Source: Sphaerolaimus hirsutus
Taxonomy: Eukaryota > Nematoda > Chromadorea > Monhysterida > Sphaerolaimidae
Assembly: GCA_964036195.1 (NCBI GenBank)
Contig: OZ038456.1
Location: 2,976,001-3,040,000 of the forward strand
Reading direction: 5' to 3'
Length of the DNA stretch: 64,000 nt
Shown here: positions 1 through 64,000 of the stretch, one piece after another
Position numbering within the stretch: the first letter of the stretch is position 1
Layout of the letters: every line of letters begins with the position of its first letter
The notes under the pieces: generated by a model
Told to the model about the DNA's origin: nothing
The model's database searches: none
Seen by the model: only the letters and a program-made list of their open reading frames with translations
Translations under genes and position numbers: made by a program

Positions 1-130
1 AATCACGTTTTCTGTACCCGCGTACTTTCAAAGTACGCGAGTAAGTGAGTACCGGTATTTTTTCGGGAGGAAACGTAAACGTATGAACGCAGCACTCGAG
101 TATACGTATTTATCGAGTAAACGTAAATAA
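1..130. repeat. Fragment of dispersed GTTTACGTTT/AGTACGCGAG repeat
   Basis: This piece contains AAAGTACGCGAGTAAGTGAG and, further on, GAGTAAACGTAAATA. The same motifs occur inverted near 53040-53180, and related ones at 20420-20510 and 54910-55400. It is cut by the window start. No gene is seen. Confidence 0.5.
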
Positions 131-147
131 GTTTGTACAACTATGAC

Positions 148-278
148 TTACGGCCGGATTTACTTTACGGCCGGGTTTACTTTACGGCCGGGTTTACTTT
201 ACGGCCGGGTTTACTTTACGGCAGGGTTTACTTTACGGCCGGGTTTACTTTACGGCCGGGTTTACATTACGGCCGAGT
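148..278. repeat. 17-bp tandem repeat (GTTTACTTTACGGCCGG)n
   Basis: About seven to eight copies of a 17-base unit follow each other, with single-base variants (one copy reads GGCAGG, the last ones TACATTACGG). Two frames stay open across it only because the unit has no stop codon, so no protein is called. Confidence 0.9.
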
Positions 279-359
279 TCTCGCCGACATTGGCACGACA
301 AATGGTACCATTTCATTGCCTTTTCCGTAAAACGCAGTAAATTACAATTTCATTTAAGC

Positions 360-760
360 CAGCACAAAATAGCGTATTTCCGCGAAATACCTCCCCCCCC
401 CCCCTTGAATCAACCCGCCTTGAATTAACGCACCACCTCGAAAAAAAACCAGCGAGCTGAGGAAAAAAACCCTCGTTTGAAATAAGGTACATGTACATCA
501 TGTATGCAGAGTACATGATGTATTAAGTGCTGACAATATGAGTCGCAGCTAAAGACTAGTTCATGTGGCCATCCACATTTATATGTCTAAACATATCCCG
601 TTTTATCAGGTTTATTAGCAGTTAAAAGCCCATCTTCACTATGATCTGCCTCGAAAATTACTGGGAAAAAATAAACCCTCGAATAAGCCCCCCTCAAAAT
701 CCCCCCCCAAAAATGCACTCTGAAAAAATAAAACGCGCTGGGGGCATTTCAAGGAAATAC
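360..760. mobile_element. Degenerate TIR elements of the CCGTATT.CCTCGAAATACCCC type
   Basis: Runs such as CGCGAAATACCTCCCCCC, then AAATAAACCCCC blocks, and finally AAGGAAATACGGTA at about 750-763 match the terminal sequence of a MITE family found many times in this window. The boundaries of this copy are not clean. The rest of 280-1030 shows no coding exon. Confidence 0.5.
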
Positions 761-1030
761 GGTAGGTATAATAAAGACAACTACTGCACAAGTTGAAACT
801 GTACGCTACAAAATTTATTTACATACAAGGTATTTAAAATACCTATTTACACACATGATTCACCTAGCAACCCACAAAAGTTTTTATCGTGCAATAATAT
901 AGAAAACTCGTATTTTACAAGTGCGCGGAAGATGCAATAAGTATTTATATTTATTAGGTACACTCTCAGGGTGAATTAAGCAGCCACACTAAGCTTTACT
1001 TACTGTCTCAACCACATAGTTGGGTACACA

Positions 1031-1237
1031 GGGGCAAGTCCCTCAAATTGAGAAGTAAATGGCAAATGCAAAGTGAATTGGCAAATGCAAAGTGAATTAA
1101 GAAGTAAGATAACAAAAGCGAACGGAAATTACTTTTTATATTTTTTTTACATCGTCTTTGCCAGTTTACTTGCTATTTCACTTACTTTTGCCATTTTACT
1201 TCTCACTTATCAATTTGCGGAATTGGCACCAGGTGTT
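1031..1237. repeat. Long hairpin with GGGGCAAGT / GGCACCAGGTG ends
   Basis: The segment starts at ACACAGGGGCAAGTCC and ends at GCGGAATTGGCACCAGGTG. Its halves are rich in complementary short modules (GCAAATGCAAAGTGAATT against TTTGCCATTTTACTTCTC). Similar hairpins lie at 3575-3770 and 10832-11056. The ends resemble the introner-like family described elsewhere, but the insides differ. Confidence 0.5.
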
Positions 1238-1318
1238 ATGATTCAGACTGGTCACTTGCACGATAACCCCTGACAACTTTCTGCAAACAATCATGTGTAG
1301 ACGTCGCAGTCATAGTTA

Positions 1319-1751
1319 CCGTATTTCCTCGAAATACCCCCTGCTAAATACTCCCCCTCTCGAAATACCCCCCCCCCTCAAAATGGGCACTATGAATTTA
1401 TACCCCCCCTCGAAATACCCCACCCCCAAATTGAGTGTCTAAGGAACGTAAACGACAAACGCTGCGGTTTGTCATCCGGGCAATGCAGAATACACGTGAA
1501 AACAATGACTGTATTATTTATGTTAGAACAGTGTATTACAGTCTACATACTTAGACAAGTCTATAGAGTCTTATACATGACGGTTTTTGTTGCATTTTTC
1601 GACGTCTGCGTACGTTTCAAGCGACAATTTAGTACAGGGATTTCAAAAAAGTTCTGGCGAAATAATGACCCCCCCTCTCGGTTAACCCCCCCCCCTCAAA
1701 ATTTCCACTCTGAAAAACAAAACACCCCGGGGGTAATTCGAGGAAATACGG
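1319..1751. mobile_element. MITE, CCGTATTTCCTCGAAATACC termini, TA duplication
   Basis: TA precedes CCGTATTTCCTCG on the left and follows CGAGGAAATACGG on the right, giving inverted termini with a TA duplication as in Tc1/mariner-type elements. The interior holds C-rich runs and no open coding sequence that I recognise. It is one of more than a dozen copies in the window. Confidence 0.75.
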
Positions 1752-2329
1752 TAAGCATGCAAGCTTGCCGCGGCACTTTATGGTGAGAAAGATGGGGGTT
1801 TTGTTAGCGATGACAAAGAAAAATTGAAAATGTTTTTATGAACTTTTCGTATTTTAATTTCTCCATGGAAACACTTTGAAATCGTTTTTATGCTTCAGAA
1901 AAATCCAAAAATTCGAACGCTTTCAGGATTTGAAAGTGAGTTTTGTTTGAAAATGCTTGTAAAATGCAAATGAACAACATAAACTGAGCAATATAAATAT
2001 CTACACAACTATGGATCTATTGGCGGTGGAAATAATCAAAATAATGGTTCAAAAACAATTAAAAAAATTGAAAATTCGGAAAACCAAAACTCAGAATTCG
2101 AAAACAATTCTCGAAAAAAATCGAAAAATCATTCCAGATCACCACTGCCTCCTTTATTCCTGGCTGATCAGAAATATCCCCTTGGGGTGGCGAAAGCATG
2201 CAACCACGAGAAGAAAATAGGCAAACATAATTCGCGGAATCGTGTAATTTGAGTGCCCCAAAACACACCATGCCTTATTTATGGCCCCAAACGAATCGGC
2301 TCCATTGTATAGCAATACTTGACGATTAA
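1752..2329. other. Gene-free AT-rich stretch
   Basis: I see no exon, splice pair or clear inverted repeat in this AT-rich stretch. Confidence 0.5.
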
Positions 2330-2644
2330 TAAACACCTTCCCGGACAAGTTCACCAGCCATTTTTTTATCTCACTTCGAATGCAATATCTCCGTCCATGT
2401 GGGTGTTATAAAGCTGAAACTTTGTATATATAAAGGTGTAAGACCCCTCTACTCCCCAACAATGGGGGAGATGCGGCGACTCACTACAGGGTGGGTCGCC
2501 GCACCTCCCCCATTGTTGGGGAGTAGAGGGGTCTTACAACTTTATATATACAATGTTTCAGCTTTAACACCCCCGTGGACGGAGATATTGCATCCGAAGT
2601 GAAATTAAAAAATGGGTGGTGAACTTGTCCGGGAAGGTGTTTAT
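2330..2644. mobile_element. Near-perfect hairpin MITE, AAACACCTTCCCGG termini
   Basis: The left end AAACACCTTCCCGGACAAGT is repeated inverted at the right end. The arms then pair almost continuously around GGTGTAAGACCCCTCTACTC and its complement, with the loop near 2480-2495. The larger element at 39443-40572 has the same terminal sequence. No coding capacity is visible. Confidence 0.8.
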
Positions 2645-3332
2645 ATTTTACCTAAATATATCTTTGGTGTCATAAGGATGGCGTGTGATACTGATGGCAT
2701 ATCCTCAAATTTCAATATTTCTCGCAGCACTGATGGCAAATTTATGTAGAATTTTCATTCTTATCGGCCAGTCTTTAATCATTACACTTGTGCAACAGTA
2801 ACTCACTCTACTGGGGTAAAAACGTTTGATAAATATTTACATACTTGCATTTACTTGCAAAATCAGTTATATTATGCACAGCTGCAAAACATCGGTCCAA
2901 CAAAACTTTTTATCCAACCCAAATTCCAATCCATAGCGAATTTCAATCACTGTTTCACAAGTTTCTCAAATTCACTGATGTTTGATGCTGTTGTATTGTT
3001 GATGTTGTTTCATAGGCCGGCCGTGGGAAATTATCCATTTCACTGGGAATAAAAGATGACATTTATAGGGATGCGATTTTTTCACATGAAAGCTGTAATT
3101 TCTACATTGAAAATGATGAAACGAGAAGTCCAAGGACACTTATTCAAATCTTTCTGACAAAACGTTTTGAAAAATTGGCCCATTGACATTAAATTTAATT
3201 GGTGTGATTTTGAGCATTTCTTAACAAAAACGACGTCGCAATGTCATGAAAAACGTTGCGAATAATCATTGTTTTCAAATTTATGGATAATCCATAAAAT
3301 CAAATCCATAAAAATGCTTAGATATTGATGTA

Positions 3333-3458
3333 CCGTATTTCCTCGATATACCCCCCTCAAAATGGACACTATGAGTTTATAAACCCCCCTCGAAATACCC
3401 CCTCAAAACGTTCACTCTGAAAAAATAAACCCCCTGGGGGTATTTCGTGGAAAGACGG
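3333..3458. mobile_element. Short MITE, CCGTATTTCCTCG termini, TA duplication
   Basis: TA/CCGTATTTCCTCGATATACC on the left and GGGGGTATTTCGTGGAAAGACGG/TA on the right. It is 126 bp, so it is essentially two termini joined. The stretches 2645-3332 and 3459-3574 around it hold nothing I can identify. Confidence 0.75.
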
Positions 3459-3574
3459 TATCCGCATTTGCAGGGCGCGCCGGGCATACCAACCTTCCTA
3501 ATAAAAGGGTCTGCATCGAAGGGTGTCATACCATATTCTGGAACAGTTTATCTATGCATAACCCATACCCCACA

Positions 3575-3770
3575 CCTGGGGCCAGTTCCGCAAGTTGACA
3601 AGTGCTTTACTCTCGACTCTTGATTTGAATCTTGACTTTGCTCTTTATTCTTGACTTTGTGACTTGCGGAGGCGGCAAGTGACAAAGTGAAAAGTCAAGT
3701 TAAAAAAAGACAAGAGCAAAGAGTCAAGTCAAGAGTAAAGCACTTGTCAACTTGCGGTACTGGCCCCCGT
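3575..3770. repeat. Palindromic element CTGGGGCCAGTTCCGCAAGT...GGTACTGGCCCC
   Basis: CTGGGGCCAGTTCCGCAAG is mirrored by CTTGCGGTACTGGCCCC, and GTTGACAAGTGCTTTACTC by GAGTAAAGCACTTGTCAAC. The copy at 10832-11056 starts CAGGTGCCGGTTACGCAAGT and ends GGAACTGGCCCCAG. It therefore also carries a GTGCC start and an AG end that could act as splice sites. Confidence 0.7.
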
Positions 3771-4357
3771 TATGTGTACCAAATGTGCCAGCAAATCAAA
3801 CGTACGTATACTCAGGCGGTCCCTGACCCTGGGCACTTCTCTGCAGGCGAACTGCAGCTTCATAATCTGGTAGATTGTCGAGGGGTCCGTTCACATTTCC
3901 GGTATCTTTCCAAAGATTGGACAGAAACATAACAACCATCAACCTGAGTTTTATTTTTTTATACTTTTTCAAGTTATCAAACATTTGAGGCGTCCAATTC
4001 TAAAAGTCGACAAGTCCAAAACATGAAAATTTCGAGTTAGGCCCGGAAACGTCATCTGGGACTACGTCTGCACATAATTCATAATTTTCCTTAAATTGTT
4101 TGACCTCACATGACCATATGGCATAGTGCCAAATTTGAAATGCAAAAAATTTGGGCAAGAAGTCGACAATTCCACTTAGTTTTGGGCTAAAAGTCGACAA
4201 GTCGATCCTCCGCATCCTTTTTTTATGGAAAAAAGCAAGAAATGTGAGAAGTCCACTGTGGACACCGATTTCTAAAGTAACAACCTCCTTTTATAACCTT
4301 GTTTCATCACTATTCCGTGCCAAACTTTACCTGAAGTCACGAACATTCAACTATAAG

Positions 4358-6324
4358 TAGGGTGTCAAAAAAATTTTTTTACGGAAAACGGAAAACGGAA
4401 AGGTAAAATTTTTTCACTTTACGGAAAACGGAAAACGGAAAGGTAAAAAAAAAATTTCTGCCGGAAAACGGAAAACGGAAAGGTAAAAAAATTTCACTCA
4501 GCGGAAAACGGAAAACGGAAAGGTAAAAAAAAAATTGTCGGCCGGAAAACGGAAAACGGAAAAATGAAATGCCGGAAAACGGAAAACGGAAAGCAAAATT
4601 TTCACGGAAACGGAAAAAAATAAAGTGAAATTAGCACGGTAATAGACAAATTTGCAGAAGGAAAACCAGCATGCAGGTTTGCCTGTTTGGCTTTGATTGT
4701 GGTAGCTGTACATTCTGCAACTATGGATCATGCCTGTAACTTCACTTGTAGTTCAAGCTTAACTGAACCAACAAAAAATCATCAAAAAGTAGCCATAGTG
4801 GCCATAGGAAAGGAAACACTACGACAATTTCACAGTCTAGAAGCAGTGGGAATCACTGATGACCCCTATGCAATTGATGATGATATTGCAGAGGAGATGA
4901 TAATAAATAGCATAAAATTCAACAACAACAACAAACAATACTATATTGACTGGCCGTATAAAGAGAGTATCAGTGACCTGCCCACAGGGAAAGCAGAAGC
5001 CTTGGTGCAGTTTAAATCACTGATAAGAAGATTCAACAAAGATCCAAACTTATTCGAACAATACCGGAAAGTTTTTCTTGACCAACTAGAAAAGGGAATA
5101 ATTGAGATCTGTGATGACAAAACAGACAGCAAGGGGATTCATTACCTGCCACACCAGCCAGTAATCACGCCGGGCAAATCGACATCATGCAGATTTGTGT
5201 ACGATGGGTCGGCAGGTAAGCCCAGTTTCAACGAGTGCCTTTTTAGAGGACCAATTACAACACCATTAGCACTGGGCTTACTCCTGAGGTTCAGGGCAGG
5301 CAATCTAGCATTAATTGCCGATATTGAAAAGGCATTTTTGCAAATAGGATTGCATGACCAAGCTAGAGACTACACACAATTTTTCTGGCTGAAAGATGCC
5401 TCAAAACCAGTAACTGAAAATAACTTAATAGTACTTCGTTTTAAACGTGTACTGTTTGGACTTGTCTGCAGCCCAGCAATTTTGGGAGCAGGCATAAAAT
5501 ACCATTTAAATGTGACAATAAACAACATGAATGAATATGAAGAAAATGAAGGGGAACAAAACCAGTTGGCGATGATAATAAACAACATTTACGTCAATAA
5601 CTTCATCATGATTGTCACGAATAAAGTTGAAGCTTTAGAACTATATTACAAAGTCAAAGCTTTATTGCACCCATGTTCTATGAACATGAGGGAATGGCTG
5701 TCAAACTCCAGATCAGTCATGAATGAAATAGCAGAAAATGACAGGAGTCCAAAGGTGAATAAAATTGTTGCAGTAATGGGCATGAAATAAAGTCACCGAA
5801 CAGACATGCTGGCAATATCAACACCAAAATTGCAAATTGACAGCATCACAACACCAACCAGACAAAACTTGAATAAATTATTGGTGTCAGCATATGACCC
5901 AATTGGGTTCACAGCACCTGTTTCACTGACCCTGAAATCCCAGTTGTCAATGCTGCTCCAAGAGACAAAAACAACACAATGGGATGAGCCAATTGAAGAT
6001 AAATACAGATTGGAAAAACAATGGAAAAATGCCAGAAAACTGAAAATCGAGCCAGAAAATGGAAAAATGGCCTGGTAAAACGGAAACGGAAAGGTAAAAA
6101 TTTTTCAGCCGGAAAACGGAAAAATGGGCCGGAAAAACGGAAACGGAAATGTAAAAAAATTTCAGCTGCCGGAAAACGGAAAGGTAAAAATTTTTCGGCT
6201 GCCGGAAAACGGAAAACGGAAAGGTAAAAATTTTTTGGCTGCCGGAAAACGGAAAACGGAAAGGTAAAAAATTTTCCTGCGGAAAGGCGGAAACGGAAAA
6301 CGGAAACGGAAATTTGACACCCTA
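4358..6324. mobile_element. hAT-type element with GGAAAACGG interior and 8-bp TSD
   Basis: The termini are TAGGGTGTCAAA (4358) and TTTGACACCCTA (ending 6324), flanked by identical ACTATAAG at 4350-4357 and 6325-6332. The related copy at 32380-32387 has a single ACTATAAG and no insertion, which proves the duplication. Both flanks inside the element are degenerate arrays of GGAAAACGG; between them lies a BEL/Pao fragment. An 8-bp duplication and T/CAGGG termini are the hAT signature; no hAT transposase is present, so it is non-autonomous. Confidence 0.88.
4687..6078 (+). pseudogene. BEL/Pao-type retroelement polymerase fragment, broken
   Basis: The first reading frame (4687-5790) carries reverse-transcriptase landmarks in Pao order: a CRFVYDGSAG block, an IADIEKAFLQIGL block with the first catalytic aspartate, and a RVLFGLVCSP block. 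The catalytic box reads YVNN where active elements have YVDD. A stop at 5788-5790 ends this frame. The next one (5806-6078) holds the conserved SAYDPIGFTAPVSLTLKSQ block with WDEP that follows the polymerase in Pao elements. No gag, protease, integrase or LTR is seen. It sits between GGAAAACGG arrays inside a hAT-type element, so it was captured by or inserted into it. The lost catalytic pair and the break mark it as dead. Confidence 0.85.
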
Positions 6325-7364
6325 ACTATAAGGCGATATACGAACGTATCGACAAAAAAATGGATATTTTTGACACAAATCACCACTTATAATGCTATCC
6401 CATGGCTCAACAGCCATTATATGGTCATATATAACATCACAGAGTATTGCCAGTGTCTGATATACCTATATGGCGCACCGCACACTGATTTTTGACATTC
6501 AGCGTTCGAACGTTTTAAATCCGCTGAATCGGAACCTCCCATCCGCGGTTCGGACATTTTCATTTCAGCGGTTTAATGGTCGCCATATTGATTTTTCAAA
6601 ACGTTCGGACGAATTCGGACGGATTTTGATGCATTTTTGACCATTTTTGGTCATTCGCTGAACTCGACATTTCAGCGTCTTTTAAAATGAAAGTGTCCGA
6701 ACACTTTCATCTGGCAGTTCAGCGTCGCAGTTCCGCGTCGCGGTTCAGCGCCTGAGTCGAGTTCAGCAGCCGTGCTACTGTTGTGAAATGATATGTATCT
6801 CATTCACGATGAGAGATACATTCATGAAATTTGAATACATATATGATTGACCTTTAAGCTTCAAAAAAGAAGAGAGAAAAGTTTCTCCAAAAATAATTTA
6901 TATTAAAGTTTTTGTGAATTTTCGCAAATGCATAAAAGTTCAGTTCGGCATCTGAATCTCATGAATCTCTAAACGACCGACACCATGTTAAAAAACCGTC
7001 CGGACGGTCTGAATTCGGCAACAAGCATAAGTAAATATGGTATTTATAAATTGAATTGAGCAGGGACGTATCCAGGATTTTTGAGCAGGGGGGGCTGTTT
7101 GTTTACGGAGCCCCGCTCAGCCCCCCCCCCCTAAAAATTTTGCCTACAAACCCAGGGAATAGCCCATGACGCTGGCGCCATTCGTAGGTGCCACGCCATG
7201 GCGCCATTGGCGTCGGCGCTAGCGCCAGAAACCACTGTATATGTACGGAAATATATATACATATACAGCGACGGGCACATGATTGAGTGAAATTTCTGGG
7301 ATTTGAGTCTTTTTATGATCTTTTGGTCTTTTTAATCGGAATGGACTGGTATTTCTATCGGGAT

Positions 7365-7780
7365 TAGTGATGTAAAAGCACCATGGCGCTGGCGCCTGGT
7401 ACTAGCGCCAGAGCAACAAGCGCCATGGCGCTTTTGGCGCCTGGCACTATTTTCCTGAGGCGCTATTGGCGTCTGGCGCCGTGCCCATGAAAAGCGCCAT
7501 GGCGCTTTTGGCGCTTGGTGCTATTTTTGACTGGCGCCATGAACAAGATGCCTGGCGCTGGCGCTTCGCGCTAGCGGCAAAGCAAAAAGCGCCATTGCGC
7601 GTTTGGTTCCATTTTGCTCTGGCGCCATTGGCGCTTGGCGCTAAGGGTCGGAAAAGCGCCATGGCGCTTGGCGCTAAGGGTCGGAAAAGCGCCATGGCGC
7701 TTGGCGCTAAGGATCGGAAAAGCGCCATGGCGCTTGGCGCTAAGGGTCGGAAAAGCGCCCTGGCGCTTTTCACATCACTA
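7365..7780. mobile_element. hAT-type MITE with GGCGCCATGGCGC interior
   Basis: Termini TAGTGATGTAAAAGC and its inverse GCTTTTCACATCACTA are flanked by ATCGGGAT (7357-7364) and ATCGGGAC (7781-7788), a 7/8 match. The inside is a degenerate palindromic GCGCCATGGCGC motif, including four tandem 33-bp units around 7640-7760. The unit length keeps frames open, so the apparent proteins here are repeat artefacts. Confidence 0.85.
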
Positions 7781-7957
7781 ATCGGGACCGAGACTGGGGT
7801 ACCGGGACGTCCAGAACTGAGATATCGACTTAGATATACAGCGGCTTCTCGCGCTAGCGCTAATGCCAATAGCGCCATGGCATGGTGCCTATGAATGGCG
7901 GCAGCGCCATGGCGCTATTTCGACCCTGCGTATGCAACATTTTAAGGGGGTTCCATA

Positions 7958-8481
7958 CAGGGGTATCTTGAATTTTGACCCTCCGAGTGGTTGGATAGAT
8001 AGCAAATCGCTCCTCCGGAGGGATAGATAGCTGAAAAATTTTCTGGGGGGGGTTGGGGGGGGGTTTGGGGGGGGGTTGTGGTGGTTTGATATATAGGCTT
8101 TTTCGGGGCATAGAAGGAAGAAAAGGGAGAAAAATCGCTAAAAGTAGGTGTAAAATAGCTCAAAATGGGTATACAAGAGCATATAGTACTTAAAATAGCT
8201 GAAAATAGGCAGTTAGACGCATGAACCAGTGATTTTGGAGGTGAAAATCTATATATAGGTATGAAAAACAGCGATTTTGAGCGAAAATTGGGGTATAGTT
8301 TCTGAAAAATCGCTCCAGATAGGTAGATAGCTGAGCGATTTGGGGGGGGGTTTAGGGGGTAGTAGCCCAAAATTTTGCCTCCGGGATAGATAGATAGCTG
8401 AGCGGCCTCCGGGATAGATAGATAGCTGGGCGGTTTGGGGGGGGGTAACCCCCCCCCAACCCCCCCCATTCGAGACCCCTG
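7958..8481. mobile_element. hAT-type MITE, CAGGGGTATC...GAGACCCCTG, 8-bp TSD
   Basis: The flanks are GTTCCATA at 7950-7957 and at 8482-8489, a perfect 8-bp duplication. The interior has the GGGATAGATAGATAGCTG motif in both orientations and G-rich runs. It lies inside a CAGGGACGTATCCAGG element whose left end is at about 7070 and right end at about 8530. The latter's two flanks do not match, so that outer copy is chimeric or rearranged. Confidence 0.85.
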
Positions 8482-8531
8482 GTTCCATAAACAAACAGTC
8501 CCCCTGCTCAAAAATCCTGGATCGGCCCTGT

Positions 8532-10185
8532 AGCAAGTCGACATAAAAATGGATATTTTTGACAGAAATCACCATTTATAATGCTATACCATGGCTCCAC
8601 ATATATGTAACATCACAAAGTACTGTCACCTGTCTAATATACCTGTAAATGTTGACCCATAACCATATTTGGGAGCTTTAAAAATCTACAGACCTGTTAT
8701 AAAAAAAACGATTTTTTTTCTTCGTTTTTTAAAACTGTCAATAAACAATTCTATTTCAGCTATCTAGAGTCTAGGTTTAGAGGAGTGAGAGGGGCGATTT
8801 ATATTATCTATATGAATCCCACCAGGGTCCAAGTCTACAAAACCCCTGTGTCATTCTGTTGTTTCCGTGACCGCAAAAACATGATAAAACCTGTCGTTCC
8901 ACTGGAGGTGCCGTTCATGGTTGGTTTTAGTAAAATTCTTTTTACTAAAATTGTATTTTATTTTTATTAAAATTGTATTTTATTTTAATTTTATTCATGT
9001 TTCATTTTATTTTATGTATTCTGAAATGTCATTAATAAAATAAAATGAAACCATTTTACAAAATTTTTACAAAAAATCATAATCTTGGATGCAAGGCCAT
9101 AAAGCGATGTGCACGCTAGAAGCATGCAGATGAATACCAAAAATTAAATGTAGACTTGTGAAACGGGTTGCGATCTTGGGTATGAGAAACAGGTATCTTG
9201 AATTTTGACCCTCACAGAGGCCGGATAGATTTATAGCTAATTGCTCCTCCCAAGGGAAAGATAGCTAAAAATTTGTCATTTTGGGGTGGGGGGTGAAGGG
9301 GGTTTGTGGGGTTCAATATATAGGCTTTTTCAAGGTATAAACTGAAGAATTAGTGAGTTTTAACATGAAAATATATTAAATGATGTGAAAATTTGCAATT
9401 TTGAGCAAAAATATGTTTCAATCACAACAATGAAAGCAATAACAAGGCACCAGTTCTGCAAACTGGCAGCTAGAATCTTAAGCAACAGGATAGAAAACTT
9501 TTTTTAGAATTTTTCAGACACTCTAGTTTTTGTAAAATTTTACTAAAATTCAAATTTTAGTAAAATTGTATTTTTATTTTATTAATTTTCCATTTTATTT
9601 TATTTTATTCTTCAATTTTCCATTTTATTTTTATTTTTTTCTGAGATTTTGCCAACCCTGGTGCCGTTCTATTGGAGGTATGCCATTCTATTAGAAAACA
9701 TACGGTAATCAAATCTCTCTGAAAAACACAGAGAAAATATAAATAAATATATAATAATATTTTTAAAAATCTGTCAAGAAAAAATATAATGAAATCTCTC
9801 CCAAAAAAAAACAGGAAAAAATATAAATATCAGAATTTAAGAGATTTTCTGATATTTTTAAAAATCTCAGAAAATCTCTCAAAAATAAAATATAATTAAA
9901 TCTCCTTAGAAAATCGTGAAAAAAATATAAATCACAGAACATTTTTTGGCAGCCTTTACAGTATATTTAGTGACTACGCGACCGTTTTTTTCAAGTGTCA
10001 TATCTCAATGGAAAAGTTCGGTATTTTCGTGAAAAGGCAGTGAACTATAAATACTATAGATACTAACAACAAAAATTCGTCGTCGCAAACCGCGACGAAT
10101 TTTCTTTAAAACTTAAAGCCTTAAACTTTCTTAAAGCCTATAACTTATGAATGACAAGAAGAAATAACCTGAAACTTTGCATGTA
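8532..10185. other. Repeat remnants, no gene
   Basis: 8530-8740 resembles the middle of the family-B hAT (GGATATTTTTGACA...CACCATTTATAATGC). 9195-9330 is a decayed copy of the CAGGGGTATC element (GGTATCTTGAATTTTGACCC). The remainder is AT-rich sequence with short TTTTATTTTA repeats. No supported exon. Confidence 0.5.
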
Positions 10186-10557
10186 CCGTATATCCTTGAA
10201 TAAGACCCCAGGGGCGTTATTATTTCGTCGGAGGTTTTGGAGGGGGGAGTTATTCAAGGGGGGGTACTATTCAAGGGGGGGAGTTATTTTTTCCTCAGAA
10301 CTTCCAGGAAAACTTTCACTTTATTCATTGTTTGTATGCATTCCTTCAACACATCTAATGCAGAAAATGACCGTTCAACAAGAACAAAAACAACGTATCC
10401 ATCCTAAAATTCGTGTTCATCGGCGTCTGAATCATTCAAATACACATTGTCGTTTTACCCAGAGGGGGGAGTTATTCAAGGGGGGGGCGTTATATTTTCC
10501 TCACCTGGCCAACAGGGGGGTATTATTCAAGGGGGGGTCTTATTCAAGGATATACGG
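10186..10557. mobile_element. MITE, CCGTATATCCTTGAATAAG termini, TA duplication
   Basis: TA/CCGTATATCCTTGAATAAGA on the left and TTATTCAAGGATATACGG/TA on the right. The inside has GGGGGGAGTTATTCAAGGGG blocks in one orientation. Confidence 0.8.
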
Positions 10558-10756
10558 TATATTCCTAAAGTATCTATAGTTCCCTCCCTTTTCACGAAAA
10601 TATGGAAATTTTCCATTGATATGACACTTTTAAAAAGCGGTCACATCATCACTAAATACATATACTGTAAACACCGCCTTTTATTTTCTGAAATTTTTTA
10701 AGGTTAAATCTCCCAGAGATTTTTTCAATGCTGATCCCATTGTCATTGTACGGCTA

Positions 10757-11205
10757 CCGTATTACCTCGAATTAACTCCCCTTGAATTACCTACCCCCCC
10801 CCCCCCCCCCCCCCCCGAAATACCCCCAGGTGCCGGTTACGCAAGTGGAAAAGTTAAGATGAAGGGTTAAGAGTTGAGTAAAATGATAAATGATAAGTTA
10901 AGAGTAAAGTTAAAAGTTAAGAGTTGAGTAAAATCATTTGTCGTTTCACTCAAGTCTTAACTCTTAAATTTTCTCATAACTTGTCATTTGTCATTTTACT
11001 CAACTCTTAAGTTTTATCTCTTAACTTTTCCACTTGCGGAACTGGCCCCAGGTTTTTTCGAGCTGAGGAAAAAATAAACCCCCCTCGAGAGAAGCATATA
11101 CTTACCAAAATTTGCTGACAAAGTAATAACCCTCCTCAAATTAACCCCTTCAAAATTTGCTGACGATATAATAAACCCCCACAGGGGAAATTCGAAGTAA
11201 TACGG
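10757..11205. mobile_element. MITE, CCGTATTACCTCGAATTA termini, carrying a hairpin element
   Basis: TA/CCGTATTACCTCG opens it and CGAAGTAATACGG/TA closes it. Nested at about 10832-11056 is a hairpin that begins CAGGTGCCGGTTACGCAAGT and ends CTTGCGGAACTGGCCCCAG, built of GTTAAGAGTTGAGTAAAAT modules. That hairpin is the same kind as 3575-3770. Confidence 0.75.
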
Positions 11206-12016
11206 TATATGAAACATCACAACATATTTACTGTGACTTCGCTGACGCCTAACTATATTTGGCAAGTTACGGTTTAATAGTGTGTGTGGCCGCATGGCAG
11301 CGCACAGCGACACCAGCCCACCTGAAATTCCATTTTGCACCCTCTGTTATCTTCACAGTTCGGCGTGTTAAATCTGAGTTCAGCGTTCGAGATCATTTCA
11401 GCGCACCAAATCGTCCGAACTTTTCACTCGCTGAATTGACAAACCACCCAATTTCAATCGTACGGACGATTTGGAGTTCAGCACTTTTGGCGGTTCCGCG
11501 TTTTTAGTTCAGCGTGTGCCAAAAAAACGTTCGAACGCTGAACGTGCAAAGGCAGTGTGCGGTGCGCCGATATGTTGACACAAGGTCATATCTGGGAGCT
11601 TTTAAAAAAAACGTATTTTATTTTTTTTTAAACGTTGTTTTTTTTAAAAAACATCGAGTTAAAAAAACGTTTTTTTTTCCAACCCTAGCGACAAGTCCAT
11701 ATTTTTCCCATAAGGCAGCCTCGGCTTCCCCGGGAACAAAAAAAATTCTCGCGTGCAAGAAGTCGGCAAGTCCATTTCCCTCCCAAAAACAGTTTTGCTC
11801 TGACCGAATGGAAATTAATGGACACCCAATTTTTCACATAAAGGTTGAGAGCAGGGGCTGAAAATTTGACACTTTATTGTCAACATATGGAACTTAAACG
11901 AAATCATGAGAGAGGCAAATTGGACACGCACCACGGAATTTGGTTTGAAACTTAAAATGCGATTTACTCAAAATCACATTTTGTGGACTTGTCGACTTTT
12001 AGAATTAGACGCCTCA

Positions 12017-12661
12017 ATTATATCCCTGCTTCACGACTAGTGATGGAAAAGCGCCATAGCGCTAGCGCCAAAGCAAAAAGTGTTAAGGCGCTTGGCGCCG
12101 AAAGTCTGGCGTTTTTCCCATCGCTTCTCAAGATAAATCTCTCGGAAAAATTGATTTACCTTTGCATTTCTTGGTTATCCGCATTCCCACTTTGTGCAAC
12201 AAATGCCTCTGCCGCCTGCAGCGAGTGTGTAATAAATTAAAGCAGGCAAATAGGAACAGCTCTTGGCGCACTGATACTTTGAGGCTGGGCTTTAGTAGGG
12301 GGGTTCGGGGGGGGGGGGGGGGTTACCCCCTCCCAAATCCGCCAGCTATCTATCCTGGAGGCAAATTCGAGTTCACAAGTTCAACCCCCTGAAAATAATT
12401 TTTTCAGCTATCTATCCATCCGGGGCAGCGATTTGCTATCTATCCAACCCCCCAGAGTGTCATAAATTGGAACGGCCCCGCACCTGTACGCACAAACGCC
12501 CGGCGCGCACAAACGCCTGGCAAGCACAAAATTAAAGTCCGGTACGCACAAACGCCCGGTAAGCACAAAACTGTAGCTTTGTGCGTGCCAGGCGTTTGTG
12601 CGCGCCGGGCGTTTGTGCGTAGGAGGCCTGGCCCATTGGAACACCCCTGTATTTAACTAAA
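12017..12661. other. Repeat cluster: GCGCC MITE, hAT remnant, GCACAAACGCC palindrome
   Basis: 12038-12125 has TAGTGATGGAAAAGCGCC termini like the other GCGCC MITEs, but the 8-bp flanks do not match well. 12290-12460 is a fragment of the TAGATAGCTG element. 12475-12620 is a palindrome of GCGCACAAACGCC units (CGCACAAACGCCCGG mirrored by CCGGGCGTTTGTGCG). No gene is seen. Confidence 0.6.
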
Positions 12662-12724
12662 TCATAGATATTGATATTTTAGTACACATAAAAAATAGCA
12701 TAACAAGTGCAACGAACAACCCAC

Positions 12725-13121
12725 CCGCTGTCTCTTTATCATCCTGTGTATTTTCACACCCACCCCCAACAACAGCCCAGCAAGCAACAGGAAGAGAACG
12801 GAATACGCCGCGCACACGGCGGCCGATTCCCCCCAGGTAGCAGTCCCAGACCCTGTAAAATTCCCTGTAAAATGTAAAATGTCATGCACAGTGTCAAATG
12901 TCATGTAAATATCCCTGCAAAATGGCAACCGAGTTGCCATTTTGCGGGGCATTTTACATGACATTTGACACTTTGCATGACATTTTACAGGGCATTTTAC
13001 ATGGTCAAGGACTGGCACCTGTTATCGTTGTAATTGCGCGGAAATCTGCTGTCTATCACTAGTGATTCTGTTTCTGGTGGGGAGAATGGCGGAATATCGC
13101 GGCTCACGCCGACTGAGGGGA
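12725..13121 (-). CDS. Two exons of an unidentified single-pass membrane protein
   Basis: Exon A (13019-13121) follows a good acceptor (TATCCATTTCAG) and encodes a Pro/Ser-rich segment ending SRFPRNYNDN. Exon B (12725-12836) encodes about 17 hydrophobic residues (VLFLLLAGLLLGVGV) followed by KIHRMIKRQR, which is a transmembrane helix with a basic stop-transfer tail. I infer the C-terminal end of a type I membrane protein. A hairpin element fills the intron exactly, with GTGCC at the donor. The only in-frame junction at its far end is CTGCTAC/CTGGGG, so the intron would be GT-AC. The exon pairing is therefore an inference. Exon B ends at a GTGGGT donor or reads on into a short tail. I do not recognise the family. 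Confidence 0.45.
12837..13018 (-). mobile_element. Introner-like hairpin element, 182 bp (intron of membrane protein)
   Basis: Read on the minus strand it begins GTGCCAGTCC immediately after AACAG and ends GGTCTGGGACTGCTAC. The halves pair through GCAAAGTGTCAAATGTCATG modules around GGCAACTCGGTTGCC. Unlike other copies its 3' end has TAC where they have CAG, so no AG is available at the exon edge. Confidence 0.75.
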
Positions 13122-13719
13122 CTGAAATGGATAACAGTGTGATATTATCAAACCACTTTATGTTGTACATTATTGGATGACCCACCGCTCTCTGATCTTA
13201 GAGGATCATTTTGCCATACAAATTTTTGGAAAGATTATTTTACATACATAGCTATTTATGTATTGTATGGTTATGGTAAATCTGAAAGTGCATTATGCTA
13301 CTCAGTAAAGTTGACATTTTCAGAAAAGTATCACTGCAGGATCACAACCAACTTAACTTCTGACTTTGACACCAGTATCTATTAATACAATTTCAAAATG
13401 AACTGTAGAATGTTAAAAGTATGACGGCATTAACTAATATTGGCCAAAATATCAAATGATCAGTATTCATTATTCAAGAAGTCCTCGTGTAACTGCAAAA
13501 AGAAGATCATACATATCAGCACTCATAGGTTTGAGGTTGCAGCTACCATCTTTACTCTTTCTGATTTCTGATCAGATTTTTTAAAATGTTCCAAAAATAG
13601 GGTGTAGAGCAAGAACAAATTATATATGAAGTCATGCATAATGTATTGCTATGCGTAGTGTCATGACTGTGTTTCCACTGGTAGCATTATTTAAAAGTTA
13701 TGATTTCTGCCAAAAAATA
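13122..13719. other. Gene-free stretch
   Basis: AT-rich sequence without a supported exon or repeat boundary. Confidence 0.4.
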
Positions 13720-14411
13720 CAGGGGTGGGCATCTTCAGTTAACGCAGGAAAATCACAATAGCTCGAGCTACGGTTGAGCTATCATAATGAAATTGTAACA
13801 CAATTGAGTAGACTCCATAGGACACCTATTCTGAAGTTTGCAGCCCAAACGGCCACATTTTGGGTCAGTTGTGGAACACAGTTTTTAGTGTAATTTTGTG
13901 ACTTGGTGTCACCCATTGCTTGTTGTTCATCGAGTGAAAGTGTTTCAAAAAAGTTGTTTTTTAACTTCATATCACTCAACACAATCACTACAACTCTCAC
14001 TCGATATATCCACCATCCTTCTCCAATATCATATTCAAACGGTTCTCGAATGACAGGAGAGCTTTCACCCTGATCTCAGTGCTCAACTCTTCGAATGACT
14101 CCTTAATCACCTCAATCAACATGCCAACTGTGTCGAATGTTGTATTCTTGCTGTAGACAAGCTGCTTGACATGTCCCCATAGCCAGTGGTCACAGATGCT
14201 CAGATCCTGTGACTGTGCCAGCTATACTGGTCATGTTGCAATTAAAAGTTTGCATGCCATAACTCACCCAAAATGTGGCCATTTGGGCTGCAAACTTCAG
14301 AATAGGTGTCCTATGGAGTCCACTCTATTGTGTTAAAATTCCATTGTGATAGCTCAACCATAGCTCAAGCTATTGCGATTTTCTAGCGTTAACTGAAGAT
14401 GCCCACCCCTG
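13720..14411 (-). mobile_element. Tc1/mariner-type element with long TIRs and a transposase remnant
   Basis: CAGGGGTGGGCATCTTCAG at 13720 is inverted at the right end (CTGAAGATGCCCACCCCTG, ending 14411), and both sides have TA. The TIRs run about 150 bp. Between them the minus strand (about 14240-14000) reads DLSICDHWLWGHVK and then EVIKESFEELSTEIR, the C-terminal part of a DDE-type mariner/Tc1 transposase around its last catalytic block. The N-terminal two thirds are missing, so the element is internally deleted and inactive. Confidence 0.85.
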
Positions 14412-15822
14412 TACATTTTTATGTCAACTTGCATGTGAATGTGACTATAAATGAAATTGGACACAGGATAGTGCTCAAATTAGCTTAAAATGCAAAAAAA
14501 TGACATTGCCTGCAAAATAGCTCATTCTGTCATTCTTTTCATAGTTCATTATACTCATTACTAGCTTATGGGTTAACCCTGCTTGACACCCTGGTGTAAG
14601 TGTGGTCCACATACTGTGGAATATTTCAGAAAATGTCCAAAAGAATATCTTACAACCAACTGCAGTTTCTCCTGCCTATTCTTTTGACACATCTTCCATT
14701 TGGACATCTGCCCAAATAGCAGGGATCCTCTGCACAGCTTTCAACCATTTCATCCTCTCCATTGACACAATCCTTGACACCATCACAAACTTTGTCAGCT
14801 TCAATACAGTACAATACTGACCTGAGATGAAATACAATTTGCTTGACAGTTTTTCAGGTTGCCCTGATTCATTGTGATTCCATTTGAACCTTCAATTGGA
14901 AATTTTGTTGACAAAAATGTTCCAAAATGCATTATTGCTGAGATTTTGGTATTTCTTGTTTCCAAAACAGTGCAGTACAAATGCATTTGCTGTTTAATTT
15001 TTTAATTTTATTTAAACAACTGCATTGAAAATTCCATAAAAGTGTCACCAAAATTGATCACATCATTGAAAATTGATACAATGTGACTTTTTTTGGAAAA
15101 ACATGAAATTACAAAACACACACACACACACACAAATGCATTGGAACCAAATACAAATGGCAGGTCATGTGACTTGCCGAAACCACAAATTTGGACATCG
15201 AGAGAGTGGGCGGCCGGCACGCGCGTCACTTTATAACTTGTTTTGTTCACCAAATTGTATTTTCTAGATAGCACAACTTTATACACAACGAATCGGGCTG
15301 CCCGAAAAAAATTTTGGGAAAATTAAATTTCATACCAGGGAGGTGTCTGACTGCAATTGAACGCGTTCGCGTATGGACACGAAGGGAGATTCGGGAACAC
15401 GATTACATCCGTGTAATTCGCCGCCGGGGAGTCCAGATAAGCCATTCGATCATGTGACCATGCTCTTTTTTGTATTCAAAAGCGTTTGTCCAATTTTCTG
15501 ATTCATCGGCTACTTTCATTTTTGGCACTTTGCCAGCGTTGCGTGTGTTACTAGAAGATGTATTCCGCGCGACGGGACGCAATAATATTTACGTGATCGC
15601 AAAGGCGTTAGATTATTTTGCCTTAAACACGTGGTTTAACTCCCCTTCAAGAATCGATTCACTTTCAACTGTTTTTAACAAGGACTACTTTATGTCTACT
15701 TTGTTGAGAGCATAAGTTTAATCTTGGCTAAGTGTGAAGTTTGGAGCGCGGACGGGGCTAAAGTAGTTTAATAAAAGAAAAAAACTTTCCACTGCAGTTG
15801 GACTGTGAAATTCACACGAAAC
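14412..15822. other. Gene-free stretch
   Basis: I find a CA-dinucleotide run at 15116-15132 and otherwise unique AT-rich sequence. 15170-15800 is richer in GC and could be the upstream region of the exon at 15823, but no promoter motif is recognisable. Confidence 0.35.
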
Positions 15823-15941
15823 ATGACCGGAGCGGCTGATTTTCAAGCACTTCGCAAAAGTCACATTGTAGATCTGCGCAATAAAGCTTTGAAGATGCAC
15901 GATGTTTTCGCAAAAAATGCCCGGATAATGACTCTTCCGGA
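15823..15941 (+). CDS. Possible first coding exon, unknown protein
   Basis: An ATG in a plausible context (GAAACATGACC) opens MTGAADFQALRKSHIVDLRN and continues to NARIMTLPD, a charged, helix-like, non-repetitive sequence unlike the surrounding repeats. It runs straight into a GCGCC MITE at 15942. No clear GT donor precedes the MITE, and no continuing exon is found up to 19348. It may be a first exon cut by the MITE or simply chance. I do not recognise the family. Confidence 0.25.
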
Positions 15942-16144
15942 TAGTGATGGAAAAGCGCCAGAAAAAATAAGGGCGCCAGGCGCCAAGAGCGCCACGGGAA
16001 AGGGGCGCCATTGCGCCATTAAAAATCGTAGAGCCAGGCGCCAGGACGCCATGGAAAAAGGATGCCAAGCGTCAATGATGCCATGGCTCGGCGCCCTTTG
16101 GCGCCCTCAAATGGCGCCAGCGCCATGGCGCCATTCCATCACTA
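15942..16144. mobile_element. GCGCC MITE with TAGTGATGG termini
   Basis: TAGTGATGGAAAAGCGCC is mirrored by GGCGCCATTCCATCACTA. The flanking octamers (CTTCCGGA, CTCTCAGT) do not match, so the insertion is old or one flank has been rearranged. Confidence 0.7.
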
Positions 16145-16337
16145 CTCTCAGTGCGCCAGAGTCCAGTATTTGTGATTTCATTTGTTTGAATCACGGCTTG
16201 CCAATTTGGACATCGATTTCTCGAACAGTTCTTCCCGTTCGATTATTGAGTGGGTGAACATTGTTTTTGCCATTTTTGCAGATTTTTGCCGAAAAGCACA
16301 ATTCAAACAGTGTAAATGCCAATTCCAGTATGGCGCC

Positions 16338-16455
16338 TAGTGATGAAAAAAGCGCCAGGACTTAGGCGCCAAGCGGCATGGCGCTTTTCCAAACCCCAGC
16401 GCCAATGGCGCCCTAGCAAAATGGCGCCAAGCGCCATGGCGTTTTACCATCACTA
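16338..16455. mobile_element. GCGCC hAT-type MITE, 118 bp, 8-bp TSD
   Basis: TAGTGATGAAAAAAGCGCC opens it and CATCACTA closes it. The flanks ATGGCGCC (16330-16337) and GTGGCGCC (16456-16463) match at 7 of 8. The core is a GGCGCCATGGCGC palindrome. Confidence 0.85.
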
Positions 16456-16463
16456 GTGGCGCC

Positions 16464-19348
16464 ATTTATAACCGAAGCTGGGCGACACGTGTTGCCAAAT
16501 CCACTCCTCACTTTGAACACCTTGAACTTTTTAATTCGCTGCGGTCACACCCGCGGACGCGCCGCGTTTGACTCGACACTCGACGGAAAAACACTTCAGT
16601 TTCCAAGTTTTTGACCATGTTTGATTGAAGTGCGTGACATCCATGGGGTGGGCTAGGTGACAAAAAAGTCGGTAAATGTTTTAAAAATTAATTTTAATTT
16701 TTTTAATTTAAATGTTCGAAATTTGTCGACCAAAAGTTGGTAGTGCACCTGTCTGGCAATTGGAATATATTTACATAAAACTACATAATATTTGTCCTAT
16801 TTTATAAACCTATCATTCAAATAAAAGAAAACAGTACCCATTCGTGAAAATGTCATACTTCATCTTTTCTCCATGCACACGATAAATTTGAAAGTTATTT
16901 GTATGTTAGCAACGCTTTTATTTTCAAAAATACTAAATAAAAAATCAAAAAATTTAACAACTGTTGTCTGTCCAACTCGTTTGGCTACATCACAATTCTG
17001 CTATTGTTTGGCAAAATCTGTTTGCAAAATATGTTTTTCACTCTTCCGTGACCATGACAAGATAAATATTTGACAAAAGATAATTTTCATAAGTTGTAAA
17101 CAGATGAACTCCTGTTTAACGATTTCTGTCAGAATTTTGCATAAATTTTGAGTGACGATTTTGTAGGCTTGTGGGCGTTAATTACTCTGTGTTGTTTTTC
17201 TCTACCCTTTCATGGGTACAAAAGTTTGTGACACAAAGTGTGAAAAGTTTTTATTGAAGCGTAGTCGATTTCCGTGTACGTTCACTGATCAGACTTATCA
17301 GAACGTTAGAACGAAATGTTACCGTATTTTGATGAATAATGAATTGTGAAAAACTCAGTAGGTATATTAATCGTATCTGATACCATTATTTATGAGAAAA
17401 AAACAAGTTTCGGTTCTTTATTCAGATGGTATTTTGTAGATTTGATTGTAAATTGTGCGCCTATTTCAGTTTACACATTCACATATCTGACTCGATAGTA
17501 ACTGAAAGTGGCAGATCCGCTATTTAGTAAATAGCACGAATCGAATTAATTTTCCAATACCATAAAAAATGGTACTGATAAAGTGATGTAAAAAGCGCCA
17601 GTACTTTGTCGCCAAGCGCCAAAAACGCCATGGCGCTTTTCCAACCACGAGCGCCAAGCGCCAGGCATTTTGTCCCAGGCGCCGTGCAAAAATAGCGCCA
17701 AGCGTCAGAAGCGCCATGGCGCTTTCCATGGGCATGGCGCCAAGCGACAATGGCGCCAGAGCAAGATAGCGCCAAGCGCCATTTACATCACTATACGATA
17801 CCTCTGATAGGTAACCGATATCCTTGCCATATGTCCTTTTGTTTGTTTTTCCGCTTTAACCTTGATTGACATCACACAGATTGATACGTGTTTTCCCAGA
17901 TTATTTTCACCATTCCCTAACCCGCATAATTGTTTCAGTGCATTCACGTTGTTTTTTCTAATGTAGTGAAAATAGTTCAAAATGTTCAAATGTTGCCAGT
18001 GGTCGATCATGAAACATTTGAACTACTTTGACTTCAGGCGTCAACCGCCAAAAACTGAACACAATTTCAGTCGTTTATGCCACAATAGAACATCACAAAG
18101 CGTGTACTTTGCATCCAAATTTATCCAAAAAGTTGGTCGCTTTGCAAACAAAAAACCTATCCCCCCGTGTCCGAATCGCTAAAAAGTGTGCACATGCGTG
18201 ACCAAGTGCGAGTGCATGTGATCGAAACATTTTCTTCAATCAAAGAGAAACTTTTTCCTCATGTTTGCGCCCACTTTGTGAGATATTCGACGCCCTCACA
18301 ATCATTTTTCGCGCAAAAAATCTGGTTCCGCGTGCAGAACTGTTATTAAAAATTATTTGATAGTTTGGGCCACCGTGTAGCGTTTCGCGGTGCCCATCGA
18401 TTGTCAAAGTTTTATACACATACATACATATTTATACATAGGTTTATATTTATCTGTTGAAGTGTTGAAAAAATATGTGTCACACACCTTGAAATCGAAA
18501 TCATGTTCAATTTGTTAGAATAAATAAACAAGGCGTGAAATTCAACCGCTTCCCGATGCGGGTGCCCTACTTTTGAAATTATGTTCCGGTAAATATTCGC
18601 GTTAGACGCGCCGAAAATAGACGCATTATTTTTGCAATCCGCAGACATCAAATGCTACCGTAATCCATTTGAGCATTTGCAGCCGTTAACAAAAGGCAAT
18701 AGTTGTCGATAAAATGTGCACACAACTTATCTAAACTTGATTAATTAAAAGAGCACCATAATTATTTCTAAATTTCTAGATTTTACCACAAAAAATGAAG
18801 GAAAACATGAAGCGTCACAAGCCTGACTGATAGAGGGCAAATGAAGAGAAAGAAACAGCAGCTACCTTGGTGAGATCACTTCTATTTTTAATTTTAGTTC
18901 ACGTTCAATCTAGTGAGCAAAATGCATTAAAATTTAGGAAGATATTTTGTGCAATTTCGTGCAAATTCATGTCAATACAATGTCAACTGAATAGTGCAAA
19001 AAAATTTTTTAAAGCATCACACACACACACTTAACAGAAACAATGAAAATTAGGCAAGTGTCATGATGTAAAATTAGCTATGCTCTATCAGATAGGAAAG
19101 TTGAAATCATACAATTGACTCAAAATTAGTTGACACAAATTCAGTTGACATCCAGCGTGTGTGGCGCCATCAGTAAGACTGACGTGAGAAAGCCCTTCTA
19201 ACCTTATTGCGTGGGTGCCATTCTAAATTCGGGCATCTTTCGGCATTGCGGAGTGAGAGGGATCACGCCATCCAAAAAAATAACCGACCAACAAAATACC
19301 CCCAAAATGACCCCCCCCCCCAACCCCTCCCCCCAGACGCTATCCAGC
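16464..19348. other. Long gene-free stretch with one GCGCC MITE
   Basis: 17581-17793 is another GCGCC MITE (AAGTGATGTAAAAAGCGCC mirrored by GGCGCCATTTACATCACTA-type ends) without a convincing duplication. 19010-19165 resembles one half of the TAGTTGACA MITE (CACACACACACTTAACAG, then AGTTGACATCCAGCGTGTG). The rest is AT-rich without supported exons. Confidence 0.4.
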
Positions 19349-22300
19349 ATGCGGCCCCCTTGGCCCATTGCACCCGCCAGCCCCTTGGCGCTGCTGTTGA
19401 CCACGCTGGGTCTGAGCTGGGTGGCGAGCGCGCAGAGGATTTGTCCAAAGGGGTGGCTGTATGTTAGCCAGAAGTGCTGGATGTATGAGAATAGATTGAA
19501 TACTTGGGATGGAGCTAGGAGGTCGGTTATTGTGGAATGTGTGCACTGTGATAAGAGTACCTATTTTATTTTATTTTTCGTTAAAACAAACATTTTTGAG
19601 AAGTTATCCAAGGGGGAGTTATTAGAGGGAGGAGTTATTTTTTCATCAGAATTTTCAGTAAAATGCGCGCTCTGAAATCAATGTTGGTGAAATGTTTAAC
19701 AAAATACCGCAAATCCTTGAATAAGACCCCCCCTCAAATAACTCGCCCCTGTTGGCGAGGTGAGGAAAAAAATAACTCTATACGTAAAGTCGGCAGACGT
19801 ATCGCCCTACAAACATTTGCGTCAATCTCTCCAGTGGAGAGTGCATGACGGCATTAGGTATTGTGACGCAATATTTTAACGATTGGAATAGATCGGGTCA
19901 CGTATGAAAACTTGGCCCTTGTCCGAGTTACCAGTTGTGTATTATACAAATGAGAGTGAAAACTGAAAGTTAGCTAAAAATCGTTAAAATTTGCTTCGCT
20001 TTGCCAATTTCCACCTTCATAATTGCTATTTATGTTTATATACATGGTTATATGGCTATTGTGAGCCTATTTTATTCATATTAATAGCAGATTTCGAAAT
20101 TTTGGCAGGCTGCCAAGTTCTCTTCTGTTGGAACGGAGCCAACGAATGAAAAATAAAATCAAAACAAAAACGGTAGTTTGAACAGTAAAACGGTAGTTTG
20201 AACGGTCAAATTCTTTACGAGCAACATTGAAAATGTAGATAACTAGGGCGTAGCACGCACGGACGCAGCCAAACGTCCATTTTTCTTTTAATATGATTTT
20301 CTTTTTCAATTTCTAGCGTCCGCGTGGGACACAAGTTTTGTTGTTCGCACTATTCACGAGCGAATTCTAACTCTCCGATTTTGTAGGGTGAAATGTCCGC
20401 CGACTTTACATAAGTACATTACTTTTTGAAAAGTATATGTAAATGTATTTACCGCTTACTCGCGTACGCGTATTTTTCGAGTAAATGTACGTACATTTTA
20501 ACAACTCTGCTCGCAACCTCACAAATCATCACTTCCCCCAGACGCTGCCGTTCACTGGGCGGCGACCTGGCGTCAGTCCACTCAGATGACTCGAACCGCT
20601 TCCTATACTCGTTGATCCAAAAGTTCGGCCTGTCGCCCGAGTCGCCCAGGTCGGGTGTGCTGCGCTACGACGCGTTCGCCAGTTTGCTAGCGCACGAGCC
20701 CACTTTGCTGCACTCGCTTAGATTGGGTGGGTTTGTGGGTTGAACCCTACACACGCTAGTTGACAACGACACCAAATGTCAACTGGTTCCCATCCCAATT
20801 TGAAGCTTGCCGGCGAGCTGACGAGCGACGTTCAAATGCAATAATGTAGGTGTCGTTGTCAACTAGTGTGTGATGGTGAAAAGGGAGGCGGGTTAGGAAG
20901 GATTCATCGGGAATATTGTATTCTCGCCTGTGGATAATTTTTTCGTCCGGATTTTGACTGAGGATGAGTATGAAGTGTTTGTATGAGTGTTTTTCAGTAT
21001 GGATACCTATTTATGTTCTGGGGGCGGTCCCAACCCCTGTACATAAAGTGTAAAGTGAGGTGTCAAATGTAAAGACAAATGCAAAGTAAAGTGTCAAATG
21101 TTAAGTCAAATGCAAATGTGAATTGTCATGCAAAGTGGCAAATGTAAAGTAAAGTGTCAAATGTAAAGTCAAATGCAAATGTCAATTGTCATGCAAAGTG
21201 TCAAATGTAAAGTAAAGTGGCATATGTGTTTCCAAATCTTTTTTTGTATCCAAATATAATGTTTTTGTATCCAAATCTTTTTTCGACATTGTTATTGTAT
21301 ACAAAAACATAAGAGTCGGATACAAAAAAAATAAATTTGGATACACAATTGACACTACTTAACATTTGATATTTGACTTTGCATTTGACTTAACATTTGA
21401 CTCTTTACTTTACTGACACTTTGCAAGACAATAGACATTTTACTGTTTCTAGGAGTGCCCCCAGTGTGACGAACAAAAGTAAATGCCAACTATTGACGCA
21501 AAGTGCCAAACTGTCGCAGCGCAAGCGGCATCGACGACCGATCTGTCGTGCTTCGCCATGCGGCCCAGCTCCGCGCTGCTTGGCTTCGCCGAGGCGGTCT
21601 TGGAAGTCTCCGCGGTGGACGACTGTCTCAAAGAGTGTCTCAACTCAGTTGGGACTTATCAATTCAAGTGCAGATCGGTCATGTTTTATACGTTAGTTAC
21701 GTTATATTTACACATAAGAAAGTTACGTGACGTGACAAAACGTGACAAAAATGGGTGTCTACCGCTTATTAGCTTTTTGTCACTTTTTAACTTTGCAAGT
21801 CATTATCTTACCCTTTACAAGTTATCACTTGACAAAGTGCGCAAACGACAATCGCCACATTTTATCACTGCCAAATAGCACAAAGCACCTGTAACCAATG
21901 CACAGAAACACTGAAGAGTGCATCCTGAACTCTGAGTCGCGCACTACGCAACCAGAATTCTACACTACGGATACATTTGGAGAGCCAGTGGACTACTACG
22001 ACAACAACTGCGGAGATACAAGTCAGTCAGATGCCAGTCACACACCCTGTAAAGTGTAAATTGTCATGCTAAGTGTCAAACGTCATGTAAGATGCCATGT
22101 TTGCCAGTTTTGTGCTAATTTCGATTTGCATCAACGCGAGCACGATGCAGTTTTATCGGGACGGCATCTCAGAGCCTGTAAAATGCCCTGCAAAATGTCA
22201 TGCAAAGTGTCAAAGGTCATGGACAATGCCATGTTTTTCATTTGGCAGCGCATTTACACGTCTTTTGACACTTTGCCTAACATTTGACATTTTACAGAGC

Positions 22301-25300
22301 ATTTTACATTGTATGGGTGTCCCCTGACGCACAATGGCTTAACGAGCTCATGTACTGTATCACCTCGAAATACCCCCATGGGAGTTTAATATTTCGCCAG
22401 CAAAATTTGAGGGGGGTTAATTCGAGGGGGGGTTTATCATTTCGTTAGAAATTTTCGTAAGCATCGTAGAAAATAGTAGGCATTTGTGTACCCAAAACAG
22501 GTAATAAATGTGTCCAAAAAGAATATATTTGGATATAAAAACGGTAGCTACACAAACTAGTCCATTTGTAGCTGTAATCTAAATTAGCAGTAATAAATAT
22601 GTACATTGCATACATAACGTATTTATTCCGGAGAATGGGGGCCATTTCGAGGGGGGTGTATTATTTCCCCAGCCCATTTTGAGGGGGGTTAATTCGAGGG
22701 GGGTTACAGACACATCACGATCCCTCATAACGACACAGACATTGAAATTCCCACGGTACCGTCGACGTGCTTCGACAGGTTCGAGGACATGGTGCTGGTG
22801 GGCTTCGCCGCCGGCGTTATAGAGCAGATTTCATTGGATGAATGTTTCGAGGCCTGTCTCAGGGAGAGCTTCTGCCGGTGAACTACTTTGACGGGGGGTT
22901 GCAGAAATGGGTGTTTTGAAGAAAATATGATTAAATTTTATGGCGGAACATCTCTCAAAAATAAATTATGATCGCAGATATGATAAAAATGAATATAAAT
23001 GTGATATTTTTTATATTGTCTTTTATTTAAAATAAAATATTTCCGGAAAAATCTGGAGAAAATACAAATAAATATGATAGTTAAAAATACTTTTTATAAA
23101 AAGATTATAGTTTAATATTTAACAATTATTTTATTATAAAAGATTTACCGTATTACCTCGAATTATCCCCCCCCCCCTTGAATTAACCCCCCCCCCTCGA
23201 AATACCCCCTAAAATTCGGCTGAGGAAATAATAACCCCCCCTCGAAATACCCCCTAAAATTGAGTGTAAAGGGAATGTACATGACAAATACCGCAGTTTG
23301 TGATCTGTACAATGCAGAACACACGTTAAAACTGATGATTGAATGACATTAGGGAAGGGTTGATGTGTATGTACAGTTATATATGCCTATACACACATAA
23401 ACCCCTGTTTACCTCGATCCGGATGGTTGTAAATTTTTAAAAAACGTTTTGTTCACGCCCCCCTGTAAAGTTTTCGGGAAAATTGACCCGACTCAAAAAA
23501 TAGCCCAAAGAGTTGTCTACATAATGTACGGATCGCCCCCCAATATAACACCGCGTGGGCCGTGTAAGCTGGCCACGCATTTTTTTATACCAAAATGCAG
23601 TGTTCACCTCGGTCCGGATGGTGGCTCCAAATCTTATATAGTCTGTTTTTCAAGGCCAGAATTTGGCCGAAACATAGAACAGTGTCCTGGCTTAGTGCCA
23701 AATGTCATTTCAACGGCTTATTTACAGGCAGAAATAAGATTACGATATTTTCAATTTGCACTGTTTTGTACTGCGCATCACGATCAGCTTTGATTGTGAT
23801 CATTTTATTGCCTCATCTTACATCTATTAACACAGAAAATGCTTCCACCAGAAAGAGAAATCTTTTGCGGTATTCTTAAAAACCTACTCCGCTTAAATAC
23901 ACCCTTCCCAAAAATGAGATATTGAGGGGTTAAATTTTAAAATGTTAGAACATTTCGTCCAGGGAAGGAAATTAGTAGTAAGTAAAATTTAGCAATGTTT
24001 TTTAAATTTCGCCCCTCAAATTCTCATGTTTGGGTGGGTGAATTTAACTGGTGTAGGTTTTAAAAATACCGCTAAAGATTTCTCTTTCTGGTGGAAGCAT
24101 TTTCTGTGTTAATAGATGTAAGATGAGGCGATAAAATAATCACAATCACAGCTGATCGTGATGCACAGTACAAAACAGTGCAAATTGAAAATATCCTAAT
24201 CTTATTTCTGCCTGTAAATAAGCCGTTGAAATGGCATTTGGCACTAAGCCAGGACACTGTTCTATGTTTCGGCCAAATTCTGGCCTTGAAAAACAGACTA
24301 TATAAGATTTGGAGCCACCATCCGGACCGAGGTAAACACTGCATTTTGGTATAAAAAAATGCGTGGCCCGCTTACACAGCCCACGCGGCGTTATATTGGG
24401 GGTGATCCGCACATCATGTAGACAACTGTTTGAGCTATTTTTTGAGTCGGGTCAATTTTCCCGAAAACTTTACAGGGGGGCGTGAACGAAACGTTTTTAA
24501 AAAATTCGCAACCATCCGGACCGAGGTAAACAAGGGTTTATACATCTATTTATGTAATTGTTTGATTTTTCTACGTCTGAATATGTTGAATTTCCGAAAA
24601 TTTCTGGCGAAATAATAGACGCCCCCTCGAATTATCCCCCTCAAATTTTGCTGGCGAAATAATAAACCCCCTGGGGGTATTTCGAGGTAATACGGTATTT
24701 GAAAATATAAATCTACCGCATTTTTTGCAACGCTTATTGCCCGACAATCCTTCGTCCCAATCCACATCCGACCACAATCACCAGGTGCCCCCCCTTCACA
24801 GCTCAATAATGTACTACGACAACCCGATAATCACGTGCATCCTCAACGAGGAGACCCGGTCCACCCAACCCGACCTTTTCGTGCGCGATCCCGACGCGGA
24901 TTACTACGACCGGAAAGACACGTGTGACGATGGGGGGGTCACGCCCACCCCCACGCCGACGCCCCCCGGCCCCGATGGACGTCAGTTTGGGGGGGGGGGT
25001 ATACGAGGGTCGTGTTGTTTTTGTGGGTGGCGACCATTTGGGGGCGCTAAAATAGCCAGTAAAATGAAAAAGAAATGTGTACCAGGCATTACGGACTAGA
25101 CAAATTTGCGTGACATTGTACAGGACCCCAGTGCGATTCCAATGAACTTTGAATGGAGCCTAACAGTGATTGAATCAACTGAAAATGGGACACTGCTCGA
25201 TAATAGCTTGGCAAAATTAAAACCCCGTAATTTATGTCACCGGGTGCACCTAGAAGTGGCATAAAACCCACATGGGAGGTTTCCGTTTATGCTGCGATTA

Positions 25301-28300
25301 CCGTATTTCTCCGTGTAAAGCACCCGGGTGCTATACAAAATCGAGACCCTTTCCAGCAACCTTTTTTTAAAACTTGTATAACACCCGGGTGTTAGGTCAA
25401 GGGGTGTTATACACGGAAACTAGACTAAACTAAAAAAGTGTGCTTTCGTTTTAAATTTATGATACACGTACCAACATATTTAGGCTTTTTCGGTTCCCAG
25501 CGTGCAGCAATCCAACGGAAAAATGCGTGCCGCGGAATTACAATGAGCGGCGCGCGCAACGCACAATATTTAAGCGATATTTTAGAAATTCAAATCAGTG
25601 ATCTTTTTGAAACCTAGCATAGCACCCCGGGGTGCTATGCAGCTGTATAACACCCTGGGTGTTGTGCACGGGGGGGTCCTTTACACGGAGAAATACGGTA
25701 CAGCTCGGACATAAAATTGACAGGGTGTAAAATTCATTTTGGGTGTAAAATAAATTACAGATGAATGGATAAAGATACGACAGGGTTATTTCAGTCAAAG
25801 AAAGCTTAGATGCAAAGCGTTTCTTGTGTCCAAAGCTCATGAGTTTATATTAATCGTACTGGGAGTTATGAATTTTAGCACAATTTTTCCAATTATGCGC
25901 TGTAGGTATAAGTTGTGTAAAATTAGGGTGTAAAATTAAGAAAATATGTGCCAAAATTCATAACTTCTAGTAAATTAAAATAAACTGATGAGCTTTGGAC
26001 ACAAGCAACATCTGCATGTGCGCTTTCTTTGACTGAAATTACAACGCCATATCTTATCCATTCACCTGTAATTGATTTTACGCCCAAAAATCAATTTTAT
26101 GCCTGGTCAATTATTTATTTCGATTGTCAATTAACAGCGTTATTTCTCAGCGCAAAAACATTTTTTGGTAAAAAACCTTTGGCAAATTTTTCCGGAATCG
26201 GGATAAAGGAAATTTAACCGGGACTAGAAAGTTTTCGGATTCGGGATCAGGGAACCGGTTTGGACCATATTGAGAAGGATGCCGACCCATATTCAAATCC
26301 TTTTTAAATACAAATACAGCGTGCCGCGAGATGGCCGACATAGTCTTCCTAATCGACGGGAGCGGGTCGATCGGCCCGCACGACTTCCAAAACATCAGGC
26401 AGTTCCTGTCGCTGGTGGTCGACTCGTTCGAGGTCGGCCCCACCATGAACCAAGTCGGCGTGGTCCAGTTCACAGAGAGTCCGTACACCGAGTTTCATAT
26501 GAATACGTACCAGACCAGGCAGCAAGTTAAAGGTTGGTTTTGTTGGAAGGATTGAAGGGAAAAGCAATTATGAAATTTGAATTTAAAAGAAATAAATCTG
26601 GGTAGATATGTACATCAAATTAAATACAATTGTACCAAAAGATGTGAGTAGAGTGTAACACTGAAGCATGAGTAAAATAAAACATTCGCAATTTTTAGAA
26701 TTTAGCCTAGGATGTAGATACAACATGTTAGTGAGGTGGTCATTATTTAAAAAAATACCTCTGCAGTTATCATTCCGGTAAACTAATATCCGTCCAAAAC
26801 TGATTTATCAGTTTTGGAAATACCGTATTTGCTTGAATAATTCCTCTGGGTAATCATTTTTTCGCCAGACTTTTTGATGGAGCTATTCAAAAAGGGGAAT
26901 TATTCAAGGGGAAATTATTATGTATGTAAATATGTTGTCAAAGTTTCCAAGCATGTTTCTATTAACCAAATTTCAAAATATACATAATAAATTTATCATA
27001 TGCCTTAAGGGGGGAAATTATTCAAGGGCAATTATTTTCTCCTCACTCATCTAACAGGGGAAATTATTCAAGTGGAGGAATTATTCAAGTGGGGGAATTA
27101 TTCAACCAAAAACAGTATCTATACGCCGTAAACCACTGCCCTCGCTCTCACAGAAGCAATCAACCGTATCGGCTGGCGCAACGGGCACACGGCCATCGGC
27201 CGCGCCCTGGACTACACCACCCAGCAGGAGCTCAACTTCGCGTCGGGCGACCGCGGCGTGGTGCCCAACGTGGTGCTCGTGCTCACCGACGGCATCAGCC
27301 AGGTGCCAGTCCCTGACTCTGTAGAATGTGCCCTGTAAAATGTCAAATGTCACGCAAAGTGTCAAACGTCATGTAAAGTGCCCACCGAAATGGCAAACAT
27401 ACGTTTACATGACTTTTGACGCTTTCCTTGACATTTTACATTTTACAGGGCTTTTACAGGGTCTGGGACTGCCCCCAGGACAGTCCCGCGCAGCCGGCGG
27501 ATACACTTAGAAGGACGCACGATGCTCTTACTTATGCTATTGGAGTTACTGAGGCGGTCAATGATGGGCAGTTGTTGGCTATTGCTGGCAGCCCGCAGAG
27601 GGTTTTCAAGGTGAGATTTATTAATGATTGATAAATTAATTAAGCTGATAAATGGGTGCTGGGCTAGGTAAAAATCACGATTATTCTACCGTTATTCATG
27701 ACACATTGTCTGTTACCTGAACTTTGTGACTCAAATGAGGTTATTATAAGTGCAAATTAAAATTTTAAATGGCCACCGGCCGTTCGCACTGGTGCTGCAT
27801 TACGAAACATTGGGGCCAAACATAAGAATTAGTGTCAACTAAATTCCACTAAATTTTGGTTAATTATGTGATTTCAACTTGACTATGTGATAAAGCATAG
27901 TTAGTTTTATATAGTGACACGTAATTTTCTTTGTTTCTGTTAAGTGATTCTAAAATATGTATGTTATTTAGTTGACATTCAGTTGACACAAATTTACGAT
28001 GTCAACTGGTGTCTCAACCCATTAAAGCTTTACCCCACATCCGACCACCCCCCCAGGTGCGCGACTTCACCAAACTAGACGAGCGGCTGCGCGACGCGCT
28101 GCGCAACGACATTTGCGGCCGCATGAACGGCATAGCCGGCTACGACTCGCGACGCCCCCTCGCTGATACACTACGCGGCAGGTCGCAGTCCCTAGCGCAG
28201 GTGCCAGTCCCGGACACGGTAAAATGTCAAGCGTCACGCAAAGTGTCAAAAGTCGTGTAAAATGCCCGGTAAAATGGCAAACACGTTTGCCATTTTACCG

Positions 28301-31300
28301 GGCATTTTACACGACTTTTGACACTTTGCGTGACACTTGACATTTTACAGGGTCTGGGACTGGCCCCAGGTAGTTGACAACAACGGCGTGTGGATAGGGT
28401 TGAGCGCGCAGCAGGGCCGGCTGAACTGGGCCGACGGTACCCCAGTTGACTATAGCAACTGGAAGTTTGGAGAGCCGAGATTGGCCGCTGGACAGTGTGT
28501 CATGTCGGAATTTGAGCCGGTGAGATATTTACATGAAAATGGACAATTCAGATATGTTCTAGATCTTGACCCTCGTTGGATACCCTCCTCAGGGATAGAT
28601 AGCTGACAAAACAAAATATTTGTTTTTATTGGGGGGGTTGGGGGGGGTTCAATATAATACAAAAATAGCTCAAAATAGGCAATAAAACACATGAACTGGT
28701 GATTTTGTAAGTGCGAAATCTATAAAAAGGTTTGAAAATCAGTGCTTTGAGGGTGAAATTCCTCAAAATTCGCGCCAGATAGCTGGGCGATTTCGGGTGG
28801 GCGGGGGGGGGGTTCAGGGGATAGTAGCCAAAAAGTTAGCCTCAGGGACAAATAGATAGGTGAGCGGCCTCCGAGATAGATAGCTGGGTGGTTGGAGGGG
28901 GGTGACAGTCTCCAAACCCCGCTCCTACCCGAGACAATCCCGTTGTGGCCCTTGGCAAGGACGTATCTAGAAGGGGGCGGGGGACCCCCCCCCCGTTCCC
29001 GGGTGAGACATGAAAAAGTTGGTGAAAATGCAACTTCTGGTATCACTTTTGAAGGTGTAATGTAAAAAAATTTTGCACGCAAGCGTGCATTTGGCCTTTC
29101 TGCAGATGTATTGTTGGTAAATCGGTCCCCGTACTCTCACTTCACTATTTTATACACTAATTGGTGTGTTTTTCGCTCTATGCGTATGTATATTTACATA
29201 CATATAAGCGATTTCTGGCGCCAACGCCAACGCCAATGACGCCATGGTGTTGCGCCTACAAATGGCGCCAGCGCCATCACGTCATTCCGCTACATGTAGG
29301 TAAAATTTTAGGGGGGGGGGGGGGCTGAGCCCCCCCGTTCGCCTGGCTCCGTAAACAAGCAGCCCCCCCCCCGCTCAAAAATTCTGGATACGTCCCTGGC
29401 CCTTGGCTTTTTCCCACCATGCACAACACGACCCAACCAAGTTCGACCGCGCAGTTGCAAAGATGGTCGACATCCCCGTGCAACGGCAGACACACGTGGG
29501 TGTGCAACACGCAGCCGACCACCACCTTCAAGAGCAGGTTGCTGCTCGCCAGGTACAGGGACGACGCCGCCGCCGCCAGGAAGAAATATGTCAAGGTGGG
29601 TACGGGTTCGAATTCGGCATCGGGATTGTGTTTTTTTTTGCAGTTTTGGGGATCGGGATTGTATTTTGAAGATTTCGAGATCGGGATTTTGGACTAGGGT
29701 TGGGACGATATGACTTTTCGATATCGATATTCGATATTTTTTTCTGAAACTCGATATTCGATATCGATACGATATGGACCCTCGATATCGATATTCGATA
29801 TTCGATATAAAAAAATGCTCGATATTCGATATCGATATTTCGATATTTTCGATATTTCGATATTTTGCTTTTGGTATAGCAGGGCATATCTCATTTGGCA
29901 TATTGCATTTCCATTTGATCACAAACCCAACTGATCATCTCTACTGAAAAGTAGATGATACAAATTTAAATGGCACACAATGATCAAAATGAGAACATGA
30001 TTTAAAAATGTGACAGATGTGGTACGGAAAAGGTGCCAGCCACATTTTTAGGTGCCATGCCATGGTGCCATTGATGTTTCCATGGTGTAAGTAGCTATTA
30101 AACATACATATACTCTTATGTGAACATCTTAGAGAGCATTTGGACAAGATTTGATGCTGCCGCAAGTGCTGAAACAAAAATACCTGTCATGTGAGAACAA
30201 AGTGCGCGCTTGCGCGCAAAATTTGTTAAAATTGCTTATGAAATCGCCTTCTAATAGTGCCATTCCTGGCTTATTTGAAGTCAGGCCCAGGGAGTATAGA
30301 ATATCGAAAATATCGAAAAAATGGTCGATATTCGATATCGATATTCGATATTTTTTCAAAATTTTCGATATCGATATTCGATATGAAAAAATAGTCGATA
30401 TCCGATATTCGATACGATATATCGTCCCAACCCTATTTTGGACAATGGTGCTCAAAAGGACACAAAATGCCAGAGAAGTGGCATAAAATGCTTCACTGTG
30501 CTTACATCAAAAAAGTCTTTTTGAATTTTTTTCTTCAGAGATTGGAATTAAGGAAACGGTTTCGGGATCGGGTTTTAAAATGATTTGCGATCGGGATTGT
30601 TTTTTTTAGATTTCGGGATCGGGACTGCAAAATTCGGGAATTTTTCGGGATCGGGAACCCGTTTGAACCCTAAAAGTAGGTCGAATAATGATCAGACACT
30701 GAAAAATCATGCACTATTTTTTTACTTCACGCGCGCACGCAGCCAGCCATGTCCGAGAATGCGAAGCGCCTGTGGCGGCGGCACCACAAAAGCGCCTACA
30801 GCCGCATGCTGACCAAGCTCAATGCCCAGCAGAGGTCGCTGCTCAGAAACAGAAACGCGCAGGTGGGCTATAAGAAATGGTGCAGTTGTGAACAATTACA
30901 ACAATGGCCACTCCCAGACGTTGTAAAATGTCAACTGTCATGCAAAGTGTCAAAAGTCGAGTGAAATGTCAAATTTCCTTTTTACTGGATATTTCATGGT
31001 CCAAGTCGTGTCATTGACATATTGCACATTTGACACCTTGCATGCACTTGTCACTTGACATTTTGCAGTGTTTGTCAGTGGCACCAGGCAGGAATATCTC
31101 ACAACTCAACATTAGACCCGATAACCACCCGTGAAACACAGACGCCGACACAACGGCACCTAGCCGCGCCAAACACAACGCCAACGCCAAGGCGCCTGGC
31201 GCCAGCGCCAACGTCGCGCCATACAATTCACTCAGACCATTTTACGCGCATCAAAAACCCATTCGTTGTCGGTGGCCAGCTGGTGCCGAAATCTATCAAT

Positions 31301-31708
31301 GATAATAATAGTCAAATATCTGTGGTGCGCGTTTTTGGGAGACAAAGAGAAGCGAGAAATTACGTTCCTATGAGAACGGTCACCAGTGGCAGTTTGTATG
31401 GGCGCGCCAGGTGCCAGTCCCAGACCCTGTAAAAAGCCCTGTAAAATGTCAAATGTCATGCAAAGTGTCAAAAGTCGTGTAAAATGCCCTGCAAAATGGC
31501 AACTCGGTTGCCATTTTGCAGGGCATTTTACATGACTTTTGACACTTTGCATGACATTTGAAATTTTACAGGGCTTTTTACAGGGTCTGGGAGTGCCCCC
31601 AGGAGTAATAATAATAGACAAAGTGATAGCAAGCAGTATTTGAATGCAGCCTCTTTATACAGAAGGTTTTATGGTTCACCTGGTTGGCCCTACACTCATA
31701 GATTGTAA
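19349..31708 (+). CDS. Secreted C-type lectin / PAN-PAN / VWA protein, 15 exons
   Basis: Exons: 19349-19521, 20542-20726, 21520-21691, 21906-22021, 22739-22877, 24802-24980, 26320-26532, 27154-27302, 27479-27610, 28057-28200, 28370-28519, 29455-29595, 30743-30862, 31088-31410, 31603-31708. All junctions are GT-AG and all phases agree, giving 813 residues. Residues 1-28 are a signal peptide (SPLALLLTTLGLSWVASA). Residues 32-105 are the N-terminal half of a C-type lectin fold (CPKGWLYVSQKCW, CRSLGGDLASVHS). Two PAN modules follow at about 127-213 and 225-310 (DCLKECLNS with TEECILNSESRTTQP; DECFEACLRE with TCILNEETRSTQP). A VWA domain at 322-500 has intact MIDAS parts (FLIDGSGSIG, GHTAIG, VLTDGIS). 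The C-terminal lectin half at 535-600 has VWIGL, DYSNWKFGEP, WSTSPC and WVC. A basic, Ser/Asn-rich tail ends the protein. I infer an extracellular matrix or recognition protein. Exon 3 start and the exon 4/5 join are the least certain. Confidence 0.87.
20745..20880. mobile_element. Short MITE, CACACGCTAGTTGAC...GTCAACTAGTGTGTG
   Basis: CTACACACGCTAGTTGACAA is mirrored by TTGTCAACTAGTGTGTGATG. It lies in intron 2 of the lectin/PAN/VWA gene, 19 bases after the donor. The same family occurs at 39110, 42205, 47228 and 48212. Confidence 0.75.
21012..21460 (+). mobile_element. Introner-like hairpin element, enlarged copy, in intron 2
   Basis: It starts TCTGGGGGCGGTCCCAACCC and ends TTTCTAGGAGTGCCCCCAG. 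The arms are GTGTCAAATGTAAAGTCAAATG modules. The centre (about 21225-21345) is a different palindrome of GTATCCAAATATAATG and CATAAGAGTCGGATACAAA units that also occurs at 43330, 49040 and 52490 in other copies. The acceptor actually used, judged by phase, lies about 60 bp downstream. Confidence 0.7.
22025..22327 (+). mobile_element. Introner-like hairpin element at start of intron 4
   Basis: GATGCCAGTCACACACCCTG begins a few bases after the donor. The element ends TTTACATTGTATGGGTGTCC. GCAAAGTGTCAAAGGTCATG and its complement form the arms. A partial CCGTATT-type MITE (about 22350-22715) follows it in the same intron. Confidence 0.65.
23148..24695. mobile_element. CCGTATTACC MITE carrying a 1.14-kb inverted-repeat element
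   Basis: TA/CCGTATTACCTCGAATTAT opens and CGAGGTAATACGG/TA closes it. It lies in intron 5. Its outer parts are nearly the same as the 396-bp MITE at 58603-58998. The difference is an internal insertion at 23400-24538. Confidence 0.85.
23400..24538. mobile_element. Long-arm palindrome (two ~500-bp arms), TA duplication
   Basis: The left arm begins AACCCCTGTTTACCTCGATC and the right arm ends GACCGAGGTAAACAAGGGTT. The arms pair over roughly 500 bp each, with a centre of about 120 bp. TA flanks both ends, and the sister MITE at 58603-58998 shows the site without it (CACATATACATCTATG). The arms are open in frame but code for nothing that I recognise. Confidence 0.8.
25301..25698. mobile_element. 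MITE, CCGTATTTCTCCGTGTAAAG termini, TA duplication
   Basis: TA/CCGTATTTCTCCGTG on the left, CACGGAGAAATACGG/TA on the right. The inside contains ACCCGGGTG and CACCCCGGGGTG palindromes. It lies in intron 6. The following 25720-26310 has an inverted pair around GACTGAAATTAC/TTTCAGTCAAAG and a decayed GGGATCGGG remnant at 26180-26270. Confidence 0.75.
26823..27115. mobile_element. MITE, CCGTATTTGCTTGAATAATT termini
   Basis: TA/CCGTATTTGCTTGAATAATTC on the left. The right end GAATTATTCAACCAAAAACAG has decayed. It occupies most of intron 7 next to the acceptor of exon 8. Confidence 0.7.
27303..27478 (+). mobile_element. Introner-like element forming a complete intron (176 bp)
   Basis: The element begins GTGCCAGTCCCTGACTCTG directly after exon 8 (CAG) and ends GGTCTGGGACTGCCCCCAG directly before exon 9. 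Its termini are the splice sites. The intron interrupts the VWA domain between TDGISQ and the following helix in phase 0. The arms pair through GCAAAGTGTCAAACGTCATG modules. Confidence 0.92.
27479..28056 (+). other. Exon 9 and the TAGTTGACA-bearing intron 9
   Basis: 27611-28056 is intron 9. At about 27835-28015 it holds AGTGTCAACTAAATTCC and, inverted, GTTGACACAAATTTACGATG, a decayed copy of the TAGTTGACA MITE. The acceptor is a C-rich CCCCCCCAG. Confidence 0.55.
28201..28369 (+). mobile_element. Introner-like element forming a complete intron (169 bp)
   Basis: GTGCCAGTCCCGGACACG is the donor end, and GGTCTGGGACTGGCCCCAG the acceptor end. The two halves are almost perfectly complementary around GGCAAACACGTTTGCC, so the transcript would fold into one long stem. 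It separates the VWA end from the C-terminal lectin half in phase 0. Confidence 0.92.
28556..28947. mobile_element. Remnant of the TAGATAGCTG hAT-type element
   Basis: GGATAGATAGCTGACAAAAC and AGATAGATAGCTGGGTGG motifs with G-runs match the element at 7958-8481. The left end reads TTCTAGATCTTGACCCTCG and the right GCTCCTACCCGAGAC. It lies in intron 11. Confidence 0.6.
28956..29398. mobile_element. hAT-type MITE, CAAGGACGTAT...ATACGTCCCTG, 8-bp TSD
   Basis: The flanks GCCCTTGG at 28948-28955 and 29399-29406 are identical. Inside are a GCACGCAAGCGTGC palindrome near 29075 and a GGCGCCAACGCC block. It lies in intron 11, 57 bp before exon 12. Confidence 0.88.
29605..30672. mobile_element. GGATCGGG hAT-type MITE, split by another hAT element
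   Basis: The outer copy has (C)GGGATCGGGATT repeats on both sides and ends CCCGTTTGAACCCTA, the terminus of the intact copy at 41470-41964. The left end is decayed. The segment 29695-30435 is a later insertion. Confidence 0.65.
29695..30435. mobile_element. hAT-type MITE with ATCGATATTCG interior, 8-bp TSD
   Basis: TAGGGTTGGGACGATAT opens it and ATATCGTCCCAACCCTA closes it. TTTTGGAC flanks both ends (29687-29694, 30436-30443). Both subterminal zones are runs of TATCGATATTCGATA. The middle contains AGTGCGCGCTTGCGCGCAAA. It lies in intron 12. Confidence 0.9.
30906..31087 (+). mobile_element. Introner-like element, reverse orientation, supplying an acceptor
   Basis: It begins CCACTCCCAGACGTTG and ends GTCAGTGGCACCAG, whose AG is the acceptor of exon 14. 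Here the terminus that usually gives the GT donor is inverted and gives the AG instead. The donor of this intron (30863) lies 43 bp upstream, outside the element. Confidence 0.8.
31411..31602 (+). mobile_element. Introner-like element forming the complete last intron (192 bp)
   Basis: It starts GTGCCAGTCCCAGACCC at the end of exon 14 and ends GGTCTGGGAGTGCCCCCAG before exon 15. The phase-2 junction reads in frame to the TAA at 31706-31708. The arms meet at GGCAACTCGGTTGCC. Confidence 0.92.
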
Positions 31709-32023
31709 AATTGTGATAAAATGGAGTATACTCCGCGGACCGCAAAGTATACCATAATTTAATGAATAGAATATTGTGATTTTGGTCTTTGGTTCATTAT
31801 TCAGATGGGTTATGGTAGGTTTGCTACTAAGTGTGATGTCCGCCGAGTATACTATTGTTGCACTAGGGACTAATCCTGCACCGGGTTATGACTGTCAGGT
31901 TAAAGTTTAGAGGAAAGGTTTCTCATTTTCGGTAAACTAATGTGTATAACTTTAAATTACACAACTTTAAAGTGTCAAAAGCCCTGTCAGCATCCTACTC
32001 GGATTAAGAATATTTGTCAGGAT
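31709..32023. other. Gene-free stretch downstream of the lectin/PAN/VWA gene
   Basis: AT-rich. ATACTCCGCGGACCGCAAAG at 31730 and GTGATGTCCGCCGAGTATAC at 31840 are inverted relatives and recur at 37897-38093, so this is the end of another small TIR element. Confidence 0.5.
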
Positions 32024-32632
32024 TAGGGTTGGCCGATGTGTTTTTTTAAACATAACGTCCGAAATGTTTTTTAAACATCGGCCGAAATTTTTTGTACTAA
32101 GCATTAGGTATTTTGCAAAATTTTTGCGCGCAAGCGCGCAATTTCACACACAAATTGACATTGGTGGTTGTTTTCATTGGTTTTGTGGCATTTTTAGTAT
32201 CAAAGTATCCATTTTTATGTGCTACCATGGGTTAATAAGCCAACATATGTTGCTGTACTATATAATATTGAGGTAATGTGCTTCCATGTACCTCATGTAT
32301 GTACTTCCATGTACCTCCATGTATCACCTTGTTTGATCACTATTCCGTGCCAAACTTTACCTGAAGTCACGAACATTCGACTATAAGGCGATATACGAAC
32401 ATATTGACAAAAAAATGCATATTTTTGACACAAATCACCACTTATAATGCTATCCCATGGCTCCACAGCCATTATATGGTCATATATAACATCACAGAGT
32501 ATTGCCACTGTCTGATATACCTATATATGTTGACACAAGGTCATATCTGGGAGCTTTTAAAAAAAACGTTTTTTATTGAAAAAACCTTTTTTTCAAACAT
32601 CGAGTTAAAAAACAACGTTTTTTCCAACCCTA
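32024..32632. mobile_element. hAT-type element family B, intact copy, 8-bp TSD
   Basis: TAGGGTTGGCCGATG opens it and TTTTTTCCAACCCTA closes it. The flanks are GTCAGGAT at 32016-32023 and 32633-32640, identical. It contains TTTTTGCGCGCAAGCGCGCA near 32121-32140. It also holds the uninterrupted versions of the two sites that carry insertions in the 4296-11687 copy (ACTATAAG at 32380-32387; CTATATATGTTG at about 32521). Confidence 0.92.
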
Positions 32633-32640
32633 GTCAGGAT

Positions 32641-33273
32641 TTTTCAATTCACTTTGTCAGGATCGGTTCAGGATTGGCCCAACAGAAAGTTGATTTGGGT
32701 AATGCAGTGACGTCATTTATATGCACACTATTATCTCACATATTTACATACTTGTATTAAAAACATAGTTGACTCACTAGATAACATTTTAGAATACTGT
32801 CACGAATCTTCAAAAGTTACATCTAATTATTATTATTAGCTTCAAAAGTTATATTTACATTAACTCGATCCATAATGGTTGCATACCTACAGTTTCATAT
32901 TTATTCTGTAATTTAATGTGTGATTATTCGGTAATTTTGTGTAATTATGAATTCAAACACGATCAGCCTAGTCTATACAGAAAGCCAGTCAAAAAATACC
33001 CACACAGACTTCAAACGTATAAAATCGACTTAGAGCGACCAGGGGGCAGTCCCAAACTCTGAAGGTGTCAAATGTCGTGTAAAATGTCAATCAAAACAAA
33101 ATGATTTTATAACTGAACATTGCATGACAATTGACACTTTACTTTACATTTGTCCTGACAATTGACATTTTGCATGACATTTGACACTTTACTTTACAGT
33201 ATCAGGGATTGGCACCAGACGACAAACATACTCGCAACTAAAACTCCAGCCCAAAAACTACACACAAATCAAC
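32641..33273. other. Intergenic stretch with one introner-like element
   Basis: 33042-33216 is an introner-like hairpin (CAGGGGGCAGTCCCAAACTC to GGGATTGGCACCAG) that is outside any gene model I can support. It lies just past the stop of the small membrane protein. The rest is AT-rich. Confidence 0.6.
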
Positions 33274-34063
33274 TCAGTTATGTTTCGAAGGTGGACCTTT
33301 ATACTCGTGCCCCTCGTGCGGCTTGGGCACATACTCATAATCATTGCCCAAAATACGCCAATTGTACCAATTTCTGAGTCTGCGATAAGCCCAAAGCTCC
33401 GCCCTTTCCTCATCTTTGACAAGTGTTGGATTTCGTTGCAACATCAGCCAGGATATGTGGATGCCTGGATGGGGGGGGGGGTAGGTTGTGTGTAAAATCT
33501 GGGTGCAATTCTTAGACCATGTAAAATGTAGAATGTCGTGGAAGGTGTCAAAGGTCGTGTAAAGTGCCCTGCGAAATGGCAAACGAGTTTGCCATTTTAC
33601 ATGACTTTTCACACTTTCCTGATACTTCACATTTTACAGGGTCCGGGAGTACCCCCTGCCGCAATGCTGGTTTACGTGTACCTACACTGGAAAATTAGCG
33701 CCCACTTTTTCACACAGAGAAAAGTGAGTGAAATGCATTGACATTGATTATGTACCTGGATGTCCGGTTTCTTTGAGCTCTCCAGATTTCAAAAAAATCT
33801 CCAAATTTTTTTGAATGTCAGTTTGCTATATTGAGCATAAAGTGCCATGATTATATGAATCTAAGTGACAACCCCCTCCCTCAAAATACAAGATACTCAT
33901 CAGTGTAATAAACATTTGGCACTGGTCCAAATCGAATAAACTCCAAAAAGCGCACCGACGAGCATGCTGGAGCAGATGGCAAAGTCCTTTAGCATTTTCT
34001 TCGCGCGGGCGGACACCATGGCGTCGTGTATGGGCTGACCGATCGGGAAATGAAGGGGAAATG
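33274..34063 (-). CDS. Small unidentified membrane protein, 5' end not found
   Basis: Two exons are supported: 33923-34063 and 33274-33464, joined in phase 1 by a GT-AG intron that contains an introner-like hairpin (33503-33655). The first exon encodes FPIGQPIHDAMVSARAKKML and a hydrophobic stretch (FAICSSMLVGALFGVYSIW), one likely transmembrane helix. The second encodes a charged, aromatic C-terminus (DEERAELWAYRRLRNWYNW, then EGHEYKGPPSKHN and a stop). About 110 residues are visible. One helix plus a W/Y/R-rich tail would suit a small organelle inner-membrane subunit, but I do not recognise a family and do not assign a function. An initiator could be the M in HDAM or lie in a further upstream exon. 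The gene is divergent from the ZDHHC16-like gene, with about 660 bp between them. Confidence 0.5.
33503..33655 (-). mobile_element. Introner-like hairpin in the small membrane-protein gene
   Basis: On the minus strand it reads CAGGGGGTACTCCCGGACCC to GGTCTAAGAATTGCACCCAG. The arms meet at GGCAAACTCGTTTGCC. It is interior to the intron; the acceptor used lies about 40 bp beyond. Confidence 0.75.
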
Positions 34064-34723
34064 CTACAGGAAAAATTTCTAAGGCAGACGATTTCTCGGA
34101 GCGAATTTATTGGAAGATGTGAACCTGGCAGCCGGCCAAAATTGCGAAAACGTTATAAATTGAAAAAATACGCAAAAAATAGCGAAAAATAGGTATATAA
34201 CCTGTATATAGATGAACATAAATATCATGAGGATTATGAAGAAGAAATATGGCAAAAATAGACCACATTTTAGCTATTTTGAGCTAAAATTGTGGAAAAA
34301 TCACGCAAAATACACGACGCAAGCGGTAACTTAGACGTGAGCCACGATACGTGACCCGATCCAATTTTTTGATTACGGTAGAACTTTTGATGCCATCGAC
34401 TGTACAAATCATCATACATAATGCACAAATTCTGTTGGCATTGTAAAAACTCGAATGGATAACTGAAAAGTTCAGTGTATGGTGCTCTTTTTGAGAGTTG
34501 GGTTCTGGCCACTGTATTTAAAAATTAGGTCAAACTCCGCTTTACTTCTTCCATTCGAATACGACTGTGGCTAAGCAATTCGAAAAGAAAATTGAGTGCT
34601 GCGGTTTTGGACCTGTGCCAAAATTTTCTCATCATTCTGGGTGGCAAACCCATTAGCGTTTGACACCAGTTTCAGGTTAACTTCGTTCACGTTTTTGCTC
34701 ACTCGCAGACCACGCAGCTGGGA
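34064..34723. promoter_or_regulatory. Likely shared divergent upstream region
   Basis: This is the only non-repetitive gap between the minus-strand small membrane-protein gene and the plus-strand palmitoyltransferase gene. A C/T-rich TTTTTGCTCACTCGCAG at about 34693-34709 just before the palmitoyltransferase start suggests that a 5' untranslated exon is spliced on here. No TATA or other motif can be assigned. Confidence 0.3.
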
Positions 34724-37700
34724 ATGAGTGTCTCAAATAAGTTTAGCGATGCTATTTTCGATGGATTACGTCACATCATGTGGAAAATTTCACCCCGCTT
34801 GTGCGTGGTCATTGGATCGCTTTTCTATAACACCCATTTGAATTGGAGATATGTTCTGGATACGGCTTTCGGGCCGGTTTTTTGGTTTGTCGACAATTAT
34901 GTGCGCTATTTTGGGCCGGTCGGTTTTACATTTTCGAAAATAATTTGGTAAATTGATGTTTAAAAAAAACTTTAAAAAAATAAAAAACCGCAGGTGTTCA
35001 TCACATTCTTATTCAGTTTGATGGGACTTGTTGTTTCCGTGCTCTACATTATCATTATACCATATGAAGTTTTGACAAAATCGTGGTTTGAAATAGTGTT
35101 TTATATAGTCACTGGCCATTACCTACTCATTAACACTCTGTTTAATTACTCAATGGCATTCAAAGTTGGGCCGGGCTATCCGCCAAAGGTATGCTGGCGC
35201 TGATTTGGCAAGTTGTCAAGTGAATTGGTAAGTTATAAGAAGTGTTGTAAGTGGCGCGTCAAATTGGTGACAAGTAGTGGCGACAAACTGATTGGTCACA
35301 CGTGGGTTCAGTGACAAATTGAATGTCTACTCGACTGTTAGGGCAGTGCACTATTCCGCATGTAAACCCATCCGCATGTTGACCCGAAACGCATTTAATT
35401 ATACCTGGCATGTTGAAAATAGGTAATAAAACACATGTAATATAATAGTTATTTTGAATGTGAAAATCTATAAGAAGTATGAAAATTAGGGAATTTTGGT
35501 GAAAATTAGGGTAACATTGCTCAAAAGCGTTCCAGATAGCTAGATAGCTAGGCAATTTGCGGCTGGGGGGGGTGTTCAGGGGAAAGTAGCCAAAAAAATT
35601 GCGCCAGGGATAGATAGATAGCTGGGCGGTTTGGGGTGGTGTTACCCTTTCTTACCCCTGCAGGCATAATGTGTCTGTAATAGGTCTACATGCGGAATGG
35701 GCTTTGAAGCGGAATGGGCCCTAGCCGACTGTTAGTGGGTAGACTGTTAGTCTACCTGACTTGTCGCTTTAAATCTTCTGTACAGTGTATAACTTCTCTT
35801 GCCACTTGACAACTTGACAAAATGAGCCCCTTTTAATCATCTCTCTCTAATTTTAGTGTTTGAAAATGCCAAAATTACACCAAAACCCTTGCAGACCGGT
35901 CTACTCACTCGCTCTGTAGGCATGTGCAAACGGTGCGTTCAGCCCAAGCCGGCCAGGGCGCACCACTGCTCCGTGTGCAACACATGCGTGCTCATGATGG
36001 ACCACCATTGCCGTGAGTGTTGACTAGGGTTCAAACGTTATATCGTATCGAATATCGAATATCGGATATCGACCGTTTTTTAATATCGAATATCGATATC
36101 GAAAATTTTGAAAAAATATCAAATATCGAATATCGATATCGAAAATTTTGAAAAAATATCGAATATCGATATCGAATATCGACCATTTTTTCGATATATC
36201 GAACCTGTATTGTGTCCCCAAATGTACTTTTCATTTTCATTTTGAGATGTTTATGGTTGCTCTGATGTGCTTATAGTATTGTATTTGATGAGTAAAAGTA
36301 CAGTTTTTTTAATGTCATTGTTGTTGGAGTGCTAAATTTGAAGCCAGAAAACGCTGATATACTTTTTTGCAACATGCCCTTAAGCAATTAGGTTATAAGG
36401 ATGAACTGTAATATCTACCAATTGTCATTTGTCTGATACACATTGATTCATCATGTTGTTTTTCTACATGTTCTACTTTTGAGTGATGTAAAGCTTGTTA
36501 AAATCACTTGTACCATTCACATTTCAGTAAAGAGATGATTAAACATGTGTGCAACCACATGAAAATACAATATGCCACTTGAAATATGCCTTGTTATACC
36601 AAAAGCATATCACAATATCGAATATCGAAAATATCGAATATCGACCATTTTTCAATATCGAATATCGAATATCGATATCGAGGTTCCATATCGTATCGAT
36701 ATCGAATATCGAGTTTCAGAAAAAAATATCGAATATCGAATATCGATATCGAAAATTTTGAAAAAATATCGAATATCGAATATCGATATCGAAAAGTCAT
36801 ATCGTTTGAACCCTAGTGTTGACTGTTTTTTTTGGTGTTTGAGGTGCACATGTTTAGACTTAGACAAGTTTGGTTGAGTTTGGGTTATGTGAAACAAAGT
36901 AAAGTGAACTTAGGCAAAGTTAAACACCATTTTTAAAACGGTAATTAGGTACCTTTTTCATATTGTGATCGGCTGCAATTGTAAAAATCGCAGTGAATAG
37001 TTTTCAAATGCGAAAAATAAAATTTCTCTCAATTTCTTGTACACTTCTGCTGTCGTGAACTGGAAACCAGCGTGCGCGGTAACAGTGGGTAATTTGTCAT
37101 ATTTATATGTTTATCTTTATTTTCAGCTTGGCTGAACAAGTGCGTGGGTCATCGAAACCACCGTTATTTTTTCATGACAATGGTTTTTATGTGTGCCGGC
37201 TGCTTTTTGATCTGTGTGGGCATGTGGCCGTGTCTCAATGACCATTACTGGACCTCGGTTTGTTTTTTATCCAGGGCTGGAAAAAATAATTTTTTCAAAC
37301 GCCTTTTTTTAGAAAAATCAATCTTGAAAATTTATTTAAAAAAACAAAAATCAGATTAAAAAAAAATATCAGTTGAAAAAATCAAGTGCCATCTCTATTG
37401 TTATCCATGCAAAATTATATCTTTGTCAACTTTCCTCGCTTTTCAGACCATCGAGTTGGCGCCGTGGTGCAAACGCATGATGGGTATTTTATTTTATGCA
37501 GAATACCTTTGCCAAATTGAGGAAATCGATGGCGTTATAGTGGGTTGTGAAATGTGTTTTGTCATTTTTACACTATTTTTATAAAAAAACTTACTTAGAA
37601 CTTCTCAGGTGTCTCAATCGGGTAGTTCCGCGCACAATGCAATTGTTTTAGTCTTTTTAATCGCCATGGCCGTCTTTGTTGGTCTGTGTAATTCTGCTTC

Positions 37701-38949
37701 CATTCCTTTTCCAATATTAATTGAATTTTCTTCAATTAATTCAAAAGTTAATTTACCGCAGGAATTGGTGGCTTAGCAGTGTGGCATGCGGCGTTGATAT
37801 CTCGAGGGGAGACTTCTATCGAGGCGCATATCAATAGACACATGCGCGCTGTGGCCAAACGGAAAGGGGAGGTCGGTCAGAACATTTGAACTATACTCGG
37901 CCGACCGCTAAGTATGTGTAAAATCTAATGAATAAAACCATAATTTAATGAATAAAATTTTGTGATAAATTTCGTAATTAATTTTTCCAAAGTAAAAACG
38001 TAATATGTATTATGATGAAAACTGTTAAATTGTTGGTTCATTATTTCAATGGGTTATGGTAGGTTTCAATACTAAGTGTGATGTCCGCCGAATGCAATAA
38101 ATTGTTTACAGGGACGTAGCCAGGACTTTTGAGCGGGGGGGGCGGATTGTATACGTAGCCCGGCGAACGGGGGGGGGGCGGCGGCAATTTTAACCGCTGT
38201 AGTAGGGGAATGGCGCCATGGCGCCACTGGCGTTGGCATTGGCGCCAAAACAGCAGTATACGTCTGTATTTTAAAGGCATATAGAGCGACATGGACACGA
38301 ATTGAGTCCATTTTCAATGGCTTTGATGCCGCGGAGACCGGTCAGCCGAAAATATATGTTGTGAAGGGAAAGTGCGCGCGTGCGCGCAAAATTTTTTCAA
38401 ACTGTCGACAAAATCGTCTTCTGGAAGTCCCATTTCTGGCACATTTTTTAGTCCGGCCCGGGAAGGGGGGGGGGCGGCCGCCTCCCCTGGCTACGTCCTT
38501 GATTGTTTAATACATGAATACATTTTTTTTGTGGCACAGGTTTTTTTTGGGGGGATAGACGGTTATAGAACTTCACATCTTCATAGAATTTCACACTTTC
38601 ACGGTATCACAGCAAAAAAATCTAGAAAATTATTGTCCTCCAGTCGCATCCTACCACCCTACTATTTCGCACCACATGAAATTTATGCCATTTTCAGACC
38701 TACAGCAATCCATACGACTACGGCATAATCGAAAACTGGCGCATATTTTTCGCCATTTCCTCGTCGCAATCTCACGCGCACCCGACAAAACGACAAAAAG
38801 TGACATTTGCCCGACATATTTTACTGCCCTCCACGCATCGGCCATTTGGCGATGGCATTCGTTGGAAAGCTGCCAATTTTCACATGTCTTCTGATGTGGA
38901 AACAAGCGATGCTGAAGGGCGAAATCCTACTCAGGTTCTGGTTGCGTGA
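34724..38949 (+). CDS. ZDHHC16-like: ZDHHC16-like palmitoyltransferase, 8 exons
   Basis: Exons: 34724-34918, 34994-35188, 35895-36012, 37127-37257, 37447-37539, 37609-37681, 37762-37871, 38698-38949. All are GT-AG with matching phases, giving 388 residues. The cysteine-rich domain reads [18 protein letters not shown], with the catalytic DHHC at residues 166-169, followed by [15 protein letters not shown]. Membrane segments lie before it (exon 2, [20 protein letters not shown]) and after it (exon 4, [15 protein letters not shown]; exons 6-7). The family signatures [38 protein letters not shown] and [12 protein letters not shown] match my memory of vertebrate ZDHHC16, and the length is close to its about 377. 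It S-acylates cysteines of proteins at ER/Golgi membranes in the known family. Introns 2, 3 and 7 hold transposons. The start is the first ATG of the exon; an upstream non-coding exon is likely. Confidence 0.92.
35200..35818. mobile_element. Palindromic elements filling intron 2 of the palmitoyltransferase
   Basis: GGCAAGTTGTCAAGTGAATT near the donor is mirrored by CACTTGACAACTTG at about 35806. Inside it is a second TIR pair (ATTCCGCATGTAAACCCATC against GGTCTACATGCGGAATGGGC), which encloses a TAGATAGCTG remnant at about 35525-35650. These are three nested layers without clean duplications. Confidence 0.6.
36025..36815. mobile_element. hAT-type MITE with ATCGATATTCG interior, 8-bp TSD, intron 3
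   Basis: TAGGGTTCAAACG opens it and CGTTTGAACCCTA closes it. GTGTTGAC flanks both sides (36017-36024 and 36816-36823). It inserted 5 bp downstream of the exon 3 donor without breaking the first intron bases. Like 29695-30435, the subterminal parts are TATCGATATTCGATA arrays, but the middle is unrelated. Confidence 0.92.
38109..38501. mobile_element. hAT-type MITE, CAGGGACGTAGCC...GGCTACGTCCTTG, 8-bp TSD, intron 7
   Basis: ATTGTTTA flanks it at 38101-38108 and 38502-38509. It holds a GGCGCCATGGCGCC stretch near 38215 and AGTGCGCGCGTGCGCGCAAA near 38371. It sits in another TIR pair (GGCCGACCGCTAAGTATG at 37898 against GTGATGTCCGCCGAATGC at 38078). Confidence 0.9.
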
Positions 38950-40706
38950 ATGTTGGGTAATTTTTTAGGACTTTTCTTGCCCTGAAGTTTTACTTACTCA
39001 CCTACATCGACGCTCGTCTTAGCCATGTGTGTTGGGTAAAGTGTCAACTTTTTGGGTATTGTCGTTTTCATTTTCAGTATTGTTATTTATTTTAACCTGC
39101 CAGAATTGACCCACACACACTAGTTGACATCAAAATTCGTGTCAACTAAATTAAACTAAATCTTGACATTCGGTTGACACTGATTTCAACTAGTGTGTAT
39201 GGGCCCATCCAGGGACGTATCCAGGCTCAGCCGCCCTCTCCTTAAATTGTACTGACACAGAGACGCAATGGCGTTTTGGCGTAAATAAAAATTGTATAAT
39301 GGTAAAATTATACAAACACATCTAAAATGGGTACTGAAAGTTATATTTTCGGCATTTTTTTGAATGTCCCACCCGGGAACGGGGGGGGGGGGCTGCACCG
39401 CTGGATACATTCTTGGGCGTGCCCATCATTGCACAATCATTGTAAACACCTTCCCGATCAAGTCCGGCCCCCTTTTTTATTTTCACTTCGCACGCCCTAT
39501 CTCCGGTTGTGGGAGGGGTGGAAAGCTAATACTTGTGGGGTATATAGGTGCAATCCCCCACTACCCCTCATGAATAAATGGGGCAGCGGCGACTCATTAT
39601 AGAGGCTGTCACCGTATACGTGAAATTTTTTTGCGGCGTTTTAACTGTCCCGCACAGGTCCAGCCCCCAGTTTATTTCTTACGGTACGGCTTGAAAAAGG
39701 GGCGTCAGACGCCAATAGCGCCACAGGAAAATGGCGCTTAGTGCTAATGACCTTCTCAAATGATGCCAGTGCCATGGTGCCATTCCATCACTAATCTCGA
39801 TGCCTCAATATTTATTCCCTATCCCAAACCTTAAATTTTAAAAGGCTTTTTTCGCATTTATTTTGTGACAAACTTGACCCGCCAGTTTAGGGTGTTTTAT
39901 AGAGGAAGGTTTAAGGTTCCAAGTTGTGTTACAAACTACTTCAAAAATGCTTCCATTAGAAAATTTACTTGGGGTTGATTCAAAATAAAAACTTTTGACA
40001 ATTTTTGTTCCTGTGATGGAGTAATTTTGACATCATAAATTTCACCCCAAGTAAATTTTCTAATGGAGGCGTTTAAGAGGTTAAGTTTTTTTACGCAGCT
40101 TGGAACCGCATACCCCCTCTTAGAAACATCCTAAACCAGCGTGTGAAGTGTGTAAAAAAATAAAAGAAAAAGTGCATTTTTAAATTTTTCTTATCTGCTG
40201 CTTAGGGGGTGAGTATTTGTGGAATGTTTGTGGCTTAGGGCCATGACACTGGCGCAATTTGAGGTAGCCAAGCAGTGCCACGCCATAGCACCTATTTCCT
40301 GTGGCGTTATTGGTGCCTGACCCCCGTAGCGTAAGAAACAAACTGGGGGCCGGAACTGTGCGGGACAGTGAAAACGCCGCAAATTTTTTTCCACATATAC
40401 GGCGACACCCTATATAGTGAGTCGCCGCTGCCCCATTTATTCATGAGGGGTAGTGGGTTGTTGCACCTATACACCCCACAAGTATTAGCTTTCCACCCCT
40501 ACCACAACCAAAGATAGGGCGTGCGAAGTAAAAATAAAAATAGGGGGCCGGACTTGATCGGGAAGGTGTTTACATTCTGATTTAACCACGCCACTATATT
40601 TATTCCGCTGCGCGTTTCATCTCAAAGCGCGTGTGCCGTTGCAGCATAAATTATTTATTTTCAAATCACTCGAATTTATGTGTACATTCGCAAATTAAAT
40701 TCAAAA
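38950..40706. other. Gene-free stretch between convergent genes; MITEs
   Basis: 39110-39206 is a TAGTTGACA MITE (CCACACACACTAGTTGACAT mirrored by TCAACTAGTGTGTATGGGCC). 39207-39415 carries CAGGGACGTATCCAGG and a CCCACCCGGGAACGGGGG block, fragments of the CAGGGACG family. 39443-40572 is a larger TIR element. The palmitoyltransferase stop and the TTLL stop face each other across this region. No exon is seen. Confidence 0.6.
39443..40572. mobile_element. 1.13-kb element with ~250-bp inverted arms, TAAACACCTTCCCG termini
   Basis: TAAACACCTTCCCGATCAAG is mirrored by CTTGATCGGGAAGGTGTTTA. The arms continue through GGGTAGTGGG and CGGCGACTCA for about 250 bp. CATT follows or precedes both ends. Between the arms a second inverted pair (about 39700-39790 against 40230-40320, GCGCCA-rich) encloses AT-rich sequence. 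It shares its terminus with the hairpin at 2330-2644. Confidence 0.75.
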
Positions 40707-43700
40707 TCAATCACCACTATCATTCCAATCGAAGTATCCATTTATAGCCAATTGCAAATATCTCCTATCAGTGCAATTCTGCAACCTGACGAAATGTTTC
40801 TGAGCCAACTCTCGTTTCCTGGTGCTTTTTCCCGGCTCGTAAATGTTGATTTTGCTAGCTTGCTTGGCTAACTGATCTTGGAAAGTGGACAGGGCCATTA
40901 GGAATGTGCCGTCGCTTTTTTGTGGTATTTTGCCCTGTTAGAGTAGGGGGTCAGTTTTGGGCGCTATTTAGACTTCAAGTTCGAATGTAAAAAAATCACA
41001 GCGGGTCGGAAGGACTCCCAAGTAAATAGCAGTGGACAGTCACGGACCCTGTAAAGTATAAAGTAAAATGTCAAACGTCGTGTAAAATGTCAATCGAAAC
41101 CAAAAAAATAAAAGAATTTATTACTGAATTTGCGTGACAATTGCCACTTTGCATAACATTTTGCATGACATTTGACACTTTACACTTTACAGGGTGTGTG
41201 ATTGGCACCTGGTCGAGTTTGTTAATATGGAAAATAGATCGTGCTTGGGGGGTTGCAGACGTCGGGATTTTGCAAGGGTCCGCTATAAAATATCACACAC
41301 TTAGAAAAAGGCATTGACGGTAAAATTAGCGGAAAAATTATACAACTGTCTTATGAATGGTAACCCCCCGTGGTAAACCCTAGTAAATTAAGAGGTGGGC
41401 TTGTTCGTGTAGGCAATGATAAATACCTAACATGTCAGATGTGTAGGTGGTTCGCCACGGTGGCCCCATTAGGGTTCAAACGGGATTGACTTCTCGGGAT
41501 CGGGATCGGGATTCACTTTTTGAGATTTCGGGATCGGGATTGGGGTTTCGGGATCGGGATTGGTATTTTGAGATTTCGGGATTGGCCGGGATTGGGGTCA
41601 CCGGATCGGGATCGGGATTGGCATTTTTTCGGGATCGGGATTGGGGTCTAGGGATAGAGATTTTCGTCACTGTTCTGGCATTCACAGTTGTTCATAAAGG
41701 TCTCAAAACACTGCTGGATGCCAGAAAAGTGACATAAAATGGACGCTGGGCGTTTGTGTTCACATTTTTGCACGCAAAAATGTCATTTTTTTCACTTTTT
41801 TATAATTTCCACTATTTTATCCGGGATCGAGATACCGGACTTGGGAGATTCTCGGGATCGGGATCGGGATTGGTATTTTTGTATTTCGGGATCGGGATCG
41901 GGACTGCTAAATCCCGAAATTTCACGGGATCCGGGATCGGGATCTGGATCCCGTTTGAACCCTAGGCCCCATGTAAATGTTTCCACGCACCTGATAGCCG
42001 AGCCTTCTCAACGTGGCCCCGATGGCTCCCTTGGCCCCGCCCACTTCTATATCATTGTTGCTGTTTTTCAAGTCGGCCATCAGCGTGTCCAAGTAGTGCA
42101 GCGCCAGTGTGTTGTGCTGCTGCGCGCCCAGCATGCTGCCGCTGTTGTAGTGCACTCTGCGCCCGTTTGAATGAGCTTGTGCGTGATTGGCTTGTGGGTG
42201 CGGGCCCACCCCCACACACTAGTTGACATCGCAAAAAATGTCAACTGAATAATTAAAAAAAATTTAAGCAACGTACATAACAGAAACAATGAAAATAAAA
42301 TGTGACGATTTAAAATTAACTACCGTATTTACTCGAATAATTCCCCCGGGGAATTATTTTTTCCTCAGACATTTTTGAGGGGGGAACTTTTCAAGGGGTT
42401 AATTATTGAAGTGGGGGAATTACTATTTCCTCAAAATTTTCAGGTATATTTTCATCACACTACATACACATGTACATACAATTTCCATTAGTAATGCACA
42501 TTCCATTGCATCTTTGCACACCGGATGTGCTGCATCTGTATTCGATGTATCAGTCCAGGCACAGCTTTTTTGCTTGGTTTCATTTCATCGATTGTTTGGA
42601 AAAAATATGTACATTATCTATAATTTCATTGGGGGGGATTATTCAAGTGGGGGAATTATTTTTTCCTCACTCGTCTAGCAGGGGGGAATTATTCGAGTAA
42701 ATACGGTATGCTCCATCACATCGGAAAGTTGAAATCGCACAATTAACCAAAATTGAGTAGAATTTAGTTGACACGAATTTCGTTGTCAACTAGTGTGCGT
42801 GGGCCCTATGTGCTCTGCGAGAACCTTTTGTGGTTCCTGGCAACTGCGCTGCGCTGGCGAGGGATCACCGAGCTGACAAACTTGGTGTAGAATGTTTCCA
42901 ACGCCTTGTAGTCGGGCTCGGTGCACACGATCAAGGGCGTCGTGTCGTCCTGAATTCGGTTTGACGCTGGTCACTTTTTTTCAGTGACAAACAAGTAGCC
43001 GCCTTCAAATTGCCATCCTAAGTTTAGTTAGTTGTAGGGTGCCAAAAAAGATCTTCCCGCCATATGTGTGACAAAAATTCATTTTCCCAATCCGAACCTC
43101 GGGATGGTTTGAATAAGGTAGTGAACGAATGGCGCCATTTGTGGGCGCGAAAGGGGGCTGCGCGCTTATTTTCGCTGGCGCTTTTCCATCACTAGAACAA
43201 TGGCCTTGGCCTTGGGGGGGGGGCAGTCCCAGACCCTGTGAAGTGCCATGTGTCATGTGAAAGACCTTGTAAAATGTAAAATGTCATGTAAAAGACTCTG
43301 TCAATTGTCATGTGTATCTACTTTATTTTATGTTTTCGTATCCAAGACTAAAGTTTGGGCATACGACATGGATACTACACACGAGGGTCTTTTACATGAC
43401 ACATGACATTCTACAGGGTCTTTTACATGCAGGTATTTGTAGATTTGGACCCCCGTGGGGGTTCATATAGATATCAAATCGCTCCTCCGGAGGGATAGAT
43501 AGCTGAAAATTTTTCTGGGGGGGGGTCGCGGGGGTTCAATATATAGGCATAGAAGGGAGGAAAAGAAGAAAAATCGCTAAAAGTAGGTGAAAAATGGGTA
43601 TATAAGGACATATAGTACCAGGGGTATCTTGAATTTTGACCCTCTGAGTGGTTGGATAGATAGCAAATCACTCCTCCGGAGGGATAGATAGCTGAAAAAT

Positions 43701-46700
43701 TTTCTGGGGGGGGGGGGGTTGTGGTGGTTCGATATATAGGCTTTTTCGGGGTGTAGAAGGAAGAAAAGGGAGAGAAATCGCTAAAAGTAGGTCTAAAATA
43801 GCTTAAAATGTATATACAAGAGCATATAGTACTAAAAATAGCTGAAAATAGGCAGTTAGATGCATGATCAAGTGATTTTGAAGGTGAAAATCTATATAAA
43901 GGTATGAAAAATAGCAATTTTGAGCGAAAATTTGGGTATAGTTTCTCAAAAATCGCTCCGGATAGGTAGATAGCTGGGCGATTTGGGGGGGGGGTTAGGG
44001 GGTAGTAGCCAAAAATTTTGCCTCCGGGATAGATAGATAGCTGTGCGGTTTGGGGGGGAACCCCCCCCCCCCCCAACCCCGCCCCATTCGAGACCCGTGT
44101 ATAGTACTAAAAATAGCTGAAAATAGCCAGTTAGACGCATGAACTAGTGATTTTGGAGGTGAACAAGGACGTATCCGGGGGGGCGGGGGGGGGGGCTGCA
44201 GCCCCCCCCTTCCCGGGGTGAGACCTAAAATGTCCCCGAAAATGCAACTTTTCATACATATGTTTCGATGTTTCTTAAAAATTTTGCGCGCAAGCGCGCA
44301 ATTTGTCCCCATGCATTGTATTTTCAGCGGATCGGTCCCTGTAAACCAATATCCTTGGAAATAAACACATTTTTGTGACTTTCGCTGTATATGTATGTAT
44401 ATTTACATAAATATAAAGCGGTTCCTGGCGCTGGCGCCAACGCCAATAGCGCCATGGCGTGGCGCCTTTGTATGACGCTAGCGCCAAAACGCCTTTCCGT
44501 CCCTATATAGGGAAAAATTTAGGGGGGGGGGGGCTGAGCCCCCCCCCCCGTTCGCCGGCCCCCGTAAACAAGCAGCCCCCCCCCCGCTCAAAAATCCTGG
44601 ATCGTCCCTGGAGGTGAAGATCTATATAAAGGTATGAAAAATAGCGATTTTGAGCGAAAATCAAAGTATAGTTTCTCAAAAATCGCTCGAGATAGGTAGA
44701 TAGCTGGCTGATTGCGGGGGGGGGGGGGGGTTTGGGGGATAGTAGCCAAAAAATTTGCCTCCGGGATATATAGATAGCTGGCGGATTTGGGGGAGTACCC
44801 CCCCCCCCTACTAAACCCCTATTTACATGACATTCTACATGGTGTTTCACGTTTTACATGGTCTGGGGTTGACACCTGGAGTGTGTTGACCTTCACAGTA
44901 CCGTACGAAGCAACACCCACTTTCATATCATATCTAGCGCTACTCATAGTCGATTGCACACTGTCACTGGTCCCCTCCCTAGTTGGCAAACTGTCAGATC
45001 TCTGTCGCAGAGACCGTCGCACAGAACCGGTACTGTTAGTACGGCCCCTCCTTTTGGAGCCACTGGATACCCCCCTGCTTGAGGGGTCGTGTAGAGTCGG
45101 TAGAATGCCTGAGTTTGGGGTATTTGGTTATCTTTGTGTTTTTTATTGTGATGTGGTGGGAAAGTGGGGTTGGTGGGGGGTTACCCCTCAAACCACCCAG
45201 CTATCTATCAATCTATCCCAGAGGCAATTTTTTGTGGCTACTATCCCCTGAGCCCTGCGCTATTTTAGCTAATCTGCCCATCAAGGTACCTTTGTAAGCT
45301 ATTTGTACATATTGTAGCGATTTTTCTCCTTTTGTGCCATCTACACCTTGAAATAGCCTCTATGTCGAACCCCCGCAACCCCCCCCCCAAAAAAAAAGAA
45401 AGAATTTTCTTCAGCTAACTATACTTCTGGAGGAGCAATTTGCTATCTATCCAACCCCTCGCAGGGTGAAAAACTAGAACTGTTTTATTAAAGGCACCAT
45501 TGCTTTTGACCCAGAACTCCTTTGTGGTCGCGTAGGCGTGCACTCGTTTCAGTGGCTCGTGCAAAATTTCCAAAACTTCCGGGCTCAAATCCGCGACACT
45601 TTTGATATTCGGGTCACTGAATGCGTAGTGGATCGTTTCGGCATTCGTCGACATTTTTGACTGCTTTTCAATTGGCGTGTCTCTTTTCAATGTCTGCTGT
45701 TGATGATTTGTTTTTGTCAAAGTGCCAATACTGTTTTGGCACTGTGCGCACTAGTTTACTGCCAGTGGCAAATTCATAAATTACTTTTGAACGCATTCAA
45801 GTTTACCAGAATGAGGCGTGTGTACACTACAGTTTACAAAGATTCAAAATAACTCAGAGTTCAAAGCTGATTTTTGATCACCCAAATTGAGTTTACTTCT
45901 GTCAGTAAACTAGTGTAAATTACATAACGAATCTCAAAACAAACCTTCATTATATATTTCGCCAGTCTCCAGTCATAATCCAGTCCTGTATTCTCTATCA
46001 ATGGCCCGTAAATTTCCCATGTGTCTGGTCTCGGAAAAATCGCCACGAAATCACCCACTGATTGGCTTTCTTTTTTCCATCTAGGTAAAATGTCCGTTTT
46101 GAAGTGCTTTGCGCGGTTTTTGGCGCTTGAGTGGGCGGAGCCTTGTGTCATCCTTATTGCCGGGTCGGTTGACCTGAATTTGTTGGAATTATTGACCGTA
46201 TTTCCACGAAATACCCCCCCCCCCCCTCAAATCAGGGACGTATCCAGGATTTTTGAGCGGGGGGGGGGCTGCTTGTTTACGAGTGTCGGCGAGCGGGGGG
46301 GGGGGGGCTCAGCCCCCCCCCTAAAATTTTTCCCTATATAGGTACGAAAAAGCGTTTTGGCGCTAGCGCCATACAAAGGCGCCGTTGGCGCCAGCGCCGG
46401 GAACCGCTTTATATGTATGTAATTATGCATACATATACAGCGAAAAGTTGTAAAATTGTGTTCATTTCTAAGGATACTGGTTTAAAGGGACCAATCCGCT
46501 GAAAATACAATGCATGGGGACGAAATTGCGCGCTTGCGCGCAAAATTTTTAAGAAACATCAAAAATTATATGGGAAAAGTCGCGTTTTCTGGGACTTTTT
46601 AGGTTTCACCCGGGAAGGGGGGGGGGCTGCAGCCCCCCCCCCCCGCCCCCCCCCCCCTGGATACGTCCTTGCCTCAAATACCCCCTCCCCAAAATACCCC

Positions 46701-49700
46701 CGCCCCGCTCAAAATGGCCACTATGATATAAAAACCCATCTTGAAATAATTGAACTGGGAGTTCTAGAAAATTCTGGCGAAATAATACAATCCTCGAAAT
46801 ACCCCCCTCGTTTAAACCCCTCCCCCAAAGTTCCACTGTGAAAAAAATGAACCCTGGCGGTATTTCGAGGAAATATGGTATCTTTCAAGCAGTTTTTCGC
46901 CAGGATTCTAATTTTAGTGGGCCGGCAAGTTTCGCCCGATCGGTAAATATTATACTGGAAATTGTACTTCGACGTGGTACATCTTGGTAGCTTTTTACAA
47001 TACACAATGCATCGGTGCCAGCAGAAAACGCTTTCTAAATTTTGTAAATGCGGCGGCAAGATCTCACCTCTCATACTTCTCCATCAAAGGCACTTGAGCG
47101 AGGTTTAGCAGATCGCAGACCACGGCCGCCTTTATTTTTACATCCAATGCGGCATCGCTGCGCGTGCATTTAAAACATGTTTTTACATTGATCAAAACAT
47201 ATCGCAACTAATCGGACTAAATGATAAAGGGCCCACGCACATAAGTTGACATCGCAAACTCTTGTCAACTGAATGTCAACTAAATTTCACAAAAAAATTA
47301 AAAACATCACACTTGTCAGAAACAATGAACACATGTTCCATCACATAGCAACGTTGAAATCACATAATTAACCAAAACATATATGAATTGAGTTGACACG
47401 AATTCCGATGTCAACTAGTGAGTTGACCGCCGAACCTCACCAAGCCAAACTGGGGCTCAAATTGACTTCCAACAGCCACGGCTTGCAGTCGGCGTCGATG
47501 AGTACGTCGAAGCCGAGCAGCTCGAAGCAGTTGCCGCAGTGCGGCATGGTGGCCGCCGCCGCCGTGCCGATCGAGCCGGCGGCAGAAAGTAGCGTCTTGA
47601 TGATCACGTCCTCGATGCGCAGCATTAGCACTGTTGGGGGGGGGGGGTTGGTGCTTCTGGGGGCATCCCAGACCCTTTCGACTGTCAAAAGTTGTGTAAA
47701 TAGCAAATAAGTAAGTAAGTAAGTAAGTAACTTAGCAAGTAAGTTTTCTTTTTATGTGATTTTCGACAGTTTGCATGACATTTGCCATTTTATAGACAGT
47801 TTTACATGATTTTTGAAATTTTGATGACATTTGACATTTTGCACAGCCTTTTACAGTGCCTGGGATAGTGCCTTTCACAGTGCCTGCACCAAGTCTGATA
47901 GATTTTTGCCAGCTCACAGTCAGTGTCATGGCCCATGCTTTTCATCTGCCTCAAAAGTGCAGCCAGTGTCCATTTATGTCCCGTGTCTTCACTTTCATGG
48001 TCGTCGCTTCTGTGAATGTTTTTTCTGTTGAGATTTCCATTTTACATTAGATGAAACCAGAGTGTGATAACTGACTTCACATAGTTTTTGCTAGCTTTAT
48101 TCAGACTGTAATTTGTCAGGTGAGCTTTAACTTGTTCCATGTTTGCCGGCTTATTCTGAATGTGGCGTTTAGGTTCTAGCAATTCTTGTGGCAAATTTAT
48201 TTCATTGGCAGCCCACACACTAGTTGACACACGTGTGTCAATTGGTTTGTGTCAACTCAGATTTCGGGTTCATGTGTTGCAGAACGATTTCCAAATCCAC
48301 TATTTTAATATTGAAAAATTAATATAGGTAATGGCAGGTGCATTGGAATATCACTATGCGACACGTGAAGCCGATATCTCAGTTGACACACTAGTTGACA
48401 CATATGTGTCAACTAGTGTGTGGGTCGCCATTCACCCACATTATACTTTTCCGTGGCAAATCTCGCCAGTCCTTCATTGAACAAATAGCACACGAGGGGT
48501 ATATAGGAAGTGACAGCCACATACAGTCTGATATCGAATTTGTGCCCATTAATCATCATCGGTGATGCAATGTATTTTGATATCAGTTGATGGCTTCCCA
48601 GCGGCACTTCTGATGCCTTGGTGGCCAGAAAAATGCCTTTGCCTTGTGATGATCCTACTGGTTTCACTATGTATAGTGGTGTGCTTTCTGATGGCAGACC
48701 CTGTAGATAGTGTGGATAATAGTTGACAGCAGATTTTGTCAATTTTGATAATTGACAAACTTTTTTCGCAGTTGCACTTTGGAACAACTCTATCTCATCT
48801 GGGCAAACGTAGAACTCTGGCACAAAATCGAAGTATTCCTTCTTGCCATTGAGCAGCATGGTTCTTTCAATATTCTTATACAATCTATCTTTCCTTGTCA
48901 GCTCATATGCCCTGAGTTGAATGAGTAAAGTTTAGCTAGTGTAACTGCATTGATGTCTTCAGCTGCCAGTCTCAGTCCCTGAAAAATACCCTGTAAAATG
49001 TCAAAGGTCAGGTAAAAGACACTGTAAAGTGTCCTGTTTATGTATCTGAATATTATGATACAGTATGCAAATTTATGTTTTTGTTTGGATACAAAAACAT
49101 AAGATTCCAATACTATAGAAGAATATTCGGATACACATGACATTTTACAGTGTCTTTTACATGACACATGACATTTTACGGAGTCTTTTACATGACACAT
49201 GACATTTTACGGAGTCTTTTACATGACACATGACATTTTACAGGGTCTGGGACTGCCCCAGATGACCAATGGACAAACCTGGGAAAATGGTTTACCCGCT
49301 GCCATGGTTGCAGTAGTCTGAGGCATTCGTGGCTCCAGTTCAAGTGACCGCACGTCCACAAAATGTGGAAGCGGTGAGAGTGGGCACTTGCCTGAGTTGC
49401 CAGTTTATCAATGATTAATCTAGACTGACTTGTTTTGGAACCACCCACTATTCGCACAGGGTTTAGTTTGTAAGCTTCTTGTGCAATGGTTACCGTGTTT
49501 CTTTTAATAGGGCGGCAGGAAGAAATTACGTTGGAAGAGTGCCAAAACGCAAAATTTTGAAAATTAGGTGGTGAGAACATCCAAGGCGTTCAGAACTATG
49601 GTTCAGGGGTCGTTTTCATGTTTGGTTTGGTTTGAATATTAATGCTCTGAGATTCAAATGTTTATTTTAGGTATTTCATTTAAAATACTATGTTCAAACG

Positions 49701-51255
49701 AAAAATCTGTGAAAATGTTTGGTGAAAAAATAGAACGGCAGCCTTCAATAGAACGGCAGGTAAAAAGGTGATGAAAAAATAGAACGGCGCTCTTCTATTA
49801 GAAGAAATACGGTAAATTCTTCAGAAGAGAATGTCGAAATGTTGAACTTTCCAACGTCCGCTTGAGTAAAACTCACATTTCTCAACCCATGTGAATACAA
49901 AATGCTCTTTAACAGCTTCGATTCATGCTTGATCAACTTGAACGTGAGGTCGTGTTCCAAGCCGATTTTCTGCGCGGTCGCCGCCGCGCCGCTTTTCGTC
50001 GATCGCTTTTTAGACTCCATCGAAAATAATTGCACATTTTGCGGGCTGAAATGCATGTATCCATGCTCATGCTTTCGCTTGTTTTCAGCTGTAGAAGTGG
50101 TAGCCCCGCTAGAATTTCCGTTGTCGTTTGTTTCTTGCCTGGTTTAGGGGAACGGCGTTTTAGAGAGAAAGTTTTCGTTAAAAAGTTAACGCGACGGTTT
50201 GTTCGGGAATTGGTGGAGCTTTTGGATTTTTCGTGCCGATTTGAACCGTTTTTTGTGTGCTTAAAATGCTATGTACAAATTAAAAGGTATGCGCAAGTAG
50301 GTTATTATATTTTCAGAAACTAAAAAGTCCTAAAGAAAATGGTCTCGGTGAAAACGCACATTTGTGAAAATACTCATTCTGTCACTTCATGTGTCATGTG
50401 TAGTGATGTAAAAGCGCCATGGCGCTAGCGCCAAAGCAAAAAGCGCCATGGCGCTTTTGGCGCTTGGCGCTAAAACGCTGTGGCGCCATTGGCGCTTGGC
50501 GCCGTGGTTCCAACAAGCGCCATGGAGCTTTTGGCGCTTGGCGCCAAATTCCTGGTGCTTTTTACATCACTAGTCATGTGCTATCAGATGAACTGACGCC
50601 TGTAGGAATCTACACCATACACTACTATCAGTGTATTGAGTATATTTATTTATGATTCTCTTTATTCCCACTGCCCCATCTACCCTAATCCTCGAGTAAA
50701 ACCCTAGGGGAGTTATTTTTTCGTCAGACGTTTTTGAGGGGGAGTTATTCGAAGGGGTTATTCGAGGGGGACATATTTTTTCCTCGGAAAACTTGGGTAG
50801 ACTTAATTCATTGTATAGATACAGTCTATCAACTCATGTAATTCAGGTATTTAACTGTTGAGAAAATGTGTATACACTGCATACACATCATATAAATATC
50901 TGCTGTCGCTGTGGTAGACTAATATTGTATTTTTGTATTGTTTCCTTTTCATCCAAAGGGGGAGTTATTCACGAGGGGGGGGGGTATTCTACGGGGTTTA
51001 TTTTTTCCTCGCCTCGTAAGCAGGGGGTGGGGTGTTATTCAAGGGGGGTTATTCAAGGGGGGGGGGTTATTCGAGGGGGGTCTTATTCGAGGATTTGCGC
51101 TATTCAAAAATACCTCATTATAAAGTAAACTAGGTAGGTAGATAAGACTGGCTTCATCGAACTCACGTTTCACCATTTTCCACCGCTTCAGTGAGCGAAT
51201 TGTCGATGCTATTAGCGCTGGACTGCGTGCTGGCACTGGTGCTTGGTGCGGCCAT
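40707..51255 (-). CDS. TTLL-like: TTLL4/5-like tubulin polyglutamylase, 14 exons recognised
   Basis: Exons 5' to 3': 51167-51255, 49877-50138, 49279-49391, 48436-48911, 48076-48184, 47879-48024, 47441-47630, 47068-47157, 45945-46173, 45481-45696, 44876-45074, about 42810-42949, 41991-about 42205, 40707-40934. Phases agree for exons 1-10, 11/12 and 13/14. The 10/11 join does not fit, so an exon may be missing there, and the 12/13 join is unclear. The ATP-grasp TTL domain is intact: [109 protein letters not shown] and NLSPSLAC. The family adds glutamates to tubulin tails on ciliary and axonal microtubules. Exons 9-14 are a less conserved, Ser/Asn/Gln-rich tail ending YFDWNDSGD. Nearly every intron holds a transposon. 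The paralogue group (4 or 5) is uncertain. Confidence 0.87.
41031..41212 (-). mobile_element. Introner-like hairpin in TTLL intron 13
   Basis: On the plus strand it runs from AGTGGACAGTCACGGACCC to GGTGTGTGATTGGCACCTGG. The arms are AAAATGTCAAACGTCGTG and CATGACATTTGACACTTTAC. It is about 100 bp from the acceptor of exon 14, so it does not itself supply splice sites. Confidence 0.7.
41470..41964. mobile_element. GGATCGGG hAT-type MITE, 8-bp TSD
   Basis: TAGGGTTCAAACGGG opens and CCCGTTTGAACCCTA closes it. GGCCCCAT flanks it at 41462-41469 and 41965-41972. The subterminal parts are CGGGATCGGGATTG arrays in inverse orientation. It lies 26 bp inside TTLL intron 13 from the donor of exon 13. Confidence 0.92.
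42205..42808. mobile_element. TAGTTGACA MITE between TTLL exons 12 and 13, carrying a CCGTATT MITE
   Basis: GGGCCCACCCCCACACACTA on the left and TAGTGTGCGTGGGCCC on the right. Inside, 42323-42706 is a CCGTATTTACTCGAATAATT MITE with TA on both sides. Removing that insertion leaves a roughly 220-bp hairpin that looks like the entire intron. The flanking coding parts read smoothly towards each other, but no GT-AG pair at the element edges fits the frames. Confidence 0.7.
43619..44099. mobile_element. TAGATAGCTG hAT-type MITE inserted into its own family, 8-bp TSD
   Basis: CAGGGGTATCTTGAATTTTG to TTCGAGACCCGTG, flanked by TATAGTAC at 43611-43618 and 44100-44107. Confidence 0.9.
44164..44610. mobile_element. 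CAAGGACGTATCC hAT-type MITE, 8-bp TSD
   Basis: Flanked by GAGGTGAA at 44156-44163 and 44611-44618. It contains TTTTGCGCGCAAGCGCGCAA near 44283 and a GGCGCTGGCGCC block. Confidence 0.9.
45075..45480. mobile_element. TAGATAGCTG-type remnant between TTLL exons 10 and 11
   Basis: CACCCAGCTATCTATCAATC and CCCAGAGGCAATTTTTTGTG belong to the same family. The left terminus is not found. The remnant may have removed or hidden a short exon, since the 10/11 phases do not agree. Confidence 0.55.
45735..45920. mobile_element. MITE with CACTAGTTTACTGSCAG termini
   Basis: GCGCACTAGTTTACTGCCAG is mirrored by CTTCTGTCAGTAAACTAGTG. Other copies lie at 56480-56670 and 62555-62765. This one is in TTLL intron 9. 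Confidence 0.7.
46196..46878. mobile_element. CCGTATTTCCACGAAATACC MITE with an internal hAT-type MITE
   Basis: It ends TATTTCGAGGAAATATGG. Inside, 46233-46671 is a CAGGGACGTATCCAGG element flanked by CCTCAAAT at 46225-46232 and 46672-46679. That element contains ATTGCGCGCTTGCGCGCAAA near 46526. The whole lies in TTLL intron 8. Confidence 0.85.
47228..47421. mobile_element. TAGTTGACA MITE in TTLL intron 7
   Basis: GGGCCCACGCACATAAGTTG on the left and CGATGTCAACTAGTGAGTTG on the right, 20 bp from the donor of exon 7. Confidence 0.7.
47655..47880 (-). mobile_element. Introner-like element in TTLL intron 6
   Basis: On the minus strand it runs from GGCACTATCCCAGGCACTG to GGTCTGGGATGCCCCCAG. An (AAGT)n run, AAGTAAGTAAGTAAGTAAGT, interrupts it at 47709. 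The donor that fits by phase (47878) is at its outer edge; the acceptor lies 25 bp past its CAG. Confidence 0.65.
48212..48426. mobile_element. TAGTTGACA MITEs forming most of TTLL intron 4
   Basis: CCACACACTAGTTGACACAC at 48212 and GTGTCAACTAGTGTGTGGG at 48407-48425 are the outer ends. An extra inverted unit sits at 48380-48412. A GT-AG splice fits only by using a donor 9 bp upstream (48435) and an acceptor 27 bp beyond the element, in phase 1. Confidence 0.7.
48968..49258 (-). mobile_element. Introner-like element, enlarged, in TTLL intron 3
   Basis: On the plus strand it goes from TGCCAGTCTCAGTCCCTG to GGTCTGGGACTGCCCC. It has the same GTATCCAAA-type centre as 21225-21345, and a tandem 42-bp duplication of the TTTTACATGACACATGACAT module at 49150-49235. 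Confidence 0.75.
50401..50572. mobile_element. GCGCC hAT-type MITE, perfect 8-bp TSD, TTLL intron 1
   Basis: TAGTGATGTAAAAGCGCC opens it and TTTTTACATCACTA closes it. GTCATGTG is identical at 50393-50400 and 50573-50580. This is the cleanest copy of the family. The rest of intron 1 (50139-51166) holds CCGTATT-type GGGGTTATTCGAGG remnants at about 50690-51100. Confidence 0.93.
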
Positions 51256-52287
51256 TGTTTCTGATGTCACACTTGTATGGTGATGGATAGATAGGTTCGG
51301 AAATGTGGATGCTGAAATTTGGTTCAACTACTTTCCGATGTCGATATTGAATACGATATCCCGATATTTTCGTGTGTTCGATATTGTTTCAAAATTTTCT
51401 ACCGTATTTCCTCGAAATACCCCCAGGGGGTTTATTTTTTCAGAGTGAGAATTTTGAGAGAGAAACGTGAAAAATGCAACAATAACCACAATTTATAAGT
51501 TTTTACTGCCTTATAAAAGGATGTAGATGGTATAAACGATGTTCTAACGTAACACAGTATAAAGTGTTTTGAACGTCTGTTATGCATTTCCCGGACCACA
51601 AATTCATAGTGCCCATTTTGAGGGGGCTATTTCGAGGAAATACGATGTATAAAGTTGTTTTTAATATCATTTACGATATAAATAACAATTAAGGTCAAGA
51701 TTAATTTATTCATTTAGTTAATAACAATTAAGGTCAACTGCCACAGAAGTAACATTTCACCGTTAATTGACAAGTTTATTTTTTTACTTGACGAGGCATT
51801 TGATGTTTTGCCTTGCAAAAGTCACTTGATAGGGTGCTGGATAAGCTACATCTTTTCACGTTTTATCATCACTGATTACGTGAATTGAAACAAAACAGAA
51901 CAAATACACTATTCCGTTGCAATAAGCAAAGACTAAGTAAAATAAGTGTTTGTCTAAAAACTGGCACTTCAAATCCTACTTAAACTGGTGTTCCTACCCA
52001 ACTCTGCAAAGTTCCACCCCAAAAGCGGGGGTAGCACCTAGGTATATACTGGACGGTTTCGGGGGGGGGGGGGCTGCCACGAAACCGAACTAGCTCACTC
52101 ATTCCAGTCGGGGGGGGGGGGCGAAGGGAACGGCATGCATCTAGTGCAGTGCCCTGCGCGCGTCTAATCATTGCGGCACATCCTGTACTGACTGTAACTG
52201 TACTGTATGGAGTTGCGCCAGGGGCCGAGTCTAATTGTCCGTGCGCGGATTTTCGGCTGGCTCAGGTGGTTGTGTTGGAAGTTGCCG
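51256..52287. other. Gene-free stretch upstream of TTLL; one MITE
   Basis: 51402-51643 is a CCGTATTTCCTCGAAATACC MITE with a decayed right end (GAGGAAATACGATG). 51300-51400 has a short ATATCGATAT-type remnant. The promoter of the TTLL gene must lie here, but no motif stands out. Confidence 0.45.
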
Positions 52288-52865
52288 TATTTACTCGAGA
52301 TAGCCCCTTGAATTAACCCCCCCCCCCTCGAAATACCCCAAGTGCCACTCGTAAAATATCATGTGTCATGTATAATGCCCTGTAAAATGTCATGTAAAAT
52401 GCCCTGTAAAATGTCATGTGTCATGTAAAATTCCCTGTTAAGTGTCAAATATCATGTATAAGACCATGTAACGTGTCATGTGTATTGAAATCTTATCTTA
52501 TCGAATCAAAATTTTATGTTTTTGTATCCAAATATTATATCAAAAAGTAAGATTTGGATACAAAAACATAAGGTTCGGATACGATAAAACAAGATTTGGG
52601 TACACATTACACATTGGGTCTTTTACATGACACATGATATTTTACAGAGTATTTTACACTTTACAGGGTCTTTTACACTTCACAGGATCTTTTACACTTT
52701 ACACGTTCTTATACGGGGTTTGGGAGTGCCCCCAGGTCTGAGCGAGCTTGAATAAAGTGCTGAGCGAGCTGAGCGAAAATACCCCCTCCCCGGATAAACC
52801 CCCCTCAAAATGTGCACTCATATTTAAAAATAGAAACTCCCTGGGTGTATTTCGAGGGAATACGG
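52288..52865. mobile_element. CCGTATTTACTCG MITE with an introner-like element inside
   Basis: The MITE ends are CCGTATTTACTCGAGATAGC and TTTCGAGGGAATACGG/TA. The nested introner-like copy (about 52341-52736) runs from AAGTGCCACTCGTAAAATAT to GGTTTGGGAGTGCCCCCAG, with a GTATCCAAATATTAT centre. It is an intergenic copy, useful as a non-spliced comparison. Confidence 0.75.
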
Positions 52866-55800
52866 TATATGATTTTCGACACGAATGCGTTTCAGATTTA
52901 CAAATCGCCGCTGGATAGAACACGCCGATCGGGCTAATTACATCCGGCGCCTGGTTACCGGCATTATTTACGCGCACCGTAACCGAAACTTGGGCCGCGT
53001 GCAGTTGCAACGCATTGCTTACCCGATTGCGGTGCATAGTTGTTCAAACGTATTTACGTTTACTCGCTAGATATGTATATTTACTCGAGTACTGCGTAAA
53101 TACGTTTACGTTTCTTCCCGGAAAAATACCGTTACTCACTTACTCGCGTACTTTTTGAAAGTACGCGAGTTACAGAAAACGTAATTGAGAACAAATTTGG
53201 GGTGCATAAATAGCAAAAACCACTCAAACGAATTAAAAATGGAATTAAAAACGGAAGTGATAGAAGTTGCAATCGGTGGGAAAAGCGACGATCTTCGCCT
53301 CCTCTTTTACTCATTTTTACATCGTCCTAGATACAACATCGGAAAATATTACTTTTATGTTTTCCCTGAGTAAAAATACTGGTATTTACGTTTATTTACC
53401 TTTTACGCATCGTAAAAGTAAAAACAAAATTACTTTACGTTTTCTGATCGTTCACTTTGAAGAAAGTTCGGTACTTTCATCAACAAGCAAACTGCAGTGC
53501 GGCGGTATGAGGTGAATAAAGTGCAACTTTATGACTGGAAAAGTGCCACTTGAGCCCATTGTGCTCACGCTGTGCGATGGCACTTCACCATTGTGCCTTC
53601 ACGCGACATTGCCGAAATGTCATAAAATCGACGCTTACTAGGTTAGACAAACTGCATCCGTTGTGGTGGTGGTTTTGATCCGGATTTAGTGAGGCAGTGT
53701 GAATTGTGAGAGAGGCACGTCAAGGAAGGAAAACTATACGATAGGTTACGAAAACGACAGGTTACAGGGTCATAAATATATAGGGCACTCTAAAGATGTA
53801 ACCGTTATAGGTAGGTATTTATGGGCACAAATATTACGTAAACATTTACTTTACATCGGTAAACATCATCTTATTAACTCAAGAAGTTTGTACTTTTTAC
53901 CTACAAAAAAATACCTAGGTACTCACTTTTTTGCTTGCAGAATTGTGGTAGATCCTACGGCGGACCCATTTGTTATCATTGTATTACCTCTCTGTAGTTA
54001 GGAAAGTCTGAAAAGGCTTGTCTGGCAAATGTTATTCCTTCTGTTCCGGTCTAAAGTTTCATTTTCCAGATAGTAATCAATAGTTGGTTCGATTTTGTGC
54101 CCTATTGATTAATTCGCACCTTCGAAACCTTTTAAATCAGGCATAGTTTTACTTTCCATTTCACATTTTTTCATTTGACTTCTTCACCATGCCTCACTAA
54201 TTCCAGATACAATACAAGTGCCACTGGCAGAAAAAACTTTGTTCCTCACACAAAATCGTGATTCGGTGGGTTACTTTAGCCGTGGACAGACGTGCAGCTA
54301 CACTAACGATGGCAAAAAAATATTCGAAAATTAGAAAACGTTTTCGAATTTGCGATTTTTTGGACTTTTCGAATTTTTATCACACGATGAAAAAAATAGA
54401 TAAAATTTTTTTTTTCGAAAAGGTTCGAAAATTCTAAAACGTTTTCGAATTTTTGAATTTTTTGTATTGTTTGTTTAAAATAAGTAAAAAAGTGCAGAAA
54501 CTTAACTAAAAACATCACATTCACATGGATTTTCAGTAGCAGCAGAATCAATATATGTATGCGGTAAGGCTTAAAACATAAAGATGTATTCAAAATTCAG
54601 AACAAATATTCGAAAAGTAACAAAACAAATCGAAAATTCAAATGTAAAGATTCGAAAATTCAAAAACTCGAAAACTAAATTTGAAAATTTGAAAACTACT
54701 TTCGGAAAAAATTCGAAATTCGAAAAGTCATTTTGGAAAAATTTCAATACTTTTTTCCAGGTGGTTTGCCATCGTTAGCTACAACGAGCTAAAGCGCGCG
54801 TGTTTCCATAGCTGCCAGCCAAAACTCTCCAAAGGCTACTGATATTTGACGCATGGCCCTGGCCTCGTTTCTGCCGTATGGCTAGGTAGAGTGCTGTAGA
54901 GTTGTTATAAATACTGAACTTTTCCAATGTATATGTAAAATACTTTTTTTATCGGTACTCATGAGTACATGCGAGTAAATTACTTTTTTTTCGGGAAAAT
55001 GTAAAATCGAGTACTTTTTACATTGGAAAATGTTATAATGGGTACTTCTATTCAAATGTGTGTAAAAGTGGGTACTTTTTTCATGGAAAATATAAAGCTA
55101 CTACTTTTTCACATGTGAGAGCGATTTTTACACTGGAAGACATAATAAATGTCATTTTTTAGTGATTATTTAGAAATTTTTTAGAATAATGGTATGATTT
55201 CTTCAAGATTGTCTTATTTTAGCAACAAAAAATTGCGATTTTAGCAACAAAAAATACATTTTCTGTACACGTGTACTTTTCAAAATTATGTGCACATGTG
55301 AGTACGGGTACTTTTTTTAAATATATGTATTTACAAAGTACTGGAGTATATGTATTTTTTGAGTAAATGTAAATATATTTTCACAACTGTGGAGTGCAGC
55401 TGTATTGTGTCTGGCCGATGATGATAAATATTTGCATGCATTGCTTGGATGGTAGAATTATTTGGGCATATTTATCAGGATGCTTTATATTTAAACTGGA
55501 CAGACAGATCGCAATTCAAAATATGAATGATAACATATTTTGATGAATAAGGTCACGTGAAAAACTGTAATAAATTTGCCTAAAGTGGAAGCAATGTGAT
55601 AAATATGATAAGAAAAAATTTAATGTTTTTCAAATTCAGATAAAATATGGTAGATATCATTGTTAGGTGTGCGGGCAGTAGACTATCCGCAATTCTGTCA
55701 AAGTAAAACAATTTTATTTGCAATTGAGGCGATTATTTTCACGTCATTTTCCATCACATGGAATTTGTAAATTTGTGCATTTTTCCACTAAAAAAATAGA

Positions 55801-55954
55801 TCGTTGTGTCAAAAAAACTTCTACACATCAGTTGACAATCGCTGAAGTGGCCATCTTGTTAACTCCGCACACACCTTCACCCCTGGAAAAAATTGACAAG
55901 ATTTATTTGATCATAGAACAATGAAGCACGTAAAAAATGGATATTTTTACCCAC
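52866..55954. other. Gene-free stretch with several repeats
   Basis: 53040-53430 and 54910-55400 are copies of the GTTTACGTTTACTCG/AGTACGCGAGT family. 54304-54777 is a TIR element (TAACGATGGCAAA mirrored by TTTGCCATCGTTA) with TTCGAAAATTCG-type arrays, flanked by AGCTACAC and GCTACAAC, an imperfect duplication. 52880-53040 is a GC-rich non-repetitive island, open on the minus strand. 53941-54000 could be a terminal exon (acceptor TTTTTTGCTTGCAG, then NCGRSYGGPICYHC), but nothing upstream supports it. The last cathepsin exon was looked for here and not found. Confidence 0.5.
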
Positions 55955-58900
55955 CTGAACAGAAGATAATAGCCATCAACACCCCAACTCGGACCCCACG
56001 AATTTTTGATAATCCAAAACGGTTCATTCTTTTTCTTGTCCACCCCATAGCCGACAATTAAAACGCCGTGGTCCAAACTTTCGGGGCTGCACAAAAACGA
56101 CCGGGGGGCACTACCGGACACTTTAAATTGCCCTGTATAAGTCAAATGTCATGCAAAGTGTAAAAAGTCATGTAAAATTACCTGGCAAACTTGTTTGCTA
56201 TTTTACAGGGCATTTTACATGACTTTTGACATTTTACATGACATTTGACATTGTACAGGTCGTTTTACAGGGTCTGGAAGTGGCACCAGGGGTGCGCGAT
56301 GCCGCCCCAATAAAACTGCATCATGTTTGCGTTGATGCCGATGGAAATTGGCCCATTTTTGTACAACCATATGGCCATTTCAGTTTCATTTTGGGAAATT
56401 TTTGTGGAACTGTCGATCGTTACCTGTGGAGTGGGTGAGGAAGGGAGTTAAGATATTTTGTGGTAAATAGATGTACAGTAAAGACACTGCACACACTACC
56501 AGTGAATTTAAAAACATTTACCTGGTAAACTCATAAATCATTCTTGAATGCATTTGTGTTAACTGGAATGAGTTATTTTTAATTCAGTTAACTCAAATGA
56601 CATTTCAAAGTTGGTTTGTGAGTTTTCCAAACTTTCAGTTTACTGGCAGTAAACTATACACATTTTTAGGTTCATAAATACCTTAGCTTCAGTCCGATTG
56701 AAGGTGCATTTCGGATCATCTTTGCCCGTGTAAGGGTAAGTCTTTTCCGGTTCCAGACCACCCAGACGAATTATTTCTCTGTGATAGCATTTTAACATCA
56801 TAACCTAAATCTCAATAGAGAAACTCAAGAAATTAAATCAGGTGCCAATCCCAGACCCTGTAAAAGCCCTGTAAAATGTAAAATGTCATGTAAAGTGTCA
56901 AAAGTCATGGAAAATGTCCTGCAAAATGGCCACCCGGTTGCCATTTTACAGGACATTTTCCATGACTTTTGACACTTTGCATGACATTTGACATTTTACA
57001 GGGCTTTTTACATGGTCTGGGAGTGCCCCCAGATCGACAAACTTGTAAGCATTCGAAGGCAAGCCGCCATTGCACCCTTCATCTAATTTATCGCAATCGA
57101 CCAATTCTTGTTCTGACAGAGAAATGAGCTGTTTCTTTTTGATCGCCCACTGTCCCTCGATATTTCCAGTGGTGCTGAATGCCCAGCATGAACCGCACAT
57201 GCCTGTTTTGGTGTGGTGAATTTAGTGGTAGTTTGAAAGTGGTTTAAATGTGATGGATTTATCAGTTACGGTGATCAATTCTATTTTTAAATGTGTGCAG
57301 GGGTCTCCAATGGGGGGTTGGGGGCAGGGGTACCGTTTTGTACATTTTCACCTCCAAAATCACTAGTTCTTGTTCATATTTACCCATTTTCAGCTATTTT
57401 AGAACTATCTGCTCTTGTATACTGTAAATTCTCTAATAATGCGACTGTCGTACTATTGTTTTCAGCACATTTTTGGGTGTCACACTATTGGAGATGTCGT
57501 ATTATTGGAGACTGTCGCATTATATTTTTCGTCGAATCAAAAACTTCATAGTTCACATAACTCAAATGCGATCGATTGCGACATCGTTACGTTTTCTTTT
57601 TTTTTGTTTTCTCAGGGTGTCGCATTGTTCGAGAGTGTCGCATTATTAGAGAGTGTCGCATTATTTTCACACAACGTGCCCGAGGGTGTCGCACTATTGG
57701 TAATGCCGTATTATTAGAGACCTGTCGCATTATTAGAGAATTTACTGTACCAATTTTGAGCTATTTTACATTATTTTAAACGATTTTTCTCCATTTTCTT
57801 CCTTCTACACCCTGAAAAAGCCTAAATATCGGACCCCCGCAACCCTCCCCCAAATTTTTTTCCAACTCTCTTTTTATCCCGGAGGCCCCTCAGCTATCTA
57901 TCCAACCCCCCCCCCCGGAGGGTCACAATCTAGGAGACCCCTGAATGTGTGCATATTTTACCGTCAGAGTAAAAATTTACTGAATATGCCACGACATTAG
58001 AAGGGATGATGCATAATGCTTGTGCTGGCCGAACTTCCATGTTCCGTCGAAAAATTGTTACGAGTTTTAGATCATTACCCGCTCAGACGGTCAACTCAAA
58101 TCAGACGAACCTTGATTTTTCACCGGTGTCACTGCATTATGATCCCTCCAATCAAAATCAGTCGGAATAGTTTCGCCAATCTCCAAAGTAGCCCTATCCA
58201 CAGTGGTTGGGTAGCCGGGGTCGACCCAATTTGGAGTCAGGTAAATAGCTCTGAATTCCGATGGCGTCAAATCGGAGAATTGAGTCACGCCGTATGTTGC
58301 GCTGCCTAATTAATTGGTAAGGGGGAATTGTTTTCACTGGGATGAAGCTAATTTTGTCACTGAATGGTTTATTTTCATGTAGCCGAGACCAACGATGGGA
58401 AAATTTCGATTTGGAAACCGATTTTTGTAACCGATTTGGAAACCCAATTTGAGAAATAAAATTTTGGAATTGCCATTTTTGATGGTCATTTTTTGCAGTT
58501 AATGCATCCACTGATGAACATCCCAATTTCTTATCTTCGAGTGTTGAACGTTACTCAGCCAAATAAAAATTGACGAAGCACAAACAATGACAAAACATTC
58601 TACCGTATTACCTCGAATTAACCCCCCCCCCCATGAATTAACCCTGCCCCTCGAAATACCCCCCTAAAATTCGGCTGAGGAAATAATAACCCCCCCTCCT
58701 AAAATTGAGTGTAAAGGGAACGTACATAACAAATACCGCAGTTTTTGATCTGTACAATGCAGAACCCACGTGATAATTAAGTGACGTTAGGGAAGGGTTT
58801 ATGTGTATATACAGTTATATATGCCTATAAAGTATAAACACATATACATCTATGTAATTGTTTGATTTTTCTACGTCTGAGTATGGTTAATTTCCTAAAA

Positions 58901-59259
58901 TTTCTGGCGAAATAATAGACCCCCCTCGAATTATCCCCCCCCTCAAGCTTTGCTGGCGAAATAATAAACCCCCATGGGGGTATTTCGAGGTAATACGGTA
59001 CTTTCCATTCCCATCGTTGGCTTCTCGCGGTCACAACCCAACCCGACCCCTTTCCATCCTATTCAATCTCTCAATATTCTCCAAATTGGCTCTGAACACA
59101 TCAAAGCGCATAAGCGCCTCGACTTTGTCCTCCAACAAGTGCCTTTTGCCATACTTGTGTACGAAACGCATGTACTGGCGCCAGGCACCCCGCTGGCTCT
59201 CGGGCACCAATTCGTACAGGGCACGAGTGTGGTGCACGGCCGGCCGGAAAATGGTCGTC
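55955..59259 (-). CDS. Papain-family cysteine protease (cathepsin F/L-like), partial
   Basis: Exons 5' to 3': 59048-59259, 58111-58305, 57043-57202, 56682-56778, 56287-56423, 55955-56110; all phases agree. Exon 1 here is the I29 inhibitor prodomain ([15 protein letters not shown] and the ERFNIN-type helix [17 protein letters not shown]). Exon 2 holds [14 protein letters not shown] and the mature start ([16 protein letters not shown]). Exon 3 has the catalytic cysteine in MCGSCWAF and [10 protein letters not shown]. Exon 4 reads [18 protein letters not shown]. Exon 5 has [15 protein letters not shown] and GIAHP. Exon 6 carries the catalytic histidine ([11 protein letters not shown]) and asparagine ([11 protein letters not shown]). 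It is made as a secretory/lysosomal proenzyme in the known family. The signal-peptide exon upstream and the last exon (after LLFR) are not found in the window. Introns 1-3 and 5 contain transposons. The [11 protein letters not shown] and GIAHP wording favours cathepsin F. Confidence 0.92.
56111..56286 (-). mobile_element. Introner-like element in cathepsin intron 5, decayed 3' end
   Basis: On the minus strand it begins GTGCCACTTCCAGACCC right after CACCCCTG, at the donor. The other end reads GTCCGGTAGTGCCCCCCGG, where other copies have CCCCAG. Splicing can be kept GT-AG only by using the TAG 8 bp earlier, which inserts a CAPR-type segment between GIAHP and SFLCSP. Confidence 0.8.
56480..56670. 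mobile_element. CACTAGTTTACTG-type MITE in cathepsin intron 4
   Basis: ACACACTACCAGTGAATTT on the left and TTTACTGGCAGTAAACTATA on the right match 45735-45920, with decay. Confidence 0.6.
56838..57034 (-). mobile_element. Introner-like element in cathepsin intron 3
   Basis: On the minus strand it reads CTGGGGGCACTCCCAGACC to GGTCTGGGATTGGCACCTG. The arms meet at GGCAACCGGGTGGCC. The true donor (TACAA/GTTTGT) lies 8 bp outside, so this copy inserted into, or next to, an existing donor. Confidence 0.8.
57298..57943. mobile_element. CAGGGGTCTCC hAT-type MITE, 8-bp TSD, with a nested MITE
   Basis: AATGTGTG flanks it at 57290-57297 and 57944-57951. The ends are CAGGGGTCTCC and GGAGACCCCTG. Within it, about 57421-57748 is a hairpin of TCTCTAATAATGCGAC units (TACTGTAAATTCTCTAATAA mirrored at the far end). 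It lies in cathepsin intron 2. Confidence 0.9.
58603..58998. mobile_element. CCGTATTACCTCG MITE, TA duplication, cathepsin intron 1
   Basis: TA/CCGTATTACCTCGAATTAAC to CGAGGTAATACGG/TA. It is a close relative of 23148-24695 but without the 1.14-kb palindrome, so it gives the empty site for that insertion. Confidence 0.88.
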
Positions 59260-60683
59260 CTGGGTGAGACCTAGTTTGTTGCTGATGGGGTAGGGTTTGA
59301 TTAGACCGACAGGGTTTTTTGGGGGTACCCTGATCTGTTTATTCACAGCAGAAACAGTGCTGGTGATCTACGGTGAAGTGCCTTCACAGGGACACTCGCA
59401 GACACTTCAACACACTTCACAAGCATTCTAAAATGTGAACATATAGTAGTAATAAAGATCCTGAAGTATCTTTAAAGTGCATGCCATTGGTGATCAAGCT
59501 CTTAAGTGTGATCAAGTGTCTGGTGATCAGGGATGATCAGGCTCTGAAGTGTGATTCAGTGCACTTCACATCAGACCACTTCACTTCACGAGCACTTTAT
59601 TTGCTGTGGTTGTATCTGAAATTATACGCTCCTTTATTCAATGTTGTTCTTATTCACACAGCTAAAAGCCTAAGTTTCAGGGATCATGGTATTTACAGAC
59701 CACCGAAACCACACACATCATTTTCGTTCATTTTTCCACTCATTTTATTTCAATAAAGCAGTTTTTGTATAAATACTGAGGCAGTCCAAAACAAAAAAAT
59801 TACAAATGAAATCTAAATACACAAGCTTAGGTATGCAGGTGCTTCTACGATATTTACAATCACTAGTATACATTTTCAGTTAATTAATGATATTTTATTG
59901 GTAATTATGCAGTTATTAAAAATAGTATTGAGTTGTTATTCTAGAATGGATAACTTGCAAGCAGTTCGAAAATTGCATGATAATAAGTACCGTATTACCT
60001 CCAATATAAGGCATCCCTCTAATATAAGGTACCCTCTAATATAAGGTATAACTTTTGGCTATTTTGAACGCGACGAAATAAATATAAGGTACCCTCTAAT
60101 ATAAGGCACAGCTGGCTGCGAGCCAAAATGCGCAAAATCATAAAAACGGTCGCCAAACATGATGAAAATGGTGCCGAAGAGCACTGCGATAACTCTTCGT
60201 CGACTTCTGCCATTTTGTAGTGATACTGTACCACTTATTTTGTACATTCCAATTTGAAAAAAATGAATTGTATCGTTGTTCACTGTTGGAAAAAACTTCT
60301 TTAAAATCTGGTGAAAACAATTGAAGGTACCCTCTAATATAAGGTACCCTCTAATATAAGGCTCGAAAAATCTGACGAAAACAATATAAGGTATACCTTT
60401 TATTGGAGGTAATACGGTAAGTAAATATGATGTCTGTGATATAACAAAAGGCATCTCACTGTTTCGTTACTGTAAGTTAGGTTTTACTCCAGATAAACAA
60501 ATTTTAGAAGAAGAAAAATTAAAAAACTACAAATGGTACAAATTCCTGTAGATCAATGACACCATTTGGCATTTAGTGAAATCAGACAACAAAAATACCG
60601 ATATGCAGATCATGTGACTGCAAACATCTGCAAAAACCAGTTTCTAAATGAAACCAAATTACAATTTCATTATTTGGCACTAC
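59260..60683. other. Gene-free stretch between protease and GPI-tail exon; one MITE
   Basis: 59990-60417 is a MITE (CCGTATTACCTCCAATATAA to TATTGGAGGTAATACGG, TA on both sides) with ACCCTCTAATATAAGG units inside. The remainder is AT-rich; no signal-peptide exon for the protease was found. Short direct repeats of CACTTCAC occur at 59380-59600. Confidence 0.5.
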
Positions 60684-60879
60684 CTACAAAAAGACTCTGA
60701 GCAAAGCGATGGTCAAAAATGTGAAAATTGCACTGTTGAAATAAGCCACGTTTGAGCCATTCAAATTGCCATTGTCGCCGCTGCCGTTATCTGAATCTGA
60801 GTTATCAGTATTTTCCGCTGATTTTGCGGGCTCGCTAGTGTCCACCGTGGGCGGCTGTTGTTTCAAGTTGACCACTTTC
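60684..60879 (-). CDS. Last exon of a protein with a GPI-anchor-like C-terminus
   Basis: The exon starts after a good acceptor (TGTATTTTTTCAG) in phase 2 and encodes 64 residues. These are a short basic lead (KVVNLKQQPP), a Thr/Ser/Asp/Asn/Gly-rich spacer (NSDSDNGSGDNGNLNGSN), and a hydrophobic end (AIFTFLTIALLRVFL) that stops at TAG. Small residues followed by a terminal hydrophobic stretch is the usual GPI-attachment layout, with a likely omega site around NGSN. The upstream exons are not identified; an introner-like element (60935-61093) lies in the preceding intron, and the gene may extend right of 61100 or beyond the window. Confidence 0.55.
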
Positions 60880-60934
60880 CTGAAAAAATACAAGGGGTGT
60901 TGCGTATTTTGAGCAAGCCGTTTGGGTAGGGGGC

Positions 60935-61093
60935 ACTCCCTGACCCTGTAAAAAGGCCTGTAAAATGTCAAGTGTCATACAAAGTGTCAAAAGTCATGGA
61001 ACCGAGTTGCCATTTTTCACGGCATTTTCCATGACTTTTGACACTTTGCATGACATTTGACGGCTTTTTCCAGGGTCTGGGATTGGCACCAGG
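60935..61093 (-). mobile_element. Introner-like hairpin upstream of the GPI-tail exon
   Basis: On the plus strand it runs from GGGGGCACTCCCTGACCC to GGTCTGGGATTGGCACCAGG. On the minus strand it would place GTGCCAATCCC at a donor, but the upstream reading (ending KNTP) is out of phase with the exon at 60879, so that exon pair is not called. Confidence 0.75.
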
Positions 61094-62969
61094 TGTGTTT
61101 TTAAAGTAAAAAGTGTCCGCGTACATTGAATCACCGCTATCTACTCAATTTCAGCTGAATTTTTTAACGATCCCCTTTTTTGGAACAGACAACGGTTAAC
61201 GGAAGCAAATAAACAAAGGTAATGAATAAATGAGAATGCAACCGTGCACAAGCGGAAACGTAAATTTACGTAAAGCAACAGAGACACCTCGGCGGCTGAA
61301 TGTACGGAAATTTAGTGTCCATAGATAGGTATTATATGTACAGTGATTTACCGTATTTTCTCAGATAAAAGGCACTGTTACATATCTCGTAAGGGTTTCA
61401 ATTTAACGTACGTATGCCACCATCCGATGAAATACGGTATGCACCGCAATGCACGCATTTTCCATCCGCATTTCCCCACAATTCCCCAGAGATTTTTGTC
61501 GATTGTTTCCGATGTGGCTTCGGCGTTTGGCGGACTAATGCAGCGGCAAGGTAGCACGTTTTCACGCATTAGCATGTGATAAGTAAAAAAGGAAATTCCC
61601 CCAGTCCCTCGCGGAGCGCCGCGGCGGGTCGCAGTCGCCCATAAATTGCCGCTTTCAATTCCCCAGAGAAAGTAGTAGCTTTATCCGCCATTGTGGCCGC
61701 GATCAAACAAGATTTCGCATCAGCGTAAACGCGTAGTAAACGTAAATGCGCGCGTAAATACACGGCCGATCAGAGTAAATGGCACATGGGGTCGCGCAGC
61801 GACGTAAATACAAACGTCTTCACGAACGTTCACTATGTAACGTTGGAATCTGGGAGAGTCCCCGGCCGCTACTAGATACTACAAGTGATATACTGAATGT
61901 GCACTTTGTAGCTTTGATGACCCCCGCAAACGGAACACACGCGCCGGCGTCACAATATGCGCCGCGCGACATATAGGGTGGCCCACGTCAGGCGCACGGT
62001 TTCAATTGGCTCCCAACACGTCAATTTTGAATGAAAACTGCTCAAATTTGGTATGGGGGTAGATAAATGTACCCCATTTGTTGTGTTAAGTGCACAGTAC
62101 CACATCACAAAAATTCATGTCGGAACGTGAAGCAAAGTGTTTGAGCGTGGTGCATGTCAGGCAATCATCTACCAAAGCACCAATTATTCATAAAAATAGT
62201 CCAAATTTGGCATGACAGTAGATAAATGTACCACATTTAGTATGTTAAGCACACATCAATATCACTAAATTTTCACATTTATCACATTGTATGCAAAACA
62301 ACGTCACTCCACAGGACCATCTACAATGGGACACATTCAAAAACGTAAATATGAAGCTCTTTCACGTTCTGACACGAAATCTTGTGATATGAAACCGTGC
62401 ACTTAACACAACAAATGAGGTACATTTATTTACCCCCATACCAAATTCGAGCAGTTTTCATTCAAAATTGATGTGTTGGGGGCCAATCAAAACCGTGCGC
62501 CTGACGTGGGCCACCCGGTACATGCCATTGGCGCTGCAGGGCAACGCTTTGGCGCTGCGCACACTAGTTTACTGCGGGAAACTGACAGTTTAGTATACTC
62601 CTATGTCAGCTTTGAACGACACTCGAGTTTACCGGAATGAGCTGTTCGTCAACTACAGTTGACGGAGTTTCAAAAACACATTCTGGTGTACTCAGATGCG
62701 CTCAGAAGCTGGTACATGAGTTTACTAGATTGTGAGTTTACCGGTAGTAAACTAGTGTGGGTCGTCCCTTTGTGCATGACACCCAGATGCCAGACGCGGG
62801 CGACACAAACGTGATGAGCAGTTGAGCACAAATCACTACTGAGCTTGCTTGTTGAGAAATTCGCTGCAATTGCATTTGTTTAATATGTTTATAGGGGCAA
62901 GTGTGTTGAAACACTGCGGCGTAAATACCTAACATAGATGAGATTTTCGAATCTCACGTGACAATCTGC
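61094..62969. other. Gene-free stretch with three TIR elements
   Basis: 61351-61437 is an 87-bp CCGTATTTTCTC MITE with TA on both sides. 61974-62520 is an element with about 170-bp inverted arms (TAGGGTGGCCCACGTCAGGC against GCCTGACGTGGGCCACCCGG). 62555-62765 is a CACACTAGTTTACTG MITE. 61570-61760 is open on the minus strand (MADKATTFSGELKAAIYGRL), but no splice context supports it. Confidence 0.5.
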
Positions 62970-63242
62970 TTACAGTCTCAGACCCCGTAAAGGACACTGT
63001 AAAGTTTCAAATGTCATGCAAAGTTTCAAAAGTATGTAAGTGCCCTGGAAAATGCCCTGCATTTTCTATGACATTTGGCATTTCACAGGATCATCTACAT
63101 GACATTTGGAATTTTAGAGGGTCTGTTACATGACATTTGGCATTTTACAGGGTTTTTACATGAAATTTTACATTTTACAGGGTCTTTTACATGAAATTCA
63201 ACATTTTACAAAATACTTTACAGGGTATGGGACTGCTCCCTG
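62970..63242. mobile_element. Introner-like element, enlarged right arm
   Basis: CAGTCTCAGACCCCGTAAAG to GGGTATGGGACTGCTCCCTG. The right arm has four tandem ACATTTTACAGGGTCTTTTA-type units. It is not in a supported gene. Confidence 0.65.
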
Positions 63243-63327
63243 CAGAGCACTGCATCGGCAAGGTTCGCCCCCCCCCAACCCCCCGAATTGAGATCAAGTA
63301 AGCCAGCAAACATCCACGGGGCAGGCC

Positions 63328-63536
63328 TGATACGCACATCTGCCCGTTACGCACATTTGCCCGTTTTTTCACTCGACACTTTTTCAAGTGATTTTCAGAT
63401 ATGAGTGAAGTGAAAAAAGTTCACTAATGTCATTGCGCAACTTTTTTTCACTTCACTCATATCTGAAAATCACTTGAAAAAGTGTCAAGTGAAAAACACG
63501 GGCAAATGTGCGTAACGGGCAGATGTGCGTATCAGT
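63328..63536. repeat. Near-perfect palindrome, ~95-bp arms
   Basis: CTGATACGCACATCTGCCCG is mirrored by CGGGCAGATGTGCGTATCAG, and the arms continue through CACTTTTTCAAGTGATTTTC. The loop is about 20 bp (TTCACTAATGTCATTGCGC). No duplication is obvious. Confidence 0.8.
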
Positions 63537-63847
63537 GCACCCCCAACATTCACCCCCGTGTCCGTATTGCACACAGTTCATTGCGCAGCCGCGTATCCGA
63601 CTTCCCCCCGGGGGGAACGGGGCGGATGGAACACGCGATCTTTAACTATCATCGCGATTCCTCATGTGCTCGAAATAAAATGAGTCGTGAAACCCGAAAT
63701 TGGTCATTGCGGGCGACCGGGCCGCAGCCAGTTTGGATGCGCGCAGAGTTTCCGATTTTATTGCGTGACCTCCGTTCCGAGTAAAACATGGACATATTTA
63801 TGTGTGCGGCTGCAAAAGCAGCGCGAGTGACGGGCCCTTGAAAGTAT

Positions 63848-64000
63848 CCAGGGGGCACTTCCAGACCCTGTAAAAAGCCCTGTAAAATGTCAAATGTCAT
63901 GCAAATTGTCAAAAGTCATGGAAAATGCCCTGCTCGGTTGCCTTTTTCAGGCATTTTCCATGACTTTTGACACTTTGCATGACATTTGACATTTTACAGG
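63848..64000. mobile_element. Introner-like element cut by the window end
   Basis: CCAGGGGGCACTTCCAGACC starts it. The second arm reaches GACATTTGACATTTTACAGG at base 64000, so its outer terminus lies beyond the window. 63540-63847 before it shows no supported exon. Confidence 0.75.

Follow-up and report, generated by a model that had tools for sequence, protein, structure and literature searches.

Within the PHIS elements of the PIF/Harbinger superfamily the NuwaI group is described as making a 5′-CWG-3′ target duplication and as having terminal inverted repeats (TIRs) which usually start with GGG (PMC4482050). According to the excerpted sections of this survey NuwaI was found only in animals (16 animal genomes), and the autonomous consensus sequences are about 4.5 kb long on average, carry transposase and Myb/SANT open reading frames (ORFs) and end in TIRs of 12–61 bp (PMC4482050). 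In introners, on the other side, the copies within genes make up whole introns; these transposons have TIRs, target duplications or both (excerpts of Gozashti et al. 2022, PMC9860276). The introner of Chrysochromulina carries the 5′ splice site within the element and co-opts the 3′ site; it makes 4-bp duplications and has no TIRs (PMC9860276, in the excerpts). The same excerpts state that introners turned up in no more than two animal groups when 835 genomes of animals and land plants were surveyed (PMC9860276).

Here we analyze a family of short hairpin elements found in a 64-kb stretch of DNA (the window). We consider it probable (about 0.7) that the family is a non-autonomous hairpin DNA transposon (MITE) of the PHIS/Harbinger NuwaI group which makes introns on landing in exons; that the copies are spliced and that these introns were gained recently is what we infer from the sequence. 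The window has a GC content of ~41% and is eukaryotic, probably nuclear DNA of an animal, as suggested by the combination of VWA and C-type lectin domains in one gene and by a protease whose nearest relative among the PDB chains is cathepsin F. The coordinates of all features are collected in Table 1.

Table 1. Copies of the hairpin family, their flanks and the genes in which they lie (positions in the window)
Feature	Position	Strand	Remarks
VWA exons and first lectin exons of the VWA/C-type-lectin gene	26274–28521	+	interrupted by copies 1 and 2
Left target copy CAG, copy 1	27300–27302	+	final 3 bases of the upstream exon
MITE copy 1, 173 bp	27303–27475	+	predicted intron with the right target copy, phase 0, inside the VWA domain
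Right target copy CAG, copy 1	27476–27478	+	predicted 3′ splice site
MITE copy 2, 166 bp	28201–28366	+	predicted intron between VWA-end and C-type lectin exons, phase 0
CAG flanks, copy 2	28198–28200 and 28367–28369	+	
MITE copy 3, 189 bp	31411–31599	+	predicted intron, phase 2, in what is probably the final coding part of the gene, frame only
CAG flanks, copy 3	31408–31410 and 31600–31602	+	
Cathepsin F-like gene region (I29 propeptide, Peptidase_C1)	55893–59270	-	copy 4 in an exon, copy 56842 in an intron
MITE copy 4	56105–56286	-	in cathepsin F-like exon, sense, phase 2, splice sites uncertain
Target of copy 4	CTG 56287–56289, CCG 56102–56104	-	
MITE copy	56842–57029	+	in pre-existing cathepsin intron, antisense to the gene, CAG on both sides
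MITE copy	12837–13018	-	in probable membrane-protein exon, left CAG, right CTG
Diverged MITE copy	30907–31084	-	in a probable VWA-lectin intron, antisense
MITE copy	33043–33215	-	CTG on both sides, without recognised coding context
MITE copy	33502–33655	+	CTG on both sides, without recognised coding context
MITE copy	60930–61089	-	CTG and CTA, coding context uncertain
Diverged MITE copy	41033–41208	-	GTGCC terminus at the left of the minus strand, CAG and CTG
Longer related copy	62969–63239	+	CTG on both sides
Longer related copy	48963–49258	+	CAG on both sides, upstream of the TTL-domain exon of a minus-strand gene
Longer related copy	21021–21461	+	GGGGC at both ends, without GT donor, CTG and CAG
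Copy cut by the window end	63852–64000	-	right end CCCC, then CTG

Size, copy number and fold of the family

A first profile of the family was built from the copies at 27303, 28201 and 31411 and found further relatives in the window. With the profile made from 12 aligned copies there are 22 merged loci at E<1e-3, which together cover 4,287 bp, i.e., ~7% of the window. Two of these loci are the halves of one longer copy (21021–21461) and one (22032–22320) fuses two copies; the loci also include longer variants with other cores (21021, 48963, 52339), one copy truncated at the window border and a small number of fragments. The number of about 20 related copies, which had been given in a first-pass annotation, is a fair estimate after merging and splitting of the loci, and all copy counts refer to this one window of 64 kb. 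The exact sequence GTGCCAGTCC occurs four times in the window, in copies 1–3 and at 13009–13018 of the minus strand; with one mismatch allowed there are 10 matches compared to 2.0 expected, and this number was reached in none of 100 shuffles.

The short hairpin copies are 154–189 bp long, their longer relatives up to ~440 bp, and the inverted repeat runs over the whole length of the element. The best copies are near-perfect hairpins with arms of 83 bp and 94% identity in copy 2 and of 97 bp and 95% identity in copy 3, and the arm identity is only 77 to 78% in copies 1 and 4. The hairpin character which the annotation had assigned to the family is borne out by RNA folding with 10-base flanks: copy 2 reaches −143.8 kcal/mol compared to −52.1 ± 4.6 for shuffled sequences (z −20), and copy 1 reaches −96.1 kcal/mol (z −12). 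Since other copies are found within ordinary introns or away from any recognised exon, the family is a general MITE and not a dedicated intron. Rfam at gathering thresholds and ARAGORN each gave 0 matches in the window, and searches of viral_contigs and genome_contigs with the exact terminus patterns were both without a match.

Other repetitive sequences were seen in the window as well. The 388-codon ORF at 4624–5787 (+) has a weak match to reverse transcriptase (RVT_1, E 0.0015, below the Pfam cut-off) and is presumably a fragment of a BEL/Pao-type retroelement. Two long open frames at 7945–8568 (-) and 43477–44106 (-) encode nearly the same peptide and thus represent an interspersed repeat.

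Target site and ends of the element

We defined the ends by an 11-base terminus, GTGCCAGTCCC, on one side and its partner, GGGGCAGTCCC (read inwards), on the other side. Compared to this 11-mer the copy at 48963 lacks one base on the right and the copy at 33502 has an additional base on the left, and the boundaries of 62969 and 30907 were shifted by 1 to 3 bases from the call of the script to the aligned 11-mer. The GTGCC end is found on the opposite side in 41033 and 30907.

The same CWG triplet in the same direction flanks both ends in 8 of the 14 copies with two readable ends, this being CAG for 27303, 28201, 31411, 56842 and 48963 and CTG for 33043, 33502 and 62969. Three copies (12837, 41033 and 21021) have a mixture of CAG and CTG, and in the remaining three one flank base is changed (56105, CTG and CCG; 60930, CTG and CTA; 30907, CAA and CAG on the plus strand). 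For comparison, CWG starts at 2.6% of the window positions. Seven of the 22 loci with an end missing or unalignable were omitted from this count; in two of them with readable ends the right triplet is not CWG (CCC at 43220, TTT at 47660). These flanks point to insertion at CWG, mostly with a 3-bp duplication. The original target appears to have contained one CWG, because removal of the element together with one triplet leads to gap-free protein alignments (VWA repeats 1–3 of collagen VI; cathepsin F, 1m6d).

One end reads GTG in 10 of 12 aligned copies, diverged ones included, and the opposite end reads GGG in 8 of 12. In the copy at 28201 this T versus G is the single difference between the two termini over the first 11 bases, and the termini of most other copies differ at one further position as well. 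The family seems to have had the GT donor for a long time, as GTG is also present in the diverged copies.

The same data bear on the possibility that the introns are made by a transposon of another superfamily, for which CWG would be a preference or a part of the terminus and which would be moved by another transposase or by an RNA route. This explanation overlaps with the one we prefer except for the last clause of the latter, the putative NuwaI transposase of PHIS/Harbinger, and we regard it as the better of the alternatives, if a rather unlikely one. It would fit the three copies whose two flanks are CAG and CTG, the arrangement expected of an inverted repeat, and also the fact that no transposase was seen among the window ORFs tested: neither a DDE transposase nor a Myb/SANT domain is present in the 25 of 549 window ORFs (at least 50 aa) that were searched against Pfam. 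The whole-length inverted repeats, the same-direction CWG flanks of most two-ended copies, the copies without coding context and the empty sites, which need exactly one CWG for a gap-free alignment to the best relatives, speak instead for DNA transposition with a 3-bp duplication.

Copies 1–3 in a VWA/C-type-lectin gene

Copies 1–3 lie in one gene, and by the predicted splice sites they fill three of its introns exactly. Each of them starts with GTGCCAGTCC directly after a CAG of the exon and ends with CCCCAG at the next exon, and in 3 of 3 cases, all with CAG on both sides, joining at CAG/GTGCC..CCCCAG/ (the slash denotes the splice site) changes the predicted mRNA by +0 nt. When the copies are read unspliced, a stop is found inside the element in each of copies 1 to 4. 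Our reading of the sequence confirmed the intervals 27303–27478, 28201–28369 and 31411–31602 and the start terminus reported in the first-pass annotation; the common end CTGSCCCCAG proposed there fits copies 1 and 2, but copy 3 ends with GTGCCCCCAG. The in-frame joins claimed for all three copies hold, for copy 1 with a VWA domain across the junction, for copy 2 with supported exons and for copy 3 by frame only. Likewise the intron phases 0, 0 and 2 are right, but the lack of phase bias deduced from them has no meaning with n=3.

For copy 1, when the exons 27157–27302 and 27479–27611 are joined exactly at the predicted sites, the protein matches VWA with 54.0 bits, whereas four alternative in-frame joins give 45.1, 40.8, 45.7 and 47.4 bits, i.e., are worse by 7 to 13 bits; the upstream exon alone has 27.4 bits and the downstream exon alone has no match. 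Together with the exon at 26274, which is connected via AAAG/GTTGG and CACAG/AAGC, and with the following exon, the whole VWA domain is encoded and is restored across the junction of copy 1 (Pfam E 1.7e-44). At this junction the repeats 1–3 of collagen VI align without gap and the second domain of the mussel protein PTMP1 (4cn8) aligns with a gap of 2 residues.

For copy 2 the first 9 residues of the upstream exon still belong to the VWA match, and the later part of the C-type lectin domain starts with the downstream exon. In the exact join, ...RSQSLAQ/VVDNNGVWIGLS..., both frames are kept, and together with the next lectin exon this join yields 39.9 bits (E 7.8e-10) for the lectin domain, of which only 3 residues are matched upstream of the junction. 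The position of the junction is hardly fixed by homology, because the exact join (22.6 bits) and the alternatives (21.0, 20.7 and 20.9 bits) differ by less than 2 bits; the downstream exon alone has 22.0 bits. The join across copy 3 is in frame and runs to a stop codon, with no domain match seen on either side, and it is the pattern of ends and flanks alone which suggests that this copy is an intron. Downstream of 28521, 11 residues that can be read ahead of the next lectin exon are probably intronic.

Within an intron of this gene, at 29700–30430, there are two stretches of ATCGATATTCGATAT-type repeats ~400 bases apart, and the translated frames suggest the same type of repeat again near 36600–36900.

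Copies in a cathepsin F-like gene

A fourth copy was found in the sense direction in a gene with a Peptidase_C1 domain (Pfam E 3.1e-63). Coding sequence reaches both ends of this copy, here at a CTG target, and its empty site encodes a protein without a gap in the alignment to cathepsin F (1m6d, E 3.2e-71); three further proteases, the next ones listed, are 4 residues shorter there. By these alignments the junction of copy 1 and the site of copy 4 are both loops of variable length. The empty-site protein scores 89.2 bits, but GT-AG splicing cannot produce it. Of the GT-AG joins one reaches 88.1 bits (−15 nt, with a downstream exonic AG and five codons lost) and another, which uses an AG nine bases before the end of the element, 86.3 bits (+9 nt); GC-AG joins score 82.8 and 79.3 bits.

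The copy at 56842 had also been considered as an exon insertion. This was ruled out by the next exon, which reveals a pre-existing intron with the donor AA/GTTTGTCGAT ahead of the copy, so that the copy lies ~10 bases inside the intron.

This copy demonstrates that the family does enter existing introns, and we therefore have to ask whether copies 1–3 as well landed in or replaced older introns and now simply have their edges at the old splice sites, no intron having been created. CAG/G is the usual context of old intron positions, and hence the position alone cannot separate the two readings. However, copies 1 to 3 retain no remnant of an older intron on either side, and their splice sites fall on the duplicated CAG, which would need three exact replacements; copy 4, at its CTG target, is bordered by coding sequence at either end. 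We consider this explanation improbable and retain the creation of introns by the transposon as the preferred reading.

Further copies

Intron formation is supported for a minority of the copies, and several lie outside any recognised exon. The copy at 12837–13018 splits an apparent juxtamembrane and transmembrane sequence; none of the GT-AG pairs examined restores the frame here, which only a GC donor keeps, and this copy therefore counts against a universal rule of intron making. The copy at 30907–31084 lies between two stretches which were read as exons of the VWA-lectin gene, without a domain match.

The copies at 47660–47866 and 48963–49258 adjoin exons of the tubulin-tyrosine-ligase family at 47440–48931 (-) (Pfam TTL, 1.3e-35 and 1.2e-15). 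Directly after the copy 60930–61089 there is a frame at 60687–60974 (-) without a match in Pfam, which ends in an acidic Asn/Ser/Gly-rich part and a hydrophobic tail, like the last exon of a GPI-anchored protein.

An ORF-span test for exonic insertion was dropped in favor of homology, as 5 to 12% of the controls were as long as the spans around copies 1–3 (0.05 to 0.16 when copy 4 and 12837 are included; 3,040 control readings at CWG positions, both strands). When 5.5% of the window is taken as coding (19 exon intervals recognised by homology or reading, with approximate ends), 4 of 14 two-ended copies in coding sequence give p 0.006 and 4 of 22 loci 0.03, and with an assumed coding fraction of 10–15% p ranges from 0.04 to 0.43. 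Since p depends on the assumed coding fraction, we do not claim an enrichment in coding sequence. Copies 1 to 4 are in sense orientation and 56842 and, by reading only, 30907 are antisense, numbers which are too small for a test.

That the copies are ordinary disabling MITE insertions in dead genes or a dead haplotype, with CAG/GT...CAG as a by-product of the CWG target, would account for the stops met on read-through of copies 1 to 4, for the apparently exonic and unrepaired copy 12837 and for the end CCCCAG, which a CAG target yields for free, but it appears quite improbable to us given that the exons beside copies 1, 2 and 4 are open and match domains, at best as strongly as quoted above for VWA and Peptidase_C1, that these domains persist even though the diverged arms of copies 1 and 4 suggest age, and that copies 1 to 4 are all sense, too few as they are for a test.

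A proposed model for the formation of introns

We propose that introns arise when the element inserts at a CAG on the coding strand with its GTGCC end upstream; the sequence then reads exon...CAG/GTGCC...(hairpin)...CCCCAG/exon. The predicted donor GT is positions 1–2 of the terminal repeat and is supplied by the element, and the CAG which ends the exon and the CAG of the predicted acceptor are the two copies of the target and not part of the element. A change of G to T at position 2 of the terminus would have created the donor; the direction of this change is suggested by the opposite terminus, which reads GGG where the donor end reads GTG. Joining at the duplicated CAG restores the presumed reading frame before insertion with no residue gained or lost. 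If the spliceosome uses these sites, TTTTAC ~23 nt before the acceptor could serve as branch point, and the branch point and the C-rich tract would then also come from the element. An ACAG just past TTTTAC is presumably too close to be used. The stem may bring donor and acceptor together, and a PHIS/Harbinger transposase of the NuwaI group would mobilise the element. Two features speak against the mechanism: GTGCCA makes a weak donor beyond its first three bases, and in the hairpin the donor and acceptor regions are paired with each other.

Insertion at CTG would not provide an acceptor CAG. In this case an AG nine bases before the end might be used (GGNAG/TGCCCC plus the target copy), which would add three codons in frame; such an internal AG is present in copy 4 (GGTAG/TGCCCC) and in 60930 (GGGAG/TGCCCC).

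Taken further, the family could be an undescribed animal introner derived from a CWG-targeting Harbinger element (NuwaI), in which the duplicated proto-splice CAG serves as exon end and acceptor, a single G-to-T change made the donor and copies at CTG are spliced at the internal AG. We put this extended proposal forward tentatively; if it is true, the family, with about 20 copies in 64 kb, may be generating new introns in large numbers in an animal lineage alive today. An abundant introner family in an animal would be valuable, because introners were reported in only two animal groups in the survey of 2022. The proposal also offers a simple and testable route to proto-splice sites, with a CWG-duplicating transposase placing CAG at either end of its cargo. 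It further predicts which insertions do no harm (CAG, sense), which ones make the protein three residues longer (CTG, sense) and which are harmful, so that a single genome would suffice to measure selection on new introns.

Comparison with known transposons and introners

The annotation had taken the elements for introner-like DNA transposons whose exonic copies are whole introns, and this view is supported by our analysis for the exonic copies, although it does not extend to most of the others (56842 lies in a pre-existing intron and 30907 probably in an intron too, and none of the GT-AG pairs examined restores the frame in 12837). Two further statements have to be given up. The element does not supply both splice sites, since the acceptor CAG is the right target copy and only the donor GT belongs to the element, and the family is not an unrecognisable one, since its CWG duplication and the GGG seen at one terminus fit NuwaI of PHIS/Harbinger. 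As for the usual signs of introners, the similarity between copies reaches both predicted splice boundaries in 3 of 3 cases (copies 1–3), of which one has a domain across the junction, one has domains on either side and one the frame only; the positions are three in one gene plus copy 4 in the cathepsin F-like gene, where splicing is uncertain.

CWG-targeting Harbinger elements occur in zebrafish. With NuwaI the present family shares the 3-bp CWG duplication, and one of its termini reads GGG in 8 of 12 aligned copies; the proposed assignment to this group is a match in ends and target only. In contrast to NuwaI, the copies described here are short hairpins, inverted over their whole length, with arms which exceed 61 bp, and one terminus reads GTG. 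MITE-type introners of algae were reportedly described by Huff and colleagues in Nature in 2016 as short DNA transposons which build splice sites with the help of their target duplication; these are said to differ from the present family in the length and sequence of the duplications and in having algal hosts. A further survey of introners was reportedly published by Gozashti and colleagues in 2025, and the present family may be in it.

In the excerpts of PMC4482050 there is no mention of intron formation by NuwaI, Harbinger does not occur in the excerpted main text of PMC9860276, and among the papers listed introners and Harbinger occur together in one fungal paper, which mentions each of them once. 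Among the listed papers that name NuwaI, two (PMC4482050 and PMC11304231) deal with transposons.

The introner of Chrysochromulina is comparable in that the splice sites of the present family, too, are divided between the element and the target duplication, and it is different from the present family with its 3-bp CWG duplication and its full-length inverted repeats. As introners which share the splice sites with the target duplication have already been described (PMC9860276), we regard the elements as a new family of a known introner kind, which is notable for its probable animal host and for a target that is itself the proto-splice site.
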